Shown here one piece after another: positions 1 to 56,664 of a stretch of DNA of 56,664 nucleotides. The notes under the pieces are model-generated. The model saw nothing but the letters and a program-made list of their open reading frames with translations. It was not told where the DNA came from and searched no databases. Made by a program: the position numbers and the translations under genes. Source of the DNA: Eubacterium sp. (GTDB lineage: Bacteria > Bacillota > Clostridia > Lachnospirales > Lachnospiraceae); assembly GCA_017965495.1 (NCBI GenBank), contig JAGCPW010000061.1, positions 1 to 56,664 of the forward strand. The letters run 5' to 3'. The stretch's first letter is position 1. Each line of letters starts with the position of its first letter.

Positions 1-3000
1 AGGCTCAAAGACATACACAATCGATCTTCCTACATTTACATATGATGCAAGTGCAGGAAATGACAATATCGAGTTTGAACTTGATGGACTAGAGAAACAG
101 TCAATCTTTAAGGTAACTGAAATCACATTCACACCAACTGGATGGACAAAGGTTCCTAATAACACTGAGTTCGTACCTACTGGAACACCTTGGACACTTG
201 AAGCTACAAATGACCAGAGTACTCCAGGCGAAGAGCAGTGGGGCAACATGTCTTACAAGGTAACAGGAACAGCATCAAATGTTTCTGCTACTCAGATTAG
301 ACCAAACGCTACAGATGTAGGCGAACACTACTACTGGAACACAGCTACTTTGAAGAACTACTTAGCTACACTAGAAGATGGATGCTCATACACAGGTAGC
401 ATTACATTTAACTATGTAGCAGGCGATTCAGTTGCTGGTAAGACACCTGAACTAAGAACAGTTATTGCAGCTGCCGGAACAGGTGAAATGGATACAGCAG
501 TAACAGCTGGATCAAACACAATTTCAATAAGCGAATTCCTATATGATTCAACAGCTGCAAACAAGGATATCTTGTTCGAACTTGATGGACTAGAAGAAGG
601 CTCAGTCTTCCAGGTAACAGGAATCACATTCACTAAGTTGGATGCAGACTGGACAAACGTGAAGGGAGACGAAGCTAACCCAACTCCATGGACATTGACA
701 GCTAACTACAATGGTGTGGATCAATGGGGTCACATGAGATACAAACAGACAGGTACTGGAGTATCAAGTGTTGAAATCAAACCTATTAACACAGCAGTAG
801 GCGAGCACTACTACTGGAACAACGCAGTATTAGAAGACTATCTAAGCGATGGTGCAAATCTAACAGACGGCGTTGAATATGATGCAACAATCAATGTTCA
901 GTACACAGCAGGCGAAGCTGAAGCAGGTAAGACTCCTCAGCTAAGATACATCGTGGCTGCGGCTGAAACTGGTGAAGCAAACTTTGACTTTGACTCAGGC
1001 TCAGGCTCATACTCAATCGATCTTCCTACATTTACATATGATTCAAGTGCAGGAAATGACAATATCGAGTTTGAACTTGATGGACTAGAGAAACAGTCAA
1101 TCTTTAAGGTAACAAGTATTACATTCACACCAACTGGATGGGTACAGATACCTAAGAACACAGAATTCGTACCTACAAATACACCTTGGACTCTAGAGGC
1201 TAACAATGACCAGAGTACTCCAGGTGAAGAACAGTGGGGCGACATTTCATACAAGGTAACAGGAACTGGTGCAAACCTTTCTGATACAGAGATTAGACCG
1301 AACGCTACAGATGTAGGTGAGCACTACTACTGGAACACAGCAACACTTAAGAACTACTTAGCAACATTAGAAGACGGATGCTCATACACAGGTAGCATTA
1401 CAGTAAACTACACACCTGGTGAAGCAGTAGCAGGAAAGAACCCTGAACTAAGAACAGTTATCGAAGCTGCTAACACAGGTGAGAAGGATACAACATTAAC
1501 AAGCGGTTCAAACACAATCGCAATAGACGAGTTCCTATATGATTCAACAGCTGCAAACAAGGATATCATGTTTGAGCTTGATGGATTAGAGAAGGGCGGA
1601 ATCTTCCAGGTAACAGGCATCACATTCACAAAACAGGATGCAGACTGGACAAACGTTAAGGGCGATGAGGCTAACCCAACTCCATGGACATTGACAGCTA
1701 ACTATGATGGCGTTACTCAATGGGGTCACATGAGATACAAACAGACAGGTACTGGAGTATCAAGTGTTGAAATCAAACCTATTAACACAGCAGTAGGAGA
1801 GCACTTCTATTGGAACAATGCTGTTCTATATGATTACTTAAGCGATACAGCTAACTTAGAGGACGGCAAAGAATACGAAGGAACAATCACAGTTAAGTAC
1901 ACAGCAGGACAGGCTGAAGCAGGTAAGACTCCACAGTTGAGATATATCGTAGCTGCAGCTAGCACTGGTGAGGCTAACTTAGACCTAGACGAAGGTTCAA
2001 AGACATACACAATCGATCTTGGCAAGTTCATCTATGATGCAAGTGCAGGAAACGATGACATTGAATTTGAATTAGACGGACTAGAGAAACAATCAATCTT
2101 CCAGGTAACTGATATTACATTCGAGCCAACTGGATGGGAGAGAATTGAACAGAACGACGAAGTTGTACCAACAGATTCACAGGGCAACAGCACTCCATGG
2201 ACACTTGTAGCTACAAATGATGGAGCACAGCAATGGGGTGACATGTCAGTTAAGGTTGATGGTACAGCATCAGATGTATCAAGTACATCTATTAAGCTTA
2301 ACACTGCAGCAGAAGGCGAGCACTTCTACTGGAACACAGCAACACTTAAAGATTACTTGGCTACATTAGAAGACGGATGCTCATACACAGGAAGTATCGT
2401 TATTAACTATACTTCGGGCGAAGCTACAGCAGGTAAGACACCTGAACTTAGAACTGTAATCGCTGGAGCATTTGACGGTTCAAAAGATACAACATTAACA
2501 AACGGAACAAACACAATCGCTATTGATGAGTTTGTATACGATGCAGCTAAGGGCGAAGACGATATTTTATTCGAACTTACTGGATTAGAGAAAGGTTCAA
2601 TCTTCAATGTTGCTTCAATCACATTTACAAAACAGGATGCTGATTGGATTAACGTGAAGGGTGAAGAAGTGGACGTAGACCCATGGACTATCAATGCTAA
2701 CAATGATGGTAGCACAGCATGGGGTCACATGAGATACAAGAAGACAGGTACAGGAGTATCAAGCGTACAGATTAAGCCTATCAACACAGCAATGGGCAAC
2801 CACTACTACTGGAATACAGCCACACTAGAAGATTATTTAGCTAACCTAGTAGATGGTAGAGAGTACACTGCTACTATCACATTAAGCTACACAGCAGGTG
2901 AGGCTGAATCAGGTAAGACTCCACAGCTAAGATACATCATTGAAGCAGCTAATACTGGTGAAGCTAACTTGAACCTAAATAATGGTACAGGAACATACAC

Positions 3001-6000
3001 AATTGATATTCCTAAGTTCACTTATGAAGTTGAGGCTGGAAAAGATGATATCCAGTTCGAACTAGATTCATTAGAGAAGGGCTCAATCTTCCAGGTAACA
3101 GATATTACATTCACTCCAACAGGATGGGATGAGGTACCTATAAGTGCAGCAGGATTTAACCCAACAGGCACACCATGGACATTGAAACCAATCAATGATG
3201 GTGCAACTACTTGGGGTAGCATGTACTACGATATTGTTGGTGATCCAGCAGCTATCGGTAGCACAAAGATGAGAGTTAATAATCCAGGCGGAGAATACGA
3301 CTGGAACTTAGCTATCCTTGAGGATTACGCTAAGGATAATATGGAAGTTGGACATTCATACACAGCTACTATCGTATATGATTACGATGATGCTCCAGGT
3401 AAATCAGGAGCTGCTGGTGATGAATTGAAGGTTGCAATCGACAATAATGCTTCAATTATTGACGTTGGAACAACACCTACTGGATCATACACAACAGATA
3501 CATTCGAGTATACTGGAAGTGATGATGATGTAACATTCTTCCTAGATGGATTAACAAAGGGAAGCTCACTATCAGTTTCAAGTGTTACATTCACTAACCA
3601 GGATGGTGATTTTGAAAACGTACCTAACGATACAGACTTTACTCCAACAGGCACACCTTGGACATTGAAAGCAATCAATAATCCAAGCACAGGCCAGTAT
3701 GGTAAATTAATGTATCAGGTAGATGGTACACCTGCTTCAAATATTGGAAGTACTTTAATCAACTTAAAGAACACAGTAGGACAGCAAGAGACAGACGAGC
3801 ACGGAGATCCTGTTACTCCAGAGAATAGATGGTGGTGGACATCAGCATCATTGATGGGCTACAACGCAAATCTAGAACCATGGATGACATACACAGGATC
3901 AATCACATTAGAAATTTCTGAAGCTACAGCAGCAAACGCTAAACTATACGTTTACGTGGATGGCGAAGAGTATGGATTCCCACTAACTCAGGGAGAAAAT
4001 ACACTTGAAATTCCAGCATTCATATTCAAGGGTGCAAACAATGGTGGAACAAATGATGTTAAGTTCTTACTTGACGAACTACCAACAGGCGCTGACTTCA
4101 GAGTTACAGATATTACATTCACTAAGGATGGAAACTGGGTAGCAGTTCCTGATAACAGACCTGCAGATAACCAGTTCGAGATTACTAACGTTCCATTCTC
4201 ATACCAGTTCAGAAATGTGGACGGTACAATGGGAAGAACAGTTTCAGGTACTCGTGATTGGCAAATCTTTGCAGGACAGTGGCAAGGTGCTGGAGCAGTT
4301 CTATACTACGATCCAGACTTTACTGCAGCAGGTCAGCCTAAGGTTAGAATAGGTGCTGGTGAAAGATGGGATCCAGCATGTGCTCAAATTAAGCTACCTA
4401 ACCCAACAGAGGCATATAAAGAGTTAAGTGATTATACAAGTTACTACATGACATATGAGTTTACATCTACTGAGATGGGTACTGTTCATATTACACACGA
4501 AGGATATGAACCTGCTACACCTGAAAGAATAGATATTACAGCTGATATGTATGATGAGAGTGATGGACTATATCATGTTAAATATCAGAAGAGATTTACA
4601 AGATGTCCAGAGACAGACTACAGACCAGGAACAACTGAACCTAACAATCTATTCTTGAGTTTGACAGCTACTACATATGCAGCTGGTGGAGCTGTAGTAG
4701 AAGATGGTACAGCATTACCACTTGGTACAGTATTGTCAAACTTCAAGGTAGAGTATCAGAGAACTGATGAAGAAGTTTACACACTAGTTAATGATTGTAG
4801 ATTTGAAGGACACCAAGACTACACACCTATCGTTTCAAACGCTACTTTAGGCAAGGGTGTCCTACTTGGATACACTAACTCATACTTCAATGGATGGATG
4901 AGTTACCAGAATGGCGTTAACACATCAGGTGAAGATGCAATTGCTCAGGCAAGCATCAGACTAGATGAAACAAACGGAGACTTTGGCCCAACAACAGACA
5001 GTAGATGGGCAGAACACTTGCGAATACCTAACGATTACTTCTATGGTAATAGAGATGCAGGTGGAGACATCACAACAGTGGGAACAGATACAAATGGAAA
5101 TCCATTGAAGACTGGAAACCACTACAAGTTGAGATTCTACTATAATGTAGATCTAAGTGAGGCTGAAGGACCAATTGGCCAAGGCAAGGGTATTATCCTA
5201 GTTCAGCAGGGATTTGGAGAACCAGCAAGGTATCCAACTCACAGCGGACTAAACATGGCTAACGGAACTATCAACACTAAGAGTGGATATAATAGCCACA
5301 GTGATGATACATACGCAAAAGATGGCGGTATTGACTTTGTATACGACGATGATATTAGAACTATCGATCCTACAGAGCCAGGCAAAGAGTATCTAGGCCA
5401 TGTACAGTTAGACTTTAGTGACTTGCCATCAGGTGCTAAGATTACTGACATTAGTTGGGAATTCTATGCACCACAGTACAAAGTATTTATCGATGATGTT
5501 GAAGACGGCAGCGTGGTAGAAGGCGAAACATATACATTCCCAGATGATGATCCGGATGTAGTTGGATACTATGATGCGACAAATGACGTAACATATGAAC
5601 CAGGCGATACACTCACATTCTCAGACTTCTCAGAAGATATTTACGTAACAGCAATTAGAAGCTACACAGCTAAGGTTGTGGATGCTACTGATCCAACAGC
5701 AGTATACGCAGGACCAGTTGATGTACAAACTGGTGGCAAGTACACAGTTCCTGATGTACCTGGTATTGCATCTTACACATACAATGGTCAACCAGTTCAA
5801 CCAGGTGATGAGATTGACGTAACAGGTGACATTGTTGTATATGCTACTAAGGCAATAGGAACACATACAGTTACTATTAAGAATGCTGATGAAACAATTA
5901 CACTTGATACCATTGCCGTACCTGAGAATGAAACATTTACATTCCCAGCAGCTACAGGTAAATATGAAGGTGTTAAGGATTATGTAGCAGTTTCAGGAGC

Positions 6001-7771
6001 AACTGGAAAACAGAATCCTGGTGCTGAGATTAGCGTTCCAAATGATATGGTATATAAAGTAGAAATGCTTGATGAATATACTGTAACAATTGATGGAGTA
6101 CTAGTTGATACAGTTACTGAGGGTGATACATACACATTCCCAGCAGCTACTGGAGATTATGCAGGTGTTGATCACTTCGAAGATGTAAATGATCCTACTA
6201 AGACATATGATCCTGAAGAGACAGTAACTCCTACAGGAAATATTTCAGTTAAATCAGTTCACACTTACACAGTAACAATCGTTGGAACAGACGGAGTAAC
6301 TGTAATAGATACATTTGATGTTACTGAGGGAGATAACTTTACATTCCCAACAGCTACAGGAACATATGCTCATGTAAAAGACTTCAAGGGAATTGAAGGA
6401 ACATCTGAGACATATGATCCAGCGGATACAATTACTGACGTTGATAAGAGTATGACATTCCAGATTGAAATGTTACCTCAGTATACAATTACAATTGATG
6501 GAGTAGATGTTGCTACAGTACATGAGGGAGATACATACACATTCCCAACATCACCACAGTACAACAACGCAATCTACTTTATAGATGATAATGATGTTAA
6601 GTACCATACAGGTACTGGTTACACAATAACTGATGATGTTTCAGTTACATCAGTATATCTAGTAGAGATATATGATGAAGATGGACAGACATTGATGAAG
6701 TCTGATGAAATGAAGCTTGGAAGCACATACACATTCCCAGCTGCAACAGGAGACTTCGCACATGTTAAGGATTACGCTGGAAAGGAACCTACTACAGGAA
6801 CATACAATCCACAGGCTACTATGACTGTAGAAGGAAATGCTCAATATGTTGTTGAGTACATCTACTACAATGTATACATTGATGGTGTACAGCAGCAAGA
6901 GACTGTAAAAGAGGGAGAAGGATATACTACTCCTACAGATCTTCCAGGAGTAACTAAGTTTATTGATACAGCTACACAGATTGAATACAATCCAGGTGAA
7001 ACTGTACCAAACATTCAGGCAGATCTATATCTAACTACAGAGAGCATTCCAAATTACACATGGACAGTAGATGGTCAGCCAGGCGGCACTGTTCCAGCAG
7101 GAACAAAGATCACACTTCCTAACACTGCAGCTATCGGTTACTTACTAGAGTACACAGATGGCGAGGGACAAGGAGTGACAGATGACCTCTACAAGCCAGG
7201 TGCAGAGTACACAGTAGAAAGAAATGTAAACTTCATTTCAATCAACGAAGTAAGCATGGAACAGACTGATAAAGTATCAATGTACTATAAGGAAGGCGAA
7301 GACCAAAGAGGTATTAGATTCCTAAGTAAGTTGACAGTCAATGAAGAAAGTGATACAAATATATTAAGTTCAAACGCATTCCAGACAGGTATGCTAATAT
7401 GTGCAGAGGATACATACTACGATGTACTAGCTGAAGAGCTAACATTAGAAAAAGCTGATCAGCCATTTGTAGTAAATGCGCAGAACAATACTGACAAGAC
7501 AAAGAAATGGATTACAGGTCAACCTGGATCATTCGCTTGTGGTATAGTTAACATTAAGGATTACAACATCCCTAGAAACTTCTTATCAAGAGGATATGTA
7601 ATTGTTAATTACGCAGACGGTGATACAGAAGTTGTATACAGCGATGCATCCACTCCACGTAGTGTTAAATGGATTGCAACTCAGGTATTCAATGACAAGA
7701 CAGCTTACAACAAGCTAGTTGACTGGAAGAAAGCCATCGTTGATTACTGCAAGGACTTTGAGGAAGAATAG
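1..7771 (+). CDS. Giant secreted-type tandem-repeat protein, 5' end outside window
   Basis: The reading frame is open from base 2, so the gene starts before the window; at least 2590 residues are visible. Order: the end of one repeat, then eight repeats of about 161-171 residues (185-4157), each opening with TPWT or a close variant, carrying YYWN or WWWT in the first half and ending FQVTxITF; a unique core (about 4158-5476) with the motif ERWDPACAQIKL; nine short beta repeats (5477-7233) with the pattern YTVTIDG...EGDTYTFP; and a C-terminal domain of about 180 residues (RGIRFLS, GMLIC, RGYVIVNY). The long repeats resemble jelly-roll carbohydrate-binding modules and the short ones Listeria-Bacteroides (InlB B) repeats; both are inferences. 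No LPXTG motif, terminal membrane span or dockerin is visible. A 48-codon peptide gene follows 12 nt downstream. Likely a surface or secreted adhesin or glycan-binding protein; the precise role is unknown. Confidence 0.9.
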   Translation, partial: GSKTYTIDLPTFTYDASAGNDNIEFELDGLEKQSIFKVTEITFTPTGWTKVPNNTEFVPTGTPWTLEATNDQSTPGEEQWGNMSYKVTGTASNVSATQIRPNATDVGEHYYWNTATLKNYLATLEDGCSYTGSITFNYVAGDSVAGKTPELRTVIAAAGTGEMDTAVTAGSNTISISEFLYDSTAANKDILFELDGLEEGSVFQVTGITFTKLDADWTNVKGDEANPTPWTLTANYNGVDQWGHMRYKQTGTGVSSVEIKPINTAVGEHYYWNNAVLEDYLSDGANLTDGVEYDATINVQYTAGEAEAGKTPQLRYIVAAAETGEANFDFDSGSGSYSIDLPTFTYDSSAGNDNIEFELDGLEKQSIFKVTSITFTPTGWVQIPKNTEFVPTNTPWTLEANNDQSTPGEEQWGDISYKVTGTGANLSDTEIRPNATDVGEHYYWNTATLKNYLATLEDGCSYTGSITVNYTPGEAVAGKNPELRTVIEAANTGEKDTTLTSGSNTIAIDEFLYDSTAANKDIMFELDGLEKGGIFQVTGITFTKQDADWTNVKGDEANPTPWTLTANYDGVTQWGHMRYKQTGTGVSSVEIKPINTAVGEHFYWNNAVLYDYLSDTANLEDGKEYEGTITVKYTAGQAEAGKTPQLRYIVAAASTGEANLDLDEGSKTYTIDLGKFIYDASAGNDDIEFELDGLEKQSIFQVTDITFEPTGWERIEQNDEVVPTDSQGNSTPWTLVATNDGAQQWGDMSVKVDGTASDVSSTSIKLNTAAEGEHFYWNTATLKDYLATLEDGCSYTGSIVINYTSGEATAGKTPELRTVIAGAFDGSKDTTLTNGTNTIAIDEFVYDAAKGEDDILFELTGLEKGSIFNVASITFTKQDADWINVKGEEVDVDPWTINANNDGSTAWGHMRYKKTGTGVSSVQIKPINTAMGNHYYWNTATLEDYLANLVDGREYTATITLSYTAGEAESGKTPQLRYIIEAANTGEANLNLNNGTGTYTIDIPKFTYEVEAGKDDIQFELDSLEKGSIFQVTDITFTPTGWDEVPISAAGFNPTGTPWTLKPINDGATTWGSMYYDIVGDPAAIGSTKMRVNNPGGEYDWNLAILEDYAKDNMEVGHSYTATIVYDYDDAPGKSGAAGDELKVAIDNNASIIDVGTTPTGSYTTDTFEYTGSDDDVTFFLDGLTKGSSLSVSSVTFTNQDGDFENVPNDTDFTPTGTPWTLKAINNPSTGQYGKLMYQVDGTPASNIGSTLINLKNTVGQQETDEHGDPVTPENRWWWTSASLMGYNANLEPWMTYTGSITLEISEATAANAKLYVYVDGEEYGFPLTQGENTLEIPAFIFKGANNGGTNDVKFLLDELPTGADFRVTDITFTKDGNWVAVPDNRPADNQFEITNVPFSYQFRNVDGTMGRTVSGTRDWQIFAGQWQGAGAVLYYDPDFTAAGQPKVRIGAGERWDPACAQIKLPNPTEAYKELSDYTSYYMTYEFTSTEMGTVHITHEGYEPATPERIDITADMYDESDGLYHVKYQKRFTRCPETDYRPGTTEPNNLFLSLTATTYAAGGAVVEDGTALPLGTVLSNFKVEYQRTDEEVYTLVNDCRFEGHQDYTPIVSNATLGKGVLLGYTNSYFNGWMSYQNGVNTSGEDAIAQASIRLDETNGDFGPTTDSRWAEHLRIPNDYFYGNRDAGGDITTVGTDTNGNPLKTGNHYKLRFYYNVDLSEAEGPIGQGKGIILVQQGFGEPARYPTHSGLNMANGTINTKSGYNSHSDDTYAKDGGIDFVYDDDIRTIDPTEPGKEYLGHVQLDFSDLPSGAKITDISWEFYAPQYKVFIDDVEDGSVVEGETYTFPDDDPDVVGYYDATNDVTYEPGDTLTFSDFSEDIYVTAIRSYTAKVVDATDPTAVYAGPVDVQTGGKYTVPDVPGIASYTYNGQPVQPGDEIDVTGDIVVYATKAIGTHTVTIKNADETITLDTIAVPENETFTFPAATGKYEGVKDYVAVSGATGKQNPGAEISVPNDMVYKVEMLDEYTVTIDGVLVDTVTEGDTYTFPAATGDYAGVDHFEDVNDPTKTYDPEETVTPTGNISVKSVHTYTVTIVGTDGVTVIDTFDVTEGDNFTFPTATGTYAHVKDFKGIEGTSETYDPADTITDVDKSMTFQIEMLPQYTITIDGVDVATVHEGDTYTFPTSPQYNNAIYFIDDNDVKYHTGTGYTITDDVSVTSVYLVEIYDEDGQTLMKSDEMKLGSTYTFPAATGDFAHVKDYAGKEPTTGTYNPQATMTVEGNAQYVVEYIYYNVYIDGVQQQETVKEGEGYTTPTDLPGVTKFIDTATQIEYNPGETVPNIQADLYLTTESIPNYTWTVDGQPGGTVPAGTKITLPNTAAIGYLLEYTDGEGQGVTDDLYKPGAEYTVERNVNFISINEVSMEQTDKVSMYYKEGEDQRGIRFLSKLTVNEESDTNILSSNAFQTGMLICAEDTYYDVLAEELTLEKADQPFVVNAQNNTDKTKKWITGQPGSFACGIVNIKDYNIPRNFLSRGYVIVNYADGDTEVVYSDASTPRSVKWIATQVFNDKTAYNKLVDWKKAIVDYCKDFEEE
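185..4157 (+). repeat. Eight tandem long repeats in 996-bp two-unit super-repeats
   Basis: Units begin at 185, 683, 1181, 1679, 2192, 2678, 3170 and 3653, each at a TPW codon triplet or close variant. The first three spacings are exactly 498 bp. Odd and even units differ (A type with EDGCSYTGS, B type with GHMRYK), so the duplicated block is an A+B pair of 996 bp. The string agagaaac occurs at 91, 1087 and 2083, exactly 996 bp apart. The last two units are diverged. The tail of a further B unit fills bases 1-184. Confidence 0.92.
5477..7233 (+). repeat. Nine short beta repeats (InlB B-repeat-like)
   Basis: Nine protein repeats of about 60-72 residues lie in tandem. Each starts with a Y-T-V-T-I-D-G-like strand, then EG(D/E)TYTFP, then a YxPGxxV-like segment and a closing strand. 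This matches the general pattern of Listeria-Bacteroides/InlB B repeats, which act as elongated stalks on cell-surface proteins. The family assignment is from pattern memory only. Four related units are present in the neighbouring giant protein. Confidence 0.75.
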
Positions 7772-7783
7772 GAGGATAGAGGC

Positions 7784-7930
7784 ATGAAAGATTTATATAT
7801 TAAACCAGAAGTAGACTTCAAAGAGTTTGATATTTTAGACGTTATTAAGACTAGTCCATCGAAAACTGAAGACCCTGGAGAACCTACAGCAGCTAACGGC
7901 GATGACGATGATTGGTCAGATTGGTACTAA
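7784..7930 (+). CDS. 48-aa acidic peptide paired with giant repeat protein (copy 1)
   Basis: A 48-codon gene starts 12 nt after the stop of the giant repeat protein. Its Shine-Dalgarno sequence TAGGAGG (7769-7775) contains the upstream TAG stop, which points to translational coupling. The peptide has an N-terminal half MKxLYxxPEV...EFDxxDVIxTSP and an acidic C-terminal half ending DDDDWSDWY. It has no signal peptide or hydrophobic stretch, and no Cys. A homologous 48-codon gene lies at 13100 after the second giant gene, and this conservation is the main evidence that both are real. Small Clostridia ORFs with a PE...DVIxTS pattern are familiar to me, but I know no assigned function. Possibilities are a peptide-modification precursor, a signal peptide of a sensing system, or a partner of the giant protein. 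Confidence 0.82.
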   Translation: MKDLYIKPEVDFKEFDILDVIKTSPSKTEDPGEPTAANGDDDDWSDWY

Positions 7931-7959
7931 GATATTAGATCAAGTAAGTTAAATTCAAT

Positions 7960-7993
7960 AACCCTCGGACAAGTAGTCCGGGGGTTATTTTTA
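7960..7993 (+). terminator. Rho-independent terminator after peptide copy 1
   Basis: An 11-bp stem (7960-7970 with 7976-7986, one G-T pair) with loop AAGTA is followed by ttattttta. It closes the first giant gene plus peptide unit. Confidence 0.9.
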
Positions 7994-8086
7994 TGCACTG
8001 TAAGAAGAGCGTTGGTATTTGAAAAAATATAAAAATATAAAACAAAACCCCCGTTCAAAAAATGATACCGTTTTGAATGTATACAC

Positions 8087-8115
8087 TTTCATAAAATATG
8101 GATACTGTATATAAT
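8087..8115 (+). promoter_or_regulatory. Candidate promoter of second giant gene
   Basis: TATAAT at 8110-8115 is a perfect -10 box. The -35 match 17 bp upstream (TTTCAT, 8087-8092) is weak, so activator dependence or another -35 is possible. An AATGATAC half-site lies at 8061-8068. Confidence 0.4.
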
Positions 8116-8204
8116 TATTATACTAAGATGGTATAACTGTCTTTATGTCTTTATGCCATCTTAAATTACTAACGTATTTTTTCATTAACGAGAGGAGAAA
8201 AACA

Positions 8205-11200
8205 ATGAAGAAGCAATTGAGAAAAGCGCTAGCTATTCTTTGTGCTGTTGCATTTGCCTTTACTGGCATCACATACAGCCCAGCAACAGTTAGTGCAGCA
8301 GACGAAGGATGGTTCGATGCTACTTTGGATTGGGGTCATTATATGACTGACAAGACTACAGCAGGCGACCAAAAAGGTATTTGGGATTACTGCGGAGGAC
8401 AAGCTCCAAAAGCACAGTACCAAAATGGTGACCAAATAGAAGGCTTTACTTGGAATACTACAGCATCAGGAGAGGCTATTTGGTTTGAGACGGTTGATTT
8501 AAAAGAACTTAACTGTGTTAGCGAAGGTGGTCAGATGGTAAAACCACAGCCAGGTGTTAAGTATAAACTTAACTTAACTATGGATTATTCTAGCACAAAG
8601 ACTACTAAAACCGCTTTACAGGTATGGGTAAAGAACGGTGAAGCACCAGCTATGGTTGAAAAGCATTTAGATGCAAGTAATACTAACAATCAATTAGTAA
8701 TTGAAGATGCCGAAATTATGCCAGAGGATGACAATCCACTTGTTTTCCACTTTGGTATTGGTGTTAAGTCCAATTATTCTGGTTGGGGTGGAATGGGTAT
8801 TCCACATACTGTAACTATATCTGACTTTACTTTAGAGAGAGCAGATGATTTTGAGCCATGTATTATGGGCAGTGATGGAACATTTGTACCAGAAGGCACT
8901 CCATGGGCTGTTGAAACACAGTACAATGGAACAGACCTATGGGGCAAGATGAGCTATAAAGTAGAGGGCACACCTTCAAATGTTGCTTCTACATATTTAA
9001 GAGTAGATACACCAGCGCATGATGATGATTCAGAGGGTGTTGATCAAGATAACCCTGCAGCTTGGTGGTGGTGGAATTCTGCTAAACTACCAGAATATCT
9101 ATCAGAAGTTGGTTTGACAACAGGCAAATTCTACAAAGGAACAATGAAAGTTGAGTATACTTCTGCAGGTACTTCATATTCTCCAACATTGAGAACTATC
9201 TTTGGCGGAACTACTATGATAAACAACTTGCAAGAAGGCTCAAACACTATTACGATAGATGAATTCCTATATGAAGGAACTCAAAACAATATTGAATTTA
9301 ACTTAGACCTACTAGAAAAGGGTGGAGTTATGCGCGTGACTGAGATTAATCTCGAGCCAGCAGATGATTTCATTCCTATTGAAAAGAATGTAAAATTCAA
9401 GACAGATCCTAATTCACCATGGACATTTGAAGCACAGAATAATGCTTCAACTTCTTGGGGTGCTATAAGTTACATCCAAGGTACACCAGCTTCAGATCCA
9501 ACATCTACTACATTTAGAGTAGATACACCAGCGCATGATACTGCAGAAGAAGGTGTTGATCAAGATAATCCAACAGCATGGTGGTGGTGGAATTCAGCAA
9601 GTCTTATTAATTATTTGAAAGATGTTGCTGACTTGCAAGTAGGATATAAGTATAAGGGAACTATTGTTTTCAATTATACACGTCCAACTGGCAAATCTGG
9701 GGCAGATGAGTATGATACTCCTCAGTTAAGAATGATTGAAAACGGAAACGTTACAATTATAGATTTAGAAGAAGGAGATAACACAATTAACATTGGTGGA
9801 GACGAAGGTTTCGCATATGATCCTAATTATCCATCAATCGAGTTTAACCTTGACCTATTAGACAAGGGTGGTATTCTCCAAGCTAAGAGTATTGATTTCG
9901 TTAGAGCAGATAACTTTGAACCAGTTACTCCTAACGTTGAAGGTGGATTTGTGCCAGCAAATACACCTTGGAACATTAAAGTTCAGAATAATGCAGACAC
10001 TACATGGGGTCAGATGAGTTATGCAATTGATGGAACTCCATCACTTGTTAGCTCAACAACAATGAGAATTGACAATCCAGCACACGATGACGATACAGTC
10101 ACACCTGAAGTGGATCAAGAAGATCCAGATGCATGGTGGTGGTGGAATAGTGCCTCATTGCCAAATTATTTGAAGAATAACCTTAATGATGGAAGAACTT
10201 ACACAGGTTCAATGGTTATTAAGTATACAGCACCTACATCTCCATCAGCAGCATACACACCAAAATTAAGATATATCTTAAATGGTGAAGTGCATGTTGT
10301 TACATTACAACCAGGTGATAATACAATTCCTATTGAATCATTTGATTATTCAGAAATGTATCCAAATCTTGAGTTCAACGTGGATCTATTAGAAAAAGGT
10401 TCACTATTCCAGGTAAAGAGCATTGACTTTACACAGGCTCCTGGAAATTGGATGAGAGTTCCAGATAATGATGAAGAAGGTGTTACTATTCCAGTAACTT
10501 ATGATTCTTCAGTGAAACCTCAAGAAGAAGTAACACACTACTGGAATATATTTGCAGGCATCTGGGAAGGTCATGGCGCAGCATTGTACTATGATAATGA
10601 CCTATCAGATCCTTATGATCCATTAAAGGTTAAAATTGGTGCTGGTGAAAGATGGGATCCAGCATGTGCTCAGATTAAACTTACAAATGAAGATGCATAT
10701 CAAGAATTAGAAGAGTACACAAACTACTATATGACTTATTCGTTCACTTCAACTGAGAAGGGAACATTACATATCAACCATGAAGGTTATACACCAACTA
10801 AGCTAACAAGAATTGATATTACAGATGATATGTACGATCCAAACGATGGACTATATCATGTTGAGTTTAAGAAAATATTCACATATCTTCCTGATAGGGA
10901 TGATTTGAATTTAACAATGTTCTTAACACCTACTACTTATGTTTATAACAAAGAGACAGGTGAGACAGAAGTAGAGATGGATGGCGAATACTTGCCAGCC
11001 GGAACTATTATTGCAAACCACGAGATTACATACTCAAGACAGGATGAAGATGGTTGGACTCTAGTAACAGATAGTAGAGATCCAGATCATCAGAACTATG
11101 ATGATATAGTATCTGATGAATATCAGAATCCAATATTACAGGCATATACTAATTCATTTGCTTACTCACAAGTTCTTTATTCTGAGGTTGACAATGGTAG

Positions 11201-13088
11201 AATGAGTTATTTGGCAAATCAGAATCCTGATGGAGTAGATGATATTGCTAAGATGGGTATCAGATTAGATTCTACAGCATATTCAAATGTTCCTGGTTAC
11301 ACATTTGATAACCAGTGGGCTAATCACCTACGTATTCCAAATGACTACTTCTATGCTAGACCAGATACAAATGGTAACTACTTAGAAAATGGAAACCGTT
11401 ACATACTAAGATTCTATATTAATTCTACTGCGGCTACAGCTGAGAATATGGGTCTAATAATGGTTAGACAGGGATATGATGGAAACCAGTGGTTTAGATA
11501 TCCTATTTCAAAGGGATTGAATCTAGTTAACGGAACACTTAAAGCTAAGAAGAGCGGAAGAGATACAGACCCATATATTGTAAATCCAGATTACACTAAG
11601 ACAGGTGGTATCGAATTCGTATATAATGACGGCTTTACTACAGATCAAGATTTCGTACAGTTTGACTTTAGTGAATTCCCACAGGGAACAACTATTAATG
11701 ATATTTCTTGGGAATTTGAGGCAGCAGGATATAATGTATTCCTAGATGGTAGTAGTACACCAGATAACGACGAACCTATTATGGAGAATGATACATACAC
11801 ATTCCCTACAGTAGAAGGTGTTATCGGATACCAGGATGATTACGATCCACAGAGAGTTTACAGACCAGGCGAGCAGATTCCTTATGATCAATTTACAGAT
11901 GACATTTATGCAACATCTATCACAGGATATAAGGTAACTATCGTGGATACAGATGGAAATCCAATTAAGACGGATTATGTAAATCCTGGAGATCCATATG
12001 ACTTCCCAACAGTGGATGATCCTGATTTCAAGGATTTCAAGGAATACAAAGATGACGATAATACATATCACAATGGAGATACTATTCCAGCGGTAAACAA
12101 AGACTACACATTTGTAGCCGTACCAAAGGATAACTACATTGTTACAGTTAAAACTCCTGAAGGAGAAACTCTAAGAACTACACCAGTTGAGGAGGGTGGA
12201 ACATACACATTCCCAAGTGATATTGAAGGTGTTCAGGATTATACATATAATGGACAGACATATCAGAAGGGTGATACAATGGGACCAATTAACGAGAACA
12301 GAGATGTTATCGCTAACCCAGTACCAGTAACTCAATATCATGTTTATATTGATGGCGTAGCACAACAACCTGCTATCGAAGACGGTGGAAGTTATACATT
12401 CCCAAGCGGACAAGATGCTGCTAAGATTGGATATATCTCAGTTAACGGTGGAGAAGTATTAGATCCAGGTTCAACAATTGTAGAAATCCACGAAGACAAG
12501 TATTATCTATCAATTGATGATATTACTCTTACACCTCAAATGGGTGCGTCAATGTTACTAAATCAAGCAGAAGTGAACCCAAGAGGAATTGGCTTTGGTG
12601 CAGACTTCTCAATTTACGACAAAAATGGTAATATAATTTCATATAAGAATTACAAAAATGTTTACAAATCAGAGGCATTCCAGCTTGGAACATTGATTAC
12701 ACCATATAACAACTTCGTAACTGATTTCGATGAGACTCTTGATTTGGAAAAAGCAGCGACTGAAGCAGGCGAGAAATATATTAGAAAAATTGAGAATGAT
12801 TACACATTCTGCGATGATGATAATCCAACAGAAGACTTTGCTACATATCGTGCAGGTATTGTAAATCTAAATGATTACAATATTCCTAGAGACTTTATAG
12901 CAAGATCATATGGATTTGTTAAGACAAAGAGTGGAGCAGTAACAGATGTTACATATGCTAACTATTCAGATATTAGATCGATTAAGACAGTTGCTACAAA
13001 TCTAATGAAGAATCCAAATTGGAAGGAAGTTTATCCACAAGCTTGGAAGCAAGAAATCATTGAGTACTGCGCAGCATTTGAAGGATAA
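8205..13088 (+). CDS. Giant secreted tandem-repeat protein, complete (1627 aa)
   Basis: The ATG at 8205 is chosen over an upstream in-frame ATG at 8145 because AGAGGAG (8191-8197) is correctly spaced and the product then begins with a clean signal peptide (MKKQLRKALAIL..., predicted cut after VSA, residue 31). Domains: a unique N-terminal region (about 32-230), three long repeats of 165-183 residues opening with TPW or SPW and containing WWWWN (8898-10470), the shared core with ERWDPACAQIKL (to about 11729), four short beta repeats (11730-12510) and the shared C-terminal domain ending IIEYCAAFEG. It is a shorter paralogue of the protein ending at 7771. No LPXTG, SLH or dockerin anchor is visible. 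It is exported by Sec; binding of a glycan or host surface is inferred from architecture only. A homologous 48-codon peptide gene follows. Confidence 0.93.
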   Translation: MKKQLRKALAILCAVAFAFTGITYSPATVSAADEGWFDATLDWGHYMTDKTTAGDQKGIWDYCGGQAPKAQYQNGDQIEGFTWNTTASGEAIWFETVDLKELNCVSEGGQMVKPQPGVKYKLNLTMDYSSTKTTKTALQVWVKNGEAPAMVEKHLDASNTNNQLVIEDAEIMPEDDNPLVFHFGIGVKSNYSGWGGMGIPHTVTISDFTLERADDFEPCIMGSDGTFVPEGTPWAVETQYNGTDLWGKMSYKVEGTPSNVASTYLRVDTPAHDDDSEGVDQDNPAAWWWWNSAKLPEYLSEVGLTTGKFYKGTMKVEYTSAGTSYSPTLRTIFGGTTMINNLQEGSNTITIDEFLYEGTQNNIEFNLDLLEKGGVMRVTEINLEPADDFIPIEKNVKFKTDPNSPWTFEAQNNASTSWGAISYIQGTPASDPTSTTFRVDTPAHDTAEEGVDQDNPTAWWWWNSASLINYLKDVADLQVGYKYKGTIVFNYTRPTGKSGADEYDTPQLRMIENGNVTIIDLEEGDNTINIGGDEGFAYDPNYPSIEFNLDLLDKGGILQAKSIDFVRADNFEPVTPNVEGGFVPANTPWNIKVQNNADTTWGQMSYAIDGTPSLVSSTTMRIDNPAHDDDTVTPEVDQEDPDAWWWWNSASLPNYLKNNLNDGRTYTGSMVIKYTAPTSPSAAYTPKLRYILNGEVHVVTLQPGDNTIPIESFDYSEMYPNLEFNVDLLEKGSLFQVKSIDFTQAPGNWMRVPDNDEEGVTIPVTYDSSVKPQEEVTHYWNIFAGIWEGHGAALYYDNDLSDPYDPLKVKIGAGERWDPACAQIKLTNEDAYQELEEYTNYYMTYSFTSTEKGTLHINHEGYTPTKLTRIDITDDMYDPNDGLYHVEFKKIFTYLPDRDDLNLTMFLTPTTYVYNKETGETEVEMDGEYLPAGTIIANHEITYSRQDEDGWTLVTDSRDPDHQNYDDIVSDEYQNPILQAYTNSFAYSQVLYSEVDNGRMSYLANQNPDGVDDIAKMGIRLDSTAYSNVPGYTFDNQWANHLRIPNDYFYARPDTNGNYLENGNRYILRFYINSTAATAENMGLIMVRQGYDGNQWFRYPISKGLNLVNGTLKAKKSGRDTDPYIVNPDYTKTGGIEFVYNDGFTTDQDFVQFDFSEFPQGTTINDISWEFEAAGYNVFLDGSSTPDNDEPIMENDTYTFPTVEGVIGYQDDYDPQRVYRPGEQIPYDQFTDDIYATSITGYKVTIVDTDGNPIKTDYVNPGDPYDFPTVDDPDFKDFKEYKDDDNTYHNGDTIPAVNKDYTFVAVPKDNYIVTVKTPEGETLRTTPVEEGGTYTFPSDIEGVQDYTYNGQTYQKGDTMGPINENRDVIANPVPVTQYHVYIDGVAQQPAIEDGGSYTFPSGQDAAKIGYISVNGGEVLDPGSTIVEIHEDKYYLSIDDITLTPQMGASMLLNQAEVNPRGIGFGADFSIYDKNGNIISYKNYKNVYKSEAFQLGTLITPYNNFVTDFDETLDLEKAATEAGEKYIRKIENDYTFCDDDNPTEDFATYRAGIVNLNDYNIPRDFIARSYGFVKTKSGAVTDVTYANYSDIRSIKTVATNLMKNPNWKEVYPQAWKQEIIEYCAAFEG
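8898..10470 (+). repeat. Three tandem long repeats of the second giant protein
   Basis: Units start at 8898, 9414 and 9963, at codons for TPW or SPW, giving lengths of 516, 549 and about 508 bp. They share PAHD(D/T)...VDQ(D/E)(D/N)P and WWWWN segments and the closing strand seen in the first giant protein. They are more diverged from one another than the repeats at 185-2191. Confidence 0.88.
11730..12510 (+). repeat. Four short beta repeats of the second giant protein
   Basis: Four units of about 60-70 residues begin Y(N/K/I/H)V and contain (N/G)(D/G)TYTFP-like segments. They correspond to the nine units at 5477-7233. Confidence 0.7.
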
Positions 13089-13099
13089 GGAGGTAAGGT

Positions 13100-13246
13100 A
13101 TGATGAAAGAATTATATTTAAGTCCTGAAGTTGAATTGGACGAATTTGACAAAAAAGATATTATAGTTACAAGCCCACCAAACGAAGGTGAACCAGTTGT
13201 TGCTAATGACGGTGAACCAGGAAAAGAGTGGACAGGTAATGCTTAA
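13100..13246 (+). CDS. 48-aa acidic peptide paired with giant repeat protein (copy 2)
   Basis: This gene starts with two adjacent ATG codons (13100, 13103). The Shine-Dalgarno sequence AAGGAGGT (13087-13094) overlaps the TAA stop of the upstream giant gene, the same layout as copy 1. The product shares with copy 1 the positions MK(D/E)LY, PEV, EFD, D(V/I)I, TSP, GEP and AN, plus an acidic tail with Trp. It has no signal peptide, Cys or hydrophobic segment. A terminator follows at once, so giant gene and peptide form a two-gene transcription unit. The function is unknown; conservation next to both giant genes argues that it acts with them. Confidence 0.82.
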   Translation: MMKELYLSPEVELDEFDKKDIIVTSPPNEGEPVVANDGEPGKEWTGNA

Positions 13247-13270
13247 TCCACTAGAGCGCTAGTATAAAGA

Positions 13271-13304
13271 AAAAGGCTCAGGTTTTACACCTGAGTCTTT
13301 TCTT
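13271..13304 (+). terminator. Rho-independent terminator after peptide copy 2
   Basis: A 9-bp stem (13275-13283 with 13289-13297) lies between an upstream A-run and TCTTTTCTTATTTT. It ends the second cassette. Confidence 0.9.
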
Positions 13305-13380
13305 ATTTTCAAAATCCAATTTTATGTTTACCAAATGGGCACTTTTTTAACAAAAATAAACGGTTTTTGCGCTTTGTTTA

Positions 13381-13409
13381 TTTACAAATAAAATCAATTG
13401 ATTTATAAT
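13381..13409 (+). promoter_or_regulatory. Promoter of the nucleoside transporter operon, inside an inverted repeat
   Basis: TTTACA (13381-13386), a 17-bp spacer and TATAAT (13404-13409). An 11-bp inverted repeat, ACAAATAAAAT (13384-13394) and ATTTTATTTGT (13408-13418), brackets the spacer, so a dimeric repressor could cover the promoter. Confidence 0.75.
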
Positions 13410-13463
13410 TTTATTTGTGTTCATGTTCGGACATAAAATTGAATATTTTGGAGGAAAAATCAA

Positions 13464-14735
13464 ATGAAGAAAGTATTAAGTTTAGTGTTAGTACTTACTA
13501 TGGCAGCATCAATGATGTTTGTTACTGGCTGTGGTAAGAAAACAGACTCAAAGGGCTTTAAAGTAGGATGCATCATGGTTGGTGATGAAAAAGAAACTTA
13601 TACTAAAGCTCACATGGACGGAATTAAAGAAGCAGCTAAAGAGCTTGGAATTCCTGAGACTGACATCAAATGGAAAACTACTATTCCAGAAGATGAGCAG
13701 TGTGCTAAGGCAGCTAAAGAATTGATTGGTAACGGATGTACATTAATCATTTCAAATAGTTACGGCCACCAGGATCTAATGAACAAGGTTGCTAAAGATA
13801 ATCCTAAAGTTAACTTTGTCTCTATGACAGGTGATTACGCTGCTATTTCAGGCAATGACAATTTCTATAATGCTTTTACAAATATTTATGAAGCAAGATA
13901 CGTATCAGGTGTTGTTGCTGGTTTAAAGATTAAAGAATTAGCAGATGCTAAGAAGATTCCTAAGAAGGATTTTGATAAAGATGGAAACGTTAAAGTAGGA
14001 TATGTTGGTGCATTCCCATACGCAGAAGTGGTATCAGGTTATACAGCATTCTATCTAGGAATCAAATCAGTTTATGAGAAAGTTTCTATGGAAGTATTCT
14101 ATACAAACTCATGGTTTGACCCTACTAAGGAAGCTGCAGCAGCAGAGAAGTTCATCAAAGATAACTGCTTAATCATTGGACAGCATGCAGACTCAACAGG
14201 AGCTCCTAGTGCTATCCAGAAGGCTAAAGATGGTGGTACTTTAGTATATTCAGTAGGATATAACGTATCAATGCTTAACGTTGCTAAGACAGCTGCTCTT
14301 ACAAGTCCACTTAATAACTGGACAGTTTACTACAAAGACTTGCTAAGTGCTGCTAAGGACGGAAAAGAAATTCCTCAGGATTGGGCTGAAGGATATTCTA
14401 AGGGTGCTGTTTCTATTTCAAAACTAGGACCAGAAGTTGCTAAGGGAACTGAAGCCAAAGTGGAAGAAGTAGAAAAAGGACTTAAAGATGGTTCTATTCA
14501 GGTATTCGATACTGACACATTTACTGTAGGCGGAAAGAAGAAGACATCTGAGAAGGTTGACCTTTCTTACATGGACTTCACAAAGAATCCACCAGCAGTT
14601 ATATACAAGGGCGAGACTAAAGAAGCTATTGAGAGCAAAGATGGTAAGTCATTCTTCGCAGAGTCAACACTTCGCTCAGCTCCTTACTTCCAGTTGAGAA
14701 TTGATGGAATCAAAGAATTAAATGCAGAACAATAA
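13464..14735 (+). CDS. BMP-family substrate-binding lipoprotein of a nucleoside-type ABC transporter
   Basis: The product has a lipoprotein signal ending VTGC with the lipidated Cys at residue 23, then a BMP/PnrA-like periplasmic-binding fold (MVGDEKETYTKAHMDG near the start of the mature part; GYVGAFPYAEVVSGY in the middle; SVGYNV late). The family binds purine or other nucleosides outside the membrane and hands them to an ABC importer. It is the first gene of a four-gene set with the same order as Bacillus nupNOPQ (yufNOPQ). A strong hairpin follows and probably keeps the binding protein in excess over the membrane parts. Length (423 aa) is somewhat above the usual 340-380. The substrate is inferred from the family. 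Confidence 0.9.
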   Translation: MKKVLSLVLVLTMAASMMFVTGCGKKTDSKGFKVGCIMVGDEKETYTKAHMDGIKEAAKELGIPETDIKWKTTIPEDEQCAKAAKELIGNGCTLIISNSYGHQDLMNKVAKDNPKVNFVSMTGDYAAISGNDNFYNAFTNIYEARYVSGVVAGLKIKELADAKKIPKKDFDKDGNVKVGYVGAFPYAEVVSGYTAFYLGIKSVYEKVSMEVFYTNSWFDPTKEAAAAEKFIKDNCLIIGQHADSTGAPSAIQKAKDGGTLVYSVGYNVSMLNVAKTAALTSPLNNWTVYYKDLLSAAKDGKEIPQDWAEGYSKGAVSISKLGPEVAKGTEAKVEEVEKGLKDGSIQVFDTDTFTVGGKKKTSEKVDLSYMDFTKNPPAVIYKGETKEAIESKDGKSFFAESTLRSAPYFQLRIDGIKELNAEQ

Positions 14736-14752
14736 TATTTAATTAACTATTA

Positions 14753-14789
14753 CAAGGGAAGTTGCAATCATTGGAACTTCCCTTGTTTT
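14753..14789 (+). terminator. Intercistronic hairpin between binding protein and ATPase genes
   Basis: A perfect 11-bp stem, CAAGGGAAGTT (14753-14763) with AACTTCCCTTG (14775-14785), is followed by TTTTG. It looks like a leaky terminator or 3' stabiliser inside the operon. It also overlaps an upstream in-frame TTG (14788), which supports the later start of the ATPase. Confidence 0.7.
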
Positions 14790-14817
14790 GATTTTACACA
14801 GAAAGGAAAAAAGCAAG

Positions 14818-16353
14818 TTGGAAAATTATGCTGTTTCAATGAGAGGTGTCACAAAGGCATTTGGAACAAAAGTTGTTGCTAATAAAAGTGTAGATTTTGA
14901 TTTGAAATACGGAACTATCGTTGCTCTTTTAGGTGAGAACGGTAGTGGTAAGACTACGCTTATGAATATGCTTTCTGGCATTTATTTTCCTGATAAGGGA
15001 GATATTTTTATTGATGGAAAGCAAGTGACTATTCGTTCACCTCATGTTGCTATGGATTTAGGTATCGGAATGGTTCATCAGCATTTTAAATTGGTGGACG
15101 TTTTTACTGCGGCTGAAAATATAGTGTTAGGCCTCAAAGACAAAATCAAAATAGAAGAGGTAATAGCCCGCATCAAAGAAATTTGTGACAAATATGGATT
15201 TGAAGTGGATCCAAATCAGAAGGTATATGATATGTCTGTTGCGCAGAAGCAGACTTTAGAAATAGTTAAAGTTTTGTACCGCGGAGCTAATGTATTAATA
15301 CTAGATGAGCCTACAGCAGTTCTTACTCCTCAGGAGACTAAGAAGTTGTTTAATGTAATGCGTAACATGAAAAAAGATGGCAAATCTATTATTATCATTA
15401 CTCATAAATTAAATGAAGTACTAGAGATATCTGATGAGGTAGCAGTTCTTAGAAAAGGTGAGTATGTGGGAACTATAAAGAGTAGTGAAGCCACAGAGGC
15501 TAGCCTTACTGAGCTAATGGTAGGTGATACCGTAGAGCTTAATATCAAGAGAACTGAGCCTAAAAATACTGAAATTAGGCTAGATGTACAGAATCTATCT
15601 GTAACAGATAGTGAGGGCATTAAAATCCTCGATAACATATCATTTAAGGCTTATAGCGGCGAAATTTTGGGCATAGCGGGCATTTCTGGCTGTGGACAGA
15701 AGGAACTCCTAGAGTCTATTGCAGGTTTGGTTAAAACAGAAAATAACAGTAGTGTTATTTTTACTCCAAACGAGAATGAAGTTGAACAGTTGATAGGCAA
15801 AAGCCCTAAAAAGATAAGAGAATGTGGTGTTGAGCTATCATTTGTACCGGAAGACAGACTTGGAATGGGTCTAGTTGGTTCAATGGGTATGCCTGGCAAT
15901 ATGATGATTAGAAGTTACACGGAAGGTAACACACCTTTTATTCAAAGAAAGAAACCTAGACGTTTGTCTAAGAAGATAAAAAAAGAGTTGGGTGTTAAGA
16001 CACCTGGTATTAATACACCTGTTCGCAAATTATCTGGTGGTAATGTGCAAAAGGTACTCGTGGGACGTGAAATTGCAAACGCTCCATCAGTTCTTTTGAC
16101 GGCGTATGCTGTTAGAGGATTAGATATTCACACATCTTATACCATTTACAATCTTTTGAACACTCAAAAAGAAGAAGGCGTGGCAGTAGTGTATGTGGGC
16201 GAAGACTTAGATGTTTTGCTTGCGCTATCTGACAAGATTCTTGTTCTTTGTGACGGAAAAGTAAATGGACTTTTAGATGCGAGAACAACTACAAAAGAAG
16301 AAGTTGGTTTGCTTATGACTAACCTTCAAGAAGGAGGTGTCGCAAATGACTAA
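14818..16353 (+). CDS. Nucleoside-type ABC transporter ATP-binding protein (two ATPase domains)
   Basis: The TTG at 14818 is preferred: AAAGGA lies 10 nt upstream and the product then begins MENYAVSMRGVTKAFG. This gives 511 aa, usual for the duplicated sugar/nucleoside importer ATPases. The first domain has Walker A GENGSGKTT, a DMSVAQKQ signature and Walker B LILDEPTAVLTPQE. The second has a degenerate Walker A (GISGCGQKE, no catalytic Lys), an LSGGNVQK signature and RGLD in place of the usual TRGLD context, as is common in this family. It powers import with the two permeases downstream. Its stop overlaps the next start by 8 nt. Confidence 0.92.
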   Translation: MENYAVSMRGVTKAFGTKVVANKSVDFDLKYGTIVALLGENGSGKTTLMNMLSGIYFPDKGDIFIDGKQVTIRSPHVAMDLGIGMVHQHFKLVDVFTAAENIVLGLKDKIKIEEVIARIKEICDKYGFEVDPNQKVYDMSVAQKQTLEIVKVLYRGANVLILDEPTAVLTPQETKKLFNVMRNMKKDGKSIIIITHKLNEVLEISDEVAVLRKGEYVGTIKSSEATEASLTELMVGDTVELNIKRTEPKNTEIRLDVQNLSVTDSEGIKILDNISFKAYSGEILGIAGISGCGQKELLESIAGLVKTENNSSVIFTPNENEVEQLIGKSPKKIRECGVELSFVPEDRLGMGLVGSMGMPGNMMIRSYTEGNTPFIQRKKPRRLSKKIKKELGVKTPGINTPVRKLSGGNVQKVLVGREIANAPSVLLTAYAVRGLDIHTSYTIYNLLNTQKEEGVAVVYVGEDLDVLLALSDKILVLCDGKVNGLLDARTTTKEEVGLLMTNLQEGGVAND

Positions 16354-17458
16354 TGATTCTTTTACCCCACATGTTAAACAGCCATTAGTGAGAGTGGTTA
16401 GAAGAGATAACCTCCCAATGTGGAAAGGATGGTTATATAGATTTATTGCCATCGTTTTGGCTCTTGGTTTGGTGGACATTTTTGTGTTTGCTATTACTGG
16501 ACTAGATCCGGTAGGTGTTTTGACAGTTATGTGGGAAGGTACATTTGGTAATATCATTTGTACTTCAGCCTCTGTAACTTTGATTATGAAGTTACTACTA
16601 ATTTCAGTTGCTTTGGCACCGGCTTTTAAAATGAAGTTTTGGAACATTGGTGCAGAAGGACAAGTGCTAGCAGGTGCTTTGGCTACGGCTGTAGTTATGG
16701 TTACTTTCAGTGACTTACCTAATAGTGTCTTGATTCCATTTATGATAGTTTCAGCTATTTTGGCAGGTGGAATTTGGGGACTAATTCCAGCCATCTTCAA
16801 GGCTAAATGGGGTGTTAATGAAACTTTATTTACTTTGATGATGAACTATGTGGCAATGAGCCTAGTTGATTTCTTTGTTAACCAAAACAAAGGTGATAGA
16901 GCATCAATTGGAACATTGAATGTCGACACTGAAAAGGGTTGGCTACCAAAACTAGGTATGGAGATAAACTGGACAGTGGTAATTATAGTACTAGTTATAA
17001 CTGTTCTTATGTATATCTATTTGAAATACACTAAGCAGGGCTATGAGATAGCAGTGGTTGGTGAGTCTATTAATACTGCAAAGTATGCAGGTATCAGCGT
17101 TAAGAAAACAATCATTAGAACAATGATTATTTCAGGTATTATCTGTGGTATTTGCGGTTATTTGACAGTGGCAGGAGAAGATCAGACGATTTCTCGAAAC
17201 ACTGCGGGTGGATATGGATTTACGGCTATCATTGTGGCATGGCTTGCTAAGTTTAATACTCTGTTTATGATTGTGATATCAGCATTTATCATATTCCTAG
17301 AGCAGGGTACAAAAGCCATCTCAGATGCATACTCATCAGTAGGATTTAATGAGAGTGCTTGTAAGATGGTAGTAGGTTTAGTGCTATTCTTTGTAATAGC
17401 ATGTGAGTTCTTTATTAATTACAGTCTTGCGTTTAGACGCACTAGAAAGGAGAAATAA
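16346..17458 (+). CDS. Nucleoside-type ABC transporter permease 1
   Basis: An integral membrane permease of the branched-chain amino acid/sugar/nucleoside type (BPD_transp_2), about 370 aa with 8-10 hydrophobic segments. The segment FWNIGAEGQVLAGALATA is the family hallmark. The ATG at 16346 is preceded by AAGGAGG (16331-16337), so an upstream GTG that overlaps this ribosome site is not the start. The gene overlaps the ATPase by 8 nt and precedes permease 2 by 2 nt, so the proteins are made together. It corresponds in position to Bacillus nupP. Confidence 0.92.
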   Translation: MTNDSFTPHVKQPLVRVVRRDNLPMWKGWLYRFIAIVLALGLVDIFVFAITGLDPVGVLTVMWEGTFGNIICTSASVTLIMKLLLISVALAPAFKMKFWNIGAEGQVLAGALATAVVMVTFSDLPNSVLIPFMIVSAILAGGIWGLIPAIFKAKWGVNETLFTLMMNYVAMSLVDFFVNQNKGDRASIGTLNVDTEKGWLPKLGMEINWTVVIIVLVITVLMYIYLKYTKQGYEIAVVGESINTAKYAGISVKKTIIRTMIISGIICGICGYLTVAGEDQTISRNTAGGYGFTAIIVAWLAKFNTLFMIVISAFIIFLEQGTKAISDAYSSVGFNESACKMVVGLVLFFVIACEFFINYSLAFRRTRKEK

Positions 17459-17460
17459 TT

Positions 17461-18453
17461 ATGGCTTTATTAACTGGATGGATTACAATGTCAGTCATAT
17501 TTGGTACAGTTATTCTCTATGGTGCGGTGGGCGAAACCATAACAGAGAAGGCTGGAAACTTAAACCTAGGTACCCCAGGTATCATGTGTATGGGTGGAGC
17601 ATTTGGATTTGTGGCAGCTTCGCTTTGCGAGAAGAGCACAGATAAACCAAACGCAGCGCTTTGCATTATAATACCGCTAATTTCAGCATTTATTATGGGT
17701 ATGGTAGGTGGACTGATTTATTCATTTTTAACAACAACACTTAGAGTAAATCAAAACGTAGTAGGTTTGACATTAACTATCTTTGGCGTAGGCGTTAGTA
17801 AGTTCTTTGCGATGTTTGTACTTCCAAAGAATGGCGTTGTAACTAAAGTTGATTTTACTCGTAAGATTTTTGCGGCAAAGATTCCTTTCCTTAGTACGAA
17901 ATTAGGATATATAGGAGAGATGCTTTTCTCATATGGATTTATGGTTTATCTTGCTATTATCATTGCAATTCTAGCAACAATCTTTTTAAATCGTACTAGA
18001 GTAGGTTTGAATCTGAGAGCCGTGGGTGAAAACCCAGCTACTGCAGATGCTGCAGGAATAAATGTTATAAAGTATAAATATCTTGCTACATGTATAGGTT
18101 CAGGAATTACTGGACTAGGCGGATGGTTCTATATTGTGGAACTTAATAATGGTACATGGGCTACAGCCGATGGTGATGCTATAGCAGCAGTTGCTTGGTT
18201 AGCGGTGGCACTCGTTATCTTTATTAGATGGAAACCAATCAATGCCATTTGGGGATCAATATTGTTTGGTATTTGTTACTGGGCATTTAACTACTTCCCA
18301 AAGATTACTGGTATCAAGGTAAATACAGATCTTTTGATGATGCTACCTTATGTAGTTACAATTATTGTTTTGATTATTACAAGCATCAGACAAAAGAAGG
18401 ACAGCCAGGCTCCAGCCAGTCTTGGTTTGTCGTACTTTAGAGAAGACAGATAA
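17461..18453 (+). CDS. Nucleoside-type ABC transporter permease 2
   Basis: A second membrane permease of 330 aa. GNLNLGTPGIMCMGGAFGF near the N-terminus and RAVGENPATADAAGIN in the middle are typical of the partner permease in BMP transporters (nupQ position). With permease 1 it forms the heterodimeric channel. It is the last gene of the transport operon; no clear terminator follows before proB, so some read-through is likely. Confidence 0.92.
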   Translation: MALLTGWITMSVIFGTVILYGAVGETITEKAGNLNLGTPGIMCMGGAFGFVAASLCEKSTDKPNAALCIIIPLISAFIMGMVGGLIYSFLTTTLRVNQNVVGLTLTIFGVGVSKFFAMFVLPKNGVVTKVDFTRKIFAAKIPFLSTKLGYIGEMLFSYGFMVYLAIIIAILATIFLNRTRVGLNLRAVGENPATADAAGINVIKYKYLATCIGSGITGLGGWFYIVELNNGTWATADGDAIAAVAWLAVALVIFIRWKPINAIWGSILFGICYWAFNYFPKITGIKVNTDLLMMLPYVVTIIVLIITSIRQKKDSQAPASLGLSYFREDR

Positions 18454-18456
18454 TGA

Positions 18457-18485
18457 TTGCAAAAAGGGGAATAAACTAGTATCAT
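18457..18485 (+). promoter_or_regulatory. Promoter of proBA
   Basis: TTGCAA (18457-18462), a 17-bp spacer and TATCAT (18480-18485) start just after the permease stop, about 35 nt before proB. Confidence 0.55.
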
Positions 18486-18519
18486 ATTTACTAATATGAG
18501 TATGAAATAGAGGATAGTT

Positions 18520-19302
18520 ATGGACAAAAAAGATTTTAAACGTATCGTGGTGAAAGTGGGCACATCCACTCTCACACACGATACGGGAAAAACAAATATT
18601 CGTCAGATGAAAAAGCTAGTGGCAGTGCTTTCTGATATCGCAAATTCTGGTATCGAGGTGGCACTTGTATCCTCTGGTTCTATTGGCGTGGGTGCTGGTA
18701 AGATTGGTTTAGAGAATAGACCTGATGATACTACTAGCAAACAGGCACTTTCCACTATCGGCCAGTGCGAGCTAATGTTTATGTACGATAAGATGTTTAG
18801 CGAGTACGGACATTCAGTGGGACAGGTTTTAGTTACTAAAAGAAATGTAGAGCAAGAGGAGACTAGAAAGAATCTTATAAACACTTTTGAAAAGTTGTTT
18901 GAGTATGGCGTAGTTCCAATCATTAATGAAAATGATGCTATTGCTATAGAAGAGATTGTCTTTGGCGATAATGATACTTTGTCAGCCATTGTGGCTAAGT
19001 TAGTGGGAGCAGATGCTCTTATGATTCTTACAGATACAGAAGGCTTGTATGACAAAGATCCAAGCGAGAAAGATGCCAAGGTTATCCCTGAAGTTGATAC
19101 TATTACAGAGTCATTGTTTGAAGTGGCTGGTGGCAGAGGTTCTAAGTTTGGAACGGGCGGTATGATTACCAAACTCCAAGCAGCTCAAATAGCCACAGAA
19201 GCTGGAATAGATACAGTGGTTTGTAGCGGGGATAAACCAGAGAACTTATACAAAGTGCTTGAAGGAAAACAAGTAGGAACATTGTTTAAGAAAAAAGATT
19301 AA
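18520..19302 (+). CDS. proB: Glutamate 5-kinase (short form without PUA domain)
   Basis: It phosphorylates L-glutamate with ATP, the first step of proline synthesis. Amino acid kinase features: VVKVGTSTL at the N-terminus, ALVSSGSIGVG, NENDAIA, FGDNDTLSA, LTDTEGLYDKDP and GTGGMITKLQAA. The protein has 260 residues and ends after the kinase domain, so it lacks the C-terminal PUA domain of the 367-residue Escherichia coli enzyme; this short form is common in Firmicutes. The next gene is proA. Confidence 0.95.
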   Translation: MDKKDFKRIVVKVGTSTLTHDTGKTNIRQMKKLVAVLSDIANSGIEVALVSSGSIGVGAGKIGLENRPDDTTSKQALSTIGQCELMFMYDKMFSEYGHSVGQVLVTKRNVEQEETRKNLINTFEKLFEYGVVPIINENDAIAIEEIVFGDNDTLSAIVAKLVGADALMILTDTEGLYDKDPSEKDAKVIPEVDTITESLFEVAGGRGSKFGTGGMITKLQAAQIATEAGIDTVVCSGDKPENLYKVLEGKQVGTLFKKKD

Positions 19303-19306
19303 TTGT

Positions 19307-19332
19307 TTGGGCATCAAGTAGTTGGTGCCTAA
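19307..19332 (+). other. Hairpin between proB and proA
   Basis: An 11-bp stem with two G-T pairs (19307-19317 with 19322-19332) and a GTAG loop is followed by aattttat. It is a possible weak terminator or stability element inside the proBA operon. Confidence 0.5.
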
Positions 19333-19356
19333 AATTTTATAAAGAGGAAGAAAGTT

Positions 19357-20622
19357 ATGTTAGAAGAATTAGGAATTAGAGCAAAAGAAGCAGAAAAAGA
19401 ATTAATGGTTGCCACTACGGTGGAGAAGAATGCTGCGCTTAAAGCAATAGCGGATGCTTTGGTTATGAACGCGGATGAAATAATAGAAGCCAACGCCAAA
19501 GATATTCAAAACGGCATAGATAATGGCATGAGTAAAGCATTACTTGATAGACTTAAACTAGACCGTGAGAGAATAGAGGGAATGGCTAAGGGTGTGATGG
19601 ATGTGGTATCACTTCCAGACCCTGTTGGAAGAGTGCTTAATTCTTTCGAGAGACCAAATGGATTAAAGATAGAAAAGGTTTCCACACCACTAGGCGTGAT
19701 TGGAATTATTTTTGAGGCTCGTCCTAATGTAACTTCTGATGCAGCAGCTCTTGCACTTAAGTCAGGCAATGCAGTAATCCTTCGTGGTGGAAAAGAAGCG
19801 ATTAATTCTAACACTAAGATTGCTCAGATTATGAGAGCAGCAGTAAAAGAGAGTGGAATGAATGAAGATGTCATTCAATTGGTTGAAAATACTACACGTG
19901 AGAGTTCCACAGCTCTTATGACATTAAATGAGTATGTGGATGTTTTGATTCCACGTGGTGGTGCTGGACTTATCCAGGCAGTAGTTAAGAATGCTACAGT
20001 TCCAGTTATCGAGACTGGTGTTGGAAACTGTCACGTATATGTAGATAGAGATGCAGATATTGATATGGCAGTAGAGATTGTGTTTAACTCAAAGACCAAT
20101 CGTCCATCAGTATGTAATGCAGCAGAGAGTCTTCTAATTCACAAAGATGTGGCTAAGGAAGCTTTGGTTAAGATCAAAAACAAACTTGATGAGAAAGAAG
20201 TAGAATTAGTGGGCGACAAAGAAGCCATTGATATTCTAAAGAATTCTGATGAAGTATCTGATGGATTTGATATAGAAGAAGCTACAGAAGATGACTGGGC
20301 TACAGAATACTTAGATTATAAGATGAGTGTAAAGATTGTAGACACTTTGGAGGAGGCAATCGAGCATATTTATGAATATAGTACAGGTCACAGTGAGTGT
20401 ATCGTGACTGATAGCATGGATAGAGCGAATGAGTTTATGGATAGAGTGGATTCAGCAGCAGTTTATGTGAATGCTAGTACTAGATTTACAGATGGTGGCG
20501 AGTTTGGCTTTGGCGCAGAGATAGGAATTTCTACTCAAAAACTACATGCCAGAGGTCCAATTGGTCTTCCGGAGCTACAATCATTCAAATATAAGATTTA
20601 TGGAGACGGACAAATCAGATAG
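19357..20622 (+). CDS. proA: Gamma-glutamyl phosphate reductase
   Basis: It reduces gamma-glutamyl phosphate with NADPH to glutamate-5-semialdehyde, the second step of proline synthesis. It belongs to the aldehyde dehydrogenase fold; the catalytic Cys is in NRPSVCNAAESLL (about residue 253) and the cofactor region includes FEARPNVTSDAAALALKSGN. The 421-residue length is normal. Together with proB it makes the semialdehyde that cyclises for proC, which is not in this window. Confidence 0.96.
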   Translation: MLEELGIRAKEAEKELMVATTVEKNAALKAIADALVMNADEIIEANAKDIQNGIDNGMSKALLDRLKLDRERIEGMAKGVMDVVSLPDPVGRVLNSFERPNGLKIEKVSTPLGVIGIIFEARPNVTSDAAALALKSGNAVILRGGKEAINSNTKIAQIMRAAVKESGMNEDVIQLVENTTRESSTALMTLNEYVDVLIPRGGAGLIQAVVKNATVPVIETGVGNCHVYVDRDADIDMAVEIVFNSKTNRPSVCNAAESLLIHKDVAKEALVKIKNKLDEKEVELVGDKEAIDILKNSDEVSDGFDIEEATEDDWATEYLDYKMSVKIVDTLEEAIEHIYEYSTGHSECIVTDSMDRANEFMDRVDSAAVYVNASTRFTDGGEFGFGAEIGISTQKLHARGPIGLPELQSFKYKIYGDGQIR

Positions 20623-20665
20623 TTTACATAATGATATACATTTATGTAAACTAAAGGCGTTTTTA
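20621..20665 (+). terminator. Hairpin overlapping the proA stop codon
   Basis: An 11-bp stem, AGTTTACATAA (20621-20631) with TTATGTAAACT (20642-20652), starts inside the TAG stop. A T-run (tttttattt) begins about 6 nt after the stem, so this is a weak or atypical terminator. Confidence 0.55.
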
Positions 20666-20666
20666 T

Positions 20667-20695
20667 TTGATAAAAATGCTTAAAAATGGTAAAAT
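20667..20695 (+). promoter_or_regulatory. Promoter of the lipid kinase gene
   Basis: TTGATA (20667-20672), a 17-bp spacer and TAAAAT (20690-20695). Confidence 0.6.
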
Positions 20696-20709
20696 ATCTT
20701 CAGTGACTA

Positions 20710-20740
20710 AAAAGACAGTACTATAAAAGTATTGTCTTTT
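20710..20740 (+). other. Leader hairpin (terminator-like) before the lipid kinase gene
   Basis: A 13-bp stem, AAAAGACAGTACT (20710-20722) with AGTATTGTCTTTT (20728-20740), has an A-rich left arm and a T-rich right arm. It begins about 15 nt after the predicted -10 box. It could terminate proA read-through, attenuate the kinase gene, or protect its 5' end. Confidence 0.6.
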
Positions 20741-20783
20741 GTATTTGAATATTAGTTTTATCAAAACAGAAGAAGGAATAATC

Positions 20784-21662
20784 ATGAAGAAACTATTATT
20801 TATAATCAATCCTAGAGCGGGTTTAAAAAAGAATCCTAACTTTATTGACGAAGCAGTACAGGTATTTGAAGAAGCTGGCTATAAAGTAGGTAAGAAATTT
20901 ACTAAAAAGAGAGCAGATGCTACCGAGATAGCAAGAGACCACGGTAATGACGTTGATCTAATTGTATGTATGGGTGGTGATGGCACTCTAAATGAGGTAT
21001 TTGAAGGAATGATGGAAGGTGAGGTTCGTACACCTATTGGATACATTCCTGCAGGATCTACCAATGACTTCGCTAATAGTCTAGGACTTGAAACTAAACC
21101 GGAAGAGGCTGCTAAGTTTATCGTTAGCCATAAGCCTAGAAAGTTAGATATGGGTGAGTTTAACGGCAGAGCTTTTGCATACACAGCTTCATGCGGTATA
21201 TTTACAAAAACTTCATATGCTACATCTCAAAAGCTTAAAAATAAACTAGGACACGCTGCATATGTTTTGTCAGCGTCCAAGGAAATATTCCACGTTAAGA
21301 AGCTAAAGATGAAAGTGGAATTGGAGAACGAAGTAATTGAGGGCAATTACATCTTTGCCGCAATCAACAACGCTACTAAAGTGGGCGGAGTAATGAAGCT
21401 AGACGAGAACATGGTAGAGTTTAACGACGGCTTGTTCGAGTTAATGCTAATTGAGTATCCGAAAAACCCAGTTGATTTGGCAAAGCTAGTTGGTAAAGTA
21501 GCAAAACAAAGATTTACAGGAAAGATTACCCTTATCCAGATTGACCAAGCGAAGATTACTATTGACTCAGATGTTGATTGGTCTTTGGATGGCGAGAAGG
21601 AAAAGGGACAAAGTTATATATCATTTAGGGTTATCCCAGATGCTATTAATTTCATTTATTAA
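20784..21662 (+). CDS. Diacylglycerol kinase family lipid kinase (YegS/DgkB-like)
   Basis: The ATG at 20784 is chosen because AGAAGGA lies just upstream and the product begins MKKLLFIINPRAG, the typical start of this family. GGDGTLNEV (about residue 62) is the ATP-binding and catalytic motif; PAGSTNDFANSLG follows. The family phosphorylates diacylglycerol or related lipids at the inner membrane face. Length (292 aa) is usual. Substrate cannot be told from sequence. It has its own promoter and is followed by citrate synthase. Confidence 0.9.
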   Translation: MKKLLFIINPRAGLKKNPNFIDEAVQVFEEAGYKVGKKFTKKRADATEIARDHGNDVDLIVCMGGDGTLNEVFEGMMEGEVRTPIGYIPAGSTNDFANSLGLETKPEEAAKFIVSHKPRKLDMGEFNGRAFAYTASCGIFTKTSYATSQKLKNKLGHAAYVLSASKEIFHVKKLKMKVELENEVIEGNYIFAAINNATKVGGVMKLDENMVEFNDGLFELMLIEYPKNPVDLAKLVGKVAKQRFTGKITLIQIDQAKITIDSDVDWSLDGEKEKGQSYISFRVIPDAINFIY

Positions 21663-21672
21663 GTAGGCGATT

Positions 21673-21696
21673 CTTTGTCGCCTGCGGGCGACAAGG
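21673..21696 (+). promoter_or_regulatory. Strong hairpin reaching into the citrate synthase ribosome-binding site
   Basis: A 10-bp stem, CTTTGTCGCC (21673-21682) with GGCGACAAGG (21687-21696, one G-T pair), is closed by a TGCG loop. The right arm includes the first four bases of the Shine-Dalgarno AAGGAGG (21693-21699). It could limit translation start or serve as an RNA stability end. Confidence 0.6.
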
Positions 21697-21707
21697 AGGA
21701 AGTATAG

Positions 21708-23063
21708 ATGTTAAGAAAAAGTGATTTAGAAAAAATCGGAAAATATGCAGAGCTTGCACAGGGACACGATCAAGTAGATAAAGATTTATTTACTCAGTTC
21801 GGTGTTAAGCGTGGTCTTCGTGACATCAACGGTAAGGGTGTAGTTACGGGTATCACTAATATTTCTCGTGTGGAATCTACAGAGGAAGTGGATGGCAAGA
21901 TTGTGCCATGCGCTGGTAAGTTGTACTTTAGAGGATACAACGTAAAAGATTTGGCAGCTGGATTAAAAGAGTCTGGAAGATTCGGTTTTGAAGAGATTGC
22001 TTACTTGCTTCTTTTTGGAGAACTTCCAACAGCCGATCAACTAAAAGAGTTTGAAGGAGTGCTTGCAAGTTGCAGACACCTTCCAACTAACTTTGTAAGA
22101 GACGTAATTTTAAAAGCGCCTAGTAAGGACGTTATGAACTCAGTTACACGTTCTGTTTTAACGCTAGCGTCATATGATAAAGATATGTCTGATACATCCG
22201 TGGATAATGTTTTGAGACAGTGTATCGAACTTATTGCGACACTACCTATGCTTGCAGTTTACGGATATCATGCATTTAACCATTATAAGAGAAATAAGAG
22301 TTTATATATTCACAGACCTAGCGCGAAGCTTTCAACAAGTGAGAACTTCTTGAGAATGCTTCGTCCAAATATGCACTACACAAAACTTGAGGCTAAGGTT
22401 TTGGACTTGCTACTTATCTTGCATATGGAGCACGGTGGTGGTAACAACTCAACATTTACTACACGTGTAGTTACATCATCTGGTTCAGATACTTACTCCA
22501 CAATTGCGGCAGCGCTTTCATCTTTGAAAGGACCAAAGCACGGTGGAGCAAACATCAAAGTAGTTCAGATGTTTAAGGACATCAAAAAGAACTGTGGCGA
22601 TACAAAAGATCCAGAGCAGGTTAAAGAGTACTTGAGAAAAATCTTGAACAAAGAAACTTTCGATCAGAAAGGTCTTATATATGGAATGGGCCACGCTATT
22701 TATTCAGTGTCTGACCCAAGAGCAGAAATCTTTAAAGAAGAAGTAGAAAAACTTGCTATCGAGAAAGGCAAAGAAGAAGACTTCGAACTATACAGCTTGA
22801 TTGAAAATCTTGCTCCAGAAGTTATTGCTGAGGAGAGAAAGATTTACAAGGGCGTTAGTGCAAACGTGGATTTCTTCAGTGGACTACTTTATAGCATGCT
22901 AGATATTCCAGAGGAGCTCTACACACCAATGTTTGCGATTGCAAGAATTGTTGGATGGAGTGCTCACAGAGTGGAAGAACTAGTGGCAGCAGACAAGATT
23001 ATGAGACCGGCTTACGTAAGTGTTTGCCCATATAACGAATACAAAAATATAGAAGATAGATAA
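21708..23063 (+). CDS. gltA: Citrate synthase
   Basis: It condenses acetyl-CoA with oxaloacetate to citrate (si type). Family motifs: the VDGKIVPCAGKLYFRGYNV N-terminal segment, LHMEHGGGNNSTFTTRVVTSSG around the oxaloacetate site, LKGPKHGGAN, and GMGHAIYSVSDPRA with the active-site His. At 451 residues it fits the longer form common in anaerobic Clostridia. No other citric acid cycle gene is nearby, so it probably feeds glutamate synthesis through 2-oxoglutarate; that role is inferred. The 2-methylcitrate synthase activity seen in some relatives cannot be excluded. Confidence 0.93.
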   Translation: MLRKSDLEKIGKYAELAQGHDQVDKDLFTQFGVKRGLRDINGKGVVTGITNISRVESTEEVDGKIVPCAGKLYFRGYNVKDLAAGLKESGRFGFEEIAYLLLFGELPTADQLKEFEGVLASCRHLPTNFVRDVILKAPSKDVMNSVTRSVLTLASYDKDMSDTSVDNVLRQCIELIATLPMLAVYGYHAFNHYKRNKSLYIHRPSAKLSTSENFLRMLRPNMHYTKLEAKVLDLLLILHMEHGGGNNSTFTTRVVTSSGSDTYSTIAAALSSLKGPKHGGANIKVVQMFKDIKKNCGDTKDPEQVKEYLRKILNKETFDQKGLIYGMGHAIYSVSDPRAEIFKEEVEKLAIEKGKEEDFELYSLIENLAPEVIAEERKIYKGVSANVDFFSGLLYSMLDIPEELYTPMFAIARIVGWSAHRVEELVAADKIMRPAYVSVCPYNEYKNIEDR

Positions 23064-23066
23064 AAA

Positions 23067-23096
23067 TATACCAGACTCTTTAATGAGTCTGGTATA
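23067..23096 (+). terminator. Hairpin after citrate synthase
   Basis: A perfect 12-bp stem, TATACCAGACTC (23067-23078) with GAGTCTGGTATA (23085-23096). An A-run precedes it but no good T-run follows, so it works poorly as a + strand terminator by the usual rules. Confidence 0.6.
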
Positions 23097-23098
23097 AT
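23090..23098 (+). promoter_or_regulatory. Extended -10 promoter nested in the hairpin arm
   Basis: TGGTATAAT (23090-23098) fits the extended -10 consensus TGnTATAAT and lies about 40 nt before the WYL regulator gene. No -35 box is visible, as expected for extended -10 promoters. Confidence 0.5.
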
Positions 23099-23137
23099 AC
23101 TATTTAGGGAAAAGTTCGGATTATTTAAGGGGTTACT

Positions 23138-24124
23138 ATGGCAAAATCAGAGAAACAAAAATTAAAAACAATGGCGGTTTTGGACATCCTTCGTGAAAAC
23201 ACGGACGATGAGCACGGAATAACTATGCCTGAGATTATTGAAAAGTTAGATGCAGTGGGAATTTCTGCTGAGCGAAAATCCATATATAAAGATGTGGAAG
23301 AACTACAAGATTACGGCTATGAGATTTCCAAAGAAAAAGAGGGCGGAAAGTTTAAGTACTTTCTTTTGGATAGAGAGTTTGAATTACCAGAACTAAAACT
23401 TTTGGTGGATGCAGTGCAAGCATCTAAGTTTATTAGTGAGAAAAGATCTAATGAACTAATCACCAAAATCGAGAAGCAAGCATCCAAACATCAGGCAAAA
23501 GAACTTCACCGCCAAGTATATGTAACTAACCGCGTGAAGACTGACTACGAGAGTGTTTATTACAATATTGATGATATAAATCTAGCCATTAACGAAGATA
23601 GCCAGATAGAGTTTGACTACTTTGAGTGGACAATGGATAAAGAAATGGCAATGCGTGAGAATGGCCATAAGGAAAAGATTAGTCCATGGGCTTTGATGTG
23701 GGATGACGAGAATTACTATATGGTGGCATTTGATAGCGAGAGCGAGATCATCAAGCATTACCGCGTGGATAAGATTCGTCATATTAAGCTTACGGGCGAG
23801 CACAGAGATGGAAAGTTGGAGTTTGACGGTTTCGATATGGCTTCCTACGCCAAAGAGACATTTGGCATGTTTACTGGCGAGCCTGAAAACGTGGAGTTAG
23901 AGTTTGACAATAACTTTATCGGAGTTGTTCTTGATAGATTTGGAAAAGACATAATGATTATAAACAAGGGCGACAAATTTAGAGTGCATGTGGATGTTAA
24001 TTTAAGTGACCAATTCTTCGGATGGATTATGGGACTTAACGAGGGTGTTAAGATAGTGGGTCCAGAAAATGTAGTGGAAGCTTATAAGGAAACTTTGGCG
24101 AAGGAAATAAAGAAATATAAATAG
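23138..24124 (+). CDS. WYL-domain transcriptional regulator (YafY family)
   Basis: The N-terminal 85 residues form a helix-turn-helix of DeoR/HTH_11 type (ITMPEIIEKL, SAERKSIYKDVEELQDYGY). The middle holds a WYL domain: SPWALMWDDENYYMVAFDSE is followed by IKHYRVDKIRHI; here YYM stands where WYL is usual. A WCX-like C-terminal extension follows. WYL proteins sense nucleic acids or nucleotides in several systems, often as regulators of defence or DNA damage genes. It is the first gene of an apparent operon: a KdpD-like ATPase gene starts 8 nt later and an aminopeptidase gene follows. The target is unknown. Confidence 0.9.
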   Translation: MAKSEKQKLKTMAVLDILRENTDDEHGITMPEIIEKLDAVGISAERKSIYKDVEELQDYGYEISKEKEGGKFKYFLLDREFELPELKLLVDAVQASKFISEKRSNELITKIEKQASKHQAKELHRQVYVTNRVKTDYESVYYNIDDINLAINEDSQIEFDYFEWTMDKEMAMRENGHKEKISPWALMWDDENYYMVAFDSESEIIKHYRVDKIRHIKLTGEHRDGKLEFDGFDMASYAKETFGMFTGEPENVELEFDNNFIGVVLDRFGKDIMIINKGDKFRVHVDVNLSDQFFGWIMGLNEGVKIVGPENVVEAYKETLAKEIKKYK

Positions 24125-24131
24125 GACTACT

Positions 24132-24827
24132 ATGAGCGAGAACAAAAGAGGAAAACTTTATATCTTTACTAGTTACACACCGGGCGCTGGCAAAAGTTAC
24201 CGTATGGTGGCAACAGCTTGCGAGCAGGAAGACAGCGTGATGGTGGGTTTTCTTAATTCTGCCCATCGTGATATGGCAAAACTTTTGGATGATTATGATG
24301 TGGCTATAGGAGATTTTTCAAAGTATTCAGTGAATGGGATTTTGGCAGAGAATCCTAGCGCTGTGATCTTTGACGAACTCGGAATGCATAGCAGAAATAG
24401 AGACTCAAGAAGACTTCGCAAAAAGCACGGAACAAAAGACAAGAAAAGTGAAACTTTTATTTACCATGATATAGATACCATTTTGGATGCGGGCATAAAT
24501 GTGTATGCGTCCGCTAACTTGAAGCGTTTTGATAGTGCTAATCCTGTGTTTAAGGAAATCACAGGAATTGGTGTTAAGACAAAAGTGCCAGATGAATATT
24601 TGGAAAAAGCGGATAAGATTATTTTTATTGACCGCGAGCCAGATCTTATGATTGCAGACTACGAGGATGGAAGTTTGTTTGTGGATAAATATATGAAATC
24701 AAAGATTATGCAAAAGAACTTCTTACCAGAGACTTTGACTAAGTATAGAGAGGTTAGCTTGAAATATCTAGAAAAGTTCGGCGATAAAGTGGAAGTAGTT
24801 TTTAGAAGCGGCGAGGGACAAGAATAA
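24132..24827 (+). CDS. Free-standing KdpD N-terminal sensor domain (no kinase)
   Basis: 231 residues match the N-terminal domain of the potassium sensor kinase KdpD over their whole length: a P-loop at 16-22 (TPGAGKS), Walker B with AVIFDELGMHS (77-86), then the typical ILDAGINVYASANL followed by FKEITGIGVKTKVPDEYL. In full KdpD this domain precedes a universal-stress domain, four membrane spans and a histidine kinase; none is present here. The usual HTNAPGSRHPKRY segment is replaced by a charged stretch (HSRNRDSRRLRKKHGTKDKKSE). No kdpABC, kdpE or potassium transporter is in the window. It sits in an operon with a WYL regulator and an aminopeptidase. It may be a soluble ATPase regulator; partner unknown. 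Confidence 0.82.
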   Translation: MSENKRGKLYIFTSYTPGAGKSYRMVATACEQEDSVMVGFLNSAHRDMAKLLDDYDVAIGDFSKYSVNGILAENPSAVIFDELGMHSRNRDSRRLRKKHGTKDKKSETFIYHDIDTILDAGINVYASANLKRFDSANPVFKEITGIGVKTKVPDEYLEKADKIIFIDREPDLMIADYEDGSLFVDKYMKSKIMQKNFLPETLTKYREVSLKYLEKFGDKVEVVFRSGEGQE

Positions 24828-24849
24828 AAGAAGGAACAAGAAGATTAGG

Positions 24850-26079
24850 ATGAGCGAGATTTTTATATACGATACAAAATACGAAGGCGAAGATGCAAAG
24901 AGCAAAATCGCAAGAGTAAGAAGTCTGATGCTTGAAAAGGGAATGGATGTTTTAAAAACATTTGTGCCAGAAGAAGCAGCATGGCTTCTTAATTTACGTG
25001 GAAGCGGAGCAGGTGAGGAATACGCAGATGATTTAAAGAAGTTCACGCCTGTTTTTCTTTGTGAACTAGAAATGAGTGCTGGCGAGATAAAATTTTATGT
25101 AAACCAAGAGATTCCAGAAGAAGTTGCCAGCTATTTGGATGACTTGAGAGTTTCAGTTTTGCAAAAGGATTTGGAAGAGCGAGAGATTAATATAGAAGAA
25201 GATAAGACTTTGATTTCTGAACTAATGATGATCAAAAATGAAACACAAATTCAGAATATGAAAGAAGTGTTTTTGGATGATGGACTTGTTCTTACAAAGT
25301 TTATCAGATGGATTAAGACCGAGGCAAAGATTGGATCTTTGACTGAGATTGATGTGAAGAAAAAAATGGAAGAGTTAAGAAGTGAAGTGGCTGACTACAA
25401 GATGCCAAGCTTTGAAACTATTCCTGCATACAATGAGAGTGCAGCGGATATTCACTATCATGTAACCAAGGAGTCTAACAAGGTGATTAAGCCAGAAGGT
25501 TTAATTATGGTAGATACAGGTGGACAGTATTTGCGAGGAACTACAGACACTACAAGAACTATTGCGCTTGGACCCGTTACAGATAAGATGAAAGAAATGT
25601 ATACAGCAGTTTTGAAAGGTCATATAGATGTGGTGTTATCAAAAGTGGAAGAGGGAACTACTGGAGATGTACTAGATGAGACTGCAAGAAAGTACATTAA
25701 GGAAAAGGGCTTGGATTACAAGCACGGAACTGGACATGGACTTGGACATTTCCTAAACGTTCACGAATACCCAAGAAGAGTGTTTAATGAGAAAACTAAG
25801 TTTTATGAGAATATGACATTTTCCAACGAACCTGGTGTGTATTTGGAGGGCGAGTTTGGAGTGAGGATTGAGAATATTGTTAGAAGTGTTAAAAAGAATG
25901 GTGAAATTTGTTTTGAAAACTTCACCCTAGTGCCATATGAAAAGGAATTAATTTTACAAGAAAAACTGAGTGAGGATGAGAAAGAATATTTAAGAGATTA
26001 TCATGAAAAACTACTGAAAGTTTTTAAAGATTATTTGAATGATGAAGAATATAAATGGTTAAAAGAACAGCGAATATAA
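24850..26079 (+). CDS. pepP: Xaa-Pro aminopeptidase, M24B family, shortened N-terminus
   Basis: It removes the N-terminal residue from peptides with proline in second place, using two metal ions. Ligands are visible: Asp222 (VDTGGQY), Asp233 (TDTTRT), His296 (GTGHGLGH), Glu327 (SNEPGVY) and Glu341 (RIEN). The motif context (IPAYNESAADIHYHV) matches the three-domain XPNPEP1-like group, which is near 600 residues. This protein has 409 and seems to lack the first domain while retaining domain II and the catalytic part. The last gene of the WYL-KdpD-like operon; a 22-nt gap precedes it. Confidence 0.9.
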   Translation: MSEIFIYDTKYEGEDAKSKIARVRSLMLEKGMDVLKTFVPEEAAWLLNLRGSGAGEEYADDLKKFTPVFLCELEMSAGEIKFYVNQEIPEEVASYLDDLRVSVLQKDLEEREINIEEDKTLISELMMIKNETQIQNMKEVFLDDGLVLTKFIRWIKTEAKIGSLTEIDVKKKMEELRSEVADYKMPSFETIPAYNESAADIHYHVTKESNKVIKPEGLIMVDTGGQYLRGTTDTTRTIALGPVTDKMKEMYTAVLKGHIDVVLSKVEEGTTGDVLDETARKYIKEKGLDYKHGTGHGLGHFLNVHEYPRRVFNEKTKFYENMTFSNEPGVYLEGEFGVRIENIVRSVKKNGEICFENFTLVPYEKELILQEKLSEDEKEYLRDYHEKLLKVFKDYLNDEEYKWLKEQRI

Positions 26080-26098
26080 AAATCACATATAGAATATG

Positions 26099-26126
26099 TT
26101 GACAAAGCATAAAAAAGTGATATCCT
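26099..26126 (+). promoter_or_regulatory. Promoter of the orphan gene at 26176
   Basis: A perfect TTGACA (26099-26104), 16-bp spacer and TATCCT (26121-26126), about 50 nt before the start codon. Confidence 0.55.
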
Positions 26127-26175
26127 AGAATCCTAATATTATTACAGAGTAAAAACTGTAAGATAGGGGGATTAT

Positions 26176-26895
26176 ATGGATATCATTTTTTATGATAAAA
26201 ATATCGAGATATTGCAGAGTGAGAGTATAAAAAAACATATTAAAAAAATATGTGAGACAGTTGCGTGTGTTATTAAGATAAATAACCTTTTAGTTCCAAT
26301 AGATAAAGAAAAATTTGTTGAGAATAATATTAGAAGTAATTATGAAATAGTAGCAAAGATGAACCCGGTTAAAACAATTTACTATAATGCATTAGATAAA
26401 TATCTAGGAAAGCCATCGGAACAATTAAAAGAATACTTACGTTCAATAGGCAGTGTTGCTTTGAGTGAGTATGGCATAGTGTATTTGTCGAATAAATCAG
26501 CAAGGGATATTATTTTTCACTCTTTCAATAGTTTGAAAGCATATGGAGTTGGCGCAATTAAAGAAGTGCTAGAGAACGGCAAGGCTATTTACTATAAATC
26601 AAAATATGATAAAAAGAGCGATAGACTAGTTATTGCAGCGCCAATAAATATTAGTGGGAAATTACATAAAGGAAAATTTATGATGGGAGTAGCGGTGGAG
26701 GTGTATCCCGCATCAAATAGGGCAACATTGATAGAATTAGCAATAGAAAAAGAGCCCTACGGACTACTATCGTCAAAAATGACTACACGTAGATCAGACT
26801 CTCCTTCTATACTCACATTACTACAACAAGTAATAGATGTCAAGAATGGTAATCTTTCTTTAGATCAAGTTACAGCAATTGGAATAGATAGCTAA
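26176..26895 (+). CDS. Uncharacterised 239-aa protein, LPD/PBECR-like C-terminal region
   Basis: I do not recognise this gene with confidence. No signal peptide or membrane span is visible. The part from about residue 112 (FHSFNSLKAYGVGAIKEVLENG, then DRLVIAAPINISGK, then KFMMGVAVEV) resembles small domains found in phage and conjugative polyvalent proteins (LPD3 or PBECR type nuclease-like domains); this is a weak pattern impression. The gene stands alone, with its own promoter and terminator. ATA and AAA codons are frequent and its base composition looks more AT-rich than the neighbouring pepP and mreB genes, consistent with acquisition by transfer. It could be a remnant of a mobile element or a toxin-like protein. 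Confidence 0.6.
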   Translation: MDIIFYDKNIEILQSESIKKHIKKICETVACVIKINNLLVPIDKEKFVENNIRSNYEIVAKMNPVKTIYYNALDKYLGKPSEQLKEYLRSIGSVALSEYGIVYLSNKSARDIIFHSFNSLKAYGVGAIKEVLENGKAIYYKSKYDKKSDRLVIAAPINISGKLHKGKFMMGVAVEVYPASNRATLIELAIEKEPYGLLSSKMTTRRSDSPSILTLLQQVIDVKNGNLSLDQVTAIGIDS

Positions 26896-26902
26896 TAAAA
26901 AA

Positions 26903-26930
26903 GCTCCACCAATAGGTGGAGCATTATTTT
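26903..26930 (+). terminator. Rho-independent terminator after the orphan gene
   Basis: An 8-bp stem GCTCCACC/GGTGGAGC with loop AATA is followed by ATTATTTT. Confidence 0.9.
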
Positions 26931-26936
26931 CGGGGG

Positions 26937-26961
26937 ACCTAGGGGAATCTCACCCCTAGGT
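26937..26961. repeat. Inverted repeat with 9-bp arms
   Basis: ACCTAGGGG (26937-26945) and CCCCTAGGT (26953-26961) are perfect complements around a 7-base loop. No T-run follows, so it is not an ordinary terminator. Confidence 0.8.
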
Positions 26962-26977
26962 TGAGTATGAAAAACTT

Positions 26978-27001
26978 AATACATCATTTAAATGATGTAT
27001 T
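26978..27001. repeat. Perfect 24-bp palindrome, operator candidate
   Basis: AATACATCATTT followed directly by AAATGATGTATT. The half-site TGATGTAT also occurs at 49088-49095 beside the XRE regulator gene. Confidence 0.85.
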
Positions 27002-27011
27002 TAAATTTAAT

Positions 27012-27030
27012 GTATCATTAAAAATGATAC
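27012..27030. repeat. Inverted repeat GTATCATT/AATGATAC
   Basis: 8-bp arms around AAA. The overlapping TGTATCAT (27011-27018) matches bases 49061-49068 in the operator-like repeat beside the XRE regulator gene, and AATGATAC also occurs at 8061-8068. Confidence 0.8.
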
Positions 27031-27132
27031 GGTGATAGTATAGCCTAAATATTAAAAAAAGTAAATAAAAATTTAACAATAATTCACTGCTCTAAAAATA
27101 GTTAAATATGCAAAAACTGTCAAAATATAGTC

Positions 27133-27161
27133 TTTAAATTTATAAAGAAAACAGTTATAAT
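27133..27161 (+). promoter_or_regulatory. Promoter of the MreB-family gene
   Basis: TTTAAA (27133-27138), 17-bp spacer and a perfect TATAAT (27156-27161). Confidence 0.65.
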
Positions 27162-27220
27162 GTTAGCAGTGTATTTAAAAATGCGGACGCATTTGGCGAA
27201 GCCGCATAGGAGGAATTAAA

Positions 27221-28228
27221 GTGTTTGAGACAGATATTGGTATTGATTTAGGTACTTCGAGCATATTAGTTTATATAAAAGGTAAAGGTGTGGTTTTGAA
27301 GGAGCCTTGTGTGGTTGCTTTGGATCGTGATACTGATAAGATTGTGGCAGTGGGAGAAGAAGCCAGACTTATGATTGGCAGAACTCCTGGCAATATCGTG
27401 TCAGTTCATCCTATCAAGCAGGGTGTTATTTCAGACTACTCTATTACAGAGCAGATGATTCGTTACTTCATCCAGAAGGCTGTGGGTAAGCGCTCTTTTA
27501 GAAAGCCAAGAGTGTGCGTAAGTATTCCAAGTGGAGCTACTGAGGTGGAGACTAAGGCTGTTATGGATGCTACATTCCAGGCGGGCGCTAGAGAAGTGTT
27601 TATAGTTAAGGCACCTTTGGCTGCAGCTATTGGAGCGGGTATCGATGTAAACTTGCCATTCGGAAACTTAATAGTGGATATCGGTGGCGGTACAACAGAC
27701 TTAGCTGTTATTTCACTTGGCGGAATCGTGGTTAGTTCATCACTTAAGTTAGCCGGTGAAGATTTTGACGAAGCCATCGTCAAATATATGAGAAAGAAAC
27801 ATAATCTTTTGATTGGAGATAGAACTGCTGAGGAGATTAAAGTGGGGATTGGTTCTTGCTTTAACGAGGCGGAGAAAACTTCTATGGAAGTGAGCGGTCG
27901 TAATCTTGTGACTGGTCTTCCAAAAGTTTTGGAGGTGACATCAGCTGAAACTGAAGAAGCTCTAAGAGATGTTTCAGACAGTATGGTGGAAGAGATTCAC
28001 AAAGTACTAACTGACACTCCACCGGAGCTAGCGGCAGATATCGCAGAGAGAGGAATCGTCTTAACAGGAGGTGGATGCTTACTTCATGGAATTGATGAAT
28101 TAATCGAATCCAAGACAGGCATCAACACAATGACTGCAGAAGATCCAATGACAGCTGTGGCCATAGGAACAGGTCAGTATCTAGATTTCCTAGATGAGGC
28201 TGCTAAAGAAAACAAAACAATAGATTAA
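27221..28228 (+). CDS. mreB: MreB/Mbl-family bacterial actin
   Basis: It polymerises under the membrane and guides the wall-elongation machinery of rod-shaped cells. Actin-fold motifs: IDLGTSS at the N-terminus (phosphate 1), VDIGGGTTDLAVIS (phosphate 2), and LTGGGCLLHGI (adenosine). At 335 residues it has the usual length. It starts at GTG with AGGAGG (27208-27213) upstream. It is alone: no mreC, mreD or minCD follows, so it may be Mbl or a second paralogue rather than the elongasome mreB. It is preceded by a cluster of inverted repeats and closed by its own terminator, so expression is independent. Confidence 0.93.
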   Translation: MFETDIGIDLGTSSILVYIKGKGVVLKEPCVVALDRDTDKIVAVGEEARLMIGRTPGNIVSVHPIKQGVISDYSITEQMIRYFIQKAVGKRSFRKPRVCVSIPSGATEVETKAVMDATFQAGAREVFIVKAPLAAAIGAGIDVNLPFGNLIVDIGGGTTDLAVISLGGIVVSSSLKLAGEDFDEAIVKYMRKKHNLLIGDRTAEEIKVGIGSCFNEAEKTSMEVSGRNLVTGLPKVLEVTSAETEEALRDVSDSMVEEIHKVLTDTPPELAADIAERGIVLTGGGCLLHGIDELIESKTGINTMTAEDPMTAVAIGTGQYLDFLDEAAKENKTID

Positions 28229-28233
28229 AATAA

Positions 28234-28271
28234 AAGCTGTCCCAAATCCAAGGGGCAGCTTACATTTTGTT
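28234..28271 (+). terminator. Rho-independent terminator after mreB
   Basis: A 10-bp stem (28234-28243 with 28252-28261, one G-T pair) is followed by ACATTTTGTTTT. Confidence 0.85.
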
Positions 28272-28344
28272 TTAAAGTCACTTAAAATGCGAGTGGGACT
28301 AAGAAAGTACATAGAATTAAGTAACATTTTAAAGAAAGGTTAAC

Positions 28345-30606
28345 ATGACAACAGTAACTGGTTTTGTAGAAAACATTTTATATCAAAACCCAGACAACGG
28401 CTATGCGGTTCTAATACTGTCTGAGGACACAAACGAGTACACTTGTACTGGTGTATTTGGTTATGTGGGCGAGGGCGAGTATCTAGAAGTTGAGGGTGAA
28501 GAAGTATTCCATAATGTATATGGAGAACAAATTAAGATGCATTCTTATCGCATGGTGCCAGCTACTGATGAACAGGCCATGAAAAAGTATTTGGGCTCGG
28601 GTGCTATTAAAGGAATAGGTCCGGCGTTGGCTGAACGTATAGTTAACCGTTTCCAGGATGATACTTTTAGAATTATTGACGAAGAGCCAGAGATGCTAGC
28701 AGAGGTAAAGGGCATTAGTATTAGAAAGGCTATGGAGATTTGTAATCAGATAGAGTCTATGCGAGAGATGCGTGATGTAATGATGTTCTTGCAAGACTAT
28801 GGAATCTCTCCAGCACTCTCCACTAAGATTTACAAATCATATGGTAATAGTGTTTACGATGTTATAAAAACTAATCCATATAGACTAGCAGACGATGTAG
28901 TGGGAATTGGATTTAAGCGCGCCGATGAGATTGCTAGACGAGCAGGAGTGGAAGTGCATGCTGCCATTCGTATTAAGAGTGGAATGGTGTATGCTTTGCA
29001 GGAGGCTGCTAACACTGAGGGGCACACATATCTTCCAAAGGAAAAGATGGTGGAAGCGACAGTCAATATGCTAGGACTTCGTGACCAGTTCCAGTCACCT
29101 GATGGAAGTTTCAATATGGAACTTTTAGATCAGTGTTACACTGAACTTCTATTAGAGAAGAGGCTAGTTAAGAAAGAGATAGAAGGAGAGGAAGCAGTTT
29201 TTGCTATGCCTTTCTGGAATGCCGAGCGAACTATTGCAAACAAGTTAGAAGATTTAAATATAGATACACCTGAAGACGATTATATGATGGGTGTTAAGTT
29301 AGACACGATTGAGAAACTTACAAATATTTCTTTGGACGAGCTTCAAAGAAATGCGATTATTGCCACACAAAATCACGGTGTGTCTGTTATCACTGGTGGA
29401 CCGGGTACTGGAAAGACTACTACCATCAATGCGATTATAAAAATGTTTGAAAGTGATGGGCTTGAGGTATCGCTAGCGGCGCCTACTGGGCGTGCGGCAA
29501 AGAGAATGACAGAAGCTACAGGACATGATGCTATGACTATCCACAGGATGCTTGAGGTGGTGGGCGATGAAACTGAGACAGAATACCAAGCAACATTTGG
29601 TCACAATGAGCAAAACCCACTTGAGACTGATGTCATAATAGTGGATGAAGTTTCTATGGTAGATACATTTTTAATCTGTGCGCTACTTCGCGCAATGCTT
29701 CCTGGCACAAAACTTGTTTTGGTGGGCGATGTCAACCAGCTTCCAAGTGTGGGACCTGGAAATGTTTTAAAAGACATTATCGCGTCTGAAAAGTTTGAAA
29801 CTACATTCCTCACAAAGGTTTATCGCCAAGAGGGCAAGAGTGGGATTGTAACTAATGCCCACAAGATTAACAACGGCGAGGAAGTGGAACTTGATAACAC
29901 CGAAAAAGACTTCTTATATATAGAAAGAAACGATGTGCAATCTACCAAGAATGCCACTATCGGACTTATCACTCAGAAACTTCCAGAGTTTGTCGGAAGC
30001 GATATGTTAGACATTCAAGTCCTTACTCCAATGCGTAAAGGAAACATAGGTGTGGAGGTTTTGAATAAAGACCTTCAAAGATATATTAATCCACCTTCAA
30101 AGGCTAAAAAGGAGCAGGTGGTAAATGGCGTGGTATTTCGCGAGGGCGACAAAGTAATGCAGATCAAAAACAACTACGATCAGAAGTGGCTCATCAAAGC
30201 GAAGAATGGAATGACTGTGGAGAGTGGTACGGGAATCTTTAACGGAGATATCGGAATTATAACATCCATTAACACAACCACACATTATATAGAAGTAAAG
30301 TTTGACGATGACAAGTATTCGGTTTATGACTCAAACGAGGCAGAGCAGTTAGAGTTAGCGTATGCTATCACAGTTCATAAGTCGCAAGGCTCTGAGTATC
30401 CAGCAGTTATTATGCCGCTTGTTATTGGAAACAATCGTTTGATGACAAGGAATCTTTTGTATACCGGAATCACTAGAGCGATGAAGTGCGTTTGTATAGT
30501 TGGTAGAAAAGAAATCTTTGACGGCATGATTAAAAATGTGGACGAGCACAAAAGATATTCTGGACTAAAGTGGCAGCTAACTGAACAGGCAGAAGAGCAG
30601 GCATAG
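28345..30606 (+). CDS. recD2: RecD2-type superfamily 1B DNA helicase
   Basis: A 5'-3' DNA helicase of the RecD2 kind, which works without RecBC. Layout: an N-terminal region with an OB-like start (TTVTGFVENILY) and helix-hairpin-helix repeats (GIGPALAERIV; VVGIGFKRADEIARRAGV), then helicase motifs I GGPGTGKTT, Ia APTGRAAKRM, II VDEVSMVD, III GDVNQLPSVGPG, IV VYRQ, and VI YAITVHKSQGSEYP. The 753-residue length is usual. RecD2 takes part in mismatch repair, replication fork repair and recombination in Firmicutes. It is followed by comFC with a 42-nt gap, a likely operon. Confidence 0.95.
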   Translation: MTTVTGFVENILYQNPDNGYAVLILSEDTNEYTCTGVFGYVGEGEYLEVEGEEVFHNVYGEQIKMHSYRMVPATDEQAMKKYLGSGAIKGIGPALAERIVNRFQDDTFRIIDEEPEMLAEVKGISIRKAMEICNQIESMREMRDVMMFLQDYGISPALSTKIYKSYGNSVYDVIKTNPYRLADDVVGIGFKRADEIARRAGVEVHAAIRIKSGMVYALQEAANTEGHTYLPKEKMVEATVNMLGLRDQFQSPDGSFNMELLDQCYTELLLEKRLVKKEIEGEEAVFAMPFWNAERTIANKLEDLNIDTPEDDYMMGVKLDTIEKLTNISLDELQRNAIIATQNHGVSVITGGPGTGKTTTINAIIKMFESDGLEVSLAAPTGRAAKRMTEATGHDAMTIHRMLEVVGDETETEYQATFGHNEQNPLETDVIIVDEVSMVDTFLICALLRAMLPGTKLVLVGDVNQLPSVGPGNVLKDIIASEKFETTFLTKVYRQEGKSGIVTNAHKINNGEEVELDNTEKDFLYIERNDVQSTKNATIGLITQKLPEFVGSDMLDIQVLTPMRKGNIGVEVLNKDLQRYINPPSKAKKEQVVNGVVFREGDKVMQIKNNYDQKWLIKAKNGMTVESGTGIFNGDIGIITSINTTTHYIEVKFDDDKYSVYDSNEAEQLELAYAITVHKSQGSEYPAVIMPLVIGNNRLMTRNLLYTGITRAMKCVCIVGRKEIFDGMIKNVDEHKRYSGLKWQLTEQAEEQA

Positions 30607-30648
30607 CTACAGGCGGCCAACCAATATAAAACTAAATAGGGGGAAGAG

Positions 30649-31338
30649 ATGAAGAGATTAATAAAGGCGTTTTATCCAGACGTCTGTCCAAACTGCGACA
30701 AAGTAATAGGAAACGTAGGTTTATGCCAAGACTGCAAAGGAGCATTCAGGCTTTTAAAGCAACCTATATGCGGAGTGTGCGGAAGAACAATGAGTGAGGA
30801 CGGTTTCTCTTGCGAGGAGTGCAAAAGGATAAAACACTATTTTAAAAGAAATGTATCTGTATTTGAATACAGAGGAGATATAAAGGAAAGCATTTACAGA
30901 TTTAAGTATGGCAATATGAGGTGCTACGCCGAATTCTTTGCAGCGGAAGCCGTGAAGAAATATGGGAAATTGATTAAGACTTGGAAGATAGATGCGATAG
31001 TTCCAGTTCCTATGTATAAGCATAAGCAAAGGATGCGTGGGTATAACCAAGCGGAGGAGCTTGCGAGGTCTTTGGCGAGGGCTAGTGGTATTAAGATGGA
31101 TAGCAAGCTACTTATGCGAATCAAAGATACTGTGCCCATGAAGACCTTGAGTAAGCAGCAAAGATACGAGAATTTAAAGAAAGCGTTCATTGTTAATAAG
31201 AAGAGACAGAAGCACAAGCGAGTGTTAATAGTTGATGATATTTTTACAACTGGAAGTACAATCGATGCGTGCGCGAGAGTTTTAAGGAAAAGTGGCGTGG
31301 AAATAGTATATGGAATGTGCATTGCAAGCGGTTCCTAG
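30649..31338 (+). CDS. comFC: ComF-family phosphoribosyltransferase-like protein
   Basis: It has an N-terminal zinc ribbon (CPNC at 13-16, then CQDC, CGVCG and CEEC) and a C-terminal phosphoribosyltransferase fold with the PRPP-binding VLIVDDIFTTGSTIDAC. The 229-residue length is normal. ComFC aids uptake of transforming DNA, and related proteins act in nucleotide salvage or DNA repair. There is no comFA partner here, but the recD2 gene directly upstream suggests a joint DNA-processing role. The stop is followed by an 8-bp hairpin (31339-31346 with 31360-31367) without a T-run. Confidence 0.9.
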   Translation: MKRLIKAFYPDVCPNCDKVIGNVGLCQDCKGAFRLLKQPICGVCGRTMSEDGFSCEECKRIKHYFKRNVSVFEYRGDIKESIYRFKYGNMRCYAEFFAAEAVKKYGKLIKTWKIDAIVPVPMYKHKQRMRGYNQAEELARSLARASGIKMDSKLLMRIKDTVPMKTLSKQQRYENLKKAFIVNKKRQKHKRVLIVDDIFTTGSTIDACARVLRKSGVEIVYGMCIASGS

Positions 31339-31366
31339 ACCACAAGATATAGATTAAAACTTGTGG

Positions 31367-31395
31367 TTGACGAGTGGGGGTTATTCTGTTATATT
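31367..31395 (+). promoter_or_regulatory. Promoter of the rpmG-secE-nusG-rplKA operon
   Basis: TTGACG (31367-31372), 17-bp spacer and TATATT (31390-31395). The -35 box abuts the right arm of the hairpin after comFC. The leader (to 31519) contains AGAC...GTCT with a run of nine T (31417-31425) right after the predicted start, and nothing else I can name. Confidence 0.7.
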
Positions 31396-31519
31396 ATTTA
31401 GGCAGAGACGAGAGGTCTTTTTTTTGTGCTGAAAATATAGGTAAATTTTGGATGCATAAACTTAAGAAAAACTCGATAAATAAAGGGATTTTACCCTTAA
31501 AAATAGGAAGGTGGATCTT

Positions 31520-31669
31520 ATGAGAACAAAGATTACATTAGAATGTACAGAGTGCAAACAGAGAAACTATGATACTACAAAAGATAAGCAGGCTCATCCA
31601 GACAGAGTTGAGACTAAAAAATATTGCAAGTTCTGCAAGAAGCACACTTTGCACAAAGAGACTAAGTAA
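31520..31669 (+). CDS. rpmG: Ribosomal protein L33 (zinc-binding form)
   Basis: A 49-residue protein of the large ribosomal subunit beginning [12 protein letters not shown]. Two CxxC pairs (residues 9/12 and 36/39) mark the zinc-binding paralogue. Its place before secE-nusG is typical of Firmicutes. GGAAGGTGG lies upstream of the ATG. Confidence 0.95.
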
Positions 31670-31689
31670 TTATTTTTTGGAGGTTTATC

Positions 31690-32058
31690 ATGGCTAAAGA
31701 TAATAAAGGACAAGGCAAATTCAAGACTTGGTGGACAGGACTAAAGTCTGAATTTTCAAAAATCATATGGCTCAATCGCAAAACTGTTATTAAGCAGACA
31801 GTTATTGTTATTGTGGTAACTTTTATTGTGGGTGTATTAATCACAATTATTGATTTCTACAGCCAGCTAGGTTTGAAGCAGATAGTTAGCAAGGCTATGG
31901 CGCAAGATACTACAACAGCTGCAGCAGAGCAGGCACAGCCAGCTAGCCAGCAGGCAGTTCAAGAAACAGTAGCTAAGGCACAGAAAGCTAACAAGGCTAA
32001 GAAGGCTGACACAAAGAAAGCTGACACAAAGACAAAGACTACTAAGAAAGCTAAATAA
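31690..32058 (+). CDS. secE: Preprotein translocase subunit SecE with long low-complexity tail
   Basis: SecE clamps SecY in the Sec channel. The first 70 residues are standard: an amphipathic segment (LKSEFSKIIWLNRKTVIKQT) and one membrane span (about 37-55). Gram-positive SecE normally ends near residue 60-75; here residues 71-122 add a tail rich in Ala, Gln, Thr and Lys, with two ADTK repeats. By the known topology the tail would lie outside the membrane. The gene is 20 nt after rpmG and 23 nt before nusG. Confidence 0.92.
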   Translation: MAKDNKGQGKFKTWWTGLKSEFSKIIWLNRKTVIKQTVIVIVVTFIVGVLITIIDFYSQLGLKQIVSKAMAQDTTTAAAEQAQPASQQAVQETVAKAQKANKAKKADTKKADTKTKTTKKAK

Positions 32059-32081
32059 TAAGCGATTAAAGGAGCGATAAA

Positions 32082-32603
32082 ATGGCGGAAGCAAGATGGT
32101 ACGTTGTTCATACCTATTCAGGATATGAAAACAAAGTAAAAGCTAATATCGAGCAATCTATCGAGAATAGAAAATTGCACGATACTATATTAGAAGTATC
32201 AGTTCCGACTCAGGAAGTAGTAGAAACTAAGAACGGTAAAACCAAGGTATCTGAAAAGAAATTGTTACCAGGTTACGTTCTTGTAAATATGGTTATGAAT
32301 GATGAAACATGGTACATCGTTAGAAATACTAGAGGTGTTACAGGTTTCGTTGGACCAGGAAGTAAACCAGTTCCACTTTCAGAGGACGAAATGAAGAACT
32401 TAGGCGTTAAGCAGACTGAGAAAATCAATGCCGACTTTGAGATTGGCGATATGGTTGCTGCTATCGACGGCGTTTGGAACGGCACAGCAGGTGTTGTTAA
32501 GAGAATTGACGAAGGTAAGCAGACAGTTACTATTAACGTAGATATGTTTGGTAGAGAGACTCCTGTTGAACTTAAGTTCGCAGAAGTTAAGAAGATGAGA
32601 TAG
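32082..32603 (+). CDS. nusG: Transcription factor NusG
   Basis: It binds RNA polymerase and influences pausing, termination and coupling to the ribosome. The NGN domain begins ARWYVVHTYSGYENKVKANIEQ and includes KLLPGYVLVNM and TRGVTGFVG; the C-terminal KOW motif is GDMVAAIDGVWNGTAGVVK. The 173-residue length is standard. It is followed by a 104-nt leader before rplK. Confidence 0.97.
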   Translation: MAEARWYVVHTYSGYENKVKANIEQSIENRKLHDTILEVSVPTQEVVETKNGKTKVSEKKLLPGYVLVNMVMNDETWYIVRNTRGVTGFVGPGSKPVPLSEDEMKNLGVKQTEKINADFEIGDMVAAIDGVWNGTAGVVKRIDEGKQTVTINVDMFGRETPVELKFAEVKKMR

Positions 32604-32659
32604 TTATAACGAGTAATCGTTTTATACTAGATGAATGTCATACAATGATTCGTATGGCA

Positions 32660-32686
32660 GTGGGAGGGGTCCCCCGATAATACCAC
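32660..32686 (+). promoter_or_regulatory. Structured leader of rplK, L1-site candidate
   Basis: GTGG (32660) pairs with CCAC (32683-32686) around GAGGGGTCCCCCGATAATA. The same pattern AGTGGGAGG...CCG(A/T)TA(A/T)TACCAC is repeated before rplA, so both sites probably bind the same regulator, most plausibly ribosomal protein L1. Confidence 0.6.
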
Positions 32687-32707
32687 GAATTTTTAGGAGG
32701 TGCCAAA

Positions 32708-33133
32708 ATGGCAAAGAAAGTAGAAGGTTATATCAAATTACAGATTGAAGCTGGAAAAGCTACTCCAGCACCACCTGTAGGACCAGCGCTAGGTCAGTAT
32801 GGACTTAACATTGCACAGTTCACAAAAGACTTTAACGCTAGAACTCAGGATCAACCAGGAATGATTATTCCTGTAGTTATCACTGTATACCAAGACAAGA
32901 GTTTCAGTTTTATTACTAAGACTCCACCAGCAGCAGTTCTTCTAAAGAAGGCAGCTAAGATTGGTAAGGGTGCAGGTAACTCACTTACAGAAACTGTAGC
33001 AACAGTTACTAGAGCAGACCTAGAATCTATTGCAGAGATAAAGATGAAAGACCTTAATGCCGCTAACATGGACACAGCTTGCAGCATGATTGCTGGTACA
33101 GCTCGTAGCATGGGTATCAAGGTAGAAGACTAA
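32708..33133 (+). CDS. rplK: Ribosomal protein L11
   Basis: A 141-residue large-subunit protein at the GTPase-associated centre. Motifs: [23 protein letters not shown] at the N-terminus, the [12 protein letters not shown] rRNA-binding part and [11 protein letters not shown] at the end. TAGGAGG lies 8 nt before ATG. rplA follows. Confidence 0.97.
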
Positions 33134-33199
33134 TAGGTCTTTGTCGAGGGCGAGTTATTTGTCCTAAAGGAATTAGAAAGTAATAATATTTGATAAAAA

Positions 33200-33225
33200 G
33201 TGGGAGGTTTATCCGTTATTACCAC
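33200..33225 (+). promoter_or_regulatory. Structured leader of rplA, L1-site candidate touching the ribosome site
   Basis: GTGG (33200-33203) pairs with CCAC (33222-33225) around GAGGTTTATCCGTTATTA. The Shine-Dalgarno AGGAGG starts two bases later (33227), so protein binding here could block translation. Confidence 0.6.
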
Positions 33226-33237
33226 TAGGAGGTATTT

Positions 33238-33930
33238 ATGAGAGGAAAGAATTACGTAGATTCAGCAAAAGAAATCGATAGAGATAAAAAATACGATATC
33301 GAAGAAGCTGTATCTTTAGTTAAAAAAAGCGCAAAAGCTAAATTTGATGAGACAGTAGAACTACACATCAGAACTGGTTGTGATGGACGTCACGCTGAAC
33401 AGCAGATCCGTGGTGCCGTAGTATTACCAAACGGTACAGGTAAAGATGTTAAGGTTTTAGTATTCGCTAAAGGACCTAAGGCTGACGAAGCTGAAGCAGC
33501 TGGTGCAGATTATGTAGGTGCAGATGATCTTGTAACAAAGATTACATCTGAAAACTGGTTCGACTATGATGTAGTAATTGCTACACCAGATATGATGGGT
33601 GTTGTTGGTAAACTTGGTCGTGTATTTGGACCAAAAGGTTTAATGCCTAACCCAAAAGCTGGTACAGTTACAATGGACATCACAAAAGCAGTGGAAGAAG
33701 CAAAGGCTGGTAAGATCGAGTACAGACTTGATAAGGCTAATATCATCCACGTACCTGTTGGTAAAGCTTCATTCTCAGAAGAAGCATTAGTTCAAAACTA
33801 CAACGCTCTTCTTGAGGCAATCAATAAAGCTAAACCATCATCACTTAAGGGTACATACCTTAAGACAATTACATTGACATCAACTATGGGACCTGGTGTA
33901 AAGGTTAAGTCTGAAAAGGTAGAAGACTAA
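33238..33930 (+). CDS. rplA: Ribosomal protein L1
   Basis: A 230-residue protein of the L1 stalk, and translational repressor of its own operon in many bacteria. Motifs: [44 protein letters not shown], and [10 protein letters not shown] near the end. It ends the operon; a new promoter follows within 13 nt. Confidence 0.97.
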
Positions 33931-33942
33931 TCAGATCCTAAG

Positions 33943-33971
33943 TTGACAATAAATTTTAAGTGTGATATATT
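33943..33971 (+). promoter_or_regulatory. Promoter of rplJ-rplL
   Basis: A perfect TTGACA (33943-33948), 17-bp spacer and TATATT (33966-33971). Confidence 0.85.
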
Positions 33972-33984
33972 TTCACACGATGGT

Positions 33985-34060
33985 TATATACCAAATGCCG
34001 AAGACAGTAGGTGTCGCAAGACGTAAACATAGTGCCTACCGAGGATTTAGTAAAGACTAT
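33985..34060 (+). ncRNA. L10 leader (autoregulatory mRNA element)
   Basis: The segment holds the hallmarks of the Firmicutes ribosomal protein L10 leader: CCGAAGACAGTAGGTG, a central GTAA and TGCCTACCGAGG. AGTAGGT and GCCTACC pair to form the L10-L12 binding stem. Excess L10-L12 complex binds here and reduces rplJL expression. An attenuator follows at 34078. Confidence 0.85.
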
Positions 34061-34077
34061 TTAATTTTAGACTTTAT

Positions 34078-34107
34078 ACCTCTCTGTCTTTGGATGGAGA
34101 GGTTTTT
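34078..34107 (+). terminator. Attenuator terminator in the rplJ leader
   Basis: ACCTCTC (34078-34084) pairs with GAGAGGT (34097-34103), followed by TTTTTC. Its position between L10 leader and rplJ fits attenuation control. Confidence 0.75.
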
Positions 34108-34168
34108 CTTATATAAAGCCTCAAAAGCATATGGTGTAAACCAAAAAATAATTATAAGGAGGCAAAAG

Positions 34169-34948
34169 ATGGCAAACGTAGAACTTAAGCAACCTGTTAT
34201 TGATGAGATTTCAGAGTTAATCGATGGTGCTGCTACAGTTGTTTTGGCTGACTACCGTGGACTTACTGTTGCTGAAGATACTGATCTTCGTAGACAGCTA
34301 AGAGAAGCTGGTGTTACATACAAAGTATACAAGAACAGCATGATGAACTTTGCTTTCAAAGATACAGAGTTTGCAGATTTGTCACAGCATCTAGCAGGCC
34401 CAACAGCTATCGCAGTTTGTAAGGAAGATGCCACAGCAGCAGCTAGAATCCTAGCTAAGTTCGCTAAGAACGCTGAGGCTCTTGAAATCAAAGGCGGTGT
34501 AGTAGAAGGTGTTTACTATGATGCAGCTGGTATTGGTACTATTGCAAGTATTCCTGCAAGAGACGAGTTACTCGCTACATTGCTTGGATCACTTAAGTCA
34601 CCAATGGCAGACTTCGCTCGTGTTATTAAGCAGATTGCAGAAAAAGACGGCGAAGAAGTAGCTGAAGAAGCAGAAGAAGCTAAGACTGAAGATGCTCCTG
34701 CAGAGGAAGCAGCTGAAGAAAAGGCTGACGATGCAAAGGAAGAAGCTACAGAGGAAAAGGCTGAAGAAGCTCCTGCAGAGGAAGCCAAAGAAGAAGAGGC
34801 TCCAGCAGAAGAGGAGAAAGCCGAAGAAGCAACTGAAGAGGAAGCTCCAGCTGAAGAAGCTGAAGAGGCTCCAGCTGAAGAACCAGCAGAAGAAACTGCT
34901 GAGGAAGAAGCTGAAGAAGAGGAAGCTCCTGCTGAAGATGCAGAATAA
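34169..34948 (+). CDS. rplJ: Ribosomal protein L10 with about 100-residue acidic tail
   Basis: L10 anchors the L7/L12 dimers on the ribosome stalk. The ATG at 34169 has AAGGAGG upstream; the product begins MANVELKQPVIDEISEL. Residues 1-156 are the normal L10 (LADYRGLTVAED, YKVYKNSMM, ending FARVIKQIAEKD). Residues 157-259 form a tail built almost only of Glu, Ala, Pro, Lys, Asp and Thr in APAEEAEE-like repeats. Bacterial L10 is usually 160-180 aa, so this is a large extension. It resembles in composition the shorter acidic ends of RpoC here. An apparent longer frame from 33962 runs through the leader and is not real. Confidence 0.94.
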   Translation: MANVELKQPVIDEISELIDGAATVVLADYRGLTVAEDTDLRRQLREAGVTYKVYKNSMMNFAFKDTEFADLSQHLAGPTAIAVCKEDATAAARILAKFAKNAEALEIKGGVVEGVYYDAAGIGTIASIPARDELLATLLGSLKSPMADFARVIKQIAEKDGEEVAEEAEEAKTEDAPAEEAAEEKADDAKEEATEEKAEEAPAEEAKEEEAPAEEEKAEEATEEEAPAEEAEEAPAEEPAEETAEEEAEEEEAPAEDAE

Positions 34949-34986
34949 TCAATTTAGAAAAAGAAATTTAATTGGAGGATTTTAAA

Positions 34987-35355
34987 ATGACTACAGAAGA
35001 AATTATTGAAGTTATAAAAGGTTTATCAGTATTAGAATTAAACGACCTTGTAAAAGCTTGTGAAGAAGAGTTTGGTGTATCTGCAGCAGCAGGTGTTGTA
35101 ATGGCTGGCGGAGCAGCAGGCGGAGACGCTGGTGCAGCTGACAAGGATGAGTTTGATGTAGAGCTAACAGAAGTTGGTGATCAGAAGGTTAAGGTTATCA
35201 AGGCTGTTAAGGATGCTACAGGTTTAGGACTTAAGGAAGCTAAGGAATTAGTTGATGGCGCTCCTAAGGTTATCAAAGAGGGTGCTCCTAAGGAAGAAGC
35301 TGAAGCTCTTAAGACTCAGATCGAAGAAGTTGGCGCTACAGTTACTCTTAAATAA
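34987..35355 (+). CDS. rplL: Ribosomal protein L7/L12
   Basis: A 122-residue stalk protein which recruits translation GTPases. The ATG at 34987 follows GGAGGAT; a TTG in frame at 34972 overlaps that ribosome site and is rejected. The N-terminal dimerisation part is followed by an Ala/Gly-rich hinge ([17 protein letters not shown]) and the C-terminal domain ([27 protein letters not shown]). A strong terminator follows. Confidence 0.96.
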
Positions 35356-35383
35356 TAACTATATAAATCAACTATTAATAAAA

Positions 35384-35410
35384 AACCCTTGCATATGCAA
35401 GGGTTTTTTG
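35384..35410 (+). terminator. Rho-independent terminator after rplL
   Basis: A 22-bp perfect palindrome, AACCCTTGCAT and its complement, is followed by TTTTG. It separates rplJL from rpoBC. Confidence 0.92.
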
Positions 35411-35417
35411 TTACAAT
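35389..35417 (+). promoter_or_regulatory. Possible rpoBC promoter inside the terminator
   Basis: TTGCAT (35389-35394), exactly 17 bp, then TACAAT (35412-35417). The -10 is good, the -35 poor. The following leader (to 35553) holds a GCCC...GGGC hairpin (about 35451-35485) and the string AAATTAAGTATAAA (35498-35511), also found in the rpsL leader. Confidence 0.4.
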
Positions 35418-35553
35418 GAAAGTCGCTGTTTATGCGGCCTTTTATTTTTGCGCCCAAAAACCCCTATTTTAAAGGGAATTCGGGCAAAAAACTAATAAAA
35501 TTAAGTATAAATAGCAGAAACTTTATTTAATTAACTTTAAAGGAGAAATGTCA

Positions 35554-38500
35554 ATGGAGAAGAACAGAATTCGTCCTGTGAAAGCAGGAAAAGGAATGAG
35601 AATGAGCTATTCTAGACAAAAAGATGTGCTAGACATTCCTAATTTGATCGAAGTTCAGAGAGATTCATATGACTGGTTCTGCACAGAAGGCTTAAGAGAA
35701 GTTCTTGATAGTGTATCTCCAATCGAGAGTCACGATCAAAACTTAAGCTTAGAGTTTATTGACTTTGAAGTGTGTGAAGACGAGAAGAAGTACTCTATCG
35801 AAGAGTGTAAAGAAAGAGATGCTACTTACTCAGCTCCACTTCGTGTTAAAGTGCGCCTTCATAATAAGGAAACAGGTGAAATCACTGAACACACAATTTT
35901 TATGGGTGACTTACCACTCATGACAAAGACAGGTACTTTCGTAATTAACGGTGCTGAGCGTGTAATCGTTTCTCAGCTAGTTAGATCACCAGGTATCTAC
36001 TTTGACGTAGAAAACGATAAGATTGGTAAAGAACTTTACTCATCACAGATTATACCTATTAGAGGTGCGTGGTTAGAATATGAAACAGATTCTAACGACA
36101 TCTTTAACGTGCGTGTAGACAGAGCTAGAAAAGTTCCTGTAACTACACTTGTTAGAGCGCTAGGTGTTTCTACTGATGAAGAAATCCTAGAGATGTTTGG
36201 CGATGAGGCAAAAATCAAAGCTACATTAGAAAAGGATAACACTGAGGACTATGAGAGTGGTCTTAAAGAAGTGTATGCAAAGATTCGTCCAGGCGAGCCT
36301 TTCAGTAAGGAAAGTGCTGAGAACATTATTGGAAATATGTTCTTTGACGATCACAGATATGATTTAGCTAGAGTTGGTAGATATAAATACAATAAGAAGC
36401 TTGCTTACAAGAATCGTATTGTAGGATTTACTTTGGCTGAGTCAGTAGTAGATCAGAGCACTGGCGAAATTATTGCTAGAAAAGGAAAGACTGTGGATGA
36501 GGAACTTGCTATCAAGATTCAGAACGCTGCAGTTCCTTCAGTTACAGTTGAAATAGAAGTTCAAGGCGAGAACGGACCAGAGAAGTCTACAGAAAAAGTT
36601 ATGTCTAACATGGCTGTAGATATACAAAACTATGTGAAGTTTGACGCTTCTGAATATGGTATTAATGAGGATGTTTATTATCCAGCATTAGCTGAGTTGA
36701 TGGCAGAAAACAAAAAGGTTGGTGACCTTAAAGAAGCCATCAAGAAAAACACAGCTAAATTGATGCCAAAGCATATAACAAAAGAAGATATTTTTGCATC
36801 TATTAACTATTGTATGAATATCGAAAAAGGTATTGGTACTACAGATGACATCGACCACTTAGGAAACAGACGTATCCGTGCGGTTGGTGAACTACTTCAG
36901 AACCAGTATCGTATCGGTTTCTCAAGAATGGAAAGAGTCGTTAAAGAAAGAATGACTAACCAGGATTTAGAAACTGTTTCTCCACAGACATTAATTAATA
37001 TTAAACCTGTAACAGCTGCTGTTAAGGAATTCTTCGGAAGTTCACAGTTGTCACAGTTTATGGACCAAAACAACCCACTTGGTGAGTTAACACATAAGAG
37101 ACGTCTATCAGCCCTAGGTCCTGGTGGCCTTTCAAGAGACCGTGCCGGATTTGAGGTTCGTGACGTTCACTATACTCACTACGGAAGAATGTGTCCTATC
37201 GAGACACCTGAAGGACCAAACATCGGTCTTATCAACTCATTTGCTACATACGCTAGATTAAATGAGTACGGTTTTGTTGAGGCTCCATATAGAGTAGTAG
37301 ATAAAAAGAATAAGAATAACCCTGTAGTTACAGATGAAGTTGTTTACCTTGCAGCAGACGAGGAAGATAACTACACAGTAGCACAGGCTAACGAACCTTT
37401 GGACGACAAAGGACACTTCGTTAACAATAACGTATCAGGTCGTTACAGAGAGGAAATTTCACAGTTCCCTAAATCAAGAATTGATTTGATGGACGTGTCA
37501 CCTAAGATGGTATTCTCTATTGCCACATCAATGATTCCTTTCTTACAGAACGACGATGCCAACCGTGCGCTAATGGGATCAAACATGCAGCGTCAGGCAG
37601 TGCCTCTAATGACTACTGAAGCTCCAGTAATCGGTACAGGTATGGAAGCAAAGGCTGCTGTAGACTCAGGTGTGTGCGTAGTGGCAGAACATCCTGGTGA
37701 AGTTATCAGATCTTCATCAGAAGAAATCACTATCAAGAATAGTGATAACAAAGAAGAACAGACATACAAACTACTTAAGTTTGCTAGAAGTAACCAGTCA
37801 AACTGCTACAACCAGAGACCAATCGTTTCAATTGGTGATAAGGTAGAGGCCGGCGAAGTTATTGCCGATGGTGCATCTACATCAAACGGTGAGATTGCCC
37901 TAGGTAAGAACCCACTAATCGGTTTCATGACTTGGGAAGGTTACAACTACGAGGATGCTGTACTTCTAAGTGAAAGACTAGTTCAGGATGATGTTTACAC
38001 ATCTATTCATATAGAAGAATACGAAACTGAAGCTAGAGATACAAAGCTTGGACCAGAAGAAATCACAAACGATGTAGCTGGTGTGGGTGAAGAAGCTAGA
38101 AAGAACTTGGATGAGAGAGGAATCATCAGAATTGGTGCTGAAGTAAGAGCCGGTGATATCCTTGTTGGTAAGGTTACTCCTAAGGGAGAGACTGAGCTTA
38201 CTCCAGAAGAAAGACTTCTTCGTGCTATCTTTGGTGAGAAGGCTAGAGAGGTTAGAGATACATCTCTTAAAGTGCCTCACGGTCAGTCAGGTATCGTAGT
38301 GGATACAAAAGTATTTGAGAGAAAGGCTGGAGACGAACTTCCACCTGGAGTGAACGAGTCAGTCCGCATCTATGTTGCTCAGAAGAGAAAGATCTCTGTT
38401 GGTGATAAGATGGCTGGTAGACACGGTAACAAGGGTGTAGTTTCTCGTGTACTCCCTGTAGAAGATATGCCATTCCTACCAAACGGTCGTCCACTTGATA

Positions 38501-39384
38501 TCGTACTTAACCCATTGGGCGTGCCTTCACGTATGAACATTGGACAGGTACTTGAGATTCACTTGTCACTTGCTGCTAAGGTGCTAGGATTTAATATCGC
38601 AACACCAGTATTTGACGGAGCAGACGAGAACGACATTATGGATACTCTAGAGCTTGCTAATGATTATGCAAACATGGAATTCAAGGACTTCAAATCTAAG
38701 TACAATGGTGTGCTTGTAAAAGAAGTTATGAAATACTTAGAGGATAACCAAGCTCACAGAGATGAGTGGAAAGGTGTTCCTATTAGAAGAGATGGTAAGG
38801 TTAGACTTCGTGATGGTAGAACTGGTGATTACTTTGATAATCCAGTTACAATCGGTTTCATGCACTACTTGAAACTCCACCACTTAGTAGACGATAAGAT
38901 TCATGCTCGTTCAACTGGTCCTTACTCACTTGTTACTCAGCAGCCACTTGGTGGTAAAGCTCAGTTCGGTGGACAGAGATTTGGTGAGATGGAAGTTTGG
39001 GCACTTGAAGCTTACGGTGCATCTTACACACTTCAAGAAATCCTTACAGTTAAGTCTGATGATGTGGTTGGTCGTGTTAAGACATACGAAGCTATTATCA
39101 ATGGCAAGAGTATTCCACAGGCTGGTATTCCAGAGTCCTTCAAGGTACTTATCAAGGAACTTCAGTCACTATCACTTGACGTTAAGGTACTAGACGAGAA
39201 CGACAAAGAAGTTGAGATTAGAGAGAGCCAGGATTACGGCGATACATCTTTCAACTCAATTCTAAACAGCGATAAAAACTACGGCAAAAAAGAAACTATG
39301 AGTGATATGCAAAAAGCAGGATTCAGCGCAGACGAGGGCGTAGATAAAAACCTTGATGTGATGGATGCTGAGGATGCAGAATAA
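35554..39384 (+). CDS. rpoB: RNA polymerase beta subunit
   Basis: The second ATG (35554) is chosen: the Shine-Dalgarno AAGGAG (35540-35545) is 8 nt from it but only 2 nt from the ATG at 35548. 1276 residues, a usual size for Clostridia. The rifampicin region ([34 protein letters not shown], in part) has no classic resistance substitution at the Asp, His or Ser positions. Also visible are the [14 protein letters not shown] and [15 protein letters not shown] motifs of the catalytic core. It is followed after 17 nt by rpoC. Confidence 0.98.
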
Positions 39385-39401
39385 GGAAGGAGGAGATTAA
39401 A

Positions 39402-42400
39402 ATGGCAGATAACAAAGCAAAAGAACAAATCATTTTTGATAAAGTAAAAATCGGTCTAGCTTCTCCTGAGAAGATTCGTGAGTGGTCAAGAGGTGAGGTT
39501 ACTAAACCTGAGACTATTAACTATAGAACTCTTAAACCAGAAAAAGACGGATTGTTCTGCGAGAAGATATTTGGACCTAGCAAAGACTGGGAGTGTCACT
39601 GTGGTAAGTACAAGAAACAACGTTTCAAAGGCATGATCTGTGATCGATGCGGCGTTGAGGTTACTAGATCAAGCGTTCGTAGAGAGCGTATGGGTAGTAT
39701 CGAACTTGCTACACCAGTTTCACACATTTGGTACTTCAAGGGTGTTCCATCAAGAATGGGACTTGTACTTGATATGTCACCAAGAGTACTAGAGAAAGTA
39801 CTATACTTTGCTTCATACATCGTGTTGGATCCAAAGGATTCACCACTTGAGTATAAGCAAGTTTTAACTGAGAGAGAATACAGAGAAGCCAGAGAAGAAT
39901 ATGGCGACGAGTTTACAGTAGGCATGGGTGCTGAAGCTATCAAGCAGATTCTTGAAGCAATCGATATTGACGAAGAGTTAGAGAATCTAAAAGAAGAGCT
40001 AGAAAGTGCTACAGGCCAGAAGAAGACAAAACTTCTTAAGAGACTTGATGTATTCGAAGCTTTCAGAACTTCAGACAATAAGCCTGAGTGGATGGTAATG
40101 GACGTTGTTCCAGTTATCCCACCAGAACTTAGACCAATGGTTCAGTTAGATGGTGGTAGATTTGCTACATCTGACTTGAACGACTTATACAGAAGAATTA
40201 TCAACAGAAACAACCGTTTGAACAAGCTACTTGATCAGATGGCACCTGAAATCATCGTTCGTAACGAGAAGAGAATGCTTCAGGAAGCTGTTGATGCTCT
40301 AATCGATAACGGTAGACGTGGTAGAGCAGTGACTGGCCCTGGTAACAGAGCACTTAAGTCATTGTCAGACATGCTTAAAGGTAAGCAAGGACGTTTCCGT
40401 CAAAACTTATTGGGTAAGCGTGTTGACTACTCAGGACGTTCAGTTATCGTGGTAGGACCAGAACTAAAGATTTATCAGTGTGGTCTTCCAAAAGAAATGG
40501 CTATCGAGCTATTCAAACCTTTCGTAATGAAAGAGTTAGTTAAACAAGAAAAGGCACACAATGTTAAGAGTGCTAAGAAGATGGTCGAAAGACTTGAGAA
40601 TGATGTATGGGATATCTTAGAAGAGGTTATCAAAGAGCATCCAGTTATGCTTAACCGTGCCCCTACACTTCACAGACTTGGTATTCAGGCATTTGAGCCT
40701 ATCCTAGTAGAAGGTAAAGCTATCAGACTTCACCCATTAGTTTGTGCGGCATTTAACGCCGACTTTGACGGTGACCAAATGGCTGTTCACCTTCCATTAT
40801 CAGAGGAAGCTCAAGCAGAATGTAGATTCTTGCTACTTTCTCCAAACAACCTACTAAAACCTTCAGATGGTGAGCCAGTGGCAGTTCCATCACAGGATAT
40901 GGTTTTGGGTATCTACTATTTGACTATGTCAAAGCCAGTAGACTACACAGGAACTGAGAGAGAAAAAGAACTTCCAAAGAATGCTAAGACATATAACACA
41001 GAAGAAGAAATCAGAGCTGACCTTGATAAGAAGAAGATTAAGGCAACAGATTTGATTAAGTTTAACTACGTTCACGTAATGAGCGCAAATGAAGAAGAGA
41101 TTCAAGAAATCATTTGTACTCCTGAGGACGTATTTGGTAAATCATTCAGTAGTCCAAACCAGGCTATTCTTGCTTACGACAATAAAGAAATCACTCTTCA
41201 CGAGAAGATTAACGTTAGAAGAACAGTCCTTAATGGTAAGGGTAAAGAAATCACTGGTATGGTTAAGACTACAGTTGGTCGTATCATCTTTAACGAAGCT
41301 ATCCCACAGGATATCGGAATGATTGAGAGAAAGACTGACGCTGATTACCTAAGATACGAAGTTGAGCATCGTCTAGAGAAGAAACCTCTAGGACCTATGA
41401 TTAAAAAGGTTATCGACATTCACGGCGCTACAAAAGCAGCAGAAGTGTTAGATAAGATTAAAGGTCTAGGTTACAAGTACTCAACTATCGCAGCTCTTAC
41501 AGTATCTGTAGCAGACATGACTATTCCTGCGTCAAAGAAGGAAAAACTTGCTGAGGCAGATGCACAAGTAGAGAGAGCTCAGACTATGTACGAGCGTGGT
41601 TTGATGACAAACGAAGAGCGTTATAAATCAGTTATCGACGTTTGGAATAAAACAAACCAAGCAGTTAAGACAGACTTGTTAGAAGGTCTTGATAGATACA
41701 ACAACTTAAGAATTATGTGGAAGTCTGGAGCCCGTGGTTCTGACGACCAGATCGCACAGCTAGCCGGTATGCGTGGTTTGATGTCAGATACAACAGGTAA
41801 AGATATCGAACTTCCAATCAAGTCAAGTTTCCGTGAAGGTCTAGACGTTTTGGAATACTTCATTTCAGCACACGGTGCTAGAAAGGGTCTTTCAGATACA
41901 GCGCTTAGAACAGCCGATTCAGGATATTTGACAAGACGTTTGGTGGACGTTTCACAGGGACTAATCATTAGAGAAGTTGATTGTTGTGAAGGCAAAGACG
42001 AACTACCTTACATCGAAGTTGAACCTTTGATGAGAAAAGGTAAAGAAATAGAATCCCTAGAAGAGAGAATTACAGGTAGAACTGCAGCTGAAACTTACAA
42101 CGACAAGAAGGGTAACATGATTGTTAAGAAGAACCACGTAATCTACCCAGACAGAGCTAAGAAATTAATCGCAGCTGGATACAAGTCAATTAAGATTAGA
42201 ACAGTTCTAACATGTAAATCACACCTAGGCGTTTGTGCTAAGTGTTACGGTACAAACCTTGCTACTGGAAAGACAGTTCAAGTAGGTGAGGCTGTAGGTA
42301 TCATCGCTGCTCAGTCAATCGGTGAGCCAGGTACACAGCTTACAATGAGAACTTTCCACTCTGGTGGTATCGCCGGTGATGATATCACAAACGGTCTTCC

Positions 42401-43178
42401 TCGTGTGGAAGAGTTGTTTGAGGCTAGAAAGCCTAAGGGTGTTGCTATCGTAACTGAAATAGCTGGTAAGGCTAAAGTTCACAAAGACGGTAACAAGACA
42501 GAAGTAGAAGTTACAAATAAAGAAACTGGTGAGAGCAAGACTTACCTAATTCCATTTGGAATGAGACTTGTTGACAACCTAACAAGAACAAATCTTGAGG
42601 CTGGTGACAAACTAACAGAAGGTAACATCAACCCTCACGACATTCTTGCAATCAAGGATGTAAGAGCAGTTCAAGATTACATCTTATCAGAAGTAATCAA
42701 CGTATATAACTCACAGGGTGTAGGTATTAACGACAAGCACTTAGAGATTATCGTACGTCAGATGCTTAAGAAGATTACTGTGGAAGATGCAGGCGATTCA
42801 GATTTTGTACCAGGTACAAATGTAGAGGCTATTGAGTTTAACGAAGTTAACGAACAACTTAAGGCTGAAGGAAAGACTCCTGCCACAGGAACACAAGTAC
42901 TTCTTGGTATCACAAAGGCTTCACTTGCTACAGATTCATTCTTAGCAGCAGCTTCATTCCAGGAGACTACAAAGAACCTAACAGAAGCAGCTATCAAGGG
43001 AAGAATCGATCCGCTTAACGGAATCAAAGAAAACGTACTTATCGGTAAGTTGATTCCAGCTGGTACAGGTATGAAGATTTACAATAGAGTAAAACTAAAT
43101 ACAGACGAAACTATCGCTGAGGCTGTTCAAGAAGCAGTGGAAGCACCAGCAGAGGAAAAGGCTGAAGAGGCAGAATAA
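39402..43178 (+). CDS. rpoC: RNA polymerase beta' subunit
   Basis: 1258 residues. The first zinc site is CHCG...CDRCG (residues about 64-87), the catalytic magnesium site is [12 protein letters not shown] (about 451-462), and the second zinc site is in [13 protein letters not shown]. The trigger-loop region ([16 protein letters not shown]) is normal. The protein ends in a short acidic tail ([11 protein letters not shown]). The TAA stop shares one base with the start of the next gene. Confidence 0.98.
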
Positions 43179-43903
43179 TGAATGAATTATTACTTATTGG
43201 GTCAATATTTGTAATCTTTGGCGCAGAGTTAGCTTTCTATAAGCTCTTTGCAAAAAGTGGACTATATGTGTTCACAGCGATTGCAACTATTTCAGCAAAC
43301 ATCGAGGTTTTGATTTTCATTAAAGCATTTGGCCTTGATATGACACTAGGAAATGTATTGTTTGCAGCAACATTTTTATGTACTGATATTATCAGTGAAG
43401 TATACGGTGCAAGAGAAGCTAGAAAGGCTGTAACAATCGGTATTATTACAAACATTACTTTTGTAATCTTCGCACAGTGGTGGCTACTATACACACCGTC
43501 AAAGATTGATACAGTGATGCCTCATATGCATGGCGTATTCGATCAAGTGCCAAGAATTATGATTGCAAGTTTGGTTGTTTACATCATCGTGCAGTACTTG
43601 GATGTATTTCTATATCACAAGTGGTGGAAGCTTACAGATAAGTTGTTTGGCAACCACAGGAAATATTTGTGGTTCAGAAATAACGCATCAACTCTAATAT
43701 CACAGTTTTTAAATACTGTATTGTTTAATGTATTTGCATTCTACGGAACAGTAAGTACAGGAGAGTTGATAAGCTTCATCTTTGTAGGATACATAATCTT
43801 TGTGGCTACATCATTTGCGGATACACCGTTTGTATATCTGGCTAGAAAGATTTCCGACAAGGGCAAATTTGTTATGGTATCAGATCCAAATGCAAGAAAC
43901 TAA
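43178..43903 (+). CDS. yhhQ: Queuosine precursor transporter (YhhQ/DUF165 family)
   Basis: A 241-residue membrane protein with about six spans. The N-terminal half (ATISANIEVLIFIKAFG, FLCTDIISEVYGAREARKAV) is characteristic of the family that imports queuine or preQ precursors for tRNA modification. Its ATG overlaps the rpoC stop by one base (TAATG), and no ribosome site of its own is evident beyond the A/G-rich rpoC end, so it is likely translated by coupling to rpoC. A terminator follows, making it the last gene of the rpoBC unit. No queuosine synthesis genes are in view. Confidence 0.9.
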   Translation: MNELLLIGSIFVIFGAELAFYKLFAKSGLYVFTAIATISANIEVLIFIKAFGLDMTLGNVLFAATFLCTDIISEVYGAREARKAVTIGIITNITFVIFAQWWLLYTPSKIDTVMPHMHGVFDQVPRIMIASLVVYIIVQYLDVFLYHKWWKLTDKLFGNHRKYLWFRNNASTLISQFLNTVLFNVFAFYGTVSTGELISFIFVGYIIFVATSFADTPFVYLARKISDKGKFVMVSDPNARN

Positions 43904-43910
43904 TACAATA

Positions 43911-43942
43911 AAAGGTCTAAACTTAAGGTTTAGGCCTTTTTT
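43911..43942 (+). terminator. Rho-independent terminator ending the rpoBC-yhhQ unit
   Basis: A 12-bp stem (43911-43922 with 43928-43939) is followed by TTTTTT. Confidence 0.92.
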
Positions 43943-43943
43943 A

Positions 43944-44001
43944 TTGGTATTAAATCTGGTTATATTAAAAAAACAAAAATTGAATATATCAATAATACCA
44001 A
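43944..44001. repeat. Inverted repeat TTGGTATTA/TAATACCAA before the ECF gene
   Basis: Perfect 9-bp arms at 43944-43952 and 43993-44001, separated by 40 AT-rich bases. It may be an operator pair or long-loop RNA stem in the ECF leader. No clear promoter could be fixed here. Confidence 0.5.
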
Positions 44002-44069
44002 AGTTTGATAAAATGTACGAAATGCAAAATCGATTCATTTAACTGGATCAGTAAGGAGGTAAAGGTATT

Positions 44070-44591
44070 ATGAATAGCAAACTAACAAAAATAGTTTTAA
44101 CATCTGTTTTTGCAGCGCTTGTATTCGTGGGAACATATGTAATCCATATTGCAATTCCAGCTACTGGAGGCTATATCAATATAGGTGATGCAGCAATACT
44201 TATTGCAGCATGGTCTTTGGGTGGAGCATACGCCGGACTAGCAGCGGGAATAGGCGCGGGTCTAGTAGACTTGGTTTTAGGACCAGTTTATGTACCAGGT
44301 ACACTTGTTATCAAATTCCTAATGGCTTTAGTGGCTTCAATAATATTCTTTGCCCTAAGCACTAAAGGGTTTAGAAAGACAGGATACGTGGTAAGTGCTT
44401 TTGTGGCAGAAGTCATCATGATATTAGGATATCTTTTGTACGAAGGCGTATTCTTAGGACTAGGCTTAGGTGCATTTGCAGGAGTATATGGAAATGTAAT
44501 CCAAGGCGTAGCTAGCATAGTAATAGGTGTGGTAGCTGTGGAAGTTTTGGAAAAGACAAAAGTAATAGCAAAGATTAAATCATACGTGTAG
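44070..44591 (+). CDS. ECF transporter S component (COG4720-like)
   Basis: A 173-residue membrane protein with about five or six spans. It begins KLTKIVLTSVFAALVFVGTYVIHI and contains GYINIGDAAILIAAWSLGG, typical of the substrate-binding S subunits of energy-coupling factor vitamin importers. The energising EcfA/EcfT genes are not in the window, so it must share a common module. The vitamin cannot be read from sequence. The downstream YwlG-family gene starts 9 nt later, so the two are co-expressed. Confidence 0.85.
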   Translation: MNSKLTKIVLTSVFAALVFVGTYVIHIAIPATGGYINIGDAAILIAAWSLGGAYAGLAAGIGAGLVDLVLGPVYVPGTLVIKFLMALVASIIFFALSTKGFRKTGYVVSAFVAEVIMILGYLLYEGVFLGLGLGAFAGVYGNVIQGVASIVIGVVAVEVLEKTKVIAKIKSYV

Positions 44592-44600
44592 GAGAAAGAC

Positions 44601-45149
44601 ATGAGTATTAGAGATGATGCAAAGGCGGTAGCCAAAGAAGTAATAGAAAAAGGGAATTTGTCTAAAGGACAGATTCTAGTGGTTGGGTGTTCTAGCAGCG
44701 CAGTGGGCGGAAGCCTAATAGGCACTGACTCTAATGTAGATACAGCAGCAGAGGTCTTTGGCGGCATATATGAAGAAGCTAGGGACAAAGGAATTATTCT
44801 AGCGACACAGTGCTGCGAACATTTAAATAGGGCCATTATTGTGGACGAAGAAGAAGTGAAAAATCATCCGCTGGGCGCAGTTATCTTACAAGAAAAAGTG
44901 AGTGTTGTTCCTAAGCCAAAGGCAGGTGGATCGTTCTCGACAAAGGCTTATGAGACATTTGAAAAGCCAGTGACACTAGAACATATAAAAGCAGACGCAG
45001 GTATAGATATAGGCGGAGTGCTAGTGGGAATGCACTTAAAAGAGGTGGCAGTTCCTATCAAACTAGAAAATAATAAAGTGGGTGAAGCCATAGCTTTAGC
45101 GGCATATACCAGACCTAAATATATAGGAGGAGAAAGAGCTCATTACTAG
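44601..45149 (+). CDS. ywlG: YwlG/TIGR01440-family conserved protein
   Basis: A 182-residue soluble protein recognised by ILVVGCSSSAVGGSLIGTDSN near the N-terminus and TQCCEHLNRAIIVDEEE in the middle, plus DIGGVLVGMHLKEVAVPI. The family (DUF436) is widespread in Firmicutes and has no firm function. The two neighbouring Cys (QCCEH) are conserved in the family as I recall it. Its partner here is an ECF vitamin-uptake subunit. A terminator overlaps its final codons. Confidence 0.9.
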   Translation: MSIRDDAKAVAKEVIEKGNLSKGQILVVGCSSSAVGGSLIGTDSNVDTAAEVFGGIYEEARDKGIILATQCCEHLNRAIIVDEEEVKNHPLGAVILQEKVSVVPKPKAGGSFSTKAYETFEKPVTLEHIKADAGIDIGGVLVGMHLKEVAVPIKLENNKVGEAIALAAYTRPKYIGGERAHY

Positions 45150-45161
45150 AGCTCTTTTTCT
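45133..45161 (+). terminator. Terminator overlapping the end of ywlG
   Basis: AAAGAGCTC (45133-45141) pairs with GAGCTCTTT (45149-45157), followed by TTC; the left arm encodes the last residues of the protein. Confidence 0.82.
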
Positions 45162-45201
45162 TTGCCGGGATGTATTACATCTTCCTTTTTATCGTGATTT
45201 T

Positions 45202-45210
45202 TGCTATAAT
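45202..45210 (+). promoter_or_regulatory. Extended -10 promoter of the por operon
   Basis: TGCTATAAT matches the extended -10 consensus TGnTATAAT, about 49 nt before porC. The -35 region (TTCCTT) is poor. Confidence 0.6.
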
Positions 45211-45258
45211 ATTCGTTGACTCTGAAATCAGATATTATAAACAAAAGAGGTTTTTGAG

Positions 45259-45831
45259 ATGGGTAAAACACTAGAAATCAGATGGCATGGTAGAGGAGGC
45301 CAGGGAGCCAAAACTGCAGCATTACTTTTAGCTGAAGTGGCTTTCAAAGTGGGCAAATGTGCTCAAGGTTTCCCAGAATACGGTCCAGAGAGAATGGGTG
45401 CGCCTATTACTGCGTATGACAGAATAAGCGACGCTCCAATTCGCGTGCATTCAAACATTTACGAGCCAGAGTATGTGGTGGTAGTGGATGAGACACTTTT
45501 AGAGTGCGTGGATGTAACAAAGGGACTACAAGAAGACGGAGCCATTTTGGTTAATACAGATAAAACTAAAGATGAGATTACGCCTTTCCTTAACGGATAC
45601 AAAGGCAAAGTTTATACAGTGGACGCTAGAAAGATTGCTATGGAGTGCTTAGGAAAGAATTTCCCTAACACACCTATGCTTGCCGCTATCGTAAAAGTAA
45701 CTGGCGCTTTGGATGAGGATACATTCCTAAAAGAAATGCAAGGTTCATTTGAGCATAAGTTTGCAAAGAAGCCAGAAGTGGTAGAGGGCAATATGAAGGC
45801 GCTAAAACAAGCATTTGAGGAGGTTAAGTAA
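45259..45831 (+). CDS. porC: 2-oxoacid:ferredoxin oxidoreductase, gamma subunit
   Basis: 190 residues with the gamma-subunit signature RGGQGAKTAALLLAE followed by FPEYGPERMGAPI. It is the first gene of a four-subunit enzyme, gamma-delta-alpha-beta, the order known from Thermotoga and Pyrococcus pyruvate oxidoreductases. The complex oxidises a 2-oxoacid, most likely pyruvate, to acyl-CoA and CO2 and reduces ferredoxin. A branched-chain 2-oxoacid substrate (VOR type) is the alternative. It overlaps the next gene by one base. Confidence 0.92.
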   Translation: MGKTLEIRWHGRGGQGAKTAALLLAEVAFKVGKCAQGFPEYGPERMGAPITAYDRISDAPIRVHSNIYEPEYVVVVDETLLECVDVTKGLQEDGAILVNTDKTKDEITPFLNGYKGKVYTVDARKIAMECLGKNFPNTPMLAAIVKVTGALDEDTFLKEMQGSFEHKFAKKPEVVEGNMKALKQAFEEVK

Positions 45832-46142
45832 TGGCTAAATCAGATTTGGAAAAACTGGGTAGTGATGTTGCTTGGCAGGATGTGACTCGTGGAAACACTA
45901 TTGTAGGTAGCGGAACTACTAGAGAGTTTAATACGGGTGATTGGACTAACGTAGCGCCAGTGATAGATGAAGAAAAATGTAAACAGTGTTTGCTTTGCGT
46001 ACCTGTCTGTCCAGACAGTTGTATTGCAGTGCAAGATAATAAAAGACAGCCGATAGATTACGACCACTGCAAAGGTTGTGGCATTTGTGTAAAGGCTTGT
46101 CCATTTAACGCGATAACAATGGAGGTGAAGTCTAATGAGTAA
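45831..46142 (+). CDS. porD: 2-oxoacid:ferredoxin oxidoreductase, delta (ferredoxin) subunit
   Basis: 103 residues with two [4Fe-4S] motifs, CKQCLLCVPVCPDSCI and CKGCGICVKACPFNAI, which pass electrons from the active site to external ferredoxin. GNTIVGSGTTREFNTGDW at the N-terminus is typical of this subunit. ATG overlaps the porC stop by one base and its end overlaps porA by 8 bases. Confidence 0.95.
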   Translation: MAKSDLEKLGSDVAWQDVTRGNTIVGSGTTREFNTGDWTNVAPVIDEEKCKQCLLCVPVCPDSCIAVQDNKRQPIDYDHCKGCGICVKACPFNAITMEVKSNE

Positions 46143-47328
46143 GAAGGCATTTATTTCGGGTAACGAGGCTGTAGCTACAGCGCTTCGCCAAATCAACCCT
46201 GACGTATTTCCAGCATTTCCTATTACACCTTCCACAGAAGTACCACAGTACTTCTCAAACTATGTGGCAAATGGATTAGTGGATACAGAATTTATTACAG
46301 TAGAAAGTGAGCACAGTTCAATGAGTGCGGCTATGGGTGCATCAGCAGCAGGAGCAAGAGCTCTCACTGCTACATCATCTGCAGGTCTTGCATTTATGTG
46401 GGAAGTGTTAGGTGTGGCTGCATCTAGTAGACTTCCAGTGGGACTAGCAGCAGTTTGTCGTGCGCTTACAGGACCACTTAACATCAACTGTGATCATTCA
46501 GATACAATGGGAGCAAGAGACTCAGGCTGGATTCAGATTTATGCTGAAGATAACCAGGAAGCATATGACAATATGGTTATGGCTTTTAATATTGCTGAGA
46601 ACAAAGACGTTATGCTTCCAATCATGATTTGTCAGGATGGATTTATCACAAGCCATGCTGTAAATGATATGGAAATTTTAGATGACGACGTAGTCAAAGA
46701 GTTTGTGGGCGAGAGAGAACCATCAGAGTATCTACTAAACCCTGATGAGAAATTTGCCGTAGGCCCATATGCTGTTTCAGATTACTATATGGAATCTAGA
46801 AAAGCGCAGGCTCATGCTATGGAAAATGCAAAGCAAGTGATTCTAGATGTGGCAAAAGATTTTGAAAAGATTTCAGGTCGTAAGTACGGCCTTATTGAAG
46901 AATACAAGATGGACGATGCTGAGTATGCAATAGTTATTATTGGTTCAGCAGCAGGTACATCTAAAGAAGCGATTGACCAGATGAGAGAGAATGGCGACAA
47001 AGTTGGTCTAGTAAAGGTAAGATCATTTAGACCTTTCCCAGCAGAAGAGATTGCAAACGCGCTAAAGGGATGCAAGGCAGTAGCTGTTATGGATAGAAGT
47101 GAAGCCTTCTCTACAAACGGTGGACCTTTGGGTGCTGAGACTATGCAAGCAATGTATCAGTACGGTTGCGATGCACTTGCAATCGATATTATGTATGGTA
47201 TCGGTGGTCGTGATGTGAAAGTAGAAGACATCAAGGGTGTTTACGAGACACTTAAAGATATAGCAAAGACTGGTGATAGAGGAGATATCTATCGCTATAT
47301 GGGATTACGTGATAAGGAGGCAAAATAA
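46135..47328 (+). CDS. porA: 2-oxoacid:ferredoxin oxidoreductase, alpha subunit
   Basis: 397 residues. SGNEAVATALRQINPDVFPAFPITPSTEVPQYF at the start (in part) and TVESEHSSMSAAMGASAAGARALTATSSAGLAFM are typical of the alpha subunit, which forms the active site with the TPP-binding beta subunit. RSFRPFPAEEIANAL marks the C-terminal domain. It overlaps porD by 8 bases and porB by one. Confidence 0.95.
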   Translation: MSKKAFISGNEAVATALRQINPDVFPAFPITPSTEVPQYFSNYVANGLVDTEFITVESEHSSMSAAMGASAAGARALTATSSAGLAFMWEVLGVAASSRLPVGLAAVCRALTGPLNINCDHSDTMGARDSGWIQIYAEDNQEAYDNMVMAFNIAENKDVMLPIMICQDGFITSHAVNDMEILDDDVVKEFVGEREPSEYLLNPDEKFAVGPYAVSDYYMESRKAQAHAMENAKQVILDVAKDFEKISGRKYGLIEEYKMDDAEYAIVIIGSAAGTSKEAIDQMRENGDKVGLVKVRSFRPFPAEEIANALKGCKAVAVMDRSEAFSTNGGPLGAETMQAMYQYGCDALAIDIMYGIGGRDVKVEDIKGVYETLKDIAKTGDRGDIYRYMGLRDKEAK

Positions 47329-48263
47329 TGGGTTACAATTTTAGAGAAACAATGAACAAACCTGAACGTTTTGCGCCAGGTCACAGAATGTGTGCAGGTT
47401 GTGGAGCTACAATTTGTGCAAGAAACGTCCTTCGTGGACTAAAACCAGAAGACAAAGCGGTTATCGGCTGTGCTACAGGATGTCTTAATGTTTCATCATT
47501 CCAGTATCCATATGTAGCATGGGAAGATAGCTATATTCACAGTGCGTTTGAAAATGCCAGCTCAACTATGAGCGGTGTGGTAGGTGCTTATGAAGCAATG
47601 AAACGCAAAGGCAAAATAGATGATGACTACAAGTTTATCGTTTTTGGCGGAGACGGTGGTACATATGATATAGGTATTCAGTCTTTGTCAGGTGCGATGG
47701 AACGTGGAACAGACTATACATACGTTTGTTATGATAACGGAGCATATATGAACACAGGTACACAGCGTTCATCAGCTACACCAATGTATGCGGACACTAC
47801 CACTACACCAGTTGGTAGCGAGTCAGTTGGTAAGACACAGTATAGAAAAGATTTGTCTGATATTTTGGTTGCACACAGCATTCCATATGTGGCACAGACT
47901 ACATTTTTTAATGGATTAAAAGATCTTCACACAAAATCAGAGCGTGCTATTTACACAAAAGGACCAGCGTTCCTAAACGTAATGGCTCCATGTCCAACAG
48001 GATGGAAATATGCTACTGATGATATTATGGAGATTTGTCGTTTGGCAGTAGAGACTAACTACTGGCCACTTTACGAAGTAGTTGATGGCAAGTGGATTGT
48101 AAGTTACGAGCCAAAGAATAGACTTCCTATTGAAGAGTTCCTTCGTACACAGGGAAGATTCAAACATCTATTTACTCCAGAAAACGAGCACTTGTTAGAA
48201 GAGTACCAGAAGGAAGTTGATAGAAGATGGGAAGACTTGATGTTTAAGGCAAGTAGAGGATAA
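47328..48263 (+). CDS. porB: 2-oxoacid:ferredoxin oxidoreductase, beta (TPP-binding) subunit
   Basis: 311 residues. CAGCGATICAR binds the proximal iron-sulfur cluster; FGGDGGTYDIGIQSLSGAMERG and DNGAYMNTGTQRSSATP form the thiamine diphosphate and substrate pocket. The STP-like TGTQRSSATP region is that of pyruvate enzymes, which favours pyruvate as substrate. It completes the porCDAB set. Confidence 0.95.
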   Translation: MGYNFRETMNKPERFAPGHRMCAGCGATICARNVLRGLKPEDKAVIGCATGCLNVSSFQYPYVAWEDSYIHSAFENASSTMSGVVGAYEAMKRKGKIDDDYKFIVFGGDGGTYDIGIQSLSGAMERGTDYTYVCYDNGAYMNTGTQRSSATPMYADTTTTPVGSESVGKTQYRKDLSDILVAHSIPYVAQTTFFNGLKDLHTKSERAIYTKGPAFLNVMAPCPTGWKYATDDIMEICRLAVETNYWPLYEVVDGKWIVSYEPKNRLPIEEFLRTQGRFKHLFTPENEHLLEEYQKEVDRRWEDLMFKASRG

Positions 48264-48265
48264 AA

Positions 48266-48691
48266 ATGTTAAATTTCGAATATCAGAACGATAAAGAAAA
48301 ATTTAAAAATGCTATTACTAGACAAGGTGAAAAAGAAGGATTCATTGTCACAAAAGAAAACGATGAGTACTCACTTGCTTTTAACCTAGAGCATGAGAAA
48401 GGTAAGAGTTACTATCCGATAGGCTTTAAGGGAACAGTAGAAGAAAAGGATGGTAAGACTTCTCTAATCGGCAAAGTAAGTTACGGAATTTATCTTTATG
48501 TAATAGCGACAGTATTATATGCACTAATTATTGCTAGACTAGTTTATTCAGTAGTTCAGAATCAGCAGAAGAACACAATAATAGCTTTGGTAGCATTTGC
48601 TATTGCAGTCTTTATTACGGTGTATATGATACTGAAGATAAAGAAATCTAAGATGAGAATAATTGAGTTTTTAAATGGTTTAAATGTCTAA
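48266..48691 (+). CDS. Small membrane protein of unknown function, tail of the por operon
   Basis: 141 residues. The N-terminal 70 are soluble, charged and rich in Lys/Glu with beta-like segments; two hydrophobic spans follow (about 74-96 and 104-122), then a basic end. It starts 2 nt after porB, so it is co-transcribed, but nothing in it suggests an enzyme. I do not recognise the family. A GNRA-loop bidirectional terminator follows. Confidence 0.75.
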   Translation: MLNFEYQNDKEKFKNAITRQGEKEGFIVTKENDEYSLAFNLEHEKGKSYYPIGFKGTVEEKDGKTSLIGKVSYGIYLYVIATVLYALIIARLVYSVVQNQQKNTIIALVAFAIAVFITVYMILKIKKSKMRIIEFLNGLNV

Positions 48692-48718
48692 AAAACCAGC
48701 ACGAAAGTGCTGGTTTTT
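48691..48718. terminator. Bidirectional terminator between convergent genes
   Basis: AAAAACCAGCAC (48691-48702) pairs with GTGCTGGTTTTT (48707-48718) around a GAAA loop. A-run and T-run flank it, so it works on both strands. Confidence 0.92.
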
Positions 48719-49034
48719 ATTTATTGTTTTCCACAATAGCTTTTATTAATCTTTCTATTGTTTCTGCCTGATCTTTCTCAAGCTTGTTGTAGTAAGGAAC
48801 AATCCTATTCATCATCTCTGGATATCTGGTCTCAGTATCAAAGAAATCAACAGGAGTAATGCTTAGTTCCTCACAGATCTTAAAAAATACATCCATTGAA
48901 GGGTAGGACTTCTCGTTTAGGATACCATTGATGTATCCAGAACCTTGCCCAATCTTTAAACTCACATCTCTCGCAGTTCTGTTGTTTTCCTGCATTATTT
49001 CATTCAATCTAGTTGCAAATTCTGTCTTATTCAT
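48717..49034 (-). CDS. XRE-family helix-turn-helix regulator
   Basis: The only minus-strand gene. 105 residues with an N-terminal HTH_3 domain (LNEIMQENNRTARDVSLKIGQGSGYINGILNEKSYPSMDVFFKICEEL in part; recognition helix near GSGYINGIL), then SITPVDFFDTE and a short helical C-terminus likely for dimerisation. AGGAGAAA precedes the ATG on the minus strand. An 8-bp-arm inverted repeat (49048-49070) lies right before the start codon, a good site for autoregulation. The target genes are unknown; matching half-sites are found before mreB. Confidence 0.92.
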   Translation of the reverse strand: MNKTEFATRLNEIMQENNRTARDVSLKIGQGSGYINGILNEKSYPSMDVFFKICEELSITPVDFFDTETRYPEMMNRIVPYYNKLEKDQAETIERLIKAIVENNK

Positions 49035-49047
49035 AATGTGTTTCTCC

Positions 49048-49070
49048 TGATGATATGTTATGTATCATCA
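49048..49070. promoter_or_regulatory. Operator candidate of the XRE regulator
   Basis: TGATGATA (49048-49055) and TATCATCA (49063-49070) are perfect complements 7 bases apart, 14 nt before the start codon of the regulator on the minus strand. Confidence 0.6.
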
Positions 49071-49250
49071 TATACTATATTTTCTGCTGATGTATTGGTA
49101 TGAATGCGATATTTTACACAATGCGTAGGAATGGTTGCGACATTTACCAAAAAGTAACGCAATGAATAGGATATCTCGCTATTTTAGCTATCTTTGTCGC
49201 AGAATATTCTAAAAGTGTGATAAACACTAGAAAAACGGGATATTTTTTGC

Positions 49251-49279
49251 TTGACATCCCAAACCCCTTTAACTATAAT
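49251..49279 (+). promoter_or_regulatory. Consensus promoter of the str operon
   Basis: TTGACA (49251-49256), exactly 17 bp, TATAAT (49274-49279): a perfect sigma-A promoter for rpsL-rpsG-fusA. Confidence 0.92.
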
Positions 49280-49353
49280 AATATGGCGTGTTTATAGGGG
49301 TAAGTGCGCCCTAAATTAAGTATAAACATAGTTCTAATAAGGAGGTAAAACGG

Positions 49354-49764
49354 ATGCCAACATTTAACCAATTGGTAAGAAAAGGACGTAAGACATCTAC
49401 AAAGAAGTCTACTGCTCCAGCTCTTTTAAAGACTTATAACTCTTTAAATAAGAGAATGACAGATACTGCTTCTCCACAGAAGCGTGGTGTTTGTACAGCA
49501 GTTAAGACAGCTACACCTAAGAAGCCTAATTCAGCTCTTAGAAAGATTGCCAGAGTTCGTTTATCTAATGGTATTGAGGTAACAAGCTATATCCCTGGTG
49601 AAGGTCACAACCTTCAGGAACATAGTGTTGTTATGATTCGTGGTGGAAGGGTAAAAGACTTACCTGGTACAAGATACCACATCATTAGAGGAACACTTGA
49701 TACTGCCGGCGTAGCAAACAGACGTCAAGCACGTTCAAAGTATGGTGCTAAGAGACCTAAGTAA
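49354..49764 (+). CDS. rpsL: Ribosomal protein S12
   Basis: 136 residues of the decoding-centre protein: [25 protein letters not shown] and [10 protein letters not shown]...[13 protein letters not shown]. The two lysines altered in streptomycin-resistant strains are unchanged. AAGGAGG (49339-49345) precedes ATG. First gene of the str operon. Confidence 0.98.
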
Positions 49765-49965
49765 TTTTAGGTAGACTACATCACAGGTTGAATGATTTGT
49801 TTCGGTTATTAGAATTATGAAGCGATTTATCGCACATATATGAGTTGTCTAATACCGGCAAAACACAACTAAGTGAGTACCGTAGATCTAATCGCATGGA
49901 AACATGCAACTGAGTTTCTTCTATATAGAAGGGATTCTAAAAAAATGATTAAGGAGGGAAGTATT
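49765..49965 (+). other. 201-base structured gap between rpsL and rpsG
   Basis: No gene is supported; an apparent N-terminal extension of rpsG in this gap has no ribosome site. It contains several short inverted repeats, including TTCTATATAGAA (49918-49929). In Escherichia coli the rpsL-rpsG gap binds S7 for autoregulation; a similar role here is inferred. Confidence 0.5.
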
Positions 49966-50436
49966 ATGCCACGTAAAGGACATACTCAAAAAAGAGAGGT
50001 TTTGGCTGACCCAATGTACAATAGCATAATTGTTACTAAGCTTATCAATAACATCATGTTAGACGGTAAGAAGGGTGTTGCACAAAAGATTGTTTATGGT
50101 GCATTTGATAGAGTAGCTCAGGAAACTGGCAAGAATGCTCTTGAAGTATTTGAAGAGGCTATGAACAACGTAATGCCTGCATTGGAAGTTAAAGCTAGAA
50201 GAATTGGTGGTGCCACATATCAGGTACCAATTGAGGTTAGACCTGCTAGAAGACAGGCACTTGGACTTCGTTGGATTACAGAGTATTCTCGTGCACGTAG
50301 TGAAAAGACTATGGAAGAGAGACTTGCAAACGAAATTCTAGATGCTGCTAATGAGACAGGCGCTTCAGTTAAGAAACGTGAAGATATGCATAAGATGGCT
50401 GAGGCTAATAAAGCTTTCGCACACTACAGATTCTAA
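49966..50436 (+). CDS. rpsG: Ribosomal protein S7
   Basis: 156 residues beginning [20 protein letters not shown], a typical start, with AAGGAGG (49951-49957) 8 nt before ATG 49966. [10 protein letters not shown]-like and [16 protein letters not shown] motifs are the rRNA-binding parts. The gap to fusA carries hairpins at 50461-50488 and 50503-50518 (GAAA loop). Confidence 0.97.
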
Positions 50437-50460
50437 TCACGTTATTAAATTAGAAACTAT

Positions 50461-50518
50461 TAGTTTTTTGCATCGGATGCAAAGACTAAATAAACTTAAA
50501 TCTTATGCGAAAGCATAA
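50461..50518 (+). other. Two hairpins before fusA
   Basis: TAGT...TTTGCAT/ATGCAAA...ACTA (50461-50488) and TTATGC-GAAA-GCATAA (50503-50518). Neither has a T-run after it, so they are probably processing, stability or regulatory structures. Confidence 0.55.
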
Positions 50519-50545
50519 CAAATTCGAAATAAGGAGGAAAAAGCT

Positions 50546-52663
50546 TTGGCTGGAAGAGAATATCCACTAGAGAGAACTAGAAACATCGGTATTATGGCTC
50601 ATATTGATGCCGGTAAGACTACACTTACAGAGCGTATTCTTTACTATACTGGTGTTAACTATAAAATCGGTGATACTCATGAAGGTACTGCTACTATGGA
50701 CTGGATGGAACAAGAGCAGGAGCGTGGTATCACAATTACATCAGCTGCTACTACATGTCATTGGACAAAGCAGAAGGATAACAAGCCAGCACCTGGCGAG
50801 TTAGAACACCGTATCAACATTATCGATACTCCAGGTCACGTGGACTTTACCGTAGAGGTTGAGCGTTCACTTCGTGTACTTGACGGTGCTGTTGGTGTGT
50901 TCTGTGCTAAGGGTGGTGTTGAACCTCAGTCTGAAAACGTTTGGAGACAGGCTGACACATACAACGTACCACGTATGGCATTCATCAATAAGATGGACAT
51001 CTTAGGTGCAGACTTCTTTAACGCAGTTGACCAAATTAGGGAGAGACTTGGCAAGAACGCTATAGTTACACAGCTTCCTATCGGAAAAGAAGATGATTTC
51101 AAAGGAATCATCGACCTATTTGAGATGAAAGCTTACATCTACAATGACGACAAGGGTGAAGATATTTCTATCGAAGACATCCCTGCCGACATGAAAGATC
51201 AAGCTGATCAATACAGAGATGAGCTACTTGAAAAGATTTGTGAGTTAGATGACGAACTTATGATGGCTTATCTAGAAGGTGAAGAGCCTTCAGAAGAAGA
51301 ACTTAAGAAAGTGCTTAGAACAGCTACTTGTGATTGTACAGCTGTACCAGTATGTTGTGGTTCTGCTTACAAGAACAAAGGTGTTCAGAAGTTGTTAGAC
51401 TCAATCGTAGAGTTCATGCCAGCACCTACAGATATCGAAGCTATCAAGGGTGTTGATATGGATGGTAACGAAGTTGAGAGACACGCTTCAGATGATGAGC
51501 CTTTCTCAGCTCTTGCATTTAAGATCATGGCTGACCCATTCGTTGGTAAGCTAGCATTCTTTAGAGTTTACTCAGGTACTATGAACTCAGGTTCTTACGT
51601 ACTTAACGCTACTAAAGAGAAGAAGGAGAGAGTTGGTCGTATCCTTCAGATGCACGCTAACAGTCGTGAAGAGTTAGACAAGGTATATTCTGGTGATATC
51701 GCAGCAGCAGTTGGTTTCAAACTAACAGCTACAGGTGATACTATCTGTGATGAGCAGGCTCCAGTTATCCTTGAGTCAATGGAATTCCCAGAACCTGTTA
51801 TCGAGCTCGCTATTGAGCCAAAGACAAAAGCAGGTCAGGGCAAAATGGGTGAAGCTTTGGCTAAGTTAGCTGAAGAAGATCCAACATTTAAAGCTCATAC
51901 TAATGAAGAAACAGGACAGACTATCATCGCTGGTATGGGTGAGCTTCACTTAGAGATTATCGTAGATAGACTTCTTCGTGAATTTAAAGTAGAGGCTAAC
52001 GTTGGTGCACCTCAGGTTGCATATAAAGAGACATTTACTAAAGAAGTTGATGTTGATAGCAAATATGCTAAGCAGTCTGGTGGTCGTGGACAGTACGGTC
52101 ACTGTAAAGTTAAATTCGAACCTATGGATCCAAACGGAGAAGAGACATTCTCATTTGAATCTACTGTAGTAGGTGGTAACATTCCTAAGGAATACATTCC
52201 TGCTGTAGGTGAAGGTATCGAGGAAGCTGCACAGACAGGTATTATCGCGGGATTCCCAGTGCTTGGTGTTAAGGCTACAGTTTATGATGGTTCATACCAC
52301 GAAGTCGATTCATCAGAAATGGCATTCCACATCGCTGGTTCTATGGCGTTCAAGGATGCTATGCAAAAAGGTGGAGCAGTGCTTCTAGAGCCTATCATGA
52401 GAGTCGAAGTAACAATGCCTGAAGAATACATGGGCGATGTTATCGGAGACATCAATGGTCGTCGTGGTCGTATCGAGAGCATGGATGACCTAGGTGGTGG
52501 TAAAATCGTTAGAGGTTTCGTACCACTAGCTGAAATGTTTGGATACTCAACAGACCTTCGTTCTCGTACACAGGGACGTGGTAACTACTCAATGTTCTTC
52601 GAGAAGTATGAGCAGGCACCTAAGTCTATCCAAGAGAAGGTAGTGTCAGACACATCCAAATAA
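50546..52663 (+). CDS. fusA: Elongation factor G
   Basis: 705 residues, the translocase GTPase. It starts at TTG (50546) with AAGGAGG (50531-50537) 8 nt upstream. G motifs: [21 protein letters not shown]. The switch region [11 protein letters not shown] and C-terminal motifs [11 protein letters not shown] and GRRGRIESM are intact. The third gene of the str operon; tuf follows behind its own promoter. Confidence 0.98.
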
Positions 52664-52732
52664 GAAGTTTTGTTTGAGGGCGAAAGCCCGAAACTTAGTT
52701 TCAAAACAAGGGCCTAAAAGCCCATAAATAGC

Positions 52733-52768
52733 CGTTATTTGCTTAAGGTTTAGCCTTGAAAAATAACG
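52733..52768 (+). other. Hairpin after fusA
   Basis: CGTTATTT (52733-52740) pairs with AAATAACG (52761-52768), with inner AAGG/CCTT. It lacks a T-run. A small GGGC-GAAA-GCCC hairpin lies earlier (52677-52688). Together they may end or process the fusA message. Confidence 0.5.
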
Positions 52769-52778
52769 AAAAATATAC

Positions 52779-52807
52779 TTGAAAATGTTTCTGTTATAAA
52801 ATATAAT
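52779..52807 (+). promoter_or_regulatory. Promoter of tuf
   Basis: TTGAAA (52779-52784), 17-bp spacer, TATAAT (52802-52807), about 60 nt before tuf. Confidence 0.85.
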
Positions 52808-52868
52808 GGTATTTAGTTTTCGAGATAAAGATAAAATAATTTTTTAGTTAATCAGGAGGAAATTAAAA

Positions 52869-54056
52869 ATGGCTAAAGAAAAATTTGAGAGAACCAAACC
52901 GCATTGTAATATCGGTACAATTGGTCACGTAGACCACGGTAAAACAACATTAACAGCTGCAATTACTAAAGTACTTTCAGAGAGAGTATCAGGTAACCAG
53001 GCTACAGATTTTGAAAACATCGATAAGGCTCCAGAAGAGAGAGAGCGTGGAATCACTATCTCAACTGCTCACGTAGAGTATGAGACAGAGAAGAGACACT
53101 ATGCTCACGTTGACTGTCCAGGTCACGCGGATTATGTAAAGAACATGATTACTGGTGCTGCTCAGATGTACGGCGCTATCCTTGTAGTAGCTGCTACTGA
53201 CGGTGTTATGGCTCAGACTAAAGAGCACATCCTACTATCTCGTCAGGTAGGTGTACCAAAGATCGTAGTATTCTTGAATAAGTGCGATATGGTAGATGAT
53301 GACGAACTTATCGAATTAGTAGAAATGGACTTAACAGAAGTTCTTGAAGAGTATGGATTTGAAGATTCACCAATCATCAAGGGTTCAGCTCTTAAGGCTC
53401 TAGAAGATCCATCAGGAGAATGGGGAGATAAGATCATGGAACTTATGGACACAGTTGATGAGTACTTCCCAGATCCACAGAGAGATACAGATAAGCCTTT
53501 CCTAATGCCAGTAGAGGACGTATTCACAATCACAGGTCGTGGTACTGTTGCTACAGGTAGAGTAGAGAGAGGCACACTAAACATCAACGACGAAGTTGAA
53601 ATCGTAGGTATCAAGGACGACGTTCAGAAGACTGTTGTTACTGGTATCGAGATGTTCAGAAAACTTCTAGACAGCGCAGAAGCTGGTGATAACATTGGTG
53701 CTCTTCTTAGAGGTATCGACAGAGACGAGATCGAAAGAGGACAGGTACTTGCTAAACCAGGTTCAGTTACATGTCACAAGAAGTTCAAAGGACAGGTTTA
53801 TGTATTAACAAAGGATGAAGGTGGACGTCATACTCCTTTCTTCAACAACTATAGACCTCAGTTCTACTTCAGAACAACTGACGTTACTGGTGTATGTAAC
53901 CTTCCAGACGGCACAGAAATGTGTATGCCTGGTGACAACGTAGAAATCACTGTTGAACTTATCCAGCCAATCGCTATGGAGCAGGGTCTTGGATTCGCTA
54001 TCCGTGAAGGTGGTAGAACAGTAGGTTCAGGTAAGGTTACTGAAATTATCGAGTAA
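52869..54056 (+). CDS. tuf: Elongation factor Tu
   Basis: 395 residues; it delivers aminoacyl-tRNA to the ribosome. G motifs [29 protein letters not shown]-like region and NKCD are intact. AGGAGGAAA precedes the ATG. It has its own promoter and terminator, so it is expressed separately from fusA. Confidence 0.98.
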
Positions 54057-54075
54057 TTAATACTAATTTAAATAT

Positions 54076-54109
54076 AAAAAAGCAATGTCAATTTGGCATT
54101 GCTTTTTTT
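54076..54109 (+). terminator. Rho-independent terminator after tuf
   Basis: AAAAAAGCAATGTC (54076-54089) pairs with GGCATTGCTTTTTT (54095-54108, one G-T pair), followed by T. Confidence 0.93.
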
Positions 54110-54139
54110 ATGTTATATAATAGCAACCGGAGGTTTTTT

Positions 54140-54925
54140 ATGGAAATAAATTTAGTAAATGTAAATGGAATCGAAATGAAGTACGCTAAGTTTGGGACGG
54201 GCGCTAAGGATATGGTTATCATTCCTGGCCTTAATGTAAACAGCGTGCTTGATAATGCTGAAGCGGTGGAGGATTATTACGCCCGCTTCAAAGACGACTA
54301 CACAGTTTACTTGATAGATAGAAGAATAAACTTACCTGAAGGTTACACAACAAGACAGATAGCAGATGATACTGTGACGGTTTTGAAAGAGATAGGTGTC
54401 GAGAATGCATATATGCACGGCGCATCGCAAGGTGGAACTATCTTGCAGGAGATTGAAATTAACTATCCGGAGATGGTGAAGAAGGCTATTTTGGCATCTA
54501 CCATTTCTAGACCAAGTGGCGAGGCAATCCAGATGGTAGATGACTGGGCTAAGTGGGGCAAAGCTAGAGATAGAGAAGCACTAGAAGAGCACTTTGTGAA
54601 ACTAGGCTACACTGATGAATTCTTTGACAAATTCAGAGATGTGCTAGAGGGCACAATTCTTACAGCATCTGATGAGAAGCTAGATAAGTTTGCGATTTTG
54701 GCGGAGGCGCTAAGAGGATTTGATACGTATGATAGACTTGATCAAATCAAGTGCGAGACATTGGTGATGGGTGCTAAGGGCGACAAAATGTTTAGCTACA
54801 AAGACCAAATCGAAATGGCAGAGAAGATAGGGTGTGAATACTATATGTATGATGGCTACAGCCACTGTGTGTATGATGAGGCACCAGACTATTTGGATAG
54901 GCTAGAAGAATTCTTCGCCAAATAG
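54140..54925 (+). CDS. Alpha/beta hydrolase
   Basis: 261 residues, counted from the ATG at 54140 with CCGGAGG (54127-54133) upstream; a longer reading from 54110 lies in the tuf terminator. The nucleophile is Ser96 in HGASQGG; the oxyanion region is VIIPGLNV, and the acid and base are probably Asp in MGAKGDKMF and His in YSHCVYDEAP. The lid region (about 118-180) is helical. Substrate unknown; esterases, peptidases and acyl-transfer enzymes share this fold. No promoter could be assigned. Confidence 0.9.
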   Translation: MEINLVNVNGIEMKYAKFGTGAKDMVIIPGLNVNSVLDNAEAVEDYYARFKDDYTVYLIDRRINLPEGYTTRQIADDTVTVLKEIGVENAYMHGASQGGTILQEIEINYPEMVKKAILASTISRPSGEAIQMVDDWAKWGKARDREALEEHFVKLGYTDEFFDKFRDVLEGTILTASDEKLDKFAILAEALRGFDTYDRLDQIKCETLVMGAKGDKMFSYKDQIEMAEKIGCEYYMYDGYSHCVYDEAPDYLDRLEEFFAK

Positions 54926-54963
54926 TGCGTGATGAAGACTAATAATTTTTAAAAGGAAAAGAT

Positions 54964-56109
54964 ATGATTTATAGAAACGGTTACTCCATCTTAGGATATG
55001 GATGTATGAGATTGCCAGGTAATGATGCCGAGGCAGAAAAGTTGATAATGAAAGCATACGAAGAGGGTATTAATTATTTTGACACTGCGTATGTTTACAA
55101 AGGCAAAGAAGAACAGCTAGGAAAGATACTTGCCAAAAACAATATAAGAGACAAAGTTCAGATCGCAACTAAGCTTCCTGTGTACTTAATAAAAAAGCCA
55201 GAGCAGTTTGATGAATTCTTTGACGAGGAATTAAAAAGACTACAGACGGATTATGTGGATAATTATTTGATGCACATGCTTCCTGATGAGACTACTTGGA
55301 AAAGACTGCTTGATATGGGAATAGGCGAGTGGCTTGAAAAGAAAAAGGCTGCGGGGCAGATAAAGAAGATAGGATTTTCATTCCATGGTTCGACTGATAT
55401 ATTCCTAAAGATTTTAGACGCATATGACTGGGAGTTTTGTTTGGTTCAGTATAACTACCTAGATGAGAATGCGCAGGCTGGAAGACAAGGAGTGGAAGAA
55501 GCAGCAAGAAGAGGGATCCCAGTATTTATAATGGAGCCACTTCGCGGAGGAAAACTTACTAAAGGCTTAAACAAAAAAGCAAAGGCCATAGTTGAAAAGT
55601 CTGACAAAACTGCAGGCGAGTGGGGACTTTCTTGGCTATATGCGCAAGACACAGTTAGTTGTGTGCTCTCAGGCATGGAAACGATGGATGTGCTAGAGGA
55701 GAATTTGAGAATTGCAAACAACACTCACGAGTATACAGAAAAAGATTACGAGACAATTGAAAAAATAAAAGCTGCAATTAATAGCAAGAAAAACATTCCT
55801 TGTACAGGATGTAATTACTGTATGCCATGTCCGTTTGGCGTGGACATTCCTGGATGTTTTAAGTGCTATAACACAAGTTACAATGATGGATATATTGCGG
55901 GAGAAACAGAATATGTAATGGCTTTGACACTTAAAGAAGAGACCGGTTTTTCTTCTCAGTGTAAGAAGTGTGGCAAATGCGAGAAAGTTTGTCCACAGCA
56001 TATTCCAATCAGAGACTCGCTAAAGAAAGTAAAGAGAAGACTTGAGCCGCCTTTCTTTATAATAATCAAGAAAGTGGCAGCACATTTCTATAAAAGGGGA
56101 AATTTGTAA
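54964..56109 (+). CDS. Aldo/keto reductase with C-terminal [4Fe-4S] ferredoxin domain
   Basis: 381 residues. The N-terminal barrel has GYGCMRLPG, the catalytic Asp and Tyr in NYFDTAYVYKGKEE, Lys in IATKLP and His in NYLMHML. The C-terminal part has CTGCNYCMPCPFGVDIPGCF and CKKCGKCEKVCP, cysteine clusters for iron-sulfur centres. This is the COG1453 group of anaerobes, thought to couple ferredoxin-type electrons to NAD(P)-linked reduction; the substrate is unknown. It follows the hydrolase by 38 nt and may be co-transcribed. Confidence 0.93.
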   Translation: MIYRNGYSILGYGCMRLPGNDAEAEKLIMKAYEEGINYFDTAYVYKGKEEQLGKILAKNNIRDKVQIATKLPVYLIKKPEQFDEFFDEELKRLQTDYVDNYLMHMLPDETTWKRLLDMGIGEWLEKKKAAGQIKKIGFSFHGSTDIFLKILDAYDWEFCLVQYNYLDENAQAGRQGVEEAARRGIPVFIMEPLRGGKLTKGLNKKAKAIVEKSDKTAGEWGLSWLYAQDTVSCVLSGMETMDVLEENLRIANNTHEYTEKDYETIEKIKAAINSKKNIPCTGCNYCMPCPFGVDIPGCFKCYNTSYNDGYIAGETEYVMALTLKEETGFSSQCKKCGKCEKVCPQHIPIRDSLKKVKRRLEPPFFIIIKKVAAHFYKRGNL

Positions 56110-56143
56110 GAAAAACTAACTAGAATTAGATTAGAAAAAATAC

Positions 56144-56149
56144 TATAAT
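56144..56149 (+). promoter_or_regulatory. Possible -10 box before the DegV-family gene
   Basis: TATAAT at 56144-56149, 45 nt before the start codon. The expected -35 position (TAGAAT) is a poor match. Confidence 0.35.
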
Positions 56150-56193
56150 ATTATTTGGTTTTGACTAGAAATATGACATTAAGAGGTGACAAA

Positions 56194-56664
56194 TTGAAAG
56201 TAGCAGTAATGACGGACACAAACAGTTCAATTACGACAGAAGAAGGACAGAAAGACGGAATCTTTCTAATGACATTGCCGGTAATAATCGGTGAGAAGAC
56301 TTACATAGAGGGCGAGAATTTATCAACAAGTGAACTCTATCAGGGAATGGCCGAGGGAGTTCCAGTCAAGACATCGCAGCCTTCGCCGCAGGATCTGATG
56401 GATATGTGGCAAAGCATTTTGGATGAGGGGTATGACGAGATAGTCTACATCCCAATGACACTTACTTTGTCTAGCTCGTACAATACGGCGGCATCTTTCG
56501 CGCAGGAGTTCGATGGAAAAGTACAGGTGGTTAACAACTACAGACTTTCATCTATGCTTTATGAGGCGGTGTACGATGCCAAAGCTTACGCCGAGAAGGG
56601 CATGAGCGCCAAAGAGATAAAAGAAAAGCTAGAGGGCGAGAGCAAAAATTCGTTTATGGTTTTG
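56194..56664 (+). CDS. DegV-family fatty-acid-binding protein, 3' end outside window
   Basis: The frame is open to the last base, giving 157 residues of a protein that is usually about 280. It starts at TTG (56194) with AAGAGGTG upstream. MKVAVMTDTNSSI, VKTSQPSPQDLM and MTLTLSSSYNTA are the three motifs that shape the lipid-binding cleft of DegV proteins, which hand fatty acids to fatty acid kinase (FakA) in Firmicutes. No fakA is visible here. Confidence 0.88.
   Translation, partial: MKVAVMTDTNSSITTEEGQKDGIFLMTLPVIIGEKTYIEGENLSTSELYQGMAEGVPVKTSQPSPQDLMDMWQSILDEGYDEIVYIPMTLTLSSSYNTAASFAQEFDGKVQVVNNYRLSSMLYEAVYDAKAYAEKGMSAKEIKEKLEGESKNSFMVL

What the first reader, a model, noticed from the sequence alone, without database searches (positions are those of the whole stretch)
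7769..13304. Duplicated cassette: giant secreted repeat protein plus a 48-codon acidic peptide
Both giant genes are followed, 12 and 11 nt after the stop, by homologous 48-codon genes sharing MK(D/E)LY, PEV, EFD, D(V/I)I, TSP, GEP and AN positions. In both, the giant gene's stop codon is part of the peptide's Shine-Dalgarno (TAGGAGG, AAGGAGG), and a strong terminator follows. The peptides have no export signal while the giant proteins are exported. Two independent copies with the same layout suggest a functional pair: a peptide that is modified, secreted or sensed, or one that controls the giant protein. I know of no described system with this form.
Basis: partly seen in the sequence, partly recalled or inferred. 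Interest (0 to 1): 0.85.

Follow-up and report, generated by a model that had tools for sequence, protein, structure and literature searches.

The report
RiPP-like peptides paired with glycan-binding giants
Each of two giant surface proteins of a gut bacterium is followed by a tiny gene that looks like the raw material of a chemically modified, exported peptide, an arrangement that recurs in related bacteria and ties a recently described peptide chemistry to cell-surface proteins.

Summary
Two homologous peptide genes (about 48 codons) lie 12 and 11 nt behind two giant genes; stop codons merge with Shine-Dalgarno sites and terminators follow. The peptides are under purifying selection and occur throughout the genus (19 of 23 genomes clearly, 3 weakly). 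Relatives occur in other Lachnospiraceae, mostly right behind large genes: 62 of 73 distinct peptides, against 198 of 587 control genes.

They look like RiPP precursors: conserved leader (Y..P......F...D[VI]I.TS), variable acidic core, and Ser at Tyr+19 in 67 of 74, never Thr. They track PqqD-type RRE proteins (24 of 26 peptide-positive genomes against 76 of 273). [quoted passage not shown] The window has none of these genes but the genome does, so maturation would be in trans.

The giants carry CBM4-like repeats and an Ig/FN3-like C-terminal domain. In 6 of 14 stalk-peptide pairs a membrane-anchored protein ends like the peptide, hinting at a shared docking tag. Product and function are unproven.

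The parts
1..7771 (+). Giant surface protein 1, 5' truncated by the contig end; seven CBM4-like repeats starting in the window, further repeats (visible in the sequence, fold not tested), Ig/FN3-like C-terminal domain
   Evidence: ORF; contig start; repeats; CBM4-like model (model of a giant 2 repeat, giant 1 repeats in its alignment)
7172..7768 (+). C-terminal domain of giant 1
   Evidence: alignment A4; genus search (match 7178-7759)
7769..7775 (+). Stop codon merged with Shine-Dalgarno (TAGGAGG)
   Evidence: sequence
7784..7930 (+). Peptide 1 (48 aa), RiPP-precursor-like: leader about residues 1-21/24 with Y5, P8, F15, D19; conserved Ser24; acidic core
7957..7989 (+). Intrinsic terminator hairpin
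   Evidence: fold -22.8 kcal/mol, z -7.3, (not flagged by the simple scan)
8205..13088 (+). Giant surface protein 2 (about 1627 aa) with N-terminal signal sequence, three CBM4-like repeats, C-terminal domain
   Evidence: start site inferred
8901..10445 (+). Three CBM4-like repeats of giant 2
12489..13085 (+). C-terminal domain of giant 2 (Ig/FN3-like sandwich plus C-terminal helices)
13100..13246 (+). Peptide 2 (47-48 aa), homologous to peptide 1; conserved Ser is residue 24 counted from Met 13103
13267..13304 (+). Intrinsic terminator hairpin
   Evidence: z -6.2

Best explanation
The two peptides are precursors of RRE-dependent, LPP-like RiPPs, transcribed with the surface protein upstream and matured in trans. 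Proposed route: (1) ribosomes reach the peptide gene by coupling at the giant's stop (layout shown; coupling inferred). (2) A PqqD-type RRE encoded elsewhere binds the Y..P leader (motif and RRE genes shown; binding inferred). (3) An HprK-like kinase phosphorylates the conserved Ser24, which after cleavage behind D-[VI]-I would be core position 3, as Ser3 is in LPP (conservation shown; reaction and site inferred). (4) A SipW/archaeal-type signal peptidase removes the leader and an MsbA-like ABC transporter exports the core, perhaps after a nucleotidyltransferase step (genes shown; reactions inferred). (5) The acidic core, in this genus mostly ending in W[ST] plus 3-4 residues, acts at the cell surface beside the giant CBM4-type glycan-binding protein (inferred).
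For: RREs: PqqD in 24 of 26 peptide-positive and 76 of 273 peptide-negative family genomes (Fisher p 8.6e-11); the two without are matches inside 432- and 418-aa frames. Own genome: three stand-alone RREs (PF05402 E 3e-15 to 8e-17, nearest NCBIfam models lasso and Geo PqqD), two HprK-like kinases (ScmC 4e-10 and 4e-7), a sigpep_I_arch peptidase (5e-7), an MsbA-related ABC, five NTP_transf_5 matches, two of them partial. Ten of the 20 regions fetched around RREs hold a peptide within 10 kb of HprK, RRE and signal peptidase relatives, seven of the ten also an NTP_transf_5 relative. Signal peptidase Ser in 12 of 13, His and an Asp in 13 of 13. Ser at Tyr+19 in 67 of 74 distinct peptides, Thr in none; LppK phosphorylated Ser3 but not S3T or S3Y (PMC13381572, section 7). 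Amino-acid changes fall less in the leader than in the core in the three peptide-1 comparisons with G000 and in the six peptide-2 comparisons without G021.
Against: The window peptides are not next to any maturation gene (no relative of the kinase, RRE, peptidase or NTP transferase in the window); which of three RREs would serve them is unknown. The leader differs from the published LPP consensus (YxxPxVLxHQxIxFETxxS): here Tyr-Phe spacing is 10, not 13, and Ser is at +19, not +18. NCBIfam hits of kinase, peptidase and RRE are below the curated cut-offs (the Pfam RRE hits are above theirs). At L048, L049 and L109 such leaders sit beside what look like radical SAM genes (judged by eye), so the leader type alone does not fix the chemistry. 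PqqD is also common without a detected peptide (76 of 273). The G021 copy of peptide 2 has as many leader as core changes. Nothing here shows translation, phosphorylation, cleavage or export.
Confidence: 0.72

Rival explanations
1. The peptide is an unmodified cytoplasmic partner of the giant protein (secretion chaperone, folding or expression checkpoint), made at its 3' end through translational coupling.
For: Tight layout: of the 62 peptides behind a large ORF, 57 lie 71 nt or less behind it; no export signal seen in the sequence; purifying selection.
Against: Does not explain the Y..P leader, the conserved Ser, the statistical link to RREs, or cassettes in the same loci as RRE-kinase-peptidase genes. 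Upstream proteins have several different C-terminal ends. 25 of 67 C-terminal-domain matches lack a detected peptide.
Confidence: 0.13
2. The peptides are lasso peptide precursors of the paeninodin kind.
For: [Y/W]xxP leader, PqqD RREs with hits to lasso PqqD models; HprK-like kinase, nucleotidyltransferase and transporter genes occur in such clusters (PMC13381572).
Against: The lasso leader peptidase domain PF13471 is over its cut-off in 0 of 23 genus genomes; one (G015) has a sub-threshold match with a stop inside. No Gly follows the leader of the window peptides; many ruminal Lachnospiraceae lasso precursors shown in PMC7533575 (passages) have WxxP leaders ending just before Gly.
Confidence: 0.04
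3. The peptides are processed through the RRE but by another chemistry (for example a radical SAM enzyme, or glycosyl/nucleotidyl transfer onto Ser), the kinase being incidental.
For: L048, L049 and L109 pair such leaders with radical SAM-like genes (by eye), though L109 also has HprK and NTP_transf_5 relatives. NTP_transf_5 in 23 of 23 genus genomes.
Against: An HprK relative lies with RRE and signal peptidase in the cassette loci of eight other genera (G124, G284, G258, G034, G166, G071, G280, G329) and two genus members (G018, G021); window peptides have no Cys.
Confidence: 0.1

Closest known systems
Linear polyphosphorylated peptides (LPP), lpp gene clusters of Bacilli (PMC13381572; abstract and sections 4, 6, 7, 11, 12 read)
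   Same: YxxP leader; stand-alone RRE; HprK-like kinase; archaeal-type signal peptidase I; NTP transferase; MsbA-like transporter; kinase-RRE genes next to capsule-type genes in L102, L108 and L117 (gene names by eye); Ser near core position 3.
   Different: Precursor genes lie one by one behind giant surface-protein genes, often far from the enzymes; leader spacing differs; found here in Lachnospiraceae and other Clostridia; in some genomes a stalk protein shares the peptide's C-terminus. The paper's main text has no occurrence of 'surface protein', 'Lachnospir' or 'Clostrid'.
Paeninodin-like lasso peptides
   Same: RRE family, [Y/W]xxP leader, HprK-like kinase, nucleotidyltransferase.
   Different: No lasso leader peptidase domain over cut-off in the genus; no ring-forming Gly1 in the window peptides; YxxP rather than WxxP.
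CBM family 4 carbohydrate-binding modules
   Different: 11% identity; Pfam finds no domain over cut-off; arranged as long tandem arrays.

Membership tests
LPP RiPPs | Stand-alone RRE gene | tested here: met
   Three stand-alone PF05402 proteins in G000; near peptides in other genomes
LPP RiPPs | HprK-like kinase adjacent to RRE | tested here: met
   G000 C7 and C26 (hits below curated cut-offs, P-loop GTGKST); 18 of 20 fetched RRE regions hold a relative of these kinases
LPP RiPPs | Archaeal/SipW-type signal peptidase next to RRE | tested here: met
   G000 C11; TIGR02228 5e-7, below cut-off; Ser 12 of 13, His and an Asp 13 of 13; which Asp is catalytic was not tested
LPP RiPPs | MsbA-like transporter and NTP transferase | tested here: met
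   ABC at G000 C7 beside RRE; NTP_transf_5 five matches in G000 on other contigs; in the same region as kinase and RRE in 7 of the 10 cassette loci
LPP RiPPs | Precursor leader consensus YxxPxVLxHQxIxFETxxS | tested here: inconclusive
   YxxP and Ser met; HQ absent, spacing shifted
LPP RiPPs | Precursor encoded in the maturation gene cluster | tested here: not met
   Not met for the window copies (window: no match); met for family members in G018, G021, G258 and others
LPP RiPPs | Multiple phosphates on the core Ser and RRE-dependent leader cleavage | not testable with these tools
   Needs expression and mass spectrometry
LPP RiPPs | RRE falls in the LPP clade of the RRE tree | not tested
   No LppB sequence was fetched
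Lasso peptides | Leader peptidase B2 (PF13471) | tested here: not met
   0 of 23 genus genomes over cut-off; one sub-threshold match
Lasso peptides | Macrolactam cyclase | not tested
   No cyclase search was run
CBM4 (giant-protein repeats) | CBM4 beta-sandwich fold | tested here: met
CBM4 (giant-protein repeats) | Glycan binding | not testable with these tools
   Needs a binding assay

The most novel reading that the evidence does not exclude
A surface-display system in which each giant glycan-binding protein comes with its own phosphorylated, exported peptide that serves as its docking or anchoring partner. The peptide would be linked to the envelope through its modified Ser and carry a C-terminal tag (such as W[ST]G[LY][YF]) that a domain of the giant protein recognises; membrane-anchored stalk proteins ending in the same tag (EYELPFIP, DEDGWT.IIVKP, FGPLI, FGPII, IDWF, GWG in the genomes where it is seen) would offer a second docking site. 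This would be a RiPP used as structural adaptor rather than as toxin or signal.
Probability: 0.17. Interest if true: 0.9.

Novelty: new variant of a known kind. Interest (0 to 1): 0.72.

Why it matters
The biological role of LPPs and paeninodins is stated to be unknown (PMC13381572, discussion). Finding LPP-like precursors one by one behind large surface proteins, with 17 profile matches in one 2-Mb genome (G305), gives this chemistry a concrete partner and a testable role at the cell surface. It also gives an identity to small ORFs for which Pfam and NCBIfam returned nothing. The C-terminal tags shared with stalk proteins in some genomes give a direct entry to a receptor.

Tried and rejected
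Pfam and NCBIfam on the two peptides: nothing at E up to 1. Lasso reading rejected on PF13471. A protein with PqqD-like N-terminus at G000 C62 looks like a SCIFF radical SAM maturase next to a Cys-rich peptide: set aside.

Exact tag WTGL[YF] plus stop in the genus: 28 matches; 22 are the peptides themselves, 5 are short chance frames, 1 (L229) is cut at a contig edge; none of the 27 resolved is a stalk protein. So tag sharing is not seen for the tag commonest in the genus; the tags of the window peptides (WSDWY, WTGNA) were not searched. C-terminal likeness of stalk and peptide: 14 pairs from 12 genomes scored. Strong in 5 pairs (G029 twice, G021, G008, one of two in G034) and, with a second G018 peptide put in place of its first, in a sixth; that is 5 of 12 genomes. 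The pairs were picked by eye before scoring, and the 698 comparison C-termini include the stalks themselves and their relatives: in the six cases 1, 2, 3, 2, 4 and 5 of 698 reach the score, most of them such stalks, but one unrelated C-terminus in the G021 case. The scores are descriptive.
Full report
WHAT IS THERE. The window is a whole contig (G000:C55) of a 1.66-Mb, 97-contig genome. Named relatives found with a peptide alignment (21 loci) are mostly uncultured Lachnospiraceae or 'Eubacterium sp.', several with isolate names that I recall as rumen sets (RUG, RUI). Peptide genes at 7784-7930 and 13100-13246 follow giant ORFs at 12 and 11 nt; stop and Shine-Dalgarno overlap, and a stable hairpin with a T-run follows each. 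The two peptides align at 50% identity with 22 invariant columns. A third peptide of the same kind lies at G000:C87:2934-3113 behind another large gene with the same C-terminal domain.

CONSERVATION. A single-peptide search of 60 relatives gave 24 with matches at E up to 1, the strong ones in the same genus. With a 31-peptide profile, 22 of 23 genus genomes match at E up to 0.01: 19 clearly and 3 (G006, G012, G022) only by weak partial matches; G013 has none. In an even sample of the family 26 of 299 match. dN/dS is 0.06-0.10 for peptide 1 where dS is not zero, and 0.07-0.40 for peptide 2. Changes fall mainly in the core, except in the G021 copy of peptide 2, whose leader also differs. In the genus, 42 of 67 matches to the C-terminal domain are followed on the same strand, 14-69 nt later, by a detected peptide (two of these partial, at contig ends); 25 are not. 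Of these 25, 19 were read downstream and none had a Y..P ORF. Over the loci held, 62 of 73 distinct peptides have a same-strand ORF of at least 250 aa (or at least 100 aa running off the locus) ending within 300 nt upstream; 4 have a smaller one, 3 none, 4 lie at an edge. One spurious pattern hit was dropped, 74 to 73. Not every large upstream gene is a surface protein: two peptides follow what looks like trmD (L174, L186, by eye).

THE RIPP LINK. In some genomes the peptide lies beside PqqD-like proteins. PqqD (E up to 0.001) was found in 30 of 30 peptide-bearing genomes given: 19 of the 22 positives plus 11 further genus members. In the even family sample, PqqD at E up to 1e-8 is in 100 of 299: 24 of 26 peptide-positive and 76 of 273 peptide-negative genomes (p 8.6e-11). 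The two exceptions are matches inside 432- and 418-aa frames. I fetched 20 regions around RREs. Ten (L104-L108, L110-L113, L115; two genus members and eight other genera) contain a peptide within 10 kb of relatives of the G000 kinase, RRE and signal peptidase; in seven of them (L105-L108, L111-L113) there is also a relative of the nucleotidyltransferase, in L105 in one reading frame with the peptidase. L109 has peptide, RRE, kinase and nucleotidyltransferase relatives plus a radical SAM-like gene. In the other nine no peptide was detected nearby; they include L100 (RRE and peptidase, at the start of a contig), L101 and L102 (kinase, RRE, ABC) of G000, and L103, a SCIFF-like locus. Clearest cases: G018 and G021 (same genus: surface proteins, two peptides, lipoprotein, kinase, RRE, signal peptidase, ribosomal operon) and G258 (two surface protein-peptide cassettes, then kinase, RRE, peptidase, ABC, nucleotidyltransferase). 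The window itself holds no relative of kinase, RRE, peptidase or nucleotidyltransferase.

HOW IT MOST LIKELY WORKS. This set of genes is the core reported for LPP RiPPs (PMC13381572): LppB presents a YxxP leader, LppK puts several phosphates on core Ser3 (S3T and S3Y are not phosphorylated), LppS cleaves the leader with RRE help. Here Y5 is invariant and P8, D19 and S24 are at least 90% conserved in 31 diverse peptides. Among 74 pattern-collected peptides (the pattern fixes Y/F..P and biases the D-V-I stretch, not the Ser), position Tyr+19 is Ser in 67 and Thr in none, although the two preceding positions are often Thr (47 of 74 each). If cleavage falls behind D-[VI]-I the Ser is core residue 3, as in LPP; the site is inferred. 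The signal peptidases keep the Ser (12 of 13; one is cut short by my start choice), His and an Asp (13 of 13). The lasso leader-peptidase domain is over cut-off in 0 of 23 genus genomes; NTP_transf_5 is in 23 of 23. Shown: genes, motifs, statistics. Inferred: all reactions, export, and the role.

WHAT THE CORE MAY DO. Cores are net acidic in 70 of 74; in the window genus most end in W[ST] plus 3-4 residues, over all loci 37 of 74 have [WFY][ST] near the end. In some genomes a single-TM or lipoprotein 'stalk' next to a peptide ends in the same letters: EYELPFIP and DEDGWT.IIVKP (G029), FGPLI (G021), FGPII (G018), IDWF (G008; same in G004 and G010), GWG (G034). Eight of the 14 scored pairs show no such likeness, and for the WTGLY tag of the genus no stalk was found. 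Peptide and stalk may thus present one tag to one extracellular partner, possibly the giant proteins; this is the bold reading, not a result.

LITERATURE. PMC13381572: abstract and sections 4, 6, 7, 11, 12 read, plus one term search. PMC7533575 and PMC12710340: passages only. Six searches listed no paper linking LPP-like precursors to surface proteins in an open-access library. Gene names for neighbours such as capsule-type genes, ribosomal proteins, TrmD, SCIFF and radical SAM are given by eye and were not searched.

Noticed in passing
L048:1444-1725, L049:1444-1725, L109:5883-7420: YxxP-type peptides next to radical SAM-like and PqqD genes in G330, G085 and G166 (radical SAM by eye); L109 also has HprK and NTP_transf_5 relatives.
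   Followed up: partly
L037, L057, L064-L074 (G305): One 2-Mb genome with 17 profile matches; 14 contexts viewed, each behind a surface protein-like gene; a kinase-RRE-peptidase set lies at L114.
   Followed up: partly
L205:5983-6162, L207:1975-2118 and 2162-2293, L208:823-969: The same surface protein plus YxxP peptide layout in uncultured Clostridia MAGs (isolates named Lapin); L207 has two convergent cassettes.
   Followed up: no
L174 (peptide near 2019-2168 on the - strand), L186:2937-3074: Peptides with F..P leaders behind a TrmD-like gene and before a gene for a very acidic protein; no surface protein upstream.
   Followed up: no
L026 (G021 second copy): Leader region of the G021 orthologue of peptide 2 is divergent while the core end is conserved, as if recombined.
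   Followed up: no
G000:C62, L103:4726-6320: SCIFF-like Cys-rich peptide and a radical SAM-like gene with a PqqD match at its N-terminus (names by eye).
   Followed up: no
window 35548-43178: Two long adjacent ORFs of 1278 and 1258 aa; from size and order they look like rpoB and rpoC (recalled, not searched).
   Followed up: no
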